Of a DNA stretch of 64,000 bases, positions 1-64,000 are shown piece by piece. Origin of the DNA: Chloranthus sessilifolius. Taxonomy: Eukaryota > Streptophyta > Magnoliopsida > Chloranthales > Chloranthaceae. Below the pieces are notes generated by a model that ran no database searches, had not been told where the DNA came from, and saw only the letters and a program-made list of their open reading frames with translations. How positions within the stretch are numbered: the stretch's first letter is position 1; every line of letters starts with the position of its first letter. Location of the stretch: contig CM037593.1 in the NCBI GenBank assembly GCA_021018995.1, positions 6,662,088-6,726,087 on the forward strand. The letters are read 5' to 3'. A program made the translations under genes and the position numbers.

Positions 1-600
1 ATAGTACTACACTCATAATTCATAAATGCTTTTGTGGGCATTCTTCATTTGGGGCCAGACATTTCTTTTTGCGTTACTATACCCACTATAACTAATTTTC
101 GATGAATTTCCATTTTCCTCCTGTTCATGTTGGTTATGATTTGCTGCGTGGCTGACGCACTTGATAACAAGGATTAAAATCTTAGTATATGTCTCTGCTG
201 ATGCGAGACATACTTCTTGGGTACTGGCAATATAGTATAAATACATAGTACATGTATACATGGTTTGGGAATCACCCTGATCACATTATCTAGTCACGGA
301 GATTTGGAGCAGATGAAATTGAAGTTGCTTAAGTTTGGAGAGCGACAAAGCCCTGATCCCTGACACTTTGTACATATTTTCCGTGAGATGATCAGCAGTA
401 TTAATAGTAGAAAAATTACGTTCCCCCCTGGAAACTCATTAGCTTTAGTAGTAGTCGCTTGGTTAATTATTTTTTCTTGCTTGCTTGCTTTTGTTTTGTT
501 CTGTTCAATGAGGGGGAGAAATAGGAAGTAATTTTTTCATCAGAAATAGATTGTTTGTTTGCCTCATATTTCAAGGGCTTACATTACGTACAGGTATGTG
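1..600. other. Intergenic, no gene seen
   Basis: AT-rich sequence without a recognisable coding exon or transposon end. The short open frames have no protein-like composition. Confidence 0.5.
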
Positions 601-604
601 CTAG

Positions 605-790
605 CTCCAAAAGTCGGGGCTGGAAAAATAGGTTGGGAATGGCCCAATTAGTAAGCAGGTCAGTTATGGGCTAGGTCCCTGTTTAAGCCCGACCCGGTCT
701 TACCCAAATGCTCCGTCGGGTATGGCTGACCCGAATAAAAGTAGGCCCCGGCCTGGCTCGGTTAGTGATCAGGTTGCGTATGGGCTAGCT
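605..790. repeat. Dispersed GGGCC/GGCCC-rich repeat
   Basis: A GC-rich patch in AT-rich surroundings, built from words such as GGGCTAGG, CCCGACCC and GGCCCGGCCTGG. Similar patches recur near 15.4-16.3, 18.7-19.1, 38.2-38.8, 48.1-48.7, 50.0-50.3, 59.2-60.3 and 60.6-61.1 kb. They share the theme 'variant of GGGCTGGCCCG followed by GGTATGGGCTGGCTCCAAAAGC'. No coding content. This looks like a decayed, high-copy non-coding element. Confidence 0.6.
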
Positions 791-2096
791 TCAGAAAATC
801 GATTGAAAATCTGCATTTTAAAACTTCATTTGTAGATTGTTTCAGAGTTGAGAAAAATGAGTTACTATTAGGTAAGCTGCACCAATGTCAAGTAACTTGG
901 TACTTGGGTCACTTTTTGGAATGTGTGCCATACCTGTTTGCCGTTTGATAGGTGTTCCATGATCTAATGATCATTGGTGTAATCCACTGATCAGATGGTT
1001 CAAACCTCCAAAAATATATGATATTTGGGCCGATTGCTCTTCTACTTATGATCTATCACTTTTGACTCTGTTGGTTACCCATATCTTAAATCATTAATGG
1101 TGTATGATCATTTAAACACCACCTTGATATTTAAATATAATATACCATCAATTTAATGGTGTTAGATCACATTGAATCAAATGATTGAGATCATTTTCAT
1201 TCCAATCTTTCACTCATCTGTTCATGAGATCGGTGTCCAATCACACAGTAAACATACATGATGGTTCGAAAATGGACGGTTCAAAATGTGTCTTAACTTT
1301 TATAAAGTAGATTTGTACCAATCGGATCATTTGAATCCTCTAATGGATGTATTTTTTGGATGGGCTGCTAGTTGGACGACATTGATTGATCGATAACATA
1401 TGTGTGCCATGTGGCTAAGCAATTATTGGTCTAAAAAAATATAAGATATTGGGAGCCATTACTTGCACATAGCTTTTAAGCCCTTGCACCCAACTGCAAA
1501 AAAATAGTCATCAAGTACCTTTATTTTCAACTCAAGATTCTTCCGAATGTTGAGTCCTGTAAAATCAAAATCCACACCGTTGATTCATTGCCTACTGCCA
1601 CTTTATCAGATATTGCCAAGCTTTACTCCTGACTGCTCGGACACGAAAAATAGCATAAATAGCATTCTGATTTGTTCATAAACTCAATTGTACCTACTTT
1701 GTTGTGTAGTACGTCATTTTGATTTAATGAAGGGTTAGGACCAATAGAACGGAAAATTATAATGAGCGGACCTCAAATAGCAGACCAATAATGGATTGTT
1801 GGCACGATGCAAGTAGCTTGCCCAACCTGCACTGCTGGGACCCACTGTGCTTGCATTGCGCCGTGTAAGCAGTCCATTGAATGGTATATTATTTGCGGTC
1901 CACCATATATAAATATCAATCCTTCTTTATGTGTGAGCTTGTATTGGATAACTCACCCGCTAACCAAAGCTGTTGTGTGGATCATCAGTTTCATATCTAT
2001 GATCACATTATTTTTTCACAAATATCAAATATATCTATGATCGTTGTAACCAAGTTCAGATTTGGCAATCATTCGGTCGAGGTGCCAATTCATTTT
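791..2096. other. Intergenic, no gene seen
   Basis: AT-rich. The part at 1040-1260 has wording (ATTTAAACACC, TTTAATGGTGTTAGATC) that recurs near 7380-7640 and 17900-18040, so it is probably an old dispersed repeat. No coding exon recognised. Confidence 0.4.
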
Positions 2097-2245
2097 AATT
2101 GGAATAATTTTGGGAAAGATTTAGGGAAAAAATCAAAAAAAATAAAAATGGTGATTATAATAAAAATAGGAATTGGAATAATTTTGGGAAAGATTTAGGG
2201 AAAAATTCAAAAAAAAATAAAAATGGTGATTATAATAAAAATAGG
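2097..2245. repeat. Two-copy tandem duplication, ~74 bp unit
   Basis: The word GGAATAATTTTGGGAAAG begins at 2101 and again at 2175, and both units run to the same end (ATAATAAAAATAGG). The copies are almost identical, so the duplication is recent. The unit resembles the end of the TAGTCACC-type element family described further on. Confidence 0.85.
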
Positions 2246-2247
2246 AT

Positions 2248-2580
2248 ACCTCCTCTATTAGTGTTCACACAATCTCTGAAAGTGTCTAAGTGAGCAATCC
2301 CTTTAAATCCATTGATTGCTTTGGATCAGATAATGGAGGTCGTTTTGAGCTAGAGCTTCAACAACAAATCCCCCAAAAATACTATAAGATTCAAGAGGCA
2401 TTTTTTGGGGATTGGTAACAGTGAATTACAAAATTGACTGCTTGATAGGTGAGACCTGATCTCCAAGTCCATTGAGTGGAAGATCTGGGTGAAATACATT
2501 CTCCATTATCTAATCCGAAGCAATCAATGGATTTGAAGGGGTCGCACACATGGGAGATTGTGTGGGCACTAATAGAGGTA
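2248..2580. mobile_element. Foldback MITE, GTACCTCTA-type family, copy 1
   Basis: Long imperfect palindrome. The left arm contains ATTAGTG and AATCCATTGATTGCTTTGG. The right arm carries the reverse complement (CAATCAATGGATTTGAAGGGG and CACTAATAGAGGTA). There is no coding capacity. The same inner arms (ATTGATT..TCGGATCAGATAATGGAG) recur in the copies near 24.5-25.0 and 39.3-39.7 kb and, more loosely, near 42.0-42.3 kb. Confidence 0.75.
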
Positions 2581-2989
2581 ATCATCAAAATAATAACAAA
2601 TTATTAAATATATAAAAGTATATTTTAATCTATTAATAGTTAAAAATGATGTTTTTAAAAGATGAAATAAGGGTAAAGGTAGCCGGGTACCATGGCCCAA
2701 GCAACTTACTTGGTCCCACACTAATTTGTAGCCATATGGCACCCAATAAAATGATTGGATGCCATGGATAGGAGCGGCTCGATGATTTCAATTATATGTA
2801 AAAAAAATTAAAACAACAAATGTAAATCATGCGGTCAAAAGAGTCAATTGCACGTACGGTAAAATCAAATCTCACCACGGTTGACGCTATTGACTATGCA
2901 ATTTTATATTTTTATTATAATAATTTTTCACAAAAGAGTTATGATCATCAAGCCGCTCCTATCCATGATACCTGATCATGAGATTGGGC

Positions 2990-3460
2990 CTCATATTACT
3001 GCAAATTTGTGTGAGACTAAGTTACTTGGTGTCATGACCCAAACCCACATGTTAATGATATTGTTTGGTTCTGGGCATATATTTCCGCCCCGATTTTGTT
3101 CCTGGCATGAGGGTTACTTTTCATCATCCCCACCCGAAACGCATCAATTCATGAAGGGGCGGTCCCACCTAATAGTCAAGGTTCTAGACTTGTCCCTATT
3201 TGATATGAGATATTACAACACCCCACCACCCGACCTTATATAAGAGCCGTCATTGACTCCGATAAAATTTTGTGATGAACTGGACCCACATGCCACGCTA
3301 TTGTCTGATTCCAGGCTTAGGTTACTACCCCGGTACTGTTCCTGGCTTGGATGTTAAGTTTCGTCGTCACCAACTAAAACACATCAATTCATTAAAAGGC
3401 CGATCGCACCTCATAGCCTAAGCTCGAGACTTTTCCCAACTTTGACACTAAAGATTCTTA
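2990..3460. repeat. Diverged direct repeat, possibly an LTR fragment
   Basis: Two related units about 245 bp apart: TGTTCCTGGCATGAGGGTTAC ... CATCAATTCATGAAGGGGC (unit 1) and TGTTCCTGGCTTGGATGTTAAG ... CATCAATTCATTAAAAGGC (unit 2). TATATAAG lies between them at about 3237. The open frame of ~120 codons here has no recognisable domain and I do not treat it as a gene. Confidence 0.4.
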
Positions 3461-3752
3461 GATCACAATATACCTATCAAACAATATATATGATGATTTC
3501 AGATGTAACACATAAAAAAGTAACTCCAATCACCAGACAGTACTGAGGTTGACTCAGGCACTGCAGTTGGATCATCCAAATATACACACGGTCAACCATC
3601 AAGGCTAGCTGCTGATTCTAGGTCAAATTCTCCCCCTAAATTGGCCAAAATTCAGACATTTTTTAGGCCCAAATTATTAATGAGAGTTTGATTCTTCTTT
3701 CGCATGAGGACGGGGAAATTTCAATACAATAACCCAAATTTCATTAATTTGG

Positions 3753-3754
<2 letters not shown>

Positions 3755-3797
<43 letters not shown>

Positions 3798-4113
3798 AAA
3801 AGTAATGCTACCTATGAGGATAGCGGCATCTCATGCTTCTTTAGCATGAGGGCTTAAGACGCTACACTTTCTCATCTCTCTCCCTCTCTTCTTCCCCTCC
3901 ATCATAGACGACGATATTGGAGATTTAGGGTAGGGTTTGGGGGCTTATCGTTTTTATTATTTGCTAAAACCTGAGATGCACGTGTAGAGAGTAAATGTTA
4001 AAGTTTTGATAAATGGGCTACCCGAAATCATGGCCTGACCTGACCCTCAATGATAGATGACTCACCCACTCAACCTTCCCTGATCCAGTTAAAAACCCTT
4101 CTTTCCCTTTAAT

Positions 4114-4172
<59 letters not shown>

Positions 4173-5577
4173 AAGAGGTGTTCGCCCTCCATGGAAGGAC
4201 AGTCACCGTCCTCTAAGGTTTCACATGAGGCTCTACATAGCACTAGAAATATTGCTTCGATGTCATGTGGAGCTCGGATGCATTGCTTATATATATATAT
4301 ATATAATGACTTATCGTAAAGAGCCTATAGTGAAGAGGAAGATGTGAAGAGGAAGATGTTTCACACCCATGTTAGAGGTTAGGGTTTAACACGCTACACT
4401 TTCTCCTCCCTCTCCCTCTCTTCCTCCACCCCCGCCACCAACGATATTGGAGATTTAAAGTTAGGTTTTGGGTGGGGCTTATGGTTTTATTTAGTTGCTG
4501 ACACGTGAGATGCACGTGTAGAGAGTTAATATTAAAGTCTTGACAAATGGGCTACTCGAAATCTTGACATGACCCGACCCTCAATGTAGAAGATGATCCA
4601 CTCACCCAAACTTCCTTGACTCAGTTCAGAGCTCTACTTTCCTCCTTAATTATAATATATATATATTGATAATGAATGATCCTGAGGAACCTATAGTGAA
4701 GAGAATGTTGTTTCACACTCATGTTAGAGGTATATATATATATATTGATAATGAATGATCCTGAAGAACCTATAGTGAAGAGAATGTTGTTTCACACTCA
4801 TGTTAGAGGTTTGGGCTTAACATGCTACATTTTCTTCTCTCTTTCCCTCTCTTCCTTCGCTCAGCCGCAGACGATGTTTGAGATTTAGGGTTAATGTTTT
4901 GGGGGGGTTTATCGTCTTATATTGTTGCTGACACTTGAGATGCACGTGTAGAGAGTAAATGTTAAAGTTCTGACAAATGGGCTACCCGAAATCTTGGCCT
5001 GACCCGGCCCTCAATGATAAAAGACCCACCCACCAAGCTTCCTTGACTCAGTTCAAAACCCTGCTTTCCCCTTTAGTTATTATTATTATATATAGGAAAA
5101 GTTCGTCCTCCATGGAAGGACGATCATCGTCCTCTAACGTTCCACGTGAAGCTCCAAATAGCACTTTCGATCTCACGTGGAGCACGAGTGCATTGCTTAG
5201 ATCATTTATATATATATACATATATATTGATAATGAATGATCGTAAAGAACCTATACTAAAGCGAAAGATGTTTCATATCATGTTAGAGGTTAGGGCTTA
5301 ACAAGTTACACTTTCTCCTCTCTCTCTCTCTCTCTCCCTCTCCCTTTCGTCCTCCTCTCCGTCACAGACGATGTTAGAAATTTAGGGTTAGTGTTTGGGG
5401 GGTTTATAGTTTTATATAGTTGCTGACACATAAAATGCATGTGTAGAGAGTAAATGTTAAAATCTTGACAAATGAGCTACCCAAAATCTTAGCCTGACCC
5501 GACTCTCAATGATAATGATAGATGACCCACCCACCCAACCTTCCTTGACCCAGTTAAAATCCCTACTTTCCCCCTTA

Positions 5578-5610
<33 letters not shown>

Positions 5611-5985
5611 TTATATATATATATATATATATGAAAAGGTGTCCATCCTCCATGGAAGGATAGTAATCGTCCTACAAGGTTCAACGTGGAGCTTCACATA
5701 GCACCGAAAATATTATTTCGATGACACGTGGAACTCAAGTGCATTGCTTAGATCATTAATGTGTGAGTATATATATATATATATATATATAAAATGAATG
5801 ACCGTGGAGAACCTATAGTGAAGATGAAGATGTGTCATTTCCATGTTAGAGGTTAGGGCTTAACACGTTACACTTTCTCCTCTCCCTTTCTTCCTCTGCT
5901 CTGCAACAGATGATATTGGAGATTTAGGGTTTGGGGCGGCTTATCGTTTTATATAGTTGCTGACACGTGAGATGCATGTTCTCAT
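3755..5985. repeat. Tandem array of five ~0.5-kb units with embedded microsatellites
   Basis: A conserved marker (GATATTGGAGATTTAGGG and variants) occurs near 3911, 4442, 4871, 5370 and 5910, giving spacings of about 430-540 bp. Each full unit has, in order, a CT-rich stretch, the marker, TTGCTGACA..TGAGATGCACGTGTAGAGAG, GGGCTACCCGAAATC, a (TA)n or (TTA)n tract, a small palindrome with CCTCCATGGAAGGA, and GTGCATTGCTTAGATCAT. The last unit stops abruptly at the LINE fragment. Long open frames here are by-products of the repeats. Unit length differences are largely due to microsatellites. Confidence 0.85.
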
Positions 5986-7260
5986 AAAGTATTTAGCTTT
6001 TAAGAGTTGCGCTACAAGAGAGTGAGGATAATTTTCGATCCGCCAACATTGTTTGGCCAACAAAGCTCTATTGAATGACTCCAACTCCCTAAAACTGAGC
6101 CCTCCGTTTCACTTTACTTCTCACAGCTTTGTCCAAGCAATCCAATGAACGCCCTTCTCATTGTTATTGTGTCCCCACCTAAATTTAGCTATAATCCCTT
6201 GTAGCTCTTAAAGAAATTGCTTTGGAATTTTAAAACAATTCATAGAGTACGTTGGGATAGCTTGGGCCACAATCAAAATCTCTTTGCCAGCTTTAGAGTG
6301 GAGCTTCTCTTTCTACCAAAGCGGAGCTTCTCTTTTTACCCCTGTGTCTTTTTAATTAGTCTATCTTTGATGACTTCGAATATATGCGCCTTAGCCCTTC
6401 AAATGACACACGGAAGTCCCAAATATTTCTCGTGATTGGAGACCTCTCTGACTTGTGCTATTCTCCTTATAGCCTCCTGGGCAGTCGTAGGAACATTTTT
6501 GCTAACGACCACCGCGGATTTTTCGAAGTTTATCTTTTGACCTGAAGATGCTTCGTAGAGATTTAAAATGTTTAAAATCTCTCTGATTTCGCTTTCATCT
6601 AGGTAAGCATAAATTAAACTATCATCAGCAAAAAACAAATAGGATACACATGGTCCACCCCTACAAATTTTAATTCCTGATAGTTTACCCTTTTGGAGGG
6701 AATTGGTGAGAAGGAAGGATAATATTTCAGCACATATAATGAACAGGTATGGTGAAAGTGGATCGCCTTGTCTAATGCCTCTTGTTGGATTAATATTTTC
6801 AACAATGCTCCCATTGATGAGAAATGAATAAGAAACTGAATTAATGCACCCCATAATAAGGTTCACTCATCTTGGTTCAAAACTCATGTGCAACATTGAT
6901 TTTTCAAAGAAATCCCATTCTACCCGATCATATGCTTTGCTCATATCTAGCTTCAAATGCGCAATTTCCTTTTCTCCCATATCGCTTATTTTTAAGATGA
7001 TGGGCAATTTCAAAAGCAACGAGAACATTATCAGTAATTAGGCAGCCATTGCTGAAAGTACTTTGATTTTCGGAGATGATAGAAGGTAGGACAATTTTAA
7101 GCCTATTAACTAAAACTGTAGATATGATTTTATAGATCACATTACATAATCTAATAGGCCTAAAATCAGTCATCCTTATAGATGCTTGACTTTGGGAATG
7201 AGGACAATGTGGGTTCTGTTTATGGTGCAAATAGAAGAACCATTCAAATAAGCAAGACAA
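5986..7260 (-). mobile_element. Truncated L1-type LINE, reverse transcriptase part
   Basis: On the minus strand, open frames at 6399-6866 and 6928-7260 are non-LTR retrotransposon reverse transcriptase. Seen in order: FRPIRLCNVIYKIISTVLVNRL, then GIRQGDPLSPYLFIICAE, then the catalytic FADDSLIY, then NFEKSAVVVSKN and EKYLGLP. RT similarity continues in broken form to about 6000 (reading like KGVHWIAWTKL). A frame change separates the two frames. The endonuclease and 3' parts are missing. It is a different LINE from the one at 7.7-13.9 kb, and its edge cuts the tandem array. Confidence 0.85.
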
Positions 7261-7712
7261 AATGTAATAACATGATCACCAACAATATGACATTATTTTT
7301 TATAACAAGGCCATTGCTAATTACTTATTATTAGTGATTTATGCTACCCTTGTTTCAAGGGATAATGGCTCCTACATTTAGACACCAAAATGGTGTTTAA
7401 ATGATCTTATACCATTAAAATTATATTTTTTTTTTATCTCACACCATGAAAGTGTGATTTATCAATATGTTATGTAACGCACATTTGTAACCAATCTAAA
7501 TTGTCCAAGTGGCAATCCATCATTGGAGCATATCTCAGTCCAAGAAAATATATCTGGATGTGAATCATCCCATTGATGAACTTTAATATCAACCATTAAA
7601 ATTATAGGTAACAATTGATATTATAGTCAACAGATTGGATGGTCTAAATCTCCCTACCTGTTGCACTTCAATCTATGATCTATAACTTAGATGATAATTA
7701 TGATAATTGATA
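7261..7712. other. Short spacer between two LINEs
   Basis: AT-rich. It contains a dispersed repeat wording (CTCACACCATGAAAGTGTGATT) also present near 17.94 kb. No gene. Confidence 0.4.
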
Positions 7713-7767
7713 ATGCTTATAGAAGGTAAGAAGGTAAGAAGGTTTGGAACAAGCTACAAAGTTAGTG

Positions 7768-9270
7768 ATGGCATGTTTGGTGCTTAGGGAGGGTGACTGG
7801 ATGTGTGTTCAGTGTCGCAACGTTAACTTTCAGCGCCAGATTATATGCTACTGTTTTCGGTTGCGATTCCTCCCGTTCCTCAGGCATGATGTAAAATCGG
7901 CCGACGGCAGGGTTCCTATGTCGAGGAACTTGCACGAAACTATCCTAATCACGACGCAGTCTTGCGACCTCCAACGTGGCTGGTCAATTATCGGGAAGAA
8001 TTTTAAAGGGATGAACGTTGTGATGGTCGCTAAGCAAGCGGCGACCGACCACTGGTCTGCAAGGCCCCTTGCCGGAAAGGCGGGGTCGGATAGGCATATG
8101 GATGCCGATGTTAATGGTCGCTTAATGCCTGAGACACTTTGTTTTGATTCTACACAGTTCCACTCCCTCGCCTCTAACCTCCGCTATTATTGGGTGGTGA
8201 TTGAAACTAACAAAGATACGCCATCTCTATTTTTATTACACCAGTGGATTAATACAATGTGGGAGGATTTTAAGAGACCTGCGACCTCTTCTATCTCCAA
8301 TACAAGATTTTTACTTCGATTTAAGGATGCAAAGGGTGCTACATAAATTTGTAACAAAAAATATTTTCTCATTCACGACTGCCTAGTGATTTGTCGACCA
8401 TGGGAACCTTCAGTGGGAGATATATATATCCACAAAGAAAGGGATGACATTTGGCTTTGCATCTTCGGTTTACCGATCCATGTGTGGTCACCAGAGGTGT
8501 TCTAACGGATCGGCGACTGATGCGATCGGTTCATTCTCGTTGATCGGTGCACGGTGGACCTCTGGGACACGGACCACGCTAGGATCCTCGTCGGCATTGA
8601 TTCGCTGGTCAGCGTTCCCAGAGTCTGCGATATCAAGATCGATGGCCAGAGTTACCAACTCCTCGTAGAGGTGGCGTGGCGAGAGAGGGTCCTCGTCCCG
8701 CATTACACCAGCGAAGTGGCCCCGGTGCTCCAATGTCGACATCGGTGGTACTCCTTCAGAAGTAGTTCATACGCTCTTCAATCCAATCGGAAGGGGAGTG
8801 GTTAAGACTGCTTGGGTGCCGGCGCGAGACGCGGAGAGGCACGCGATCACGCACGCGACGTACAGGCTGGTCCCATTCAGACCATCGGCCACGGCGGTGA
8901 GAGACGTTGCCTCCCCTAGGGTGCTAGGTGTTCATGATCGGATATCGGCTGACGGTATCGCTACTGAGGAAGAAGAGGTTAGGGAGAGGTTCTCGGTTGA
9001 CCTCGGGACCTCAGTCGAAGATGATAACAGAACCCTAACTATTCCGGCTCCGACGGATTGCTTGCTTCCGGGGGATCCTATAGTCGATTATTTTCGTTCC
9101 TTCCATCTGCCGACATGCGACAATGGTCTCAGCGAGGGGGACTACGGGTACCGTCACAGATGACAAGGTCCACAGACGACTGCTATAGCTCGGATCCAAT
9201 GGAGATGGAGGCAGAGACCTTGCTGTCTTTGGGAAGAACCAAAGGTGTCTTTCAAAGGTTCAAAGTCTAT
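7768..9270 (+). pseudogene. LINE ORF1: RanBP2-like zinc finger plus DUF4283-like region
   Basis: The frame from 7768 starts MACLVLREGDWMCVQC, followed by an Asn five residues on and a C-x-C pair about ten residues after the first cysteine pair. This fits the RanBP2-type finger pattern (W-x-C-x2-C ... N ... C-x-C), although the second cysteine pair is closer than the usual C-x2-C. Further on come frames typical of plant LINE ORF1/DUF4283: WVVIETNKDTPS, DIWLCIFGLPIHVWSPEVF and SYQLLVEVAWRERVLVP. The protein is split by several stops and frame changes. In plant LINEs such ORF1 products are thought to bind the RNA. Domain naming is by eye. Confidence 0.65.
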
Positions 9271-10130
9271 ACCTAAAAGAAGAAAGATTTATATGTTGCT
9301 CAAAAGCCAGTGAAGAGTGGATGGCCGACACGTATGCGGCCTCGTGGTTCACACCCAGACAGGATGGTGACACATCGCCCACTAGAAGCTTCCGGGATAA
9401 CGTACCAGCCTGGCTCTCTTCCTTCTTCCAGACGCAGGGCTTTAAAGCTGCATGTCGGGTTGGGGGAGGAGAGTGGTTGGTCAATGGACTCCATGTGGCG
9501 TCTGACGACAATGGGTGTCTTTGGCCCTAGGGGACTTAGACTTTAATATATACGGGCAGGTCTGAAGGACCCACTTCGATTCGATTACAGGTTAGCCCGA
9601 CTTTAACGAGGCGAATTAAGTGGGTCGAAAGGGACCCAGGCCACGATCTGTGGGCTACCCAAGGAAAATTTAAGGATAGCAGGGCCTTCTTTTCTTCAGC
9701 TAGCGAGAACCAAGTGATGGTTCTTCACCTCTCCACAGACGTTGCCACCTCACCCCTTCTAGAAGAGCTAGGAGTGGAGTGGGACGACAACCGCCAAAAT
9801 TTGTCTCACCTGGAGGAGCAGCCTCATATGCCAGATACTGACGTTCTCCTCGTCCCCTCGGCACGTGATATGGAGTAGGAAGTTTCTCTGGGTTTCTCTC
9901 AATAATTTGACGAGATGGAAAACTCGGTGAAAATTGATCACCTTATTAAGATTGGACGCTAGTTAGGGATGACATTCAAAGGCCCTAAGGAGACACTACG
10001 AGAAATGTTCCTTTCAATTGTGGTGGCTCGCAGTGACTGTAGGAAAAAACGAAGGTCGAGTGCTCAAGAACTTACGCGGTTGGAGTGGGGTATGACGGAT
10101 GGTCGGGGTGGGTGACCTTTTGTTGTAATT

Positions 10131-10747
10131 ATGAAAATGTTGTCTTGGAATATACGGGGCATTTGCGATGGGGCTATGCATGCAAGTGTCAAGGGATTTA
10201 TTCGTTCGATTCAGCCGACAGTAATAACACTTCAAGAGATTAAATGGGGCTCCTGTGACCATCGTAAAGTCGCATCAATTCTTTCTGGTAAGGACTGGGA
10301 GTGGACTGGAGTTGATTTGGCTGGAGCTTCGAGAGGCATCTTGGTGGCGTGGAGGTCGTCCTTGTTCGAGAAGATTGAGGAAGAGGTGGGGATTTTTTCG
10401 ACTTCAGTGGTTCTACGGAATAGAGATAACGAGAAACAATGGACCTTCACGAGCATTTATGGGCCGTCGAACAACTCGCTCCGAGGGAATTTCTGGGAGG
10501 AATTGGATGCAGTAACTGTAAGTGGGAGTACCCGATCTGCCTGGGTGGTGACTTCAACGCAATCAAATGGGGGTATGAAAAACAAGGGGGGCTTCCAGAT
10601 GTGGCGGTGATGGCGAATTTCAATTCTTGGATTTCAGACTGGGCGATGGAGGATGTCCCATTAACCAGCTCTTGCTTCACCTGGTCTAATCTCCAAGACC
10701 TTCCCTCTCTCAACCGGTTGGATCGATTTATATGCAACACGGAGTAG
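10131..10747 (+). pseudogene. LINE ORF2, apurinic-type endonuclease domain
   Basis: The frame starts MLSWNIRGICDGA and continues with ITLQEIKWGSCD, GILVAWRSS and FTSIYGPSN, then (in another frame from about 10520) GGDFNAIKWG and LNRLDRFIC. These are the Asn, Glu, Tyr-Gly, Asp-x-Asn and Asp motifs of the exonuclease/endonuclease/phosphatase fold used by L1 elements to nick target DNA. A frame change near 10540 breaks the domain. Confidence 0.85.
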
Positions 10748-11168
10748 ATGGAAATGTTCCCGACAGCCAGACTAGAATGCTTAGCAAGGGCTACTTCCGA
10801 CCATAGGCCGGTACTGCTGACTTGTGATGTGAGGGGGAAGGGGCTGAGTCCGTTTTGGTTCGAAAATATGTGACTGTTGGATGAGCGGTTCCGTACGGTG
10901 GTATCGAAGTGGTGGGGAGAACTTAATCCTAGAGGAACAACAGTTTATCAATTCATTTCTAAGCTGAACAAGATAAAAAAAAAGTGCAATTGATTGGAAT
11001 AGAGAGGTGTTCGGAAATCTGCAAACCAATAAAGAGGCGATTCTGTTGTGACTGAGGGAGCTTGACGATTTGGAGGAATCCAGGGCTCTGACTGTCAATG
11101 AGCGCGATCAAAACAAACAGCAATTCAATTCTATTGCTAGAGCTGAAGAGGTCGCTTGGAACTAAAAG

Positions 11169-12535
11169 GTGAAGGTGCGGTGGCTGAAAGAGGGTGACCT
11201 AAATTCCAAATATTTTTATGTCATTGCCAATGCAAGGAATAAAAGGAACTACTTGGGGTCCGTGACTGTGGAGGGGGTGACGGCAGTCGATTATGACGAG
11301 ATTTGCGACCAGGTGGTTCGATTCTACTCAAAGCTCTATGAGGACGATGGACTAGTGCGGCCCGAGTTGGACGGGATTCCGTTTAACTTGCTCACTGTTG
11401 ATGAGAGGGATGACATCGAAAGGCTGTTCCAAGCAGAGGAGGTGTGGAACGCCATTAAGAAAGGGGGAAGGAACAAATCACTGAGACCAAATGATTTTAA
11501 TTTTGAATTCTTTCGAGTATTCTGGTCGACACTCAATGCTGAACTGATGGAACTTTTCCATGAGTTTCATAACACTGCTTTCATTGGGCGCGGCCTTAAC
11601 TCGACGTTCATAGCGCTCATTCCTAAGAAAGATGGGGCGCATGAGCTCACTGATTTCTGCCCGATTTGTCTCATTAATTGCCTGCATAAGATCCTAACGA
11701 AGGTGCTAGCTAACAGGCTAAGCCCCCTAATGGAGAAGCTGATCTCCGACTCGCAAAGGGCTTTTGTCAAAAGGAGACAGCTCATGGACCAGGTCGCGGT
11801 GGCCCACGAGATTATCCATTCTACACATTCCGACCGAGTTTCGACTACACTTTGGAAGGTCGATATGGAAAAGACATACGACCGCATTAGCTAGTCTGAC
11901 CTGGATTACATGCTTAGCAGGTTCGGTTTCAGAGTTAAATGAAGGAACTGGATGCGGGGGTGTTACTCTACCCCTTGGTTCTCGGTGCTGGTCAATGGTT
12001 CTCCAGCGGGGTATTTCAAAAGTTCGTGAGGCATTCGTCAGGGAGACCCACTCTCCCCCTTCCTTTACAACCTGATGGGGGAAGCCCTTGCGGGGCTTAT
12101 TGCTCGTGCAAAACTTCTAAATCTAATCTCGAGGATTAGAGTGGGAGCTCACGACCGATCCTTCACAATCCTACAGTACGCTGATGGCACGATCCTTTTT
12201 AGTAAAGCCAAAGTGGAGGAGTTCAAGAACCTGGCGGATGTGCTTACCGTGTTTGAGGCAATTTTGGGGCAGTGCATTAACTTCCAAAAATCCAAAATAA
12301 TGGGTATCGGGATTGATAATGCTATCGTACAGGAGCTGGCACACATAGTCCATTGCGGAAGCCAGCTGCCAGCTCTTGGGAGCTGGTGATTCAAAGATTT
12401 CAGCAGAGATTATCTACGTGGAGTGGCAAATTTCTCAGCAGTGGTAGCCGACTAATTCTGCTGAAGCATGTGTTGTCTAGCCTTCTGATCTTCTACATGT
12501 CTATGTTTAGGTGCCCAGTCGGTGTCTTACTGTAG
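11169..12535 (+). pseudogene. LINE ORF2, reverse transcriptase domain
   Basis: Seen in order: WLKEGDLNSKYFYVIAN, NDFNFEFFRVFW, NSTFIALIPKKDGAHEL, RAFVKRRQLMDQV, WKVDMEKTYDRIS, then in other frames LQYADGTILFSKAK and INFQKSKIMGIG. The catalytic YADD box reads YADG, so the domain would be inactive even without the stops. The order matches the L1 RT of plants. Confidence 0.88.
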
Positions 12536-13020
12536 ATCGAGCAAATCCAACGCAATTTTCTATGAGAAGGTTCGAGATTGGAGAAAAAATATCATCTGGT
12601 CAATTGGGACACGTGTAAACTACCGTTGAATTGCGGAGGACTGAGAATCCGTAGTATAAAGTGGACCAACGTGGCACTGCTTGGCAAATAGTTTTGGTGT
12701 GCTGGAAGCGCCGATGAAGCAGACAATTTATGACGTAAGGTACTGCTGGAGATATATGGCCCGTCTGATTACAACTGGGGAGTTAATACCGTAGTTAATA
12801 GAGAGGTACTTCTAACTAGTGGAAAAATATCTGCAACACGTGGATGCACTTCTCTAGAGGGATTCATTTCAGCTGGGGTCGTGGCACCCGAATACTATTT
12901 TAGGAGGATAATTGGGCAGAGGATGGGAAGCTTAGTCAGATTTTTCAACGTATCTATTCCATAGCTCTGAATCCCTCGGGCCGGATAATTGATTTTCTCC
13001 CGAATTTCAACGGAGCTAGA

Positions 13021-13419
13021 GTGTGGAAAGTGGTCACCCGACGAAATCTGCAAACTAACAAAGAAGAAAAGTATGCAAGACTCCTACAATTGTTGTACAA
13101 GTTGACCCCGAATGCAGATAATCGGGACCGGCGGAGATGGGGCCCGAATAAGAATGACACGTTCAGCGTTAAAACGTACTATCAGATGTTGACCCGCCGG
13201 CCGCTTATCAAATTTCAAGGTGCTAGGTTGTGGAAGGCGAAAATTCCGTCTAAAATTAAGCTCTTCGCCTGGTCTCTATTCAAAGAGAAAGTGCTCACGA
13301 TGGATGTGCTCATTCGTAGGGGAAAGAACATCACCAATTGTTGCGTCATGTGTTCTAAGGAAGAGGAATCGGCAGTTTATTCATCCATTGTGAGATCGCT
13401 TCCGAAATCTGGGGTATAG
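13021..13419 (+). pseudogene. LINE ORF2, C-terminal zf-RVT domain
   Basis: The frame contains FSVKTYYQML, LWKAKIPSKIKLFAWSLF, VLIRRGKNITNCCVMCSKEEES. This is the zinc-binding reverse-transcriptase domain that closes plant LINE ORF2 proteins. The element's 3' untranslated part follows to 13870. Confidence 0.85.
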
Positions 13420-13888
13420 TTTTAAATCTATTCCAAATGAATTGGGTCATGTCTGCTATGCCTTATGACCTGTACCTTACCTGGTCCACGGCCGACATGG
13501 ACAGTAGGATTAGGAACAATTGGATAGTTTCTTTCTTCGCTGTTATCTGGAGTATCTGAAAAGAGAGAGACTTGCGGATTTTTGAAGAGAAGAAGAGACC
13601 TGTGGGGTGTATCGTGAAGGCGGCCAAGAACCTAGTCACTCTATGGCTATCAGCATGAGCTGATGTATGTTCAGAACCTTGGGAACTAGGGTAACCTCAT
13701 GGTGCGATCCTGATTATGGCGAAGGGATGTATTTTGTTTTAACGTTTCTGTTGTATTCTATTTTCTTGATTGGCTACGTGGTCCAATTGTTTTGATCGTT
13801 CCTTTGTATTGCTCTTTCCAGCATCTTGCTGGCTTTTCAATATATATACGTGTTTACCGATAATAAAAAAATGCTCATAGAATTCAAG

Positions 13889-14786
13889 ATTTGTCTATGG
13901 ATGTTTATGTTAAAAGTGATTACGAATGCTATTAAGATGTTCAACTAGTAATGGATGTTGGAAAATCATTGTGAAATGTTGACCTAAAATAATATGGGGA
14001 ATCAGTACAAGGCACGAGAAATGTCGGTGTCTTTAAACCAATATTTGCCTCCGCCACTTAGTACAAGTGGGCACCAACACGATACCGAAAAACTTATTCC
14101 AGGATACAACGAACTGGCTATATATTCATGTGAAGGATTTGGTGAATCCATTCGGGTTATCCGAACACTAAAATATTGCAGGAGCACTCTGATCAAAACC
14201 TTTAAAGACAAAACTAAAAATAAGAAGGAAAATTTGAAATTTCGTATTTAAAAATAAAAATTCAGGTTATTTAAATAGAAAATCAAGTGGTGTCTTAATA
14301 CACTTTTTTCCTAAGAAAACGTGATATACAGCCATCCCTTCCGAAAGTCATTATGTAAAGATCTTTAGTATTAATGATTTAACAGAAAATACAAACGCTA
14401 TCATATGCTTCAACAAAGTCAACGATTGAATCAGATGGTGGGCTTTCACTATGTTGAATCAAAAAAATAGACATGGTGTTTTCAGATGGTAGGCTTTCAT
14501 TATGTTGAATCAAATGATAGACATGGTGTGTTTTTCGCTAATCTTTTGCATCAAAGATCTTTACATCATGACCTTCAATTCAAAAGAACAAATTTGTTTT
14601 CACATGGCACAGGTCCCAAAAGTACAAATCTTTTTCTCTAAATTAGGTGCAACGGCACAATTTTCCGGTGCAAGTAGTAGCTCTCCCATTGGTGCAATTT
14701 CGAAGCTATTGCTCATCATAAGAGGCATCCGATGGATTAGGTGGATTGAGATATAGATACACATGCATATATTGGTGAGGCTGCCA
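13889..14786. other. Flank downstream of the NEN gene
   Basis: No recognised gene. On the minus strand at about 14600-14710 there is a 40-codon open stretch (SNSFEIAPMGELL..., ending TGA), which could be a leftover exon but has no clear match. Near 14420-14530 the words GGTAGGCTTTCA..ATGTTGAATCAAA and GACATGGTGT occur twice, 50-60 bp apart. Confidence 0.35.
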
Positions 14787-15333
14787 TCACCTTTTGATGA
14801 ACATCTTAAACACTTCAGATTCGAACTTTACAGGATTCAAGGATAAGGAAGAATGGGAAACAACATAATCCAATGGCTCAGACCTTCTAAAGGTACAACA
14901 TTTTCTTAGCAAAAGGCTATACCACACTGAACTACGTGTGGTGGTTAACACCTTTTCTTTTCCCAAATAACCCCGTTTTCTTTCATAGCAGTGAATGGGC
15001 ATGCTTGATGAAGTTGTTGAGAGGAGGCTTTTCGTGGGTACTACTCAGTAGTTCCTGTATGAGACAAGTTCGATACTTGTTAGATATACCACAATCTTTC
15101 ACCACTAATTTTCAGTTATAAAAAGTATATTTATTACCTTTCCACATTTACCCTTTGTATAAGGAACTGCTCTCTGGTATCCAATACATGTAGGAGCAGA
15201 TTTTTTGGATGCTTCTTCCCCACATAATCTCCCACTTGTTTTACTTCTTGTTATAATAGTTGGAGAACCATAATTTTGGTTGATCAATACACCAGGAAGG
15301 CTAGATTCCTGCTAACATAATAGGAAAACACAA

Positions 15334-15408
<75 letters not shown>

Positions 15409-18369
15409 AAATAAAAATCAAATAACTCTTTGGGTTGATTTTAGTGACCTACCCAGGCCCGCTATGGGAGGGCTTGTATTAAAAAGGGCGTCAACAGGCC
15501 AAGCTGGACTAGCACAGTTTGGGCCCAATTCAGGCTAAGGTAGTAGACCCAGTTAAAAATCGGGCACGGGCCTGGTCTGATTATGAAACAGGGTGGCCCG
15601 ATTTTTAAACCCAATTAAAAATGGGAGGTTCAAGCCCAGCCAAATTAAGCCTAACTGAGTATGGCTGGCACTTGGCCTGGCCCAGGTCGAAATAAATCGA
15701 AAATGAAAATTTATTTCAGTTGATTTTAATGGATGATGGGCAAAGGGGACCCATCGAGGCCCACTAAGGGTTGGGCCTGCAGTAGGGGCACAACTAGTGT
15801 TGTAACTTGTAAGTATCAAATCCGATCAATGGGTGGACTGCGGCCTGACCGGAACTATGAAATTTCGAGGTCTGGTCTATTGTTGGGGCAGTAATTGGGT
15901 CGGGCCAGCTCGAGTATTGGTTGGGTAAAGGTCAATCCACTCAACCCGAACTGTTCTGTTTAATTGAACTCCCATAAGAAAACGGGTTGGATTGGACCAA
16001 CTTAAGTTGAAATATACGATAAAGAGTTGGGCCCAGTCGGGCTGTGTCGGCTCTATTTGGGTCCCAGTTAAGAAACTAGGACCTGAACCAACCCGTTTAA
16101 TAAATTTCTGACCCAACCAAACCAGATGACTAGAGAATCTTTACCCAAGCGCGACCAGTCGCGGATCAGATCACTTGACCCAACCCTTTTGCACCCATAC
16201 CATACGCAATTAACGCATGTGGCAAAGTCGGATTCTACGTCCAAGCCCATCAAGCCCAACCCGTTTAATCGTATATACATCACCTCATCTAGGATTAAAA
16301 ACAGCAGGATTGGGCCTGATTTTCGGGCCTAACAGGTCCAGCCCATAAGCTATTGCATTCTACAAGTGGAAATAGAAGTAGAATTATATATCTATTACCA
16401 AGAATAAGACGGTAGCACAATACTTGAGGACTTCTAGGTTCATTCGGACATCATCCAAGCTCCTGCAAGGCACATGAATAACATTTGAGTTTCAATGGTA
16501 AAAGATTGCATGCTAACATTTGGCCTTATATATGGTAACCGACCCATTCAAAATTTAGAATGGGAACGGGTTACTTATCTTCGAAAGATTACTACATAGT
16601 CACCAAATCGTGGCTTGGCAATAGTTCGGCGAGGTGAAAATTCGAAAATATCCCGCAAATCCGGGAAGTTAGGAGAAATATTTGGAGGAAAAATCAGTGA
16701 GAAATTTTAAAAATAAAAATAAAAAGATATTAAATTATTAAAAATATATAAAAGATTAAAAAATTCGGGAATAATTCAAGGGGCCTTAATTTCGTGAATT
16801 TTTCACTAATTTTTCAAAAATTCAGCGATTTTTGTGACCATATTTACTACAAAGCAATCAAACACTTTCAAAATGAATGGTTACAACTGATTTTAGAGAT
16901 TTAAATGGTAATAGTTCGTTTTAAAAGAGTTTGACTGGATTAACTAAGTCATCTGATAGTAATATGCTTTCCATGTGATCTTCACATTGTGGTCGTCCGA
17001 TCACATGGCACACATGATGAAAAATAGTATCAGGAGTCAAAATCAATGACCTGCTCCCAATCTAGATTGTGAAAGGTTACTATATAACAAGCTCATATGC
17101 CTTGCTAAATGATATGAGAACATGGTTCAAAATTTTGCCCGAAATGAGACATTCTAATACGGACTTACACGAGATGTCTATAATAAAATTGGAGCAAGAT
17201 TCATCAACATTACAAAAAATAAATAAATAAACAAAATCCGAATTTTGATGATCGATGCAATTATCAAAACAAAAATCATGGAAAGTTGTTTGCTTGCTTT
17301 GTTTATTTTGTTTCTCCCTAAGTTGCCTTGAATTACTTATATCTCATTCCTAGGATACACTAAGGAGTAAGGACCGCCACTAGTAAAAACTTGTTTGTTT
17401 CAATAGCGACAATTTTTTGTTCATAACGACAGTTTTGACTGCCGCTAATAGTCTTATTTTTTGTAGTTATATGGTGAAGAAGGCTACTCTTATCTTTTTT
17501 CTTTCCATTTTATGGGAAACCCTACCTGTGCTTTTGTTGCCCTAGTCCAAAGTACGCAGCCAAGGTAGCCATCTGGAAGAAATCTCATGGGGTGAGGGTT
17601 TAATTTTTTATTAATCCTCTACTAATATCGAAACGATAAATAATTATACTTGCCTTAAGATTTCCCGCTCTCCTACCGAACTTACTCTTTAAGAGAGCTA
17701 AGGAATCGATCAACCCGACCGGCTCCGGTGATGGGCGACCAATATCGGCGAAGCACTCCCTGAGACGAACGCAGTCGAACCTCGTAATGTTATGTCCCGC
17801 CCAAATTCTACCTGTAAATTATAGTTAAAACGTAAAATTAACAGTTTAATCACATGATTTAGATCATATCGAAAAGGGGTAGTGTCTCTTAACCCACATG
17901 TAAACAATCTTGTACCATTTAAGTTAGACTTTTACTCTCACAACATTGAAGTGTGATTAGCATAAGTGGATGTAAACCATCTGATTGATGAATTTTAATG
18001 TCAGTCATTAAAACTGAAAACAATGGTTGATATTAAATTCTTTTAGATCGATATAAAGAAGAAAATCCATCCCCTTCTAGTAAACTTACCATTCAAAATT
18101 TCGAAGATTGTGTCTGCCACATCGTCGAATTTAGGAGCAACCGCGACTGCTGGTCTTGTGATCCCATTGCACCTTCTCGACGTTAACGCCACCGCCGATA
18201 GATCTCCCGGTCTAATGAGGGTGCAATAGCTCTCTAGCTCTACCAGCTTCCGCGGACAAACCAATATTGCACCAAACTCCAAGACCCAGAATCTTTGTCC
18301 GGCTCCGATGGGCACCGTAGTTTCCAAATCGAAGAACACGATCTCCGAGCTCCGGTTCGAACCTACCAT
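14787..18369 (-). CDS. NEN4: NEN4-like DEDDh 3'-5' exonuclease (six exons)
   Basis: Exons (minus strand): 18090-18369, 17654-17811, 17526-17572, 16399-16462, 15138-15308, and a last exon ending at the TGA at 14787. Phases join without a stop through exon 5 (240 codons). Motifs: DEDD motif I in EIVFFDLETTVP, then ILVCPRKLVELESYCTLIRP, motif II in RIWAGHNITRFDCVRLREC, DSLALLKSKFGRRAGN, MATLAAYFGLGQQKH, and motif III H..D in HRSLDDVRMNLEVLKYC, followed by LFLESSLPGVL. In Arabidopsis, NEN proteins degrade DNA when sieve-element nuclei are removed. The length (about 270-280 residues) fits the short NEN4 class. The ATG at 18369 is preferred because an in-frame extension upstream would start with TTG. 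Intron 2 has a GC donor (AAG/GCAAGT). The acceptor of the last exon (RSEPLDYVVSHSSLSL..FIKR) is uncertain. Candidate acceptors lie near 14935 and 14960. Confidence 0.87.
15309..16398. repeat. NEN intron 4: (TA)n tract plus GGGCC-type repeat
   Basis: Within the intron, 15338-15401 is a (TA)n microsatellite. About 15420-16350 is the longest patch of the dispersed GGGCC/GGCCC-type repeat (AGCCCGGCC, GGGCTGGACC, CCCAACCCG words on both strands). Several open frames read WARPSASHTQLG and similar. They are composition artefacts and not genes. Confidence 0.7.
15338..15401. repeat. (TA)n microsatellite in NEN intron 4
   Basis: About 32 uninterrupted TA units. Similar (TA)n tracts occur at 3755-3795, 4121-4170, 33838-33898, 36528-36598, 42603-42641 and 63460-63530. 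Confidence 0.95.
16594..16848. mobile_element. TAGTCACC-type MITE, copy in NEN intron 3
   Basis: Begins CATAGTCACCAAATCGTGGC and ends TTTTTGTGACCATATTT. Inside are TTCGGCGAGGTGAAAATTCG and AATTTTTCAAAAATTCAGCG. The same element, in opposite orientation, lies at 31839-32129 and 62240-62555, with a more diverged copy at 49765-49983. Ends are inverted (TAGTCACCAA / TTGGTGACTA). No coding capacity. Confidence 0.7.
17363..17470 (-). mobile_element. Remnant of a CACTA transposon end
   Basis: On the minus strand the sequence reads CTACAAAAAATAAGAC, then ATTAGCGGCAGTCAAAAC, TGTCGTTATGAAC, GTCGCTATTGAAAC and TAGTGGCGGTCC. Subterminal repeats of this type (T-rich with GCGGCAGTT/GTCGCTA words) next to a CACTACAAG-like end are typical of En/Spm (CACTA) elements. 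The terminal CA is mutated. It lies in NEN intron 3, on the 3' side of exon 3. Confidence 0.5.
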
Positions 18370-18734
18370 TTTTGTATTAAACAGAATTTGATTCAAATTT
18401 TGGGTTTTCTCCCATCATTTTAGACTATATATAAGGATGTTGATGGACAAGAAATGTTGGAGAATATGTGTTGTTTGTCTTGTAATTCAAGTCAAGAGAG
18501 AGAAAGAAGGCAGGGCTTCTCGCAACCCAAAAACAATATCCATAACACCAAGTAAACGATTCTCGTTAAGAGAGGAATAATCCCAAGAACAAGGGTGAGA
18601 TGCAACCTTATTTGGCTTTGAAAATTGGATGGAAACAAGGATTCTGACTTTATAGAGAGGTTTTCCTTCACATTTTATTTTGTGGGTGCATGTGCAATGT
18701 GGAGTTTTCAAGAAGTCATCTAATGCCCGCATTT

Positions 18735-19130
18735 AGGGGTTTTAATAGGCCGGGCTTCAGCCTGGCCCAACCCGTAATGGGCTGGGTATGGCATAGGTAG
18801 GTGGGCCCAATGCATAATTGGGCTGGCCTGGTCCAGGCCAATAAGTAAGCCTGGGTGAATATGGGCTAATTCCAAAAGCACGATTAAAAATCAGCTCGAT
18901 TAAGCTCGGCCCGACTCCATTAAATGAGTTAATTTATATAAAAATTGATGGGTAGCCTGAGGCCCATCCCAACATGGGCCGGATATGGTATAAGGTATGG
19001 TAAGCCGGACTCATAGACGGGCTAGCCCGACTGTCCTGGCACAACTAATAATCCGTCCCAGTATGTGCTACTTTCAAGTAGCCTGATTATAATTGGCCCG
19101 TTCAAGACCCGGCCCATTGAGACCCTGGCT
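18735..19130. repeat. GGGCC-type dispersed repeat upstream of NEN
   Basis: Same family as at 605-790: GGGTTTTAATAGGCCGGGC at the start, then GTAATGGGCTGGGTATGG, and AGCCCGACTGTCC near the end. About 350 bp upstream of the NEN start codon, so it may form part of that gene's upstream region. Confidence 0.6.
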
Positions 19131-20083
19131 ATCATATCTTCAAACCACATTGCACACTTATGAAATCACATTCCACATGCCCAAAAAATACCCACTTTTC
19201 TCTTATCAAGTACATATTACCAACTCCTTGGATACAAGCATGATGAATCAGTATCTAGGAAATAAATCTATGAGCCAGTATTAAGTGACCCACCTGGCCA
19301 CCAAAGTTGGTGATTGGGTCTGTTAATTCTGGACATGTGGCACCCTACTGGTGCCATTTAATGCCATTTTGTGCATATGCCATCATCTAGATTGGATTCA
19401 ATTCCAAGGTTGCATGGAAAAAAATTTATGCGTGTGATTAAGAGCCTAAAATCATAAAAATTGAATGGCTATCATATGATTGCTCTGAGTCCTTTTTAGC
19501 CCTTCATTTTTTAATATTGTTACTTGTTAGTCTCTAAATTCCGTAGTAGAGATAGTTTTTAGGTGAAAACTTGGAACGAATCAGACATTGACAATGGTCC
19601 CATGCACAATGACATAACCATGGATCAAAATTTCTGCCCATGCACAATGACATAACTATGTTATCGGCCGAAACTAAAATGAAACTTTGAACCAAAATTT
19701 CGGTCCACAAAAGTATAGGAGGGAAATTATATGCCGAAATTTAAATTTTCGATTTCGATCATGCCTGAAATCAAAAACGAAACCGCTATTTTGATCCTTC
19801 GACATAACACCAAAACAGTCACACATGTACAGAATCGATGACCCAATCATCAACACTAGTGAACACCTTGGTCACGAAATATCAGCTTTAATAAATAAAT
19901 TAAATATTATATATAATTTATAAAGTATATAATAAAATGTGAACTTATGAAAGTTAAAATCTATATATTTAATATAAACAGAATATTTTATATAATTTAT
20001 AAAGTATATAATAAAATGTAGTCTCGTAAGAAAGCGCTTGTGTACTCCAATTCATCCGTTTTGAGCTATATTCAATCAAATAT

Positions 20084-20125
<42 letters not shown>

Positions 20126-22130
20126 CAATCTCAGATCTCCAATTCCTAATTTGAGTCGTGGGACATAAACTTATGACTTGAACACTTCCCAGCTGCGTAT
20201 CATTTCAGCTGCCTCCCAAAAGTGAAAAAAATTAATATGCAACCGATAAAAGTTTGAGTCATGAATTTATATCTCATAATTTGATTTGACCATTTAGATC
20301 GCACCAATAACCTTAAAAGTAAAGAAGTTATAAAAGTAATAGATTAAGAAGTCTACTATTTATAACTGATCACATAAGTAATAGATTAAGAAGTCTACTA
20401 TTTATAACTGATCACATTGTTTATTCTAGAATTACGACACTTTTTATTACTTTTATGTAGGACTGCGCAGAAACTGATCCGAATCGATCAAATCGACCGA
20501 AACCGATTCGAATTTCAGTTTGATTTCGATTTTGGGACATATCAGTTCGATTTCGATTTCAAAAAATAGAAATCGATAGTTATCGGTTCAGTTTCGATTT
20601 TAACGTTAAAAAATCGAAACCAAATCAATAAGAAACCGATAGTTGTGCTACCCGACTGCATAAGTATATAGTGCATACAAAACTTAGGTTACAAACAAAG
20701 AAGTATATTTTTGTATTGATTTGGATTTTAGAATTTTGCATTTGAAATTTTGGTTTCCTGAATTATTCTTTAATAATATGTTTGCCATTTTTTATTTAAA
20801 ATAAAATTATATAAAAAATACTCATCGATCTGGACTGTCCGATTAATGCATTAATTTCTTGAAAATATTTTTAGTCATCTAATCAATCACTTACTTTTGA
20901 ATGATTAATAATGAATCAGCGATATAAGCAACAACCTACAGAGTCTTTAATGATCTAACCCTTAGCAATTGATAATGACTTCCTAATAAAAAATAAAAAA
21001 AATTGAGGCTTAGAAACCGAAAACCGACTGAATCAATAACTATCGGTTCGGTTTCGATTTTGAACCTTATCGATTCAGTTTCGATTTCATAACATAGAAA
21101 CCGATAGTGATCGGTTCAATTTCAATTTTGCCCCAAAATCGACCCATTAACACTCCTACTTGTGATTACATGGTTCAGCCTTAATTTTTGTGTGAGAAAT
21201 CGACTTTATAATGCTGCAAAAGAGCACGAATATTTAGTTCAGCCTTGAGATCAGTCCTTTCATGGGATTCTAAGGAAAAATAGGAATGTCGCTCCTTTTC
21301 GTAGATATAAAAGGTACCTTTATTTGCACCCATCAAATCTTAAAGAGCACTTTTGCATGTTTGAAATGAAAGTCCTTAGTTTTCCTTTCTCCTTCTACTG
21401 CTCCGGCGAGTCGTACACACCCACATTTTCCTCTTTTTCTTCACCTCCAGCGAGTTGTACAACCACTGAAACCCACAGAAATCAAACTCTCACTTGAAAT
21501 TCAATGGAATGAAAAATATGAAACCCTCTTAAAACTTACTTGAAACTCACCTAAAACCCTCTTCCTATCCCTTCATGAAACCCACTTGAATCCTCATGAA
21601 ATTAGAAACCCTCATAACGGTGTCATTTTTATCAACGATACAAGTTGCAAAAGCTAAGGAAAAAAAAAATAGTCATCATGATCGTCATTGCGACTTGCCA
21701 GAGCTAAGGTATAAAAAGCCATTGTCGTCATTGTCACAACTTGCCGGAGCTAAGGAACAACAAGAAGTCGTCGTCGCGACTCGGCAAAGAAGAAAAGGAC
21801 ACAAATGGGTGCAATGAAAGATTCTAAAAACATATGTGAGTGCAAACAAAGGTGGAGGTGCTTTTCGAGATTCCACGGTTGCAGATAAAGGTACCTTCTG
21901 TGAAAAAAAGAAGAAAAACTGCTTCTCAGGAGAGCCGTCCGCCCTAAAGGCACATATGAAGTGCAACTTTTCTACATTTGACCTTTGTGATCATTGAAAG
22001 AGAGCTTTTATCACATGCTATATTTAAGGTTTGTCAACAGGCCTGTTTGTTACGCATTACTAGTTCGGCCGATCCGGTCGGGTCAAGCCCTTGCAGCGTC
22101 TGACCCGACTAGACTCGACCAATTGACTTC
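19131..22130. other. Intergenic repeats between NEN and CYCB3-1
   Basis: No gene. It holds patches of a CGGTTTCGATTT/GAAATTTCGG repeat (about 19660-19800, 20465-20645, 21000-21150), a duplicated stretch at about 19890-20015 (TTTATAAAGTATATAATAAAATGT twice, ~95 bp apart), a (TAA)n tract at 20084-20123, and a perfect tandem duplication of AAGTAATAGATTAAGAAG.. units at about 20333-20420. Confidence 0.55.
20333..20420. repeat. Two-copy tandem duplication, ~43 bp unit
   Basis: AGTAATAGATTAAGAAGTCT begins twice about 43 bp apart and both copies end with TTATAACTGATCACAT. The copies are identical by eye, so the event is recent. Confidence 0.85.
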
Positions 22131-22141
22131 CCTATAGTGCA

Positions 22142-22344
22142 TGGGGAATGGTCAGGTCCTATCATGCAGAATCGGATTTCCAGCCCTACTCCATCTGCTG
22201 CCCTTAGAAATCGGATGATCTTGACTTTCTTGGTTATCACTTCTTATAGCATGACGTGCAGTCAAGATTCTCATATTTCCAAGGGCAACAGATGGGGTAG
22301 GACTGAAAATCCAATTTTGCATGGTAGGACCTGACCATTCCCCA
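22142..22344. mobile_element. Foldback MITE with TGGGGAATGG termini
   Basis: Inverted terminal repeats TGGGGAATGGTCAGGTCCTA (22142-22161) and TAGGACCTGACCATTCCCCA (22325-22344). The complementarity continues inward (AGCCCTACTCCATCTGCTGCCC against GGGCAACAGATGGGGTAGGAC). AGTGCA flanks both sides (22136-22141 and 22346-22351) and may be part of the target duplication. Two mirror-image open frames are shadows of the palindrome. Confidence 0.85.
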
Positions 22345-22436
22345 CAGTGCACATAGAGTGTGAGCTTTTACTAGTGTGTGTGGAAATCAGTTTGAACCCA
22401 CAACAATGAATGTGTTCGACCAGTATCATGTACGCC

Positions 22437-22640
22437 AAGGATCAAAATTTCGGCCTAAATGACAGAAATTTCGGTCCAAATTATCAGTTTCAGTCCTCAC
22501 CGAAACGATAATTTGGACCGAAATTTTGGTCATATGTTTGTATGGGATCGAAATTATCAGCTGAAATTTCATTCAAATTTTCAGTTTCGTTCCCCTCCGA
22601 AACCGAAATGAAACCCGAATTTTGATCCTTCATGTACACT
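22437..22640. repeat. GAAATTTCGG-type dispersed repeat
   Basis: Built from words such as AGGATCAAAATTTCGG, TTTCGGTCC, CGAAACGATAATTTGGACCG and GAAACCGAAATGAAACC, with the inverted end TTTTGATCCTT at about 22619. Related patches at 19660-19800, 37980-38210, 53365-53545 and 53765-54095 share these words. Two of them, at 38.2 and 53.5 kb, end with GAAATTTTGAACCATG. Confidence 0.6.
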
Positions 22641-23255
22641 GTCGCATGTGACCGCCAGTCGCTTATATCCTCTAGGGGTACAGGCCACTGTTAGAGGGTC
22701 TTAGAAAAAAAAATCATTTTTTTCCCTTCAAATCACAGGTCAAAATTCTTAGTTTGCCTTCCAAACATAAACAAATATAACTGCATAAATTCAGTTGGAA
22801 CGAGAAAACCTTTCGAAGGGGAATGTTAGGCTTTACTTGATCAGAATTTATATCAGAACTTAATGTAGCTCAGTCTTGGTAGTGTATCTTTCTTGGTTCA
22901 TTTTAATAAAATCATTATTCAAGAGAGAATTTTGCAAAGTTTGTGGCATAAGAATCCATGAAAAATGATATAGTAAGAAAATATTCATGAACATTGAAAT
23001 AAAATCATGAGTAAGAAGTCATAATACTTTCAACTTCATTTAAAAAACTGTGTTTACATTAAGACACTCAGATCCAATCCGAACCACTCACAGAGAGTGC
23101 CCCTAAAAAACGAGGTATGTACATCACCATAAATGCTTAAGGAGCATATGATCAATCTACAGTAATATATGGCTTATGATTCAACCATATTTTTACTTAT
23201 AACGACAATTACAATTCCAAAATACAACATATAAAACCCTTACAAATTCAGCAAC
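22641..23255. other. 3' flank of CYCB3-1
   Basis: AT-rich, no coding exon. It would include the untranslated 3' end of the cyclin transcript. I see AATAAAA-like words near 22907 (minus-strand signals cannot be fixed by eye). Confidence 0.35.
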
Positions 23256-26200
23256 TCATCGTTGAGGAAGGCTACCAATGGCTTTTATCCCTGCAACACA
23301 ACTGCGATCGGAGCTCATGAACTTCTCATGGGTGACTTTGAGTGGACCCCCACCCCCTGATCTATGAAATCTCACAATCATATCTCCACAGGCCCTACAT
23401 GTGACAACAAAATTCACGTCCCCAAGCAGAAACATTAGACGTCGAGAACCAATGATAGAAATGAAGGTGAAGAACCTGAGACAACTTATTTCCTGCAAAA
23501 GAGCTTCCCCCGAAATAGTGATTTTATAAAAATATTTTTTTTTCTACTTCTGCGCCATTGGTGTTTTAGAGTTAAAATGCCAACAGCACAGAAGTAATCC
23601 TTCTTGGCTTATCCAAAGGAACTGTTGTATATTGTGCAATTCACATTAAAACTTGCTGTCCAAATAGCTGTGAAAATTTGAGAGAAAAGCTTTCTTAATG
23701 CACCATATACAGAAGTGCTATGCCTGTTTTTTCATTGGGGAAGAGGCTCGCCACAGCAGGATATATGAATTACGAGAAATTTCAATTACAAAAGACATGT
23801 AACATGGCGTGATCAAAACGAATGATGAGGATGGAATCCAGGTAGATCACAATCAAATATGTTGCACGTGTGATCATGATCCACGCCATCTACAGATCAG
23901 CTATTTAACCAAAGAACACACCAATAGGGCTATCCTAACCACCCAACAGTGAGCAAATGCGCACTCAAACAAATATAGGCAACACTCATCAATATGATGG
24001 CCTGCCACATTATTGGACTGGGGTAGAAATGGACTGAATTTTATGTTCAAGCCCGTCCCAAGTAAACGCTAACAACTCAAAAAGGAGAAATACAAAATAT
24101 ACCTGAGGTGTGATTCTTCGTAATGAGTGTGTTTGATAAGCAATTCTGTCCAAGCTGGAGCCATTTGTAGGGTACATCTCGCAACATAGATTGCCGATGC
24201 ACATAGCAAAGAGGGTTTGAACTTTAAAGCTTCATACTCCACTAGGCACAATTCAATTAGGTAGAAAGCTAAATTTTCAAGCTGTTTAGAAGATACACGA
24301 AATTAAAGAAGTGTTACCAAAAATTGTAGCAATCGTGTAAATAACATGAACACTTCTAAAACAATTGAAAAGAAGAGATGAACATGACCATGAAAACGTC
24401 TATGTTCATTCGAGCCGTTAAAGGCATTTCATCAAATTTGTAGCAATTGTGTTATTATTCTGAAACACATTCATTTCCTAGCTCTAAGTAAGCAATTATT
24501 GTCATCACAAGGGATCCCTGTTCCTAGACCTGTAAAGAATTATATAAAGAGTACCTTTCTTTACAATCCAAGATTCTTCCTTCTCAACCTGGGTTTCATA
24601 TGCTTAAACCGTTGACTGCCTTGAATCTGACGATGGAGATCGTTACTAATCCCAATCGTCGACACAACAGATCTTGAGATCATTGGCCTTCCATGAAATG
24701 GCCAGATTTTGATTCCACATGACATACATCCTGAAAACGAGCGTGCATCAAATGTGGTTCCCATTCACTTTTAGAAATGTGTGCCACGTGGAATCAAAAT
24801 CTGACCGCCTGATGATAGGAGCATGATCTCAAGACCAATTGTATCGAAGAATGGGACAAAAACTATCTCCATCGTCTGATTCAAAGAAGTCAACGGTTCA
24901 AACACGTAAAACCCGGGTTGTGAAGGAAGAATCTTGGGTTGAAAATATAGGTACCCTTATACAAATTATAAAAGTGCCAGTAGTACCTTTGTATCCGATT
25001 GAGCAGCCTTGAGAAATCTTAACATGAAAACATATGGAGTTGGAGCATTCAGACGAAACATCAACTTCTTAAGGATAAGCTTCTCCTGTAAAGGGAGGTA
25101 GATTATAGTTTAAATCTCCATAATACAAAATAATAATAATAATTATTATTATTATTATAGATAACTGGAGATGCACACCATTGCAAGCATTTGGTCGCTT
25201 GTGTAAGAGCCAAGTGAGATGCTAACCAAATCTTTGATCTGTGATCATTTACAAGCAAAAAAAAAAAAAGATAAGCAAATATAAACTTCGTATGGCTAAG
25301 CCTGATGCATAGATTATGTTTCATTGGAAACCATTGGAGACAGTCAGACAATATCTACCCTTGGATGCCAGAAGTCTTCATACTTAGATGCTAGCAAGAG
25401 TGCAGTAAGACCAACCAACTGTATTTCATCTTTTTGTATGGGGGTAATAGAAAGAAATCTGTCAAACAGCTCTACCATGAGAAAGAGTGTTTCTTGCATC
25501 AATTGAAATTTGTGGTGTACCTGTAACCAAGAGAAGAGAGGAAAAAATTGTTGCTCAATTTTATTCAAAAGTTGTGAGAAAAAAAAACATAAGAGATTCA
25601 TCAAAAAAGTATATATCGTACTTCAATTAGCCAGTTGATCAATATCCCACGCATTCTAGGAGATAAGTCTTTCTGAATCGACATGTAATTTGCCAAGGAA
25701 GGATTTTGTAACTGCCATTACAAGCCAAATTAGCAAAGTCATAACCGTAGCAATATATCAAATACACATCTAACAAATACGAAGCCAACCCTAAATACAA
25801 GCCATAACAAGTGTTCAGATTATGTTTATCTCTCAAAGTACAATAGGAAATGGGATGATAGACTTTGATGAGATCAAAAGTACTTGGCATATTTTTGTTG
25901 AATTTGGTGACAAAATATGACAGATTAATCATTGTCTTCCTGTGTGTGCACTAATAACCATAATTTATATCTTAGTATCAGTTATAGATGAATTTTGAAT
26001 TTAATTTTCAACATATCCTTGATGACTGATAAAAAAGAATGCCAATAATATATCCTACAAAATGGAGATATCTTAAAATATTAAATTAGATTCATTTTTT
26101 CTGAATGTAGAAAAAAAGATGATTTGAAAATTATAAGAATTGCATAATGGAATTGTAATAATCAAAAGCTAAAATTCTTAAAAGAATCTTTTCAGAACCC

Positions 26201-28247
26201 GAACATCTCAACATACATGATAAAACCTACATTATATGAACATAACTATGTTTACAGGAGGAAAAAATTGCCCAAATTGCAAGTTAAGATATCGTTTAGA
26301 TTTAACAGATTAATACATGTGTATTCAACCCAGAAAATTTTCGAAATTTTAAAGCACCAAGATCTAATTAATGAGGTGATGGTATTTACAACCAGCAACA
26401 CAATTTTGGGGCATCTCTGAAGCAAATCATGATGTTCTAGAGATTGATGAAGAAAGAAAGTTCAACAGACACCATTCTAGAACGTTCAACTCTTATGAAT
26501 ACAGACCATCGTCCAGAGTTTGGATGATGAAAATTTGATACATGGAAATGCCGTAATATAAAAGTCAACCAAGATAATTAAATAAAAGTGGTACAGTTTC
26601 ACCTCCATTATCCAATAATATTGATAGATGTCATCAACATATTCCACTACTTCTAAATGATTAGTATTATCATCAATGTTTGGTAGCTCTTCCTGCTTGG
26701 CAAAGTCTGTGCAATCACCCAATACCTGCCCAAACAATGTCAATTATAATTAGAGGCCCGGGACTATACATCCGGACGTAGCCCAGAGGGCTGCGTTCAC
26801 GTCAGCTAGGTACCACGTGGCACCCATCACAAGGATCGGATGCACGGCAACTTAGACAAGATTGATCAGGTACCACCCAAAAAAGTTTGGCATGATTGAA
26901 TACATAACCATTGTTGAAAAATCAAAGAAGCCTAAAACCAATGCACCAAGTTGGTTGGGAGTTACCTTATCTATGACCCATCAAACAGAGGGCAGAAAAG
27001 TTAAAAAATATAATTTTTGTCGTTTAACTTTAAAAGCACATGGCCCATGGCTGATCAACCCAAAACAAGTGTTGGTTTGGTTGATCATGCCACCTGGCAT
27101 GTGATTGGGCATCCGGGTGTAGCCCTCTAGGGCTACATCCGGATGCATTTCCCCAATTCTCTTATAATTAAACTGCATAAACATAAAAGAATATTGGTAA
27201 GCTTAGGTGAAAATTAACCTCGGATCTTGCCATTAGCGAGGATGTATAAGATCTTCGACGACTTTGTTTGGGTCTAGATATTATCGCAGTCACAACCTTA
27301 CTTGAGCAGCCATTGTCACCAGACGGAAGCTTCTCTTGGCTATTTTCATGTGAAATCACCTCTGCAATATCCTCACGAATTAGCCCAGTTGCCACTCCCC
27401 CTTCCTTTTTCTTGAATGGATTTAGAGTAGTTGATTTGGAAATTTTCTCCAAACATAACACATGCTTGGACTTTGAAGTCACTTGGACCTTGGAGCTTGT
27501 TTGTGTAATTTTCCTAATTGTCTAGATCATGAAACAAAACAATGAGATCCAAACCACACAATTGGCAGGACCACTATGCATAATAGCCCACATTAGAATT
27601 GTGAATCGTGCATGTACCAAAGGCAAATATTAGAAAGTAAGCCATTTCACTACAGAAAAAACATGATAAGTGCATTTAAAATAATTCAAATAAGTACTCA
27701 AAACCAACTGTTTCACCCAAATAAAGTTATGAGATTCTAAAATTCGGCAGAAAGAAGACAACATTTTATCAGACAGAAGTGAGATTAGAGTTTATGAACC
27801 TCAATGCATAGAGCAACTATATTAAAGGAAATTATTCAGCTTTTGAAAATCTCACATGCAAGTCCAATAATTTAAGGGAGGAAGTGAATTACAAAATGAG
27901 AATATGAGAATGGATCAAGAAAACTTAATAAAAATGTGAATAACACTATGAGTTGCTTCAAGTACACAATATATGAAAGAACCCTTCGCGTAAAGCTAAT
28001 ATCTCATATTTTAGCCTGCAAGGACAAAACAACAACTTAGAATAATTAAATAACGATAAATAGAGAAATTTTATTATAAAACTGGATACAGAAAAACAAT
28101 GAAAGGCGCGACTTGCGAGAGAATAACACAAAGGATTACTTAATTATGCACAAAATAAAAAATAAACTTTACTTTGAAGGTAAAGCTAAATCTTAGCTAC
28201 ACAAGGTCAACAATAAGAACCTAGAATAACATTGGCAGAAGCAAGGT

Positions 28248-28280
<33 letters not shown>

Positions 28281-28704
28281 TGGTAATGCTAGTTGCTAGT
28301 CCCTAGTGACTCTGACTTGGTGAAAGTTCTTGGCGAACTTGGCCAAATGTACCTTCCTAAAGAATTTGGGCTTCTAAGTATTATGTGTTTGTTCTCGATG
28401 AAGGCTTTCTATTCCAATTTTATGTGTGAGGGATCTCTCCCTATTTCCCTTGATTAAGCTAGTAGTATTGACATGGAGTTATGATGATTCCTAATCATTG
28501 CTCATATGTAAAGCGGAAGTGGAATTGGTTGATCACTTGCAACTCAATTGCCTATAGGCGTGTTTGGAATCTCTTCATTCGAACTTTTGGGATGAGGTGG
28601 GTTCCTCCTTGACCAAGTGGCAATCTTCTCAGTTTGTGGAGAAGTGATCCTTTTCTAGACTAAGTCAGGTATTATTGCAGCTATTTCCTTTTGTGATATA
28701 TAAT

Positions 28705-28741
<37 letters not shown>

Positions 28742-31700
28742 ACCGCTAATCCCACACCAACATTTATTTATCGCACTCTTGTTAATGAAATTACAGATGA
28801 CACACCAGTTAATACTATACACACATCAATTATTGAAAAAGGCAAATCACAACATCAATGAAATTGCTAATCTCACATCAATAATACTATTCGCACACTG
28901 ATTAATATATTCCTCTTTTTCAGATGGTGTACAACAAGTAAATGATGGTTTGGAAGTAGCAGCTCTCAAAAGCGAGAGAGAGAGAGAAAGGGAGTGTTTC
29001 ATAATAAAACTAATCTCATTCATAGGTTGATTGTTAAATTTTAATTTGCATATTGGGCTCTTTTGACTTCAACTTTCCAGTTCATGGGAGAGGACGAGTT
29101 AAGAAGGAATTGGTCAGCGGTTATTTACAATAGATCAACCAAGGATAAAAGCTTTAAGTGTTTCATGATAAAGTTAATCTCAGTCATAGGTTGATTTTTA
29201 AATTTCAACTTGCATCATCGACTCTTTCGACCTCAACTTTCCAGTTCATGGAAAAGGATGAGTTGAGAAGGAAATGGGTCAGGGATTATATACAATGGGT
29301 CAACCAAGGATAAAAGGAAGTCTAAGAGCATCTCCAACCACATATGTTATTTATAGCCGTTGGAGATGCATATGTGGCAAATTTGGCATAGCCACTTGAC
29401 TATGTGGCAATTTGGCATATGAGAGTCACAAAGTGAACTCCAACCACATATATCAAATCTATTCTTTTATTATTTTTCTATCTCACACCACATCACCAAA
29501 GGGTTCCCAACGGTCATCTGTTTTAAACAAGTAGGAATAAAATAATATAAATATTAAATAACGTCTCACTTTTTGAGACGCCAAATTTGACATACCAAAA
29601 GGAAAACGCTAAATCCACATCACATTTAACGCTTGGGTTGGAGTGAGGGAGCTTAGCTGGACTGTTTTTTTTTTTGTCCGTTAAATGAGCCTAGTGAAAA
29701 ATGACAGCTCCCGTTGGAGATGCTCTAATGTGGGTTGCTCCTACACCAGGGACGATGTAGATAAATTTGGATGAATGACTCTTTAAGAAATCTGGGTCTA
29801 GGTGGGCCCAAAAGGAACTCAAATGAATTAGTGGCAAGATCCAACTAGTGTGACTGTAATGAGGTGGAACTTTGTGCCCCTTAGTAGGGATTCTTACAGT
29901 GCGCAATTGGTTGTTTCCAGCGACAGTGGAAGAACTAAAAGTTCCATTGCAATACTTAAAACATGATCCGAAGTGCAATGGACATTGATTGATTATCTGG
30001 ACAATGCACCGGATATTTTGCCTTCTTCCCGATTTGTAAGTCTCCCACGTTCCTTGTGAAGCAAAACGCTTAGAAGGACTTGCTAGCTAAGGAGGGTGCA
30101 TCCAGAGCCAATCTTACAATGGTGTGCTGATCCGATCTGAACTTCTCCCCAACAAATCATGTTATTTATTTCTTTTACTCTCTTACATGTTATTTTCCTT
30201 TATTGCCATTCTCAGCAAAAAAAATGTAATAATAACAATAGTAATAATAAAAAAGGACACATCTCATGGATCCACAAGTTGCTGATTTGCTATTTGAATT
30301 TCAGGGAAATTAAATGGTGATTTGTATTACGAAGAAACTAGATTTCATGAAAAAGGCAAGCCGATTAGAAAAACAGCTTTGTGAGTAAAAAGAAACTTTC
30401 ACCAAGTAGAATTTCATAGCATAAACCAGCATATATGCAGTAAGACACATAAGTCAGCAATCTATCTACAGGAGTTGATCAAATACTTGTCAGGTGAACC
30501 CTTTTCGTATTGCATAGAGTAAAAAACAACTGGACATTTTCCATTAAGGTAAGTTCACAGAATAATTATATAGGATATAAAAGAAATTCTTCCCAACTTG
30601 GAAATCCAATTGAGTTGCTAGGCCAAAAATGTCTAGTACTAAAAAGGGGTGTTTTCAAGATCTTACATACCCCAACAGATATTTTTGATGATCTATTTAA
30701 ATCCACGAGCTTCTGACTTGCAGAAGAAAGCCTACTAGCACAAATTGAGCACCACATAAGACCTATTAAAACAGATCATGAATAACAAATGAATTGAAAA
30801 TGGAACAGGTAGAGAAAATTTTCCTACCTCGGCCAATGTAGAACCTTCCCACTCTGAGTTTTGCTGCAAAAAAAACAGACAGAAATTTGAGACATGAGAA
30901 ACACTAGGCTTTATTATAGAAGATCTTTGCCTATAACAAGTTATGAAATATAATAATGCATAACAGATACCCTGATACCAAATTCTTTTTCCCACTTTGA
31001 TTTTTTCTGCATCAGCAATCAAAGAATTCAATAAGGAACAGATAGCTTTCCAGGAAAAAAAAAACATGATATAAGACGCCAAAGAAAACCCCTGGACATT
31101 TTCTAGAAGATTTAACTGTATCTATATTCTAGCATGGGAAACACAAATATTTCCTTCCCTGATTGATCTAAAGTCCAAATTCTTACTTACATAAGCTTTG
31201 AGCCATCACTTGATCTGTTTCTTAGCTGATAGTTTCCAATGCTGCTGATTCCCACCAATGTTTTTCTTCCAGTCCTAATTTCTACCAAAATCCAACGATT
31301 ATTACTGGAGGTATTCTTAAGCCTGATAAGGCATGTTTTATAAAACAAACTATGCATTGGCAATTTTATGTTAAGTTTTGTAAAACTTATAAGTAGCCAA
31401 TGACCCCAAGCTTACCAGAAGTACTTCGTTTGATCAAAATTTTCTCTGATTTGTTGGCATTTGCCTGATACATGATAAAGAAGAACAAAATGAATTAGAG
31501 ACCCCTTTATTCTAAATGGAAGGGCATACGAAAGAAGACCAACTAATAAATGCAGCGACCTTCAAATTACTCAATTTACGGTCAGCCTCTTTACTAATTT
31601 CAGTCACTAATTCTCTGCACATTACAGAACACATATTAGTCTAAACTCTAAATCTAGTCAACACTCGATCTGAGATTTAGTATGATAAAAACTTCATTTA

Positions 31701-33833
31701 CCCTGATGAAGAATCCCTGCAAACTCTTTGAGAAGCAACAGACTTCCTTCAAATCAAAAGAATAATAATCAGGGAAGGCATGGCATAAATTCCATAACAG
31801 ACAGCATAAACACTAAACATGGACAACAGATACAAGCATAGTCACCAAATTCTTCAAATTTTTGAAAAATTCACGAATTTAAGGTTCTACGAATTATTGA
31901 CAAATTTTTTTTAAATTCGTGTGTTTTAAAAAACTCATGAACTTCGCGAATAATTCGCTAATAGTTCATGAATAATTCACAATTTTTTTCAATATATCGT
32001 GATTTTTAATATTCTTTAGATTTTTTATATTTTTTCTCCGATTTTCCTCTGAATTTTACCCCTAGCTTGCCGGATTTTTTTGAATTTTAACCTCGCCGAA
32101 TTATTGCCGAACCCCGACTTGTGACTATGGATACAAACAGTGTATACAAATAATGTCACCCAACTTACCGTATTACCATAGGAGGCTTACTTGCCATCTT
32201 CCTGTAAAAGAAAGGAAGGTGCTTAATAACATTTTCCTCAAACTTCAAAATGTTCCATGAGATCTGGATTTGAAAGAAAAGAATACATAAAATAGAGAAA
32301 CAGATTGAATTACCCATCATTAAGATTGATAGATCTATGAGCCTGGGCATTGAATTTCTCATTCTCGGAATAAGTATTTAAACCTCCAGTACCAACTAAT
32401 TCACAAACATTCACACAATTCAGCACCAAAAAAGTAATAGATAAAGTAAAAAATATATGAAGAAAAACATTGCAAGATTATAAATTCCCTTAAAAATATC
32501 TAAAACAAGCAATTTACCACTGTCTAAAGTGTGAAAATCTTTTGCCACCTGAAGACTGGCCCTGGTCCTTCCCTAATATAATATAACAAGATAATAATCC
32601 TCAAGTTAAAATTTTGTATAAAGTTTTTTTTTCAACCAATAAATTAGTCATCTTTCATGGAGTGGCGAAAAAGCAAAGCAGATATTAAGCAGGTGAAGAT
32701 GAAAAAGTCTCTCTTGACAAATTGCAGTGGGCTTCAACTGACAAGAACCACACAAATTGTGTTGGTCTTATTTCCTTACAAAGCAAACTTCAGGTTGTTT
32801 TAATACTAGACTTATTCCCTTCATCTATAAATTTGCATTTAGTTTCGTTCTAGTTTGCATGAATGTTTTTATGGGATATGATTTGTTTTCTTAAATAAAG
32901 AGAACGGTGTCCCTCAACTAACATGGCATGGGAGGTCAGGAGTTGTGACTGGATCACGATTCACGATCTCAAACAGTACTGACTATTCGGATCCATGTAG
33001 GCCTAGAATTGTCCAAAGTTGGCAATGAGGTGGGAAAGCTCATCAGCATGGTTTGTTCCAATCATAGATTATAAGTGCATAGTTTGATTGCCAGGAGCCT
33101 TAAATTTTAAAATATGGGATCTATTATTATGGATGTGACTTAAGTATTTTGAACCATTGGATCATCATACAATTTTTTTATATTATTTTTAACAAAAGTA
33201 ATTTATATTTAATCAATTATTACGGATTTAGATGCAATAAATATTATTGGAGGGATTTGGGAACAAAAGTGAAAATCCTAGGAGCTTCGCCCCACTCTTG
33301 GATGAAGCTCATGATTAACCGATGGGATGGACTACTCGTGACACAATGTGAGCGAGGCCAGCTACAAGGCAAATGCTTTGCTAGGGAAGGAGTGATCCAA
33401 AATTTTCTTATTTCTATGACAGAGCATGCCTTTCCATCTTGCTTGATATATGGGCAAGTTGATTGGTTGATGCTTCTTTCAGAGGAGTTGTCTGTTGGAT
33501 GTAACTTATTCAAATTTCTATTGCATCGGTACTTGTAGTTGTTATATTAGGGTGCGGTTGATTTCACATAGCCTCAATGTGACCACAATGTGTAATGGAT
33601 TCTATGTCGATAACGCATAACCACTCTTGCATACGAGGGGTTGGGCTCATATCACTTTTTAGCTACGCATAGCTCAAAATGTGCAATGTGCATAAGGTCC
33701 AACCGCCATCAAACAAGTTCTCACATGTCGACTCATGTAACCCCCAAATACACGTCTTTAGGGGCCATTATGTGCAATCAAACATACCCTCATTACTCTT
33801 CAATATGTATACAAATAATTAAGCATTACTATT

Positions 33834-33904
<71 letters not shown>

Positions 33905-36526
33905 CATTTACATTTCTTTTGACAAATAAAAAAATTTTATTAATAAAAGAAAAAGAAGAAACACATTTTTATTCAATAAGTTTCTCTCTATATGATAAAA
34001 ATCCATCGGTCGATCATGTGGTACACATATATGGAAGTGATACAGTGAGCATCATTTTACAATATATGTGCTACATAATGGTAGAAAATTTGTATTTGTG
34101 GAAGAATGTGAATGGATTATTTTGTACATAAGCTTAATTGTAATTTGTCTTCAAAAAACCAAATAGTCTTTGAAAAATCACAACAGATTGCCATATGCAA
34201 GTATGATCTTGCTAGTGGCATATTCTCTTATGAAATTCATTGTAACAAGGCTTAATAGACAACTAAAAATTCCAAGAGCAAAGTATTGAGAATGTGAAGA
34301 AGGAATTAATTGAGAAAATGAAATATACAATTGAGGATGGAGGTCGAGGATTTGATCAATAGCGTGCCCGGATATGGTTGTAGATGCATTTACTTAAAAA
34401 ATAGGACATAGATATCCATGAAAGAAAAAATTTGGTAACAGACAAACCATAATCACTTCATATCTTGGAAACATTAGTAGAAATGCTATGAGGATCTCAA
34501 AATTCGAGTTGAGGCATTATAATGAAATTCAACATGAATAGATGACCAATCAAACTAATTGTAATCATATTCCTTTCCCATCAAGAGAAGAGAGGAAGAT
34601 GCAACTTGGTTCCTTGATTTCGACCAGTAAGCTTTTAGTTGCACTCTTAATAGCAAGATTATGGCAGTAATCGTAGTTTCTGCCTTTTGGCTTTGGCATA
34701 GTAGTGTTGAGAGACTTTAGGAAACCTTTCTATGATTATTCATTGTGTTTCATATCAGTAATTGAAAATCATATATGCATCATATGGAATGATATTTTAA
34801 TTTTTAACTCTTGTTTAGGCCATCTAATGTTATCGCTCACTTGATGATGTTACACTGGAAACAAATTAACCTTTTAAGACAAAATCCATAGAACAGAGAT
34901 GATAAGGTGGAAGTCGCAATTCTAGGGTGGAATTGAATTGCCAATTCCACATTTTCAATTTGATTGGAACTTAAGGGGATAGAAGTGAATTGAAGTGGAG
35001 CCCACAAGTGGAATTCACTTCCACCCACCAATTCCATCACAGCAAAAATCAATTCCACTCATGAAATGGCTGAAGTGCCAATTCCACGGGGCAAAATAGT
35101 CATTATGAAACAATTTGAATGAATTATTTTAAAATTCATTTTTTTTTCTTTTATTAGTATTGCCAAAAATACTCTTTTCCAATTCCACGGTTATTTCCTA
35201 GAAAATCTAATCAAACAGTGGAATTACAATTCTAGGGAAGTTACTTTCCACACAACATAATCAAACAAGAGAAGTGTCATTTCCAAGGTAATTCATTTCC
35301 AAGGAAGTGAGCATGGAAGTGCTAGTTCACTTCCAAGAGCTGAATTCCAAGTTATCAAACAGGGCCTAAGGGGAAACATAAAATAGAAAAGACCGGACTA
35401 AGGACGCATTACATACCACGACAAGTTTTCTTGATAATGAGTTTCCATCCACAATATTCTGACTCTCTTGAGCCCTACTAGCATCGGTCAAAATAGCATA
35501 CACATGTCAATTCATGAGCAAAAGATAATTAACAAGAAAGCAATTAAGAAAAGTTAGATGGTTGGCAAATAAATCCGTACCTTGGCCCACAAGGACTTTT
35601 TCCATGATGAGTTTTGCTGCAAGAAAGCATAGACACATTAAAATTTTACAAACAAAACACAATATCTTACATATAGAAAGCATTTTATAAACTAATCTAG
35701 ATAGCAAGAGGCTAAGAAAAGCATATTAACCGACATACGTTTGCAACAAACTACTTCTCTCACTTTTGTTCTTCCTGCATCGTGACCAAAAAATAGATTA
35801 CACATTGCTTAGAAATAATTTCCAAAAGAATGACTGCTTAGATACAATTGCCCAGGGAGTGTGTGTGGATATATGATCTTGGTTAGGTCCTCCAATGGAG
35901 GATGGTGAGAATTCTCTAAGATCCACATGGAGCTCCATCTGGCACTCAAAACATGTTTCGGGTGCCATGTGGTGCAAGAGGGCATTGCATAGATCATTTG
36001 AGAAAGAAAAAATATTGAAAACCCATCTCCATGACAAAAGTCAACAATTGACTATAATCAACAGTCCCATTTTCAAAGAGAATCAATCACAAGGTGGAAA
36101 TTAGATGTAACTTTTTTTTCAATTGATTTATACATTTTCCCCTTAGTCCATGTGGCAACAAAACAGAATTTGAAGTGACACATGGCATTTTTTTAGACAC
36201 CTTGGAAGATGCTCGCCGACCTTTTTTAGATACCTTGGAGGACCTTACCTTCTTCATACATGTAATGGAAAATACACTTTTAGCAATGACACTTATGTAA
36301 ATATGTAAGAGAAAGAAAAGAAAAGCAAACAAGAGCAATGGGATACAGAGATGCCCTTCATTAAAACTACCAAAAATACATCATTACTCACATCAACATA
36401 GAGCCATCACTCAATCGGTTCCTCAATGGATAGCCCCTAACATTGCTTACATCAGCCAACACTTTTCGCCCAAACTTACTTTTAACTAAATCCAACAAAC
36501 AATAGTAAACAAATTATTAAAACAAA

Positions 36527-36603
<77 letters not shown>

Positions 36604-37671
36604 TTAGTTCTCTATAACACACAATTAAAAGTCTATAAGCATGTGCATCTCACCATTAGTATCACATTTGCCCATAATTTTCTCCTTATTTTTTACATTT
36701 TCCTTAACATTGCTGACATCAGCCAACACTCTTCGCCCAAACTTACTTTTAACTAAATCCAACAAACAATAGTAAACAAATTCTTAATACAAAAGTATAA
36801 ATTTAAGTTTAGTTCTTCATAACACACAATTAAAAGTCTATAAACATGTGCATCTCACCGATAGTATCACATTTGCCCATAATTTTCTCCATATTTTTTA
36901 CATTATCCTACAAAAGAATAACAAAAACATGTAATGTGATCAACAAAACCCATCTATTCTAACCAAAAAAATGCATCATAATTCATAAAACATTAAAAGC
37001 CAATAAAATCAAGTCAACCTTTGCATCATCGGAATCAATCTTGTCAATTCCCTTCTTAATAACATTAATAGGTGCTGATTTCCTTCAATTGAAAGAAAAA
37101 ACGAAATAAATAAATAAGAATAATAATATCAATTCACTGATTGACAACTTAAAAGCATAAAAAATCGCGCTCACCTTGTCACAACCATTAAAGGCTTTCT
37201 TTTGATCTTCCTGCCACAGAAAATAAAAAATAAAAAACACAAAATGAAGATCATAATTATATTCAGAAATTCAAAAAAAAAATTAAAATTAGAAAAAAAT
37301 AATAATTAAAATGAAAATTTAATAAAAATTATGGATGGAGTATTACCCGGCTTCTGCGTTAATCGGTCTACGAGACGGACCGATTACCTTCTCGACATCC
37401 GAATAAATCTTAAGATCTCCAAAACCAACTGTTTCGAGAAAATTCAACGAAAAATCAAAGAACAAACACGTAAAATATGAAAAAATAAATAAATAATTTT
37501 TAAAAATGGGAGACGTACCATTCTTGAAATTGCCGCAATGATCGGCAATTGAAGGTTCATTAGCCTTAGTTTTTCCCTGATTTCCAGCAAAAACCAGCTT
37601 CATTAACGAATTCAACGGCTGATATTTAAAATTTTGGGGGCATTTGATTTACTTGCCTTGAATGATACCAT
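23256..37671 (-). CDS. CYCB3-1: Cyclin B3;1 (CYCB3-1), 29 coding exons, ~774 aa
   Basis: Exons (minus strand): 37657-37671, 37519-37576, 37347-37428, 37175-37210, 37019-37082, 36859-36907, 36654-36752, 36392-36485, 35739-35774, 35581-35616, 35417-35474, 32518-32572, 32314-32395, 32169-32201, 31702-31746, 31560-31614, 31416-31464, 31191-31281, 30971-31006, 30828-30863, 30671-30731, 27219-27521, 26603-26725, 25622-25711, 25359-25520, 25179-25238, 24987-25085, 24103-24281, 23256-23394. They sum to 2325 nt, in phase, ending TGA. Cyclin-box signatures: HLEVVEYVDDIYQYYW, MRGILINWLIEVHHKF, VELFDRFLS, GLTALLLASKYEDFWHP, FRLNAPTPYVFMLRFLKAA, SLLCASAIYVARCTL. The C-terminus reads KVTHEKFMSSDRS. B-type cyclins activate CDKs at G2/M, and B3;1 acts in mitosis and meiosis. 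The N-terminal half carries D-boxes and a KEN box for APC/C destruction. Intron 1 has a GC donor. The gene identity is firm. The small N-terminal exons rest on splice-site, phase and repeat consistency. Confidence 0.9.
23839..24102. other. Part of the last cyclin intron
   Basis: The 708-bp intron 23395-24102 carries no recognisable element or exon. This piece includes a CACGTGTGATCATGATCCACG inverted-type word but nothing I can name. Confidence 0.3.
24545..24968. mobile_element. Foldback MITE, GTACCT-type family, in a cyclin intron
   Basis: Imperfect palindrome of about 420 bp. The left arm has AGATTCTTCCTTC, AACCTGGGTTT, ACCGTTGAC, GATGGAGAT and ATCTTGAGATCAT. The right arm carries the complements (AAGGAAGAATCTT, GGGTTGTGAAGG, GTCAACGGTT, ATCTCCATCGTC, ATGATCTCAAGA). 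The ends GAGTACCTTT / ATAGGTACCC match the GTACCTCTA ends of the copies near 39.3 and 42.2 kb. Sits wholly in the intron 24282-24986. Confidence 0.75.
26769..27151. mobile_element. Non-autonomous DNA transposon with CATCCGGA termini in a cyclin intron
   Basis: Inverted ends: ATACATCCGGACGTAGCCC(A)GAGGGCTGCGT at the left and, inverted, GGGTGTAGCCCTCTAGGGCTACATCCGGATGCAT at the right, about 35 bp with few mismatches. The core has no protein domain. I could not fix the target duplication, so the superfamily is open. Confidence 0.7.
28996..29315. repeat. Two-copy tandem duplication, ~159 bp unit
   Basis: GTGTTTCATAATAAAACTAAT begins at about 28996 and GTGTTTCATGATAAAGTTAAT at about 29158. Both continue through CATAGGTTGATT, CTTTCCAGTTCATGG and GGTCAACCAAGGATAAAAG-like wording. 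Moderate divergence between copies, so older than the neighbouring microsatellites. Confidence 0.85.
29326..29725. mobile_element. Tourist-like (PIF/Harbinger) MITE with TAA target duplication
   Basis: Inverted termini GAGCATCTCCAACC (29326) and CGTTGGAGATGCTC (to 29725), flanked on both sides by TAA (29323-29325 and 29726-29728). The 3-bp TWA-type duplication and GAGCATCTCCAAC end are hallmarks of this widespread plant MITE group. Element length 400 bp, no coding capacity, inside a CYCB3-1 intron. Confidence 0.9.
30671..32572 (-). repeat. CYCB3-1: CYCB3-1 N-terminal exon block, copy 2 (ten exons)
   Basis: Exon lengths 55, 82, 33, 45+55, 49, 91, 36, 36, 61 match copy 1 (58, 82, 36, 64, 49, 94, 36, 36, 58), with one exon split in two here. 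Phases agree at every matching junction. Peptides also match: GRTRASL / GKTKANE, VGTGGLNTYSENEKF / VGFGDLKIYSDVEKV, KMASKPPMVIR / KIKRKPLMVVTR, NKSEKIL / KNMEKIM, GRKTLVGISS / GRKVLADVSN, QLRNRSSDGSKL / PLRNRLSDGSML, KTQSGK / KTHHGK. The D-box equivalent is RKTLVGISS, with Ser in place of the final Asn. Protein divergence is high, so this duplication is old. Confidence 0.88.
31839..32129. mobile_element. TAGTCACC-type MITE in a cyclin intron
   Basis: Starts CATAGTCACCAAATTC, ends GAACCCCGACTTGTGACTATGG. Internal AAATTCGTGTGTTTTAAA and CTCCGATTTTCCTC words. Reverse complement of the NEN-intron copy (shared TTCGGCAATAATTCGGCGAGG). Located between exons 31702-31746 and 32169-32201. Confidence 0.75.
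33838..33898. repeat. (TA)n microsatellite in a cyclin intron
   Basis: About 30 TA units in the intron joining the two duplicated exon blocks. Confidence 0.95.
34905..35372. mobile_element. hAT-like MITE, right end TATCAAACAGGGCC
   Basis: The right end reads GTTATCAAACAGGGCCTAA, the classical terminus of plant hAT-type MITEs. Inside, AATTCCA/TGGAATT words recur on both strands (GGTGGAATTGAATTGCCAATT, TGGAATTACAATTCTAGGG), forming weak foldback. The left end is eroded and not fixed. Confidence 0.55.
35875..36000. repeat. Diverged single unit related to the 3.8-6.0 kb tandem array
   Basis: GTCCTCCAATGGAGGATGG, CACATGGAGCTCCATCTGGC and GGCATTGCATAGATCATTT parallel the array words CCTCCATGGAAGGACGAT, CACGTGAAGCTCCAAATAGC and GTGCATTGCTTAGATCATTT. 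This small palindrome-bearing module is therefore dispersed, and the array amplified it locally. Confidence 0.6.
36100..36291 (-). other. Unplaced Lys/Ser-rich open frame in a cyclin intron
   Basis: The minus-strand frame reads MKKVRSSKVSKKGRRASSK, then SKKMPCVTSN and LRGKCINQL, protein-like in composition and following a good pyrimidine-rich acceptor region. However, its natural donors do not restore the phase needed between exons 36392-36485 and 35739-35774, and the second exon block has no counterpart. It may be an abandoned or alternative exon. The model leaves it out. Confidence 0.35.
36434..36910 (-). repeat. CYCB3-1: Young tandem duplication creating a fused D-box/KEN exon
   Basis: Two near-identical units: about 36434-36707 (including a private (TA)n tract at 36528-36598) and 36708-36910. 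Each spans the D-box part of one exon, an intron, and most of the neighbouring exon. The seam joins GCTGATGTCAGCAATGTTAAG directly to GAAAATGTAAAAAATAAGG, so exon 36654-36752 reads RRVLADVSNVKENVKNKEK. Near-identity of intron as well as exon bases shows the event is recent. The extra 99 nt keep the reading frame. Confidence 0.9.
37611..37622 (+). promoter_or_regulatory. MSA-like AACGG motif in cyclin intron 1
   Basis: TTCAACGGCTGA contains the AACGG core of the mitosis-specific activator element (consensus YCYAACGGYYA), with two mismatches. It lies about 45 bp inside the transcript from the start codon. MSA elements bound by three-repeat MYBs drive G2/M genes, including plant B cyclins. One such short match can be chance. 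Confidence 0.25.
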
Positions 37672-39315
37672 TTTCGCTTTTTTCTAGGGTTTGTTGTCTG
37701 CACTCTGCACTGTAAAAGGGAGTTAAAGAGAAGAGAATTCAAATGAAGGTTCACTGAGAAGACCGCGTTTTTGTCTAGGAACGAAAAGTATCGAATGTGT
37801 GTGCGCGAAGCACTGACGATTGTACATGCTTCATCAATTCTTTACACGTGTCAGTTAAACATATCAATCCGAAATTTCCAAATACCAAGTGTCAGTGTGT
37901 AGAGAAGAATCTTATAGGGCTCTCAATGGGCTGGGCCGGGCCAGATTTTCCGCATCTGGTCAGGAAAAAGGGGTACTTTCTATTAAGCAAACTTGGCTCA
38001 AAAAAAGTGATACTTTCTATCAAAGTTTAAAATTTCAGATTTCGTTTCGATTTTGGTGGGTATCGAAGCAGAAATTTCAGCCGAAATCTTCCTTCAGTAC
38101 CGAAAACTACCAAAATTTAGTGTTTTCGTTTCGGTTTCGGTGGGGACAAAAACTGAAACATTTCGATTGAAATTTTAACATTTCAACCGAAATTTTGAAC
38201 CATGCTTTCTATCAAGCAAACCCGACCCGATATCTGAATCGGGCTAAATATGTTGCAACCCAGATCAATCCAGGTTGGGCTTAGGTTGAGTGCTCCAACA
38301 CCAAGCCTGTACCTGGCCCGTATATATATAAAGTTATAAAAACAATATTTAATTAAATATAATTTATTTAAATGTCCTCCTCCCTAAGATTAATCATTAT
38401 CGGTTATAATCATTATGCAACCATTGTCATTTCAAACAATCGTTGTTCGTTATAATTATTGTGCAACAAACTAAAATAAAATGTTATTTAAATGTCCTCC
38501 CTAAGATTAATCATTGTCAGTTATAATCATTGTGCAACCATTATCTTTTCAAATAATCGTTGCCCCTTATAACTATTATGCAATAAACTAAAATAAAATA
38601 TTTGAATAAAATCATGTATCTAAGCCTCTATAATGTTAATATAATTATTTAATTAAATTTTTTAACTTTCTTCAAATTTTTATTAGAAAAAAAATAATTT
38701 AAAGCCCAACCAAATTTTATTAGAAAAATCGCAGCCCGAGTTAGGGCTGGGTTAAAAATTTTGAAAACCCGACCGGGATAGGTTGGGCTGGGCTGAACCC
38801 CAGCCCGGCCCTAATCCAGCTCATTGATAGCCCTAAGAACAATATTAAAACTCCCACCATCTCACTCTATATACCGTCGGGTTAGGAGCTTTTAATATCC
38901 TATAAACGAGGGTTGATAAAGCATGTATGAGATGTTTTATACAATCTAGTAAGTAGCAGTGACTAGTGAGCATGACAGTTTGGCTTAGCCCCATCTACAT
39001 TACGCTCTGCTAGCGGGACGTCTCGTTTGGTGTACATGTGTGACACGTGTACTGAATTGATGACCCATGCACTAGCACCAAATGTGCTGCATTAGTGGTG
39101 CAGACAGGTCCCATTGGGTCGGGTCAGTCAACCTGATCTCGACCCGCCACCATGTCAACCCAGACTCAACCCAACTTGTTTATCAAAACCCGTGACCTGT
39201 TTAGTAGGATCCTGAGTCAAGTCGAGTCAGGCAAACTAGGTTAAAATATAAGGCGGGGAGCCGGTCAAGATCAAGTCATAGAATCTAAACTCAAACCTGG
39301 CCCATTTTTTAAAAT
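37672..39315. other. Upstream region of CYCB3-1
   Basis: Just upstream of the start codon lies TTGCAGAGTGCAGACAAC-like leader on the minus strand, with AAAATGG start context. Beyond that: a GAAATTTCGG-type repeat (about 37980-38210), GGGCC-type patches (38220-38320, 38690-38830, 39110-39300), and a tandem duplication (38365-38600). No TATA box stood out. Confidence 0.45.
38365..38602. repeat. Two-copy tandem duplication, ~120 bp unit
   Basis: TTATTTAAATGTCCTCC, CCTAAGATTAATCATT, TATAATCATT and CAATAAACTAAAATAAAAT-type words occur twice in the same order. The copies differ at several bases. Confidence 0.8.
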
Positions 39316-39709
39316 GTACCTCTAAACGCGCCCAAGTTAGAAACCCCTTCAAACCCATTGATTACTTCGGATCAGATAATGGAGATTGTTTTCCACTCTG
39401 ACCTTTCAAACAATGAATCTTGAAATAATGGCACACCTATCAGACCCTCAGTCTGTGATTTCATGTATCAAATATCCCCAAAAAATTGCCCTAAAATCAC
39501 GTTTAAGCGTGATGTGTGCCATATGGTTCAAGGACAATTTTTTTGGGGATCTGTGACATGCGGAATCACAAACTGACCATATGATAGGTACGCCATGATC
39601 TCAAGATCCATTGTGTCCAAGATCGAGGTGAAAAACGATCTCCATCATTTGATCCGAAGCAATCAATGAGTTTGAAGGGGTTTTCGATATGGGTGCATTC
39701 AGAGGGACT
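39316..39709. mobile_element. Foldback MITE, GTACCTCTA-type family
   Basis: Left end GTACCTCTAAACGCGCCC, right end (inverted) GGGTGCATTCAGAGGGAC. The long arms pair throughout: CAAACCCATTGATTACTTCG with CGAAGCAATCAATGAGTTTG, GGGACA/ATCCCCAAAAA centre. T6A-rich words flank both sides (TTTTTTAAAAT left, TTTTTTAAATT right) and may be the target duplication. Confidence 0.8.
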
Positions 39710-39721
39710 CTTTTTTAAATT

Positions 39722-39899
39722 AGTTAGTCTACAATAAGTGTCCATCCATCATGGATGGACAAGACAGTTCACAAATCTCTATGACTGCATGATATGCATG
39801 GACTTCCAATGCATGGAAGTTCATGCGTGTCATGCAGTCATACTGATGTGTGGACTACTTTACTACACATGATGGGTGGACACCCATTGTAGACTAACT
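39722..39899. mobile_element. Palindromic MITE with AGTTAGTCTACAAT ends
   Basis: Inverted ends AGTTAGTCTACAATAAGTGT and ACACCCATTGTAGACTAACT. The interior is also a near-perfect hairpin (GACTGCATGATATGCATGG ... TCATGCGTGTCATGCAGTC). It is bracketed by a 15-bp direct repeat, ACTCTTTTTTAAATT, at 39707-39721 and 39897-39911. It inserted at the very edge of the preceding MITE. Confidence 0.85.
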
Positions 39900-39954
39900 C
39901 TTTTTTAAATTGGTTCAAATTTTCAACCCAACCCAATGATAAAAAAAAAAAAAA

Positions 39955-40889
39955 GGGAATTTATCATATCAACCCTATCAAGTTACCCTTTTCCGCTAGA
40001 GACCCTATAGTTTCACCTTTTTCATAATTGGCCAGCTTGAAGCCAAGCCAATTCCAGCTAACGTAAAAAGTCTAAAATACCCCTTCGTATACCTTTTACT
40101 GTTCCACATAGTTTAAAAATAAAATATATGATAATTTCAATATTTACGCGACGTGAAACATCATTTATGTCGTCTGATTTGAAGGTCATAATGAAAAGAT
40201 CAACAATGTTAAAGAACAACACGAAACATGCTCTTTATCATCTGATTTTTCATAATCAACTATCAAATTTCATAATCAACTATCAAATGGGATGATAGGC
40301 TCAACTAATGAATCGTTATCGATCAAACAACAAATCGTCACTACTCTGATAACCAATCTCCACCGGCTCTGATAACCAATCTCTATCGCTCTAATAACAA
40401 AACTTCATCGCTCTGATATCCAATCTCCACCACTATGATATCCAATCTCCGCCGCTTTAATAACAAATCTTTACCGCTATGATAATCAATCGTCACCACT
40501 CTAATAACCAATCGTCACCACTCTAATAGCCAAAAGTATTTTAATTTAAAATTATAAATTTACAGTTTGCATTGTAGTTGAGTCGGTTAGGATACTTTCT
40601 TGACTTAAAAGAATCAGATGATAGAGAGCATATTTCGTGCAGATCTTTGATACTTTCTTGACTTCAAATAAGACGACATAGATAATGCTTCATGTCGCGT
40701 AAATATCAAAATTAGCAGATACTTTATTTTTAAACTATGTGGAACAGTAAAAGGTGTAAGAGGGGTAATTCAGACTTTTTATGTTGGAACTTGACTCGGC
40801 TTCAAGCTGGTCGGTTATGAAAATGGTGAAAGTATAGGGTCTCTGGCGGAAAAGGGTAACCTGACAAGGCCAATCTTGTAAATTTCCCT
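39955..40889. mobile_element. Mutator-like foldback element with long inverted repeats
   Basis: Terminal inverted repeats of about 245 bp, roughly 80% matching: left GGGAATTTATCATATCAACC.. to ..TATTTACGCGACGTGAAAC, right the complement (GTCGCGTAAATATC .. AACCTGACAAGGCCAATCTTG, AAATTTCCC). Both sides are flanked by runs of A (39941-39954 and 40890-40899), compatible with a 9-10 bp duplication. Long TIRs beginning GGGAAATTT and that duplication size fit non-autonomous MULEs. The core holds a 22-bp minisatellite. Confidence 0.8.
40335..40535. repeat. 22-bp minisatellite, about nine units
   Basis: Units are variants of CTCTGATAACCAATCTCCACCG (shown here as CTCTGATAACCAATCT + CCACCG): CTCTAATAACAAAACTTCATCG, CTATGATATCCAATCTCCGCCG, CTCTAATAACCAATCGTCACCA and so on. 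The array lies in the loop of the surrounding Mutator-like element, so it probably grew after that element inserted or was carried by it. Confidence 0.9.
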
Positions 40890-41049
40890 AAAAAAAAAAT
40901 CTAAACTCAAAGTTGGTGTGATCCAATTCGTCAAAAGTTTTAACCCAAACCTGACCCAACCCAACAGGTCAAAATTTTGAACCCAAATGGTGGTCTGAAA
41001 AGGAAGAGGAATCCCTATATTAAAGGCGGAGATACCGGGAACCACGAAG

Positions 41050-42000
41050 ATTACATCAATTAGCTCATTAGAAGGACTAATTAGCTCCTCTGGGGTTTTC
41101 TTTTGTTGAAGTTTTTTTCCAGTTCTAGCTTTTGTAGAAATAACTAAAACTTAATATTTTTGTTTGTTTGTTATGTGGAGCATGGATTATTATATTGATT
41201 AACAATTCTGTCACAATGGTTAGAGAAAGGACAATACTGTTAGATGAAAGAGCTAGATGTGCTTGATAGCTTGTTTGATTGATTGAATACATGTGAAATG
41301 CTTGAGAATGACTATGATTTCTCCATGAAAGACTTTCGAAGAACTGTCGTGCCTTAAATTTGACTACTCTAATGAATTAACTTACTCGTTCGATTGATCT
41401 ATTGAGTGGACTTGACCTGTCTGTACCCAATGACACATCTAAGTTATATTGTTAAGATAGTACACAAGGTCATTGTAGATAAGATACCCTTACCTTGTTA
41501 GAGCTGATGGATCGAGCTGGGTCGAATTTGGACCCGACTAAAAACTAAGACTACATTTGTGTCACTCAATTTGACTTGACCTAACCTGGCTCGGACCCAA
41601 GTTAAGTTTGGATTTGATCTGGTCTACATGGTTGAACCATAGGCAACCCAGATCCAACTTGTATATATGTGACTTAACCCTAAGGGAGATTAAGGTAAAC
41701 TTCAAAGCCCTTTTCATATGAAATTTACTAGGTACTTTTACTACAAATCGAAGCAAGCACATGATTCGAGACACAGGTCCAGGCTAGACCCGTTTGAGGC
41801 TGAGGTGGAATAGGTGCTATCAACGGCTTTCGCGCTAGTGCGCTCGACCCTTGCTTGATGGCTTCAAAGAACGCACCGAAGTGCGCCAGCGCACCCAGCA
41901 AACGAACAGGCAGGTTGCATTTGGCCCTACCAAATTACTAGTGGGTGCCTACAATGAAAACTGTCGAACAAACGATAGTGATCATTTTTCATTCTAATGT
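41050..42000. other. Intergenic, GGGCC-type traces
   Basis: No gene. 41500-41640 and about 41760-41800 contain diluted GGGTCGAATTTGGACCCGACT-type words. The rest is AT-rich unique-looking sequence. Confidence 0.4.
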
Positions 42001-42262
42001 TTTACACAATGGATCTGGAGACCATGGGTATCCCATCAGACGGTTAAATTCTTTATTTTGTGTGGGAGATCTCAAAACATGGCCCTAAAATCATTTGAGC
42101 ATGATGTGTGTCATGTGATTTTAGGGAACTTTATGGTCTCAAGATCCATTGTGTGGAAGATTGCAATGAAAATTGATCACCATCATCTTATTCAACTCAA
42201 TCAACAATTTTGAGTGTAGGGGTCCACCAGTAATTTGCTAGGCGCATTTAGAGGTACCCAAT
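42001..42262. mobile_element. Foldback MITE, GTACCTCTA-type family, short copy
   Basis: CACAATGGATCTGGAGACCAT pairs with ATGGTCTCAAGATCCATTGTG, and CCCTAAAATCATTTGAGCATG with CATGTGATTTTAGGG. The right end GGCGCATTTAGAGGTACCC is the complement of GTACCTCTAAATGCGCC. The left end is less clear. Confidence 0.65.
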
Positions 42263-42422
42263 TTAAAAACCATTGTATGCAATAGAATCTTAACTTTAAC
42301 TTTCCTATATTGACATGCACCTTTGGGTATCTTATATCCAATGATTTTAAAATCAGTTGAACCATTTTGGGTTTAATCGTTTTGACCCGACCGAACCCTT
42401 TATGTTATATTTGAATGTTGCT

Positions 42423-42598
42423 AACCAATAGGGAGTGTTGTGGCCTGGACCATGCCTCAACAAGTGGAGGTTATGAGTTCGAATCTCATCCATTGTTGGC
42501 CACTCGCAGAGTGTTATCCATACTAACTAGTACATATGAGGTGCGGGTGTTGTATGTACCCGGGGACTTAGTCGGATGCTATAAGAGCCCAATTATAC

Positions 42599-42646
<48 letters not shown>

Positions 42647-42648
42647 CC
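42423..42648 (+). mobile_element. tRNA-type SINE with TA-rich tail
   Basis: The body starts AACCAATAGGGAGTGTTGTGG and contains a good RNA polymerase III B-box, GAGTTCGAATCTC (42476-42488), with a candidate A-box about 40 bp earlier (TGGCCTGGACC). It ends in a (TA)n tail. Flanking direct repeats AATGTTGCT (42414-42422) and AATGTTACT (42649-42657) match at 8 of 9 positions. Such structure fits plant SINEs. The 92-codon open frame over it is not a gene. Confidence 0.6.
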
Positions 42649-42971
42649 AATGTTACTCCCTGCAAATCATGTGATGATAAATTTTTTGTTTAGTAGTATA
42701 ATAGTTGTGGAAATTAATACTTTTCTTCTATCAATAGGTCTCATTAGTGCATATGTTTATTGATTTGGATTATCCTACTTTCATAGATGAAGGGATTGCA
42801 AACTCTAACCAATTGCCAAAAACTTTACTCATATAACTAGGGCTGTCAACGGCCCGAGTCAGTTTAGGCAAAATAGCATATACCCGATCGAACCCTATTC
42901 AATGAGTTAAAGGTATACCGTACATCTCAAACCCGAGCTAACACCCCACCCGATTTGACCTTATTGAAAAC

Positions 42972-45402
42972 TGTGACATCCCCAAAGTGATACATCGGAT
43001 CTATATGCTCATCTAGAGATGTCGCATTACATAACATACATAATTAACAACAAAAGATAAAGTATATGATGAAATAATGATTCAAAAATATAGCACAACA
43101 TAATGTAAAGCATAAAATAGATCTTCATTCAATATAAAGCAATATGAACCATTAAAAATTATTAATTGACTACTCATAAATTAAATGCAATCAATAATGC
43201 ATCTATAACTCAACTAAAAGTCGTAATAATCCTCAAATAAAGTTATAAGTAAAATCTAGAATTAAATGATCTAACTCTCCAATGATGAAACCACTTCTAA
43301 CGCTCGAAACCATCTTCGTTCAAGTTTCAGTTAACATCATAAATTCCACGTTAGAAGCTCTTGTATTCAAATCATCCTCTAGCCATCTCATTGTAAACAA
43401 TGAAGATATGAGTTTAAAAGAATTTTGTATGTGTCAGTCATGGTATCACTAATACAAGAAATTTGTATACAAGTTTTATACGAGCAATAATAATTCAATG
43501 GTACATAGTGAGAAACAATGAATACTATAATCATGACATATATAAGCAATATAAGATAATAAACAAAAATTTTACATTGGTGCATGGCATTGTGACTTGT
43601 TCATGTCTCTAGCCTAGGTTTTTGTGTGGTTCTTTTTATAATTATTATTTAATGCAATGCAACATGAATCTTTTTCATAATTATTATTTAATGCAATGTA
43701 ACATAAATCTTATTCAATTGATCATGGATAATCTTTGGTCCATTGTCCCAACCTTTACCTTTTCCGTACATTGACTGGTCTAAGGGCTTCTATATGACCT
43801 TCACCCTTTCGTACATCGAAAAATATAGTTACAATAACATATAATAGACTACTTATCCATTGAGTCCGAGTTGGATACGGCATACATATTTGTTAATGTT
43901 TTTATGCATTATATCTTTATTAAGTCATTTTCTTCCTTTCTTTTCATCATATCTTATCTTTTACTTTAATTAGTAAACTTAAATCTACTCATAATCTGTT
44001 ATGATATTTATTTCATTCATTGTAACATGATTTGGTCTTGTTTGAACATAAATCTTTTCACTTTCGCATGCCTATGAGATGCACAAATTATGATCCGCAT
44101 GCCCATGAGATGCGTGCCCATGAGATGCACAAATTATGATGTAAAACTCTAAAAACGTAATACAATATTTAAGTTTATTTAATCTATAGCATGGTTCATA
44201 ATCAGGGTCTCAAATTATCAATTTACTTGTATGAATCATCGAAGTAATATGAACGTTAACATAACTTTCATGGGAGTGTGCCATGACATAAGCATCATAA
44301 ACAACATGTAATTTGCTAAGTAACGATGATATAAAATACATGAAAGACAATATAAAAGTGACATGAGACAATAGCATGCATAAAATTAGAGAAAAAACTC
44401 AAATTCACATTTTCTGAAGCAGTGTGCTCGTGCGAAATCAATCTCCCTTTTGCGGCTTTCTCACGATATCAAATCCGACCTCTCTGTTCAAAATCACTCA
44501 CGCGAAACTTAGAATTTGTGCGCGCTAATCTGTCGTGGACACGAATCTCTGGTTTGGAAACCAGTGTTACTTGTGCCCAAATCAAAGTCCATTTGATCCA
44601 AAATCCATCCAATATCCTTAGATCCATCTCATATCATTCCAAAAACAAAAATAAGCATTATAAATTGATTATAACATTATTTCCTAAAATTTGGATATAA
44701 TTCAATCTTATCCTAGCATGATACCTATTTTTATGTATTTTAACACACTATGATTTCTCCATATATCTAATCCTTAGCATAAATTGACGTAAAATAGGCG
44801 TAGATCTTTCTTTAATTCGTTATGAAGCTTTCGATCTCGAAAACGCAAAAATCCTTCCTGTTCTTCAAATACTTATCTTCAAAAACTTTAGGGTTCTTCA
44901 ATTCTTTTTCTAAATGTCATTTTTTCTTTCTAGAGCTCTCTACTCTCTAAAATTCTAAGGCTCTCTAAAGTTTTGTAACAAGTAACCCAACCTTTCTTCT
45001 CTATCTTTAATTATAATCTAGGTCTCCTAATTGAAGTCTACTTCTAATATTAGAATTGATTATGGGTCTTAATGAGTTTTAAAATTGGGTCCAAATAATC
45101 TACTAATGGTTCATTCCTAACTCAATTTGCTAATGGGCCTAAGTATTTACTTAATATCTTCAGCCTAACCCATGGGTTTTAAAGGTCCATTAATCTTATT
45201 AATCACACCTTAGTTATTACTAAAGTGCAGTTAAAGATGTCATAACTCTATTAATACGATTAATCACTTAAAATTAATCATTCTCTCCTAATAGTGATTA
45301 GTTAAGTGTCTCAGACAATTAAATTCAAAATAATCACCATCACAAACTCAAACAGATGCAAACATAACAACACATAGCTAACTAGAACTTTTGGTCGTTA
45401 CA
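42972..45402. mobile_element. Solo LTR (2431 bp), probably Ty3/Gypsy-type
   Basis: Begins TGTGACATCCCC and ends GGTCGTTACA, with TG...CA termini, and is flanked by a perfect 5-bp duplication AAAAC (42967-42971 and 45403-45407). No internal retroviral-type genes are present, so this is the product of recombination between two LTRs. It carries small internal duplications near 43635-43710 and 44070-44140. The clean duplication suggests moderate age. Confidence 0.88.
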
Positions 45403-45409
45403 AAAACCC

Positions 45410-48070
45410 TAGATTCTTCATTGCTTTATATATAAAATATCGGGTTTGGATGGATTGTTGCTTCACCCAAATTTTACCTAACCTGGCCCAACCTTTTAGT
45501 TGACTCGACCCGAAGGTCAGGTATCGTGTCGACCCAAGCCAGGTCGGGTTTGACATATACCTTGATGCGCTTGTTCTTGGTTCAATTTTTGAGATGCATG
45601 TCATATTAACCACTATTATTATTGTTTTTTTTTAACTTGGAGTGTTTGGGTCTCTTAGAACACTTAATCTTAGGGGCACGTGTGTGTCCCAAGTTAGCAC
45701 TTGTTGGGTCAACACAGGATGTATATCTCGAGAGCGGTCTAAGGGGGGATTGAACTCATGTCTCCCACATCGTAAGGGGGATACCTGGCCATTACCCAAA
45801 CCCGTTGAGGTTTATATGAACCATTATGTTTCATGAGATTTAAGACCCAAAATTTCAAGATATGTGATGAAAAAGATTGGGTCAAAAATAAATTTATCTT
45901 CAGATTTAAAGTTGTCAAAAGCCATCTAAATTTAATGGTATTCGTGATAATGGCTAATTTTATATTAAAATTTTATGATTTATTGTCCCCGTCTTTTCGC
46001 ACATGTGGGCGCACTTATCAATGGACACACACAATTACTCTATGTGGTACACACCCAAAAAAGGGATAAACAACAAGTCACCTGTCATTTCAAGCTCAAG
46101 CCCAAGTGCAGCCTAGGCCTGGGCCAACCCATTTATTCTTTAAAATTTTATTGATTTATAAAAATAAGTTCTAAATTTAAAAAAAATATATAAACTGATT
46201 GATCGTTTTAAAATGGAATCCTTGCAAGTACACAAGTTCGATGAACAAGGGCAAGTACAAGGGTGTCGAACCCTAGAGAAACACGTTATTTTGTTAATTT
46301 TAAAGAGTGCAAAGTGAACCTAAGGAAGTACCAAAGGCGAGATCTTTGTTACGATGAAAAATAATAACTACACGAAGCAATACGAAAGAAAAAAAAAATC
46401 AAACAAAACTTATACAAGGAAAATAATGATTAATCAAACAACGATGATAAAATAATCAATGAGTCTGTTAACATTAGATTTGTAATTTTTCTACCAACAA
46501 TCAATCACACATTTCAATATCAAATTATTTACCATTCATTTACTACAAGCAAAATAAATAAAAAATAATGTGATTATTCATACGATATACCTTATCCCAA
46601 CACTATGATGCATCCAATTATGACATGAATCATGCGAAAGACATAATGTATCTTAAATGCGAAACCACAACATTAATAATAAATCGAATGACATCCTATA
46701 TCGGTCTACAAGATTGATCTAGGTAGAATGACTATTTTATTGTGGTCGATAACCAAGATCAACGACTATAAATGAGTATTCGATGACAAATAATAAGCAC
46801 AAACTTAAAGTCATACGATTCAATAATTATGACAAGGAATACAAATATTAACCCTCATTTTACTATAAACAAAATGATTCGACGATTATAAATGAATATT
46901 CGAAGATGTATCAATAAACACAAATTATTATTCATATGATTCAATATTTGTAAAAAGACATGATTGAATTGAAATAAATTAACTACTTATCTAGGGCTTG
47001 CTTCTTTCTTGAATGAACGATTTTAGCCGCTCATCTCCGATCCACACGCAAGGCACAAATTCGAAACTGTCATAAAAACGCTCTTTGGTTTATCAAGTGT
47101 TTGGATCTTTTAGGAAAATATCCGGAACCTTACAAAGTTTTGGTTCCTAATTATAAACTAATTATCAAAAGCTAAAACTATAAACTGAAAAACTAAGGAG
47201 AAAACCTAAGAAAAATACTCAGAAAATTTGGCCTAAAAGGGACTCCAAAAGAGGACCAAAAGAGGCTCCTAGAATCCTAAACAATATTTTGTTTATATAG
47301 GGCTCGGACTAAAAACCTTCCATAAACAGGTCAATCGATTGAATATTTAAATTTAAAGATTCAATTGATTGAATTCAAAATTTGAGTTTTGGCGGATTCA
47401 TTTGAATTTGAAGTCAATCGATTGAGTTCAAATTCAAATTTAAGAGGGAAAACAGTTGTCATCCAACTCAATCGATTGATTTCTAAATTTCAATCGATTG
47501 ATAATGACATATGACATAATCAATTCTCATAACTGTGGCTGGATCAATCAATTCTCTTTACGGATTTCGATGCTTCTGTTAAATCTATGGCCCAATGCTC
47601 CCATGTTGTCCTTAATCATGCTCTTTTAAGCTTCTACACGATCCAAATGACGAAAATAGCTGAAATCACTACAACTATACAACAATCGTCAGAATGCTTT
47701 CATCGGATGACCAAATATTGGTATTAGGGTGCAAAATATAGTTATATTTCGACATAGATCACTGATATCACACAAATATTTAATATCAGTTAATAGCTAC
47801 TTTTAAAGTCTAAAGTTTAAAAATAGAAAATCTATAATTCTTTTAAGGGTTATTTTTAAAATACTACAATTGACTTTTTGGCTCTGACAGAGAACTACTT
47901 TTATATTTGGTAACACAACTTCTTGCCTCATTTGCTCTGGCGAGGAGTTGTTTTAAGTAATAAAACTGCTTTATACCTACTTTATCTCAGAACAGATTTT
48001 ATTTGCTCTGACAGGCAGAAGGCAAAGAGCTGCTTCTGCTCTTACAAGAGCTAACCCAAACACAAAGAGC
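45410..48070. other. Intergenic, likely old LTR-element derivative
   Basis: No gene. 45640-45830 (GTTGGGTCAACACAGG, GGGGGATTGAACTCATG) and 46195-46330 (AATCCTTGCAAGTACACAAG, GGTGTCGAACCCTAG) have wording seen around LTR-element ends in plants, but I cannot define borders. 47331-47501 holds a cluster of 12-bp palindromes. The remainder is AT-rich. Confidence 0.35.
47331..47501. repeat. Cluster of the palindrome TCAATCGATTGA
   Basis: TCAATCGATTGA occurs at 47331, 47414, 47468 and 47490, and a variant TCAATTGATTGA at 47361. Five 12-bp dyads in 171 bp is far above chance. Spacings are 30, 53, 54 and 22 bp. Possibly protein-binding sites within an old LTR, or remnants of a minisatellite. Confidence 0.8.
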
Positions 48071-48079
48071 CCAATGAGT

Positions 48080-48665
48080 CTAGGGCTTATGCCCAATCTC
48101 GGCTTGTTCAAAATTTGGGCCTAAAGTACTAGCCCAAGCCCGACCCATGAGCTCTATGTCAAGCCTAACCCTCCTTAAATTGAGTTGGCCCAGGTTACCC
48201 AGCCCGTTGCCATCCCTATCTTCGATACAACCCATATTTACTGTTAATGCTAGGGGTCTCAATGGGTCGGGCTTGAGCCTGGCTGGCCCAAGATGGGTCG
48301 GGTATGGGTTGAGATTGTAGGCCCAAATAAAATAGGCCCAGCCCATTTTGGTATGATTAGTAAACGGGCCTGGAATGAGGTAGCTCCAAAAGCCTCATTA
48401 AAAATTGGCCCATTTAAAGCTCGGACCGACCTGTTCATTTAAGATAATTTACATAAAAATTATATAGATATTCCGGGTGGCTCGGTCCAACCAGACCCAA
48501 TTATTAAACAGGTTCAATTTGGGCTGAGATAGTAGGCCTGAATAAAAAATATGCCCGACCCCGATTAATAAAGTGGCCGGGTATGGGCTGGCTCCAAGAG
48601 CACCATAAAATAGGCCCGTTTAAAGACCGACCCCGATTAATAAAGTGCCCAGGTATGAGCTTGCT
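48080..48665. repeat. GGGCC-type dispersed repeat upstream of AAH
   Basis: Two to three successive units of the family, e.g. AATGGGTCGGGCTTGAGCC and GGGTATGGGCTGGCTCC. Ends about 210 bp before the AAH start codon. Confidence 0.65.
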
Positions 48666-48874
48666 ATTAATAGCAAGAAGTAAGCAATCTCAAATGGACC
48701 GTTTTAGATTCACAAATACCAGTTTTGAGCATTCGCAACTGCGCGCCATCTAATCCCGAAGAAAGATGCTCCCGTTGCTTATTTCCAGTGGAATACACGG
48801 GTGGCGCATTTTAGTGCTGCGCCAGCTATTTATTCCCGTTTCGACCCCCTCGTCTGAGCTTCGCTGTTCCAGCA

Positions 48875-51800
48875 ATGGCTTTCCATTGCAGGGAATCTCT
48901 CTCCTCCAAAACCCTAATTTCAATGGCTACGATTCACTTTATCTTCTTTTCTCTGGTCTCCCTAGTTTCAACCACGGTGGTTGCAATTTCAATTACAGGT
49001 CTCTCTCTCTTCTTTTTCTCTCTCTAAGATTAAATATCACATGTAAAAACACATATATTCTAAACCGATACAGTTGTACATTAGGTGCACGGACCGTGTA
49101 CCGCCGGTGGTACGCGGACCAATCTCTGTCCGTTTCCATGGTCAACTGTGTACTTGCACATGTTTCTTTGATGTTAGAAACCTGCGCAAGTCTCAGCTTT
49201 ATTCGTGCAGGCGAACTGAGATTGGTCCGTGTACTATTGGCGGTGCACGGTCCGTGTACAATAGCTGCAGATGCTTTGTGTCAGTTGAAACTCTGGATTT
49301 ATTAATATTTTATGGCCTGAGATTTTGACTTTGTATTAAAATAGGGAATTATTTGTTTTATATTATTATATCTTCTCTTTGTAGTCATTTTTAAAATTCA
49401 CATGGTTCCTAATTTTTTAATTGTGTCGATAAGAATTTCACCTATCATTTTTGTTTGCTACTCATCAATTATCTTTAATTTTTTTTTTATTGTAGCAATT
49501 TATTTCACATTATTTTATTGAATTTATATATTATATTTCTATTTTCTAATTATTCAAATAAAATTTTGAAAGTTATTGATTACATTGTAGTTTTCATGGT
49601 CGTTGGCTGTAATTTTATCATGCATCTAGCTTTTTTCATTTCTATATACCCATAAAAAAAATTCCATTTTTTTTTCAAAAAATATAATGCTTGCAATTTT
49701 CTATTTTTCTGTTGCATTTTCAAATTAAATACTATTGGATAATCGTGGTAATTGAACCCTTGACCCAAAGTGACAAATTTCGTTTTCGGTAATTTTTTGG
49801 TGGGGGGGTCCTTGCGGTACATTTCGGATTAATTTCGATATATTTCGGAAAAATTTCAGGAAAGTTTCGGAGATTAAAAATATATAAAAAATATATTATT
49901 TCGCCAAAAATTACTGAAAAGTACCAAAATTTTTGTTTGACCCCCTTTTCGGCGAATTTCGGCGAAATTTGTCACTATGCCTCGACCTCATTTAGCAGGG
50001 TTTCAATGGATCGGGCAAGGCCTTAAATGGGCTGATTTCATATTGGTCATAAAACCGGGCCTCGTTACGAATAAGGCTGGGTCCAATTACTAATCAGCCC
50101 GATTACCCCATCCAAACCATGCCCAAACAGGATTCAGTCTGGGCCATATTCAGGCCAGCTCGGCTTATTATTGGTCGGGGTCTCTTAATTGGGTCTACCA
50201 CCCGGTCCAATTAGTAATCAGGTATAGGGACAATTACTAATTGGGCCTAATATTTCAGCACAAACATGACCCCCAAACCAGCTGAGCCATGTTACGGCCT
50301 GGCCCGGCCCAGCCTGTTGACACTCGTATTGGTGATACATTATTGAGAGCATCACCACTGGGGCAAAGGTCCAATCCTAATCCCATGGTACAAAAACTGA
50401 TGTAATACTTATACCTGGGCACGATGTTTCAGAGTTTTCATGCCTCAAATTATCGTGTTCATACCATCCCCGTGATGATACAATGCTTCTATCAGTACCA
50501 TACTATAGTGATAGCCTCTATCACAAAATTATCTTAATTAATCAAAATTTTAGAAAAATTCTCCGAATAGGTGATATACCGAACCTTTTGTTGAATATTC
50601 TCTTGATTCATCGATTCTCCAAATTTTGTGAATTTTCCAAATTTCAATCATTGTTTTCTATGATTGAAAATTGTTAATGAATGCGGACTATGTAATATAC
50701 TACACATTGTTTTTAATTTTAAATAGTTATCATATATTTTTATATATTTTAGTAATATAATCTTTTTATAATCCGCAATTATTTTTTTTCTTAAAATTTC
50801 CCTAAATCTTTCCCGAATTTATCCAATTAAACCGAATGGACACTCCAACAAATGATTGCTGAATACAAGTTTGGTTACTATGACTGATAGCTGGAGAACG
50901 CCCTAGTTGTTATATATATGTGTGTGTGTGTGTTTTAAATGATAAATGCATTTTATGTGTGTTCTTAATTTACATTAAATCATTTCATGCGAAAATACTT
51001 ATCAAAGACTAAAATTCTAAATGTCATTGTAGTTATCACTTACTATGAATCTTAGAATAGGGGTCATATGCAAGCACATAAGAAAAGGGCATTAATTGCC
51101 TTATCTTTATTGAAGTGCTCATTTTTCCTATTCTAGAATAGGTGTTCAAACTGATTATTTGGCCTAAAACAAAAACTTAAGCAGTGGCATTAGAAGATCA
51201 AGAAGGTCTTGATCAATGGGTGAACATATATGGTGAATGATGCTTGCATATTTAGGTGTAATGGGAACTCAAGTGTAATTATATGCCTATATGTTGATAA
51301 CATTCTCATCGTAGGAACGGAGTTGGAGGGTATTAATGACACTAAAAGCTCCCTAAAATCCAACTATTATATGAAGGATTTAGTTGTAGCCAAAGTAATT
51401 CTTAGATTAAAGATAATATACGTTAAGGATGAGATTGCTCTTATTCAGAATGATTATCGAGTTAGAAATTTGATTATATTCCAGCTCTTACTCTGTACTG
51501 TTGAGTTTAGTCCCACATCGGACAATCATAACCTCGTCTCTCCTTTTATAAGATCCTGGGCCACCACTCATCTCCAATTGGTTTCAAGTTGGATGTCTAT
51601 ATAGAAAATAAAGATGTTAATAACTAAAGAAGAGAAGATACCCATTTAGGGTTTATTGGAGAGAGAGAACAAGAGAGAGGGAGAGGGAGAGGAGAGAGAG
51701 GAGAGAGCACAATAACCACAGAGACTACATTGTTGCTATTCTAATATAGTTTGAGAACAAAATAGAGCCCCGTTATATACAGGGCTACATAGAGACCAAT

Positions 51801-54800
51801 TACATTTTTACTCAATGTGGGATTAAAACCCACTAAGCATACCTCTCTTTCTAGTATATCCAATGTTACTCACTAACACATATTTCACCACATATTACAT
51901 CTCTAACACTTACAATCCTAGCATCTAGTTGAAAAAGTACATATGTCATATGTATATGTTTATCCCATCTCGAGTATTTGGGGATCTCTGACAATTTAAT
52001 TAATGTCATGTCTTGAATAAGGCCTGATATTGCCTTTGAGTGTGAAATTCGAGCAGATACACCTATAACCTCCAGATTGAACATGAGAACACATTGACCA
52101 AAATTCTGAAATATTTAATGGGAAGAAATGCAGAATGGGTTACGTGACATTTCCTACCATTATTGAATCTAGCAATAACACTACTTTGGATTTGGATCTC
52201 AATTATTTTATAGATATTATAGCCAACATAGTGAATTGGATCCTAAGAAGATAGGTAAATTTCCTTTCTCCCCACCGCATATGCCACTGGTGATGTGTAA
52301 CCTAGACACGTGGCACGGGTGCCAAGTGTCAAGGTGCCAATAGATGTTTGGCACACCAATTTCGAAAGATTCCAATACGGCGGCACGGCCTTAAGAAAAA
52401 TAAATTAGATAAATAGAACACATATAGAAAATAATTGAAGGGAAATCTTAGAGATATGTAATGAAAAGATACATATTACATAGTATATGTCGTGAACCTA
52501 AGTAAAAATACAGTATATTGTAAAAATCGTTTTCAACAACCCAAACCTTTTATTTAGTAGTTACTAAACTTTACACATTTAAAAAAAAAAAGTTCATTTT
52601 ACTGTTGTCAAAACGATATCATTGATGGTAATATGTAGTTTTTCATATATGTTTAGAAGTTTTGTGTTGTTTGAGTGTCCAAATGTCGGCATGTGTGCCA
52701 AGTGCCACCAAGTGTTGGCACGACAAAAACCCCAAAAGTAGAAGTGCCAAGGTAACATTGGTCACTATGGCTATTCAACGTCAAGCTCATAGTTTCTTAC
52801 TACATAGGAGGCTAAACGAAGCCCCAGTCTTGATCTATCAAACCTCAGCCGGCATATGTGCCTGCGTAGGAGCAAAGTTACTTGCTGTCCATTTGCTCTC
52901 TATTCAACAAATCTGTTATGTAAAACTCACAAGTAATTTGGTGGATCCTTTATCTAAATGCCTTGGTTAGGATGCAATAGCCAATACATCGAAGGGAATA
53001 GGGCTACAAGTAAGTGGTAGAAACCCACCTAGAATTGGAAACCAGGTTGAATGGAAAAGAAAACCAATCGGCAGTTAATAAGGCACTGCTTGGCAAAGTT
53101 GCTTCCGAAAAGCACTTTTCATGAAAAGATATTGGTAAGAAGCACTTTCCATCCAAGGACATGGCCATTTCTTACTGAAAGTGGTGTATATTTGGAGAAG
53201 CAGCGTGGGGCTACTTCTCCATTTTTACCTAGAGGTGGCCAAATCCTTGGGTGGAAAGTGCTTCTCACCCAATATTTTACCTTGAAAAGTGTTTTTTGGA
53301 AGCAATTTTGCTAAACTGGGTAATTAATTGTTTTCTCTATCATAGGCGGTTATTATTTTCCTTTGTCCCATTCAAGGATCAAATTTTTGGATTTCGGTTT
53401 GGTTTCGGGCTGTTTCGAAACCGAAATTTTGAACCAAAATTTCGGCCGAAAACTTTAATCCCATATAGTATGAACCGAAATTTTGAGTTTTCGGTTTCGT
53501 TTCGGTGGGGACCGAAACCAAAGCATTTCAGCCGAAATTTTGAACCATGGTTCCATTTCTATCGTGTGATAGTGCTTGATCCTATAAATTTGTGTGGTTA
53601 GTCTCTCAATGAGACTATAGATTATAATCTTTGTTTGGACTTTGAAGTGATGATACGGTCACTACTATTAGGCTCATCCAGTTAAATATGCAGTGGGATC
53701 GCTCCTATGACATTCATGTTGGTCTCTAAATCACTTTGCAAAAGGGATTCTGACACATGACCATAACGAGGGGTGTAAATTAAAACCGAAAAACGAGCCT
53801 CCCGAATCGGCCGGAAACCGACTGAAAATTGACACCAAACTGAAAAAACTGAACCCCCCCTTGAAAATTTCTCGTTCAAAAAAGCAAAATTGTAAACAAC
53901 CAAAAATCGAACCGACCGCAACCGAAATCTCAGATCGGTTCGTATTGGTTTCGGTTCAGGGAGTGTGGGAAGTTTGGTTAGCTGAAACTGAAACCAGAAC
54001 TTTTCGGTTCAGGTTTGGTTTTAGTTGATGACATCGAAACTGCCAACACCGAAAATGATATTTTGGTTTAGGTTCGGTGAGCGGAATTTACACCCCTAAC
54101 CATAACGTGCCAAACTTAAGAGAAACAGATATTTGAATGTCTTTTTGTGTCAGTTACAACTCAGGTTTGTCTTTTAGAGCGATCAGTTTGTGAACTAGTT
54201 TACGAAAGACCAGTAAAAGTTTGAGATGTGTACGGTAATGTTGGAATACTTACATATGGTTCTCAAAATAACGAAAAATACAAATTGCATTTAAATTAAC
54301 ACTTGCGTGTTGACCTGAAGTGAATACTAGCCACATTAAAGGTTATCGTCTTATTTTGGATGGAGCTAGCCACGGAGCCATGTTGTGAAAGCCGTTTCTT
54401 GGTGATGGTAGGAGTCTAGGGCAAGAGATAGACTAGCACCATGCCACCATCTCTAGATTCAACAAAGACCTGACTTGATTAGAGCCTCCATCTGAATTGC
54501 ATTGTTGCATTTTCAAAAACATATATCGAACAATGATTTCTTAATTTATTTTCTTGTCATTATTGCCACTCTATTCTACTCTCTGTTTCTGTTTATAATT
54601 TTTTTATATTGCACATGAAACATCTTAAAATTTTTTGTCCAACACGTAGGGGTGAAGATTGGAGATAAGGAATTGTTTTCAGAAATTTTAAGGGACGAGG
54701 CAGTGGACAGACTTAATCAGCTTGGAAAGGTATGGACATTTTTCGTTCTGTTACATATTTCTCTTCAATACACACGCCCACTGATTATGTTACATATTTT

Positions 54801-57800
54801 TCTCCAATACACACACACACCAAATCAAGTTGGTTTAGATATAGTAAACAAAGACTTCATTGTGGCCTTGAACCCCAAATAATGAATATTTAATTTTACT
54901 GATTGATTATGGAATACGATTGCCTTTTTTTTGGATCAATGATAAAATGAATGCATTTAAATTTCAGATAAAAATACAACAAGGTTTCACGCCAAGAGCA
55001 AGGATCTTTTGACTGCGATGAGAAACCTCAATCTATGTAGAGCTATTTTTTACAAAGAATTCCTATTGCCAAATACACTATCTAATGCATCGATAATGAA
55101 TCTCCCACTGTAAGGATACCTTTGACCATTGTGCCCTATTTAATTAAAGTTCGAATATCATGGTGGAATACAACTATAAGCAATCAGTGATCCTGTTAAA
55201 GCGTTTGATACACACATACATACTCACAAACTTTTGTGCATAATACAATTACACTAAAAAGAGATGGGAGTAAAAGTGTATTTCATTTAAAGCAGCAAAT
55301 GATTCATCTGTCCTTGGATGGTTATAGATATATAAATATAGCAATGTTGTTTCGCTATGAATAAATGTGTAAAATGGATATTCAATTCGGTAATTGAATA
55401 CATATATATAACAGACTGATAGATTAACCTTTCTCCTACATGACCCGATCAATTCGATCAGGCATTCGCCATATATTTTCATTGTTCAACAGTTTGATAA
55501 CATGAAAAAACCAAAAGCTCTGCCCTCCCTCTCTAATCTATCTAATCTATCCAATTGATAGAAGGGTAGAGGCCTTTGGTGCCCCCCCTCCCTTATTGTA
55601 ATGACCCGAAATTTCCACCCCGAACACGTGGAAATTCTGGATCGCTAGATCATAATTCATAATCTAATTACAGAAATTCTTTGGTATCGATTAGAGAGCA
55701 AACTATCATAAATGAATCGAATGCATAAATATCCATGACTAAATCCATTTGCATTAATCTCCATAACGAAAGTGCAAAAATTAGAAGTAAAACTACCAGT
55801 GACGACCTTTCAACACACAAACAGTGACACATAACATCCAAAAATAATCTTAATTATCTCCAAAAGTTCATCTAATCTATACCAAGTATAAGTCTCCAAA
55901 AGAATCTAAGGATAAAACTCCTCAGGTGGGAGATCTGCTTCGTCTTCCGGCACAAAGTTGGGATCTTCTTCTAATGCGGGATTTGGAACTACTTTTGTAC
56001 CTGTGACACATAGTATCGGGGTGAGCTAACAGTCTAAGCTCAGTAGAAAAGTTTAAGGCCAAATTACATCTTATCCGATCAATGCATATTTCGATGACAA
56101 ATTCAAACGCAATTAAATGACAAAAACATAATTCGAAAAATATCATGGGTTCAAAAGCACATATTCTGAGTTCTAGTTCCATATGAGATTCGATAGCATT
56201 GCTTCTTGGGTTTCATGTGAGTATTCATTAAATTGTTTCATTATCAAATTTCAGATGCAATCTTCTTAATTCATGATGACTTAAAAATATAACTTAAATA
56301 TTACTAGCACAAATATAGTATTAGAGTCTCCAATAATCGATGGGAATCCTCCTAACCATCGTCGTTCAATGAACAATTTTCTAAGTGCTCAGGCCCTTGC
56401 GCTGTGAGGGACACTTGTGCGGTTCAATGGGCCGTCGAAACGTTTCAAAAGTGCCAAAGCATAGAATTCAGTTCAAAGGAATCTCTTTAAATCACATGCA
56501 AAGTTCTAATACATAGATACAATGTTCATGGTTCATAAAATAATTCTCATTCTAATCCAGATTCAAAATTCAAAGGGTTCGGTGTTCAAAGATTCCATGA
56601 TTCAAAATTTAGAATGTTCCAATTATTCATATGCAATAAGATTCAAGTAACTTCCAAAGTTTCAAAGGGTTTGATATTCAGAATATTCAAATAGTGTAAT
56701 ATATTCAATGCAGCAAGATCCATTAAGTTCGAAATCAATCTCAATGTTCATAAATTCGGTTTCATTAAAGTCTATGATTCAAAGTTTAAAACATAATTGT
56801 GCGTTGAAAATCCCCTACCTAGGGTCCTAATGTCGCAAGGAAAATTGTTGGTGGTGGTGTCTGGCGGTGCGGCTTAGACGGTGGGTCGATATGGTGCTCA
56901 GTTGAACGCGAGAAGAAGGGTGTGACAACGATGGTGGTTGCTCTAGTCATAGAAAGGAAACAAGAGAGAGAGATAGGCGTCTTGGATGTTGGGTGTTAGA
57001 AAGAAAACGAGAGACAAAGAGGGATATAGAGGGAGCGACGTTTGGGATGGCTGAGTACTTTCAGTTTTTTTTTAAAAAAATTCGAAAGAGAGAGATAGAG
57101 GCGTTCGGAACTTGTGTAGTCCGGTCGGTTATAAGGAGATAGAGGAAGGGAGGTCGGTTAATTGGAAAGTGAAGAAACAATAAAAAGGCAGGAGTTCTAA
57201 TGGAATTATGTTGCTTGCCGAGTTGGAGGGAGGTGCCCAAGAGGCAATTTCAAATCTTGCTGTTGGGGCCATGTTATTTGGGATTTTATATAATTAAAGA
57301 TGGACGGCTATGATGGGGTTTTGCCTAAATTTTGGAATGATTTTGAGTTAGATCTTGCACCACATGAGAATCCTTGCCACAAAATGAGAAGGTTGAGTTG
57401 TCGTCCAAATCAAAATTGGAAATAGGAGGGTGGCTAGGTGTAATTACTAATTAAGAAGGAATTTGGGCAGCTGTTGGTCGCATGCTACATTGACACGGGC
57501 GGACTCTTATTGAAATAGAAGTAGAAGTAGGAGAGAGAGAGTTAGAATTAGAGTGGGCGTGGGTCTTTTAATTTGGGAAAGCCAACATTAATAAAATAAA
57601 ATAAAAAGTAACACTATAATAATAAAAAGGCAACACTAATTAACAAAAGACAATACACTAATAAAGAGTAGGCAACCTAACTTGGGATTCGGGTGCCATC
57701 TTTGTATACCTGAATCCAATTCAAATACTTTTTTTTTTTTCTTTCTTTCTTGTTTTATATGGTGTGGGTAATAGGGTGTGGAGCACCCACATGAAGTTTG

Positions 57801-60800
57801 GTGCTCCACCCCATCTAACACCATACTATTGGGTGTTGGGTATTAGTAGGGATCAGTGTAGTTTGGGATGGGTGCTAATACCAATCCATCCTGACACCCA
57901 TATCTAACACCACACAAACATATTATTTCTTGTTTATTTAATTATTATTTTTTGAATTTGGGTTACGACCATGTTTGGGTGCATTCGCCCAATTAAAATA
58001 TGTGGGTCAGAGACCACGTCACAAACTTCAAAAGTTTGACCAAAGTCAAATTGTTCAAAATAATTGTATTATCATCAACGGTCAACGATTCAACATTAAC
58101 AAAAATCAGGATCGTTACATTCTCCCCTCCTTAAAAGAAACTTCGTCCTCAAAAATTTACGTACCTTATTATTATAGTGTTACTTTTTATTTTATTATTA
58201 TTGTTTATTTATTTTTTTTGAAATTTGGTTATGGCAATGCTTTTTGTTATATTCGCCCAATTAAAATATGTGGGCCAGAGACCACGTCACAAACGTCAAA
58301 AGTTTGACCAAAGTCAAACTGGTCAAAATAGTTGTATTATCATCAACGGTCAACGATTCAACATTAACAAAAATCAGGATCGTTACACTTATAGTCAAAA
58401 ACGCAGGCCTCATAATCACTAGCCAATATGCTTTTCTCTCATGCCTTTCTCTGTTCATGGTTCGATATTCTGATGTCCCAGGTTTAGACGAACTACATCA
58501 ATCTATCCTGAACTTGGTGTTTAAACTCTACCTAGGTGACATATCATCATCGCCTTCTCCCATCTATCCGGAGACCGCTTTGTGAGTACTATTTCTCACA
58601 AATTTATATTGAAGGCCAAACAATTTATTTTTATCAAGTCTTCATGTCTTTTCTCATTATTTTTATTTTTTTATTTTTTTTGATCGGTCTTTTCTCATTA
58701 TTTCACTCCTCTTATTCAATAAATAGCAAAATTAGCAAAAATAAAGGTCAATACACAATACCTTTGATCTACATCAAGTGGTGGACGGGAATATTCTCCC
58801 CGATGCAAAAATTCGATTCCAGAACCTTCCCTCTTTCTAGCAATAGTGTGTCTGCTTTGCTGTTAGCCTATCTCCTAATATGGCTTAACAAGATGTCAAG
58901 CCCCCTTAAAAGATGAACTCTGTCCATCAATTAAAAAAACCTCTACATACCCACATTCTTAACTTGTTTACTCATAGTCATCATTGACCGTCCCTTTTCA
59001 TCATAATAATCTTAGTACAATGGATGTTTTGGATCCCTGATGGACCTGCCCAACTCATCTCAAGCTACATTCCTTGATTTTGTCTTTAGTTGGGGCTACC
59101 TCTAAATTTCATTTTATGTGATGATTCATCTTATCCTTTTTTATTACTTCACACATCTACCCTAGCATACACGGCTGAACCACACAATCATAGTGACGCT
59201 GTTGAATGACACAGCAGTAAGGGTGCAAATGGGTTTGCTTGATTTGGACCCAAACTGGGACCTGTTTGTCCTGATTGGACTAGATCCAGCTAGACTTAGA
59301 AGGACCTAATTTGGTCCAAATCCTAGGTCCTTTTGAAATTTTGCCTGGGGTTTGTGTCACTCAAATTTGGACCTGGCCTGGACCCAAGTATGGTCAGTCT
59401 AGGTCTAGCCGTCTAGGTCTCTCAAGGTTTGATCCAAATCTGGACCCAGACCTTGTCCATTTATAGTTTTATATATGTATATCACGTATAGATTTATATA
59501 TGTATATCAATAATATTACTAGAAGTCTGAAGTTCCTCCTTTGAGAGTGACATAACTATATCTTCATGGATGAGCATTGCAATATCTACTTTTGTTTATA
59601 TATCAATTGCTAGACAAAGTTCAATTACAAGGCAATGATGGTTGTGGAGCAAAGCAATATAGTAATAAATTAGTGTTACTGTTAGTCAAATAAAAAGTTA
59701 GATTTAGGCTCATGTAATATTACATATAAATGAATATATATTTTTATTTATATTACTTCTTCCCAAACACAAAGAATCAGTATGTGCGATCGAGCCTCTG
59801 TGGGGGTCTCCATGTGTGATTTGGGCGTCCTCTCTAGGTTTCTGGGGGGCTTTCTGTTTGCAGCACCTCGCTGTCTTTTTGTACTGTTATGCTTATTTTC
59901 TGGCCTTTTTAAATGCATTTTCTACTTTACCGATCAAAAAGGTCTCAGGTTTTAGCCCTGCTTATCCATCAAAATAATAAAAATAATAATAACAGGACAA
60001 GGTTTCCTCACATTCGTGTCTTGGCTGAATGAAAACTTGACCAGACCTGGAGCCGATTATTGATGGCTCGGGTCTAGATTTGGCTTGGCCCAGCCATGTT
60101 GGGCCGAAAATCAAAATGAGTCCACTTATTTTCACTTGGGACTCGATCTAGACCCAAGCTGATTCTAAAAAGGGTAAGATTTGTGCCAAAATCTGGATTG
60201 GGTCCCTTAAGTGTTGGGTCAGTGTTACCGCTACCTGGACCAGACCCAACACATTTGGACCCCTACACAACCCACCACGTTCTATCTCTTCCTCCCTACA
60301 CTGATCTTGGCTGGTACCCAATAACCCACTATCTTGTTGTTCCCGTAATAATGAAGTCTATTAGTTTATCACACTATGGTACTAATTGTTTTTCTGTTTT
60401 AACCATAAGATTCTCTCTGCTCTCGTGGTCATTGGCTGAAACTACATACATACCTTCTTTGTTCTATTAATTCTAAAATCCCTTAACTCCAAATCCTTTC
60501 CCATAATGCCAAATTATCATATATTCACTTTCTAGTTGGGCCAATCAGCACCCACCATCCGCAAACAACATAACACTCTTTTTTCTTAATAACCTGGGTG
60601 TCCAGGCCTCTTAGAGCACCCTACTAATCCCAGGGGCACGTGCAAATAGGGTGGCAATGGGCTGGGCTCTAGCATTCCCAAGCCCAGCTTGACGAATTTG
60701 AACTTGGCTCAAGCCCTGCCCGGGCTGTGGCAGGCTTATGATTCCAACCCCAAGCCCGGTCCACAGCAAACTTTTAAAACCCAAGCCCGGCCCACAGCAA

Positions 60801-61744
60801 ACTTTTGAAACCCAAGCCCGGCGCCGCTCATAGATGGGCTGAATGGAATGGGATTATGGGAGGGGAGATAAGGAGGCTTCTTTAGTTCTTTGTCCTTAAA
60901 AATCTTTCGTTATGAATAATATGATGTCTTGGAAACCCTTTTTTATTGGAAAGATAAGTCTTCAAATTTTTATTATTATTGAGGAGATGATTTTTTATTG
61001 GAAATTTGGGATTATGATCATTAGACTAGAGAGAGAGAGAGAGAGAGCCCGTTTAATTATTAGGCTTAAAGTGCTAGCCTAAGCCCGGCCCATTGCCACC
61101 CCTACGTGCAAACAACAAACACCTTGAAACATCTTATATTTCTCCCGTCAAATCATCCATAATCAATGAAAACGAATAAGGACTTCAAGCAAACCCTTAA
61201 TGCAATCCTACTCCAATTAGGAACTCAACTTCCAATCTGGGTTGCTTTTCCTCCTTACTAATCACTCGTATTAAATTCGCACCCTGTAGTCTTTCTTTTT
61301 CCTTGTATGTAGTGGAAAATATTAGTACTTTAAATAGCATAAGTTTGTCTTAAAAAAAATTTATCAAAATTTATTTGTAACAACTTAACTGTAAGCAACA
61401 TTGCTCAACAACTCGGTCAGGATCAGACCTAGAATCTGTTTTTTGATATTATTACTACTTTGAAGAAGAGGTCACTATACTGCTTTCAGGACTATTGAAT
61501 TCCTTTCATATTAAGTGATTAGAGCGTTTTTTTATCTCTTAACTCTGAGCAGTCTTTTGTTTTGATCAAATATGTGGAAAATTATCTTTTAAAATAGTTC
61601 GATAATTCTAGCCATAGAAGTGGTTCGTCCATGTAAATATTTTTAATCAATCATCAAACAATTCAAATTTTAGTTCTCATTTTCTCTACCAATTTTGGAA
61701 CGTTGATTTTCCACCCAAGGAAAACACATCTTTTCAATGTAGTT

Positions 61745-61783
<39 letters not shown>

Positions 61784-62729
61784 CCTTATATGGGTAAAGG
61801 AAATTTTGTTAGAATGAGCAATCCTAATACATAAATGGTGCAAGGAGAAGGTGGCTGAAGAAAGAAACTGTACAATTCCCAAGTTTAATTTTCATCTTTC
61901 TTTTGAACAGATAAGTGATGCTGACGGTTATCTTGAGCGGACATTTTTGAGTCCAGCTTCTGCAAGAGCCAGGAATCAGATTCTTACCTGGATGCAAGAT
62001 GCGGGTTTGAGAACGTTAGCATTCTTACTTTGCGTTCTCAAATAGTGTTTTAGGCATTTAATTGACAATAATTTTGTTCATTTTTCAGATGGGTAGACCA
62101 GATGGGCAATTTACATGGTCGAATTGAAGCAGTGAATAAAAGCGTAGAAGCTCTACTGATTGGTTCTCATTTGGTGATGCTTCATACTTTTTCTGTTTTA
62201 GATATGTACTAGCATAACTTATGGGTGTACTTCTATCCATAGTCACCAAATTCGCTGAATTTTTTAAAAATTCACGAACAATTCCCTTATTTGTGGGTCT
62301 GTGAATTAATCCCAAATTATTTGGAAAATTTTCAAAAATGCGCGAATAAATCACAAATAATTCTCAATTTTTGCAATAAATTGTGGTTTCTAATATTTTA
62401 ATTTTTTTTTTGTTTTTGTTTTTTTAACTTTTAATCTTATTTATTATTATTATTATTTTCTCTCCGATCTTTCCCGAACGTGCCGAATTTTGCTGGATTT
62501 TTTCAAATTTTAATGTTGTCGAATTATTGCCGAACCCCGACTTGGTGTCTATGCTTCTATCCAGATATTGCCGCCCTTGGGAATAAACTAAACTTTTCTG
62601 TGGTTCGAGCAGGATACTGTCATTGATGCCGGAATATACGATGGGTCATTAGGTATAGTTTGTGCCATGGCTGCATTAAAGGCTTTGAAAATCAATGGGA
62701 AGTTAGAAACGCTTCGGCGACCGGTGGAG
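48875..62729 (+). CDS. AAH: Allantoate amidohydrolase (allantoate deiminase), first five exons, continues off the right edge
   Basis: Exons: 48875-48998, 54650-54729, 61911-62014, 62089-62173, 62613-62729, 510 nt in phase (170 residues so far). Exon 1 starts MAFHCRESLSS and contains a hydrophobic stretch, FIFFSLVSLVSTTVVAI, a signal peptide or anchor that fits the known ER location. Then DKELFSEILRDEAVDRLNQL, ISDADGYLERTFLSPAS, WMQDAGLRTWVDQMGNLHGR, and LLIGSHLDTVIDAGIYDGSL with the M20-family metal ligands (His of GSHLDT, Asp of YDG), then LRRPVEV. The enzyme removes ammonia and CO2 from allantoate in purine breakdown, needing Mn2+. The SDEEGVRF part should follow beyond 64000. Introns 1 and 2 are 5.65 and 7.18 kb. 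The 179-codon frame from 48766 is a different frame and is not used. Confidence 0.9.
49073..49264. mobile_element. MITE with GTGCACGGACCGTG inverted ends, AAH intron 1
   Basis: The left end TTGTACATTAGGTGCACGG and the right end CCGTGTACAATAG (inverted: CTATTGTACACGG) pair over about 60 bp including ACCGCC and GCGGACCAATCTC / GAGATTGGTCCG. It lies 75 bp after the exon 1 donor. No coding capacity. Flanking CAG/CTG could be part of the site. Confidence 0.8.
49765..49983. mobile_element. TAGTCACC-type MITE, diverged copy in AAH intron 1
   Basis: Starts near CAAAGTGACAAATTTCG and ends CGAAATTTGTCACTATGCC, so the termini are inverted (AGTGACAAATTTCG). The core repeats TTTCGGAAAAATTTC words. Related in layout to the 31.8 and 62.2 kb copies. 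Confidence 0.6.
49984..50335. repeat. GGGCC-type dispersed repeat, AAH intron 1
   Basis: AATGGATCGGGCAAGGCC, ATTAGTAATCAGG and GCCTGGCCCGGCCCAGCC. Same family as at 605 and 15420. Confidence 0.65.
51175..52980 (+). mobile_element. Ty1/Copia retrotransposon fossil, RT-RNase H part, in AAH intron 1
   Basis: An old, heavily broken Copia copy. Recognisable reverse-transcriptase text includes VIICLYVDNILIVGTE and YYMKDLVVAKVIL at 51230-51450, a connecting RPDIAF-like stretch near 52020, and RNase H text near 52760-52970 (ICYVKLTSNLVDPLSKCLG at the end). A separate LTR-like piece is inserted in the middle (51499-51878). No paired LTRs of its own were found. It looks ancient and carries many breaks. 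Confidence 0.75.
51499..51878 (+). mobile_element. LTR-like insert (solo LTR or TRIM) nested in the Copia fossil
   Basis: Begins TGTTGAGTTTAGTCCCACAT and appears to end CTCACTAACA, TG..CA bounded, about 380 bp. The start wording is typical of LTRs of several plant families. It interrupts the Copia RT/RNase H text. I did not find a matching 5-bp duplication, so the right border is approximate. Confidence 0.5.
53084..53325. mobile_element. Foldback MITE, hAT-like ends, AAH intron 1
   Basis: Left arm GCACTGCTTGGCAAAGTTGC, CCGAAAAGCACTTTTC, AAGCACTTTCCATCCAAGGA. The right arm is its complement: TCCTTGGGTGGAAAGTGCTT, GAAAAGTGTTTTTTGGAAGC, AATTTTGCTAAACTGG. About 240 bp. The short open frames over it are shadows. 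Confidence 0.8.
53365..54098. repeat. Two GAAATTTCGG-type repeat patches
   Basis: 53365-53545 and 53765-54098 consist of CGGTTTCGTTTCGG, GAAACCGAAATTTTG and AACCGACTGAAAATTG words. The second begins GGGGTGTAAATTAAAACCG and ends GGAATTTACACCCCTA, which are inverted, so it is a bounded element about 330 bp long. Confidence 0.6.
54730..55596. other. AAH intron 2, left part
   Basis: AT-rich, a short ACACACAC tract near 54810, nothing else recognisable. Confidence 0.4.
55597..58387. mobile_element. Solo LTR (2791 bp) in AAH intron 2, with duplicated 3' end
   Basis: Begins TGTAATGACCCGAAATTTCC and ends CAGGATCGTTACA, TG..CA termini, with a perfect 5-bp duplication CTTAT on both sides (55592-55596 and 58388-58392). 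The last ~130 bp are present twice: 57987-58113 and 58257-58387 share ATATGTGGG(T/C)CAGAGACCACG and ATCAACGGTCAACGATTC. No internal retroviral-type genes. Probably Ty3/Gypsy-type, like the one at 42972. Confidence 0.85.
58620..59210. other. AAH intron 2, unassigned
   Basis: T-rich stretch then sequence with CCTTCCCTCTTTCTAGC and AAGCCCCCTTAAAAGATG wording. Probably retroelement-derived, but I cannot define an element. No exon. Confidence 0.3.
59215..60290. repeat. GGACCC/GGGTCC-type dispersed repeat with a LINE tail inside
   Basis: Two halves (59215-59465 and 60010-60290) of a TTTGGACCCAAACTGGGACC-type repeat are separated by about 550 bp that contains a LINE 3' end. They are relatives of the GGGCC family. 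Confidence 0.5.
59770..59950 (+). mobile_element. 5'-truncated LINE, 3' end only
   Basis: CTGGGGGGCTTTCTGTTTGC, TTTTTGTACTGTTATGC and a terminal CTACTTTACCGATCAAAAA. The ending TTTACCGAT + A-run matches the 3' tail of the LINE at 13850-13870 (GTTTACCGATAATAAAAAA). The piece lies within AAH intron 2. Confidence 0.5.
60640..61112. repeat. GGGCC-type dispersed repeat, AAH intron 2
   Basis: Starts GGGTGGCAATGGGCTGGGC and ends GGCCCATTGCCACCCC, inverted termini (GGGTGGCAATGGGC), so here the family behaves as a bounded element of about 450 bp. Contains a (GA)n tract at 61030-61047 and repeated CCAAGCCCGG words. Confidence 0.7.
61113..61910. other. AAH intron 2, right part
   Basis: AT-rich. A (CT)n tract at 61749-61782. 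The branch/pyrimidine region of the next exon (TTTTCATCTTTCTTTTGAACAG) directly precedes 61911. Confidence 0.45.
62240..62555. mobile_element. TAGTCACC-type MITE, AAH intron 4
   Basis: Starts CCATAGTCACCAAATTCGC and ends GAACCCCGACTTGGTGTCTATG. Contains TGTTGTCGAATTATTGCCG like the 31.8-kb copy. Ends are inverted. It fills most of the intron between exons 62089-62173 and 62613-62729. Confidence 0.75.
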
Positions 62730-63458
62730 GTAAGTGAAGTTTATGGTGATATTTTTTCATTAACTGTTATAGGTTTCAGAATGGCTTGCTCGAGTGATGT
62801 ATCACACAAATGCCTGTGTAATAAATGAAGAAATTATGTGACATAAGTACATAACATATATGAAACTTCGATGACTGAGCTTTCACTAAAGGATGGCTTT
62901 GGTTTCTATTTTCTAGAGATTTAGACGGAATATTTTTGTATATGAGGTGACAAAGATGTCTTCTAATATTTGCCAATCGTAGACATGCTGACGACGCTTT
63001 TTTTCTGAAATTTATATATCTTTTAATTTAGTAGGGAACTGGCACTTACATAGGCATATTTCAATCCAGTTCGTAGAGTCCATTGGTACATAGCTTCCTA
63101 GAGGACCTTAGGATTATTTTATTTATTCTGTAAAAATTCTAGCTCAAGCTTAAATTCTTTCACAACGTAAATCAACTCTGAGTATGGTCTCTTCCTCACC
63201 AGCTTTGCCTACCCAAATAGTAAAAGTCAGATGTGACGTTTTTTGTTGTCTCCACGTTCCCCGTCATATTGAAATTGTAGATTTGAATTAACTTAAAAGT
63301 TCTCAATTGACTGAAAAATCTCGACTGATTTTGATTTGGAATCCTTGGTTAGGAATATTATATTATCACTTGATTAACAAATTAAACGTGAAAAAGAGAA
63401 ACTCCTTTTGAGAGAGAATCTATGAGGCATATTGAAATTTATGAGAGAGAAATCTATG

Positions 63459-63532
<74 letters not shown>

Positions 63533-64000
63533 GTACGTGTGTGCACACGCTTAAAAAGCATTATACACATTTTATCGACATATTTTCCCATCTTTTTCCT
63601 TGTAACATATATATTTCAAAATATATGCTGAATTAGCGAGTCGAGTTTATCCGAGTCTTCGAGTTAACTCAACTGACTTTCAAGTTGAGTCGAGTTTTCG
63701 CGTTTTAAAACCATGTATGTGTGTGTGTGTGTATATATATTGCATAAATCATAAGGATTTGATAAAAATACCCTTGGAGCTCAAGTAAGACAGGTCTTTA
63801 AGGATAAAACATGACTAATATCAATATTTGCATCTCTCTCCTCATGATGAATACCGCTGTTGGACCATTGATAGCTTGGCTATGATGTAAATTGTGCTTC
63901 TTCTTTGAGTCATTTTGTCAATATGCCTGCTAGTTGCTCTCTAGAAGGAATATAATCTGTAATTATTTGTCCGCTCTCTACCGTCTCACAAGTCACAATG
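62730..64000. other. AAH intron 5, no further exon before the edge
   Basis: I searched for the next AAH exon (expected VIAFSDEEGVRF-like) and did not find it. The stretch holds a (TA)n tract at 63460-63530, a GAGTCGAGTTT..AACTCAACTGAC repeat patch at 63635-63710, and AT-rich sequence. Confidence 0.5.
63460..63530. repeat. (TA)n microsatellite in AAH intron 5
   Basis: About 35 TA units followed by CGTACGTGTGTGCACACG, itself a partial palindrome. Confidence 0.95.

Follow-up and report, generated by a model that had tools for sequence, protein, structure and literature searches.

An old doubling of an exon block, with a recent duplication nested in it, in the N-terminal half of a CYCB3-type cyclin gene of Chloranthus sessilifolius

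The CYCB3;1 genes of tomato, Arabidopsis and Brassica encode B-type cyclins and are unusually long and rich in introns. In the passages of the literature covered here, tomato CYCB3;1 is listed with 739 amino acids and 24 introns and the Arabidopsis gene with 22 introns, the two extra introns of tomato being attributed by the authors, as a suggestion, to the insertion of a DNA fragment (PMC3907801). For Brassica rapa, CYCB3;1 proteins of 585 and 653 amino acids are given, with 19 and 20 introns, respectively (PMC9699369). Most genes of group 3 in Brassica napus have 21-23 exons, BnaCYCB3;1b having only five, and CYCB3 is reported only in eudicots among the plants of that study (PMC11207893). 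For the B1 and B2 genes of B. napus, 5-10 introns are printed.

Two further systems are related in kind. The cyclin B3 of placental mammals has also grown greatly outside the cyclin box, there by the extension of one exon (Lozano et al. 2012, cited in PMC11811201). Intragenic tandem exon duplication, as generally described, copies phase-symmetric units in frame within a single gene.

Here we describe a gene from the window, i.e. the whole 64,000-nucleotide stretch of Chloranthus sessilifolius DNA that was analysed, which resembles each of these systems in part. Compared with the published CYCB3;1 genes, it has 28 introns, 774 amino acids and a recent extra exon; in contrast to the cyclin B3 of placental mammals as described, the growth came from duplicating a set of small exons rather than from extending a single one; and unlike the usual tandem exon duplications, the event comprised about nine exons at once, affected a disordered region with a predicted degron and was followed by a second event nested in the first. 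The gene thus combines duplications of two ages, and its disordered regulatory region was multiplied stepwise without breaking the frame. A literature search (titles and beginnings of abstracts, with few subscription journals covered) returned no internal duplication in CYCB3 among the matches listed, and block doubling and nested event are apparently previously unreported. The phrase 'internal duplication' in the covered part of PMC3095333 denotes TPR repeats of APC subunits, not CYCB3; the covered parts of PMC13237563, PMC13360074 and PMC7763586 hold nothing on CYCB3.

Gene model and cyclin identity

On the minus strand, from position 37671 down to 23256, 29 exons yield a single uninterrupted reading frame (774 codons and the stop codon), the model being an open, spliceable frame read from the genomic sequence. 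Introns follow the GT-AG rule in 27 of 28 cases, intron 1 being GC-AG. Exon 1 is tentative, because an in-frame ATG just 5' of exon 2 offers an alternative start. The coordinates, exon lengths and phases given in the initial annotation, including the phase-0 intron of 2,844 bp (2.8 kb) between the blocks, were all reproduced (Table 1).

Table 1. Positions of the gene's features within the window, and of the segments matched by a copy on C7.
Feature	Positions	Strand	Remarks
Exon 1	37657..37671	-	tentative (5 codons), followed by the GC-AG intron
Block 1, exons 2-11	35417..37576	-	ten exons
Exons 2-6	37576-37519, 37428-37347, 37210-37175, 37082-37019, 36907-36859	-	block 1
Exons 7-11	36752-36654, 36485-36392, 35774-35739, 35616-35581, 35474-35417	-	block 1
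Recent tandem duplication inside block 1	36435..36907	-	unit of ~205 bp, ~93% identical, intron included
Exon 7	36654..36752	-	fused extra exon, 99 nt, phase 1-1; RRVLADVSN, with KEN at the junction
Exon 8	36392..36485	-	predicted destruction box RKVLADVSN
Intron between the blocks	32573..35416	-	2,844 bp, phase 0
Block 2, exons 12-21	30671..32572	-	ten exons
Exons 12-16	32572-32518, 32395-32314, 32201-32169, 31746-31702, 31614-31560	-	block 2
Exons 17-21	31464-31416, 31281-31191, 31006-30971, 30863-30828, 30731-30671	-	block 2
Exon 18	31191..31281	-	counterpart of exon 8; degenerate box RKTLVGISS at aa 321
Exons 22-29	23256..27521	-	linker and cyclin box; Cyclin_N aa 523-649, Cyclin_C aa 651-765
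Segments matched by the C7 copy	36258-36509 and 35809-35854

The C-terminal part contains both cyclin domains (Pfam E values of 7.9e-42 for Cyclin_N and 7.2e-33 for Cyclin_C), and other Pfam families on the 774-residue protein are limited to two, at E values no better than 0.14 and 0.49. In the cyclin box, plant B-type cyclins carry the signature HxKF, where A-type cyclins have VxEEY. The gene described here reads HHKF. Among seven hand-picked cyclin loci of the same genome, four read HYKF, HYKF, HNKF and HHKF (L037, L038, L039 and L043, respectively), two read EEY (L040 and L041), and the match at L042 did not span the site. A search of the PDB gave 45 sequences at E values up to 1e-20, named cyclin A2, A3 or B1, with no B3 among them. 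Both domains, the HxKF signature and RxxLxxxxN in the N-terminal half (aa 108 and 141) characterize the protein as a plant B-type cyclin. Of the initial assignment to cyclin B3;1, the B-type part stands on domains and HHKF, and the provisional name CYCB3;1 rests on the gene layout: with 28 introns and 774 amino acids, the gene exceeds all printed CYCB3;1 values, and the wealth of introns recorded for the tomato and Arabidopsis genes of this name in the covered part of PMC3907801 agrees with it.

Two exon blocks in the N-terminal half

The N-terminal half had been proposed to be internally duplicated as a multi-exon unit, to be checked by a self-alignment for similarity above background. The similarity is indeed far above chance, the exons are collinear and their phases are equal. 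In a local BLOSUM62 alignment, block 1 without exon 7 scores 208 against block 2 (shuffled sequences: mean 36.2, sd 6.7, 0 of 2000 as high); keeping exon 7 gives a score of 219 against a shuffled mean of 38.4, again reached by 0 of 2000 shuffles. The reversed-sequence control equals background (163 of 500 shuffles as high). BLASTP of block 1 against block 2 returns an E value of 9e-23 with 65/180 identities, and a global alignment has 65 identical residues in 167 ungapped columns. Start and end phases are equal in all nine exon pairs, which holds for 28 of 200,000 permuted orders. The in-order agreement of the paired lengths (block 1/block 2: 58/55, 82/82, 36/33, 64/45+55, 49/49, 94/91, 36/36, 36/36 and 58/61) is equalled by 29 of 200,000 permutations; since the phases are equal, the length differences are multiples of 3, and this is hence not extra evidence.

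Scored exon by exon, the best match in block 2 is the positional counterpart for 8 of the 9 block 1 exons. The signal comes mainly from two pairs, namely 8/18 (15/31 identities, z = 16.7) and 3/13 (12/28, z = 12.6). Two pairs are middling (4/14, z = 4.8; 6/17, z = 3.4), and the pairs 2/12, 9/19, 10/20 and 11/21 are weak on their own (z between 2.3 and 2.9). The pairing of exon 5 with exons 15 and 16 (6/22 identities) is the weakest: it is not a best match, no alignment rises above background, and order and phase are its sole support. The weak pairs and the one lacking a signal are what might be expected if lysine- and serine-rich disordered sequence resembled itself by chance. We regard the probability of such a chance likeness as negligible, given that none of the 2000 shuffles scores as high, that the reversed control stays at background and that order and phases agree; the shuffled and reversed controls refute it. 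An exon-block duplication within one gene is thus indicated by sequence for eight of the nine pairs and by phase for all nine, and the best reading, confirmed at the level of the sequence, is that a single ancestral block gave rise to both exons 2-11 and exons 12-21. Exon 22, compared with both blocks as protein, resembles neither.

We note that the unit had been described as ten exons. The doubling holds, but its size is nine exon pairs: block 1 reaches ten through exon 7, which arose in a separate, recent duplication, and block 2 through the split of exon 5's counterpart into exons 15 and 16. Within both blocks, the adjacent 36-nt phase 2-2 exons 9/10 (35774-35581) and 19/20 (31006-30828) are themselves weakly alike (P = 0.004 and 0.019 as DNA, P = 0.04 and 0.005 as protein, among 10 pairs tested, exclusive of the 5 that involve exon 14 with its 33 nt), which is no more than suggestive of a third, older tandem exon duplication.

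The ancient age assigned to the doubling is borne out. Nucleotide identity between the blocks is 58.5% over 501 aligned sites, and the NG86 method gives dN = 0.517 and dS = 1.064 (bootstrap range of dS 0.72-1.75; dN < dS in 299 of 300 replicates). The introns of the two blocks are nearly unalignable, short matches extending from the exons across the splice sites. Together, dN < dS and the hardly alignable introns imply an old duplication whose copies have been retained as coding sequence.

The introns on either side of each block are in phase 0, which makes the block a phase 0-0 cassette whose gain, loss or skipping would leave the frame intact. The simplest origin would be an unequal exchange between the intron before and the intron after this phase-0-bounded block. 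A comparison of the two long introns gives a best match of 28 bp (E = 0.007), with no clear intron homology that marks recombination points. We consider it probable that the locus is one CYCB3-type gene in which a nine-exon block of ~170 residues was doubled by unequal exchange, a putative APC/C degron being what matters in this block.

The long intron at the seam bears on two other origins. It might separate two neighbouring genes or transcripts, a truncated one made of block 1 and a cyclin that starts near block 2. With 2,844 bp, the intron ranks among the gene's two longest, read-through past exon 11 soon meets a stop, and one TATA-like TATAAAAA lies within the intron, in addition to seven TATA-like sites in its AT tract. 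However, a phase-0 junction connects the blocks within a single open frame, an in-frame TAG precedes exon 12, no exon-1-like start was found in the intron (best match with 5/15 mismatches), and block 2 is also trailed by a long intron (3,149 bp) before the cyclin exons; we regard separate genes as improbable. The mitotic MSA core has no match within 1 kb 5' of exon 1 and one reverse match in the 2.8-kb intron, a result that, like the TATA-like sites, carries no decisive weight. The same block order with a long intron at the seam would also be expected if a tandem duplication of the whole gene had been followed by deletion of the first copy's cyclin box and the second copy's start, fusing both. 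Against this fusion, which we hold to be unlikely, no relic of a cyclin box is detected in the 2,844-bp intron (best tblastn E = 2.3, with the same query recovering the true exons), although a relic of that age may escape detection.

The doubling of a block within one gene, as preferred here, could explain in evolutionary terms why CYCB3;1 has so many introns. By arithmetic from the 29-exon gene, one block corresponds to 560 amino acids and 17 introns, and two blocks without exon 7 to 741 amino acids and 27 introns. The published CYCB3;1 intron counts covered here fall between 17 and 27; the tomato protein (739 amino acids) is near the two-block value, whereas the shorter B. rapa protein (585 amino acids) is nearer to the one-block value. 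The sizes in tomato and Arabidopsis are a hint, though no proof, of a doubling common to eudicots, and the shorter B. rapa copy speaks less for this. In our view, the doubling is probably shared and was followed by loss of introns, but it may instead be partial or independent.

The nested duplication and a possible degron array

Block 2 holds nothing that corresponds to exon 7. This exon is a fusion: the 50 nt at its start are a copy of the head of exon 8, and the remaining 49 nt are a copy of exon 6. The duplicated unit runs from exon 6 through intron 6 into exon 7 as far as nt 50 (205 bp), and its repeat takes in the other 49 nt of exon 7, the whole of intron 7 and the first 50 nt of exon 8 (267 bp). 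The difference in length is located in an AT tract expanded in intron 7. Exon 7 is the product of a separate, recent and in-frame duplication that the initial annotation had missed. Between the copies, 7 of 99 exon sites differ, as do 8 of the 106 intron sites that align, an intron figure that depends in part on the alignment of the AT tract; exon and intron divergence are equal, and the new copy with its extra box therefore bears no sign of selection. Long AT tracts are found at ~36531-36600 (intron 7, in the recent duplication) and at ~33836-33900 (in the 2.8-kb intron).

The doubled block carries a predicted destruction box, strict in block 1 and degenerate in block 2, a feature likewise overlooked at first. 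Strict boxes (RxxLxx[IV]xN) occur at aa 108 (exon 7, RRVLADVSN) and aa 141 (exon 8, RKVLADVSN), i.e. two against 0.02 expected in shuffled N-terminal sequence (P = 0.0001). The two are copies of one and hence not independent: one box was present and was then copied. Other motifs are within chance, namely KEN at aa 118 (the exon 7 junction, P = 0.15) and an ABBA-like LKIYSD at aa 30 (P = 0.08), which lacks the initial F with which the ABBA signature begins as printed in the covered part of PMC9357983. The N-terminal half had been called disordered, in agreement with charge-hydropathy values that place it on the disordered side and the cyclin part on the folded side, a call made on composition (charge, hydropathy) alone.

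The key content of the block would be a putative APC/C degron. Block 1 may have kept its canonical destruction box as a working degron, and block 2, drifted and with a degenerate box, may now serve another role, e.g. spacing or spindle targeting. The later in-frame tandem duplication added a second canonical box, together with the letters KEN at the junction. With more boxes per protein, the chance of capture by the APC/C might rise (allovalency), and the timing of cyclin destruction might thereby be tuned. Such a function as a degron array is what we infer from the sequence. Several degrons per substrate are discussed as allovalency in the covered part of PMC9289945, where animal cyclin B3 is also discussed as being destroyed later than B1. 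In Arabidopsis, CYCB3;1 is described at the spindle in metaphase I, lost in anaphase I and back in metaphase II, and the pollen mother cells of mutants develop wall-like structures in the wrong places (PMC3649987); a GFP line cited in PMC7943633 disagrees, CYCB3;1 being absent in metaphase II. Disappearance at anaphase I is the behaviour that an APC/C substrate would show. The literature passages covered do not state a destruction-box requirement for CYCB3;1 degradation. Whether the number of destruction boxes sets the time at which the cyclin disappears is a question that can now be tested.

The doubling may also be real with the blocks serving microtubule or nuclear targeting, the destruction box merely being carried along. 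This is a possibility of some weight, although not the one we favour: the box of block 2 is degenerate, LRNRxSDGS and YS..EK are among the best conserved parts of the blocks and lie outside the box, and CYCB3;1 is spindle-associated in Arabidopsis according to the covered part of PMC3649987. Against this reading, the exon pair with the destruction box, 8/18, is the best conserved of all nine (15/31). Returning to the degron reading, we put forward as a rather doubtful extension that plant CYCB3 has, in its N-terminal half, an array of degrons growing by frame-neutral exon cassettes, with an old doubling in most flowering plants, lineage-specific additions of boxes and skipping of blocks (from exon 1 to 12, from 11 to 22 or from 1 to 22, each a phase-0 junction), which would give isoforms of differing stability in meiosis.

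Copies in the genome and other features of the window

The 2.17-Gb assembly was searched for further copies of the gene. Block 1 gave nine matches among the best-scored candidates, eight in the locus and one on C7, and block 2 gave six, all in the locus. The cyclin part gave 57 matches among the best-scored candidates, of which the eight with at least 84% identity all fall in the locus, the rest having at most 55%; a second CYCB3-like gene was not found among the best-scored candidates of the assembly. A scan of prokaryote contigs with the cyclin box gave 30 pattern matches, 0 of them confirmed.

The match on C7 (135417154-135417448; L019, L020) is a stray copy of exon 8 that includes adjoining intron sequence and is 92% identical over 252 bp. 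No other CYCB3 exons were recognised in the 30 kb examined around it, and it is probably a captured gene fragment. A stretch of ~400 bp in intron 8 (35855-36257) is absent from this fragment and has ends that, by eye, resemble inverted repeats; it is likely a MITE inserted after the fragment was copied.

Outside the gene, the window contains reverse-transcriptase fragments of the families RVT_1 (6399-6866, minus strand; 11166-12389, plus strand) and RVT_2 (51224-51604, plus strand). An exon-like frame at 18043-18414 (minus strand) matches the RNase_T exonuclease family and perhaps belongs to a neighbouring gene.
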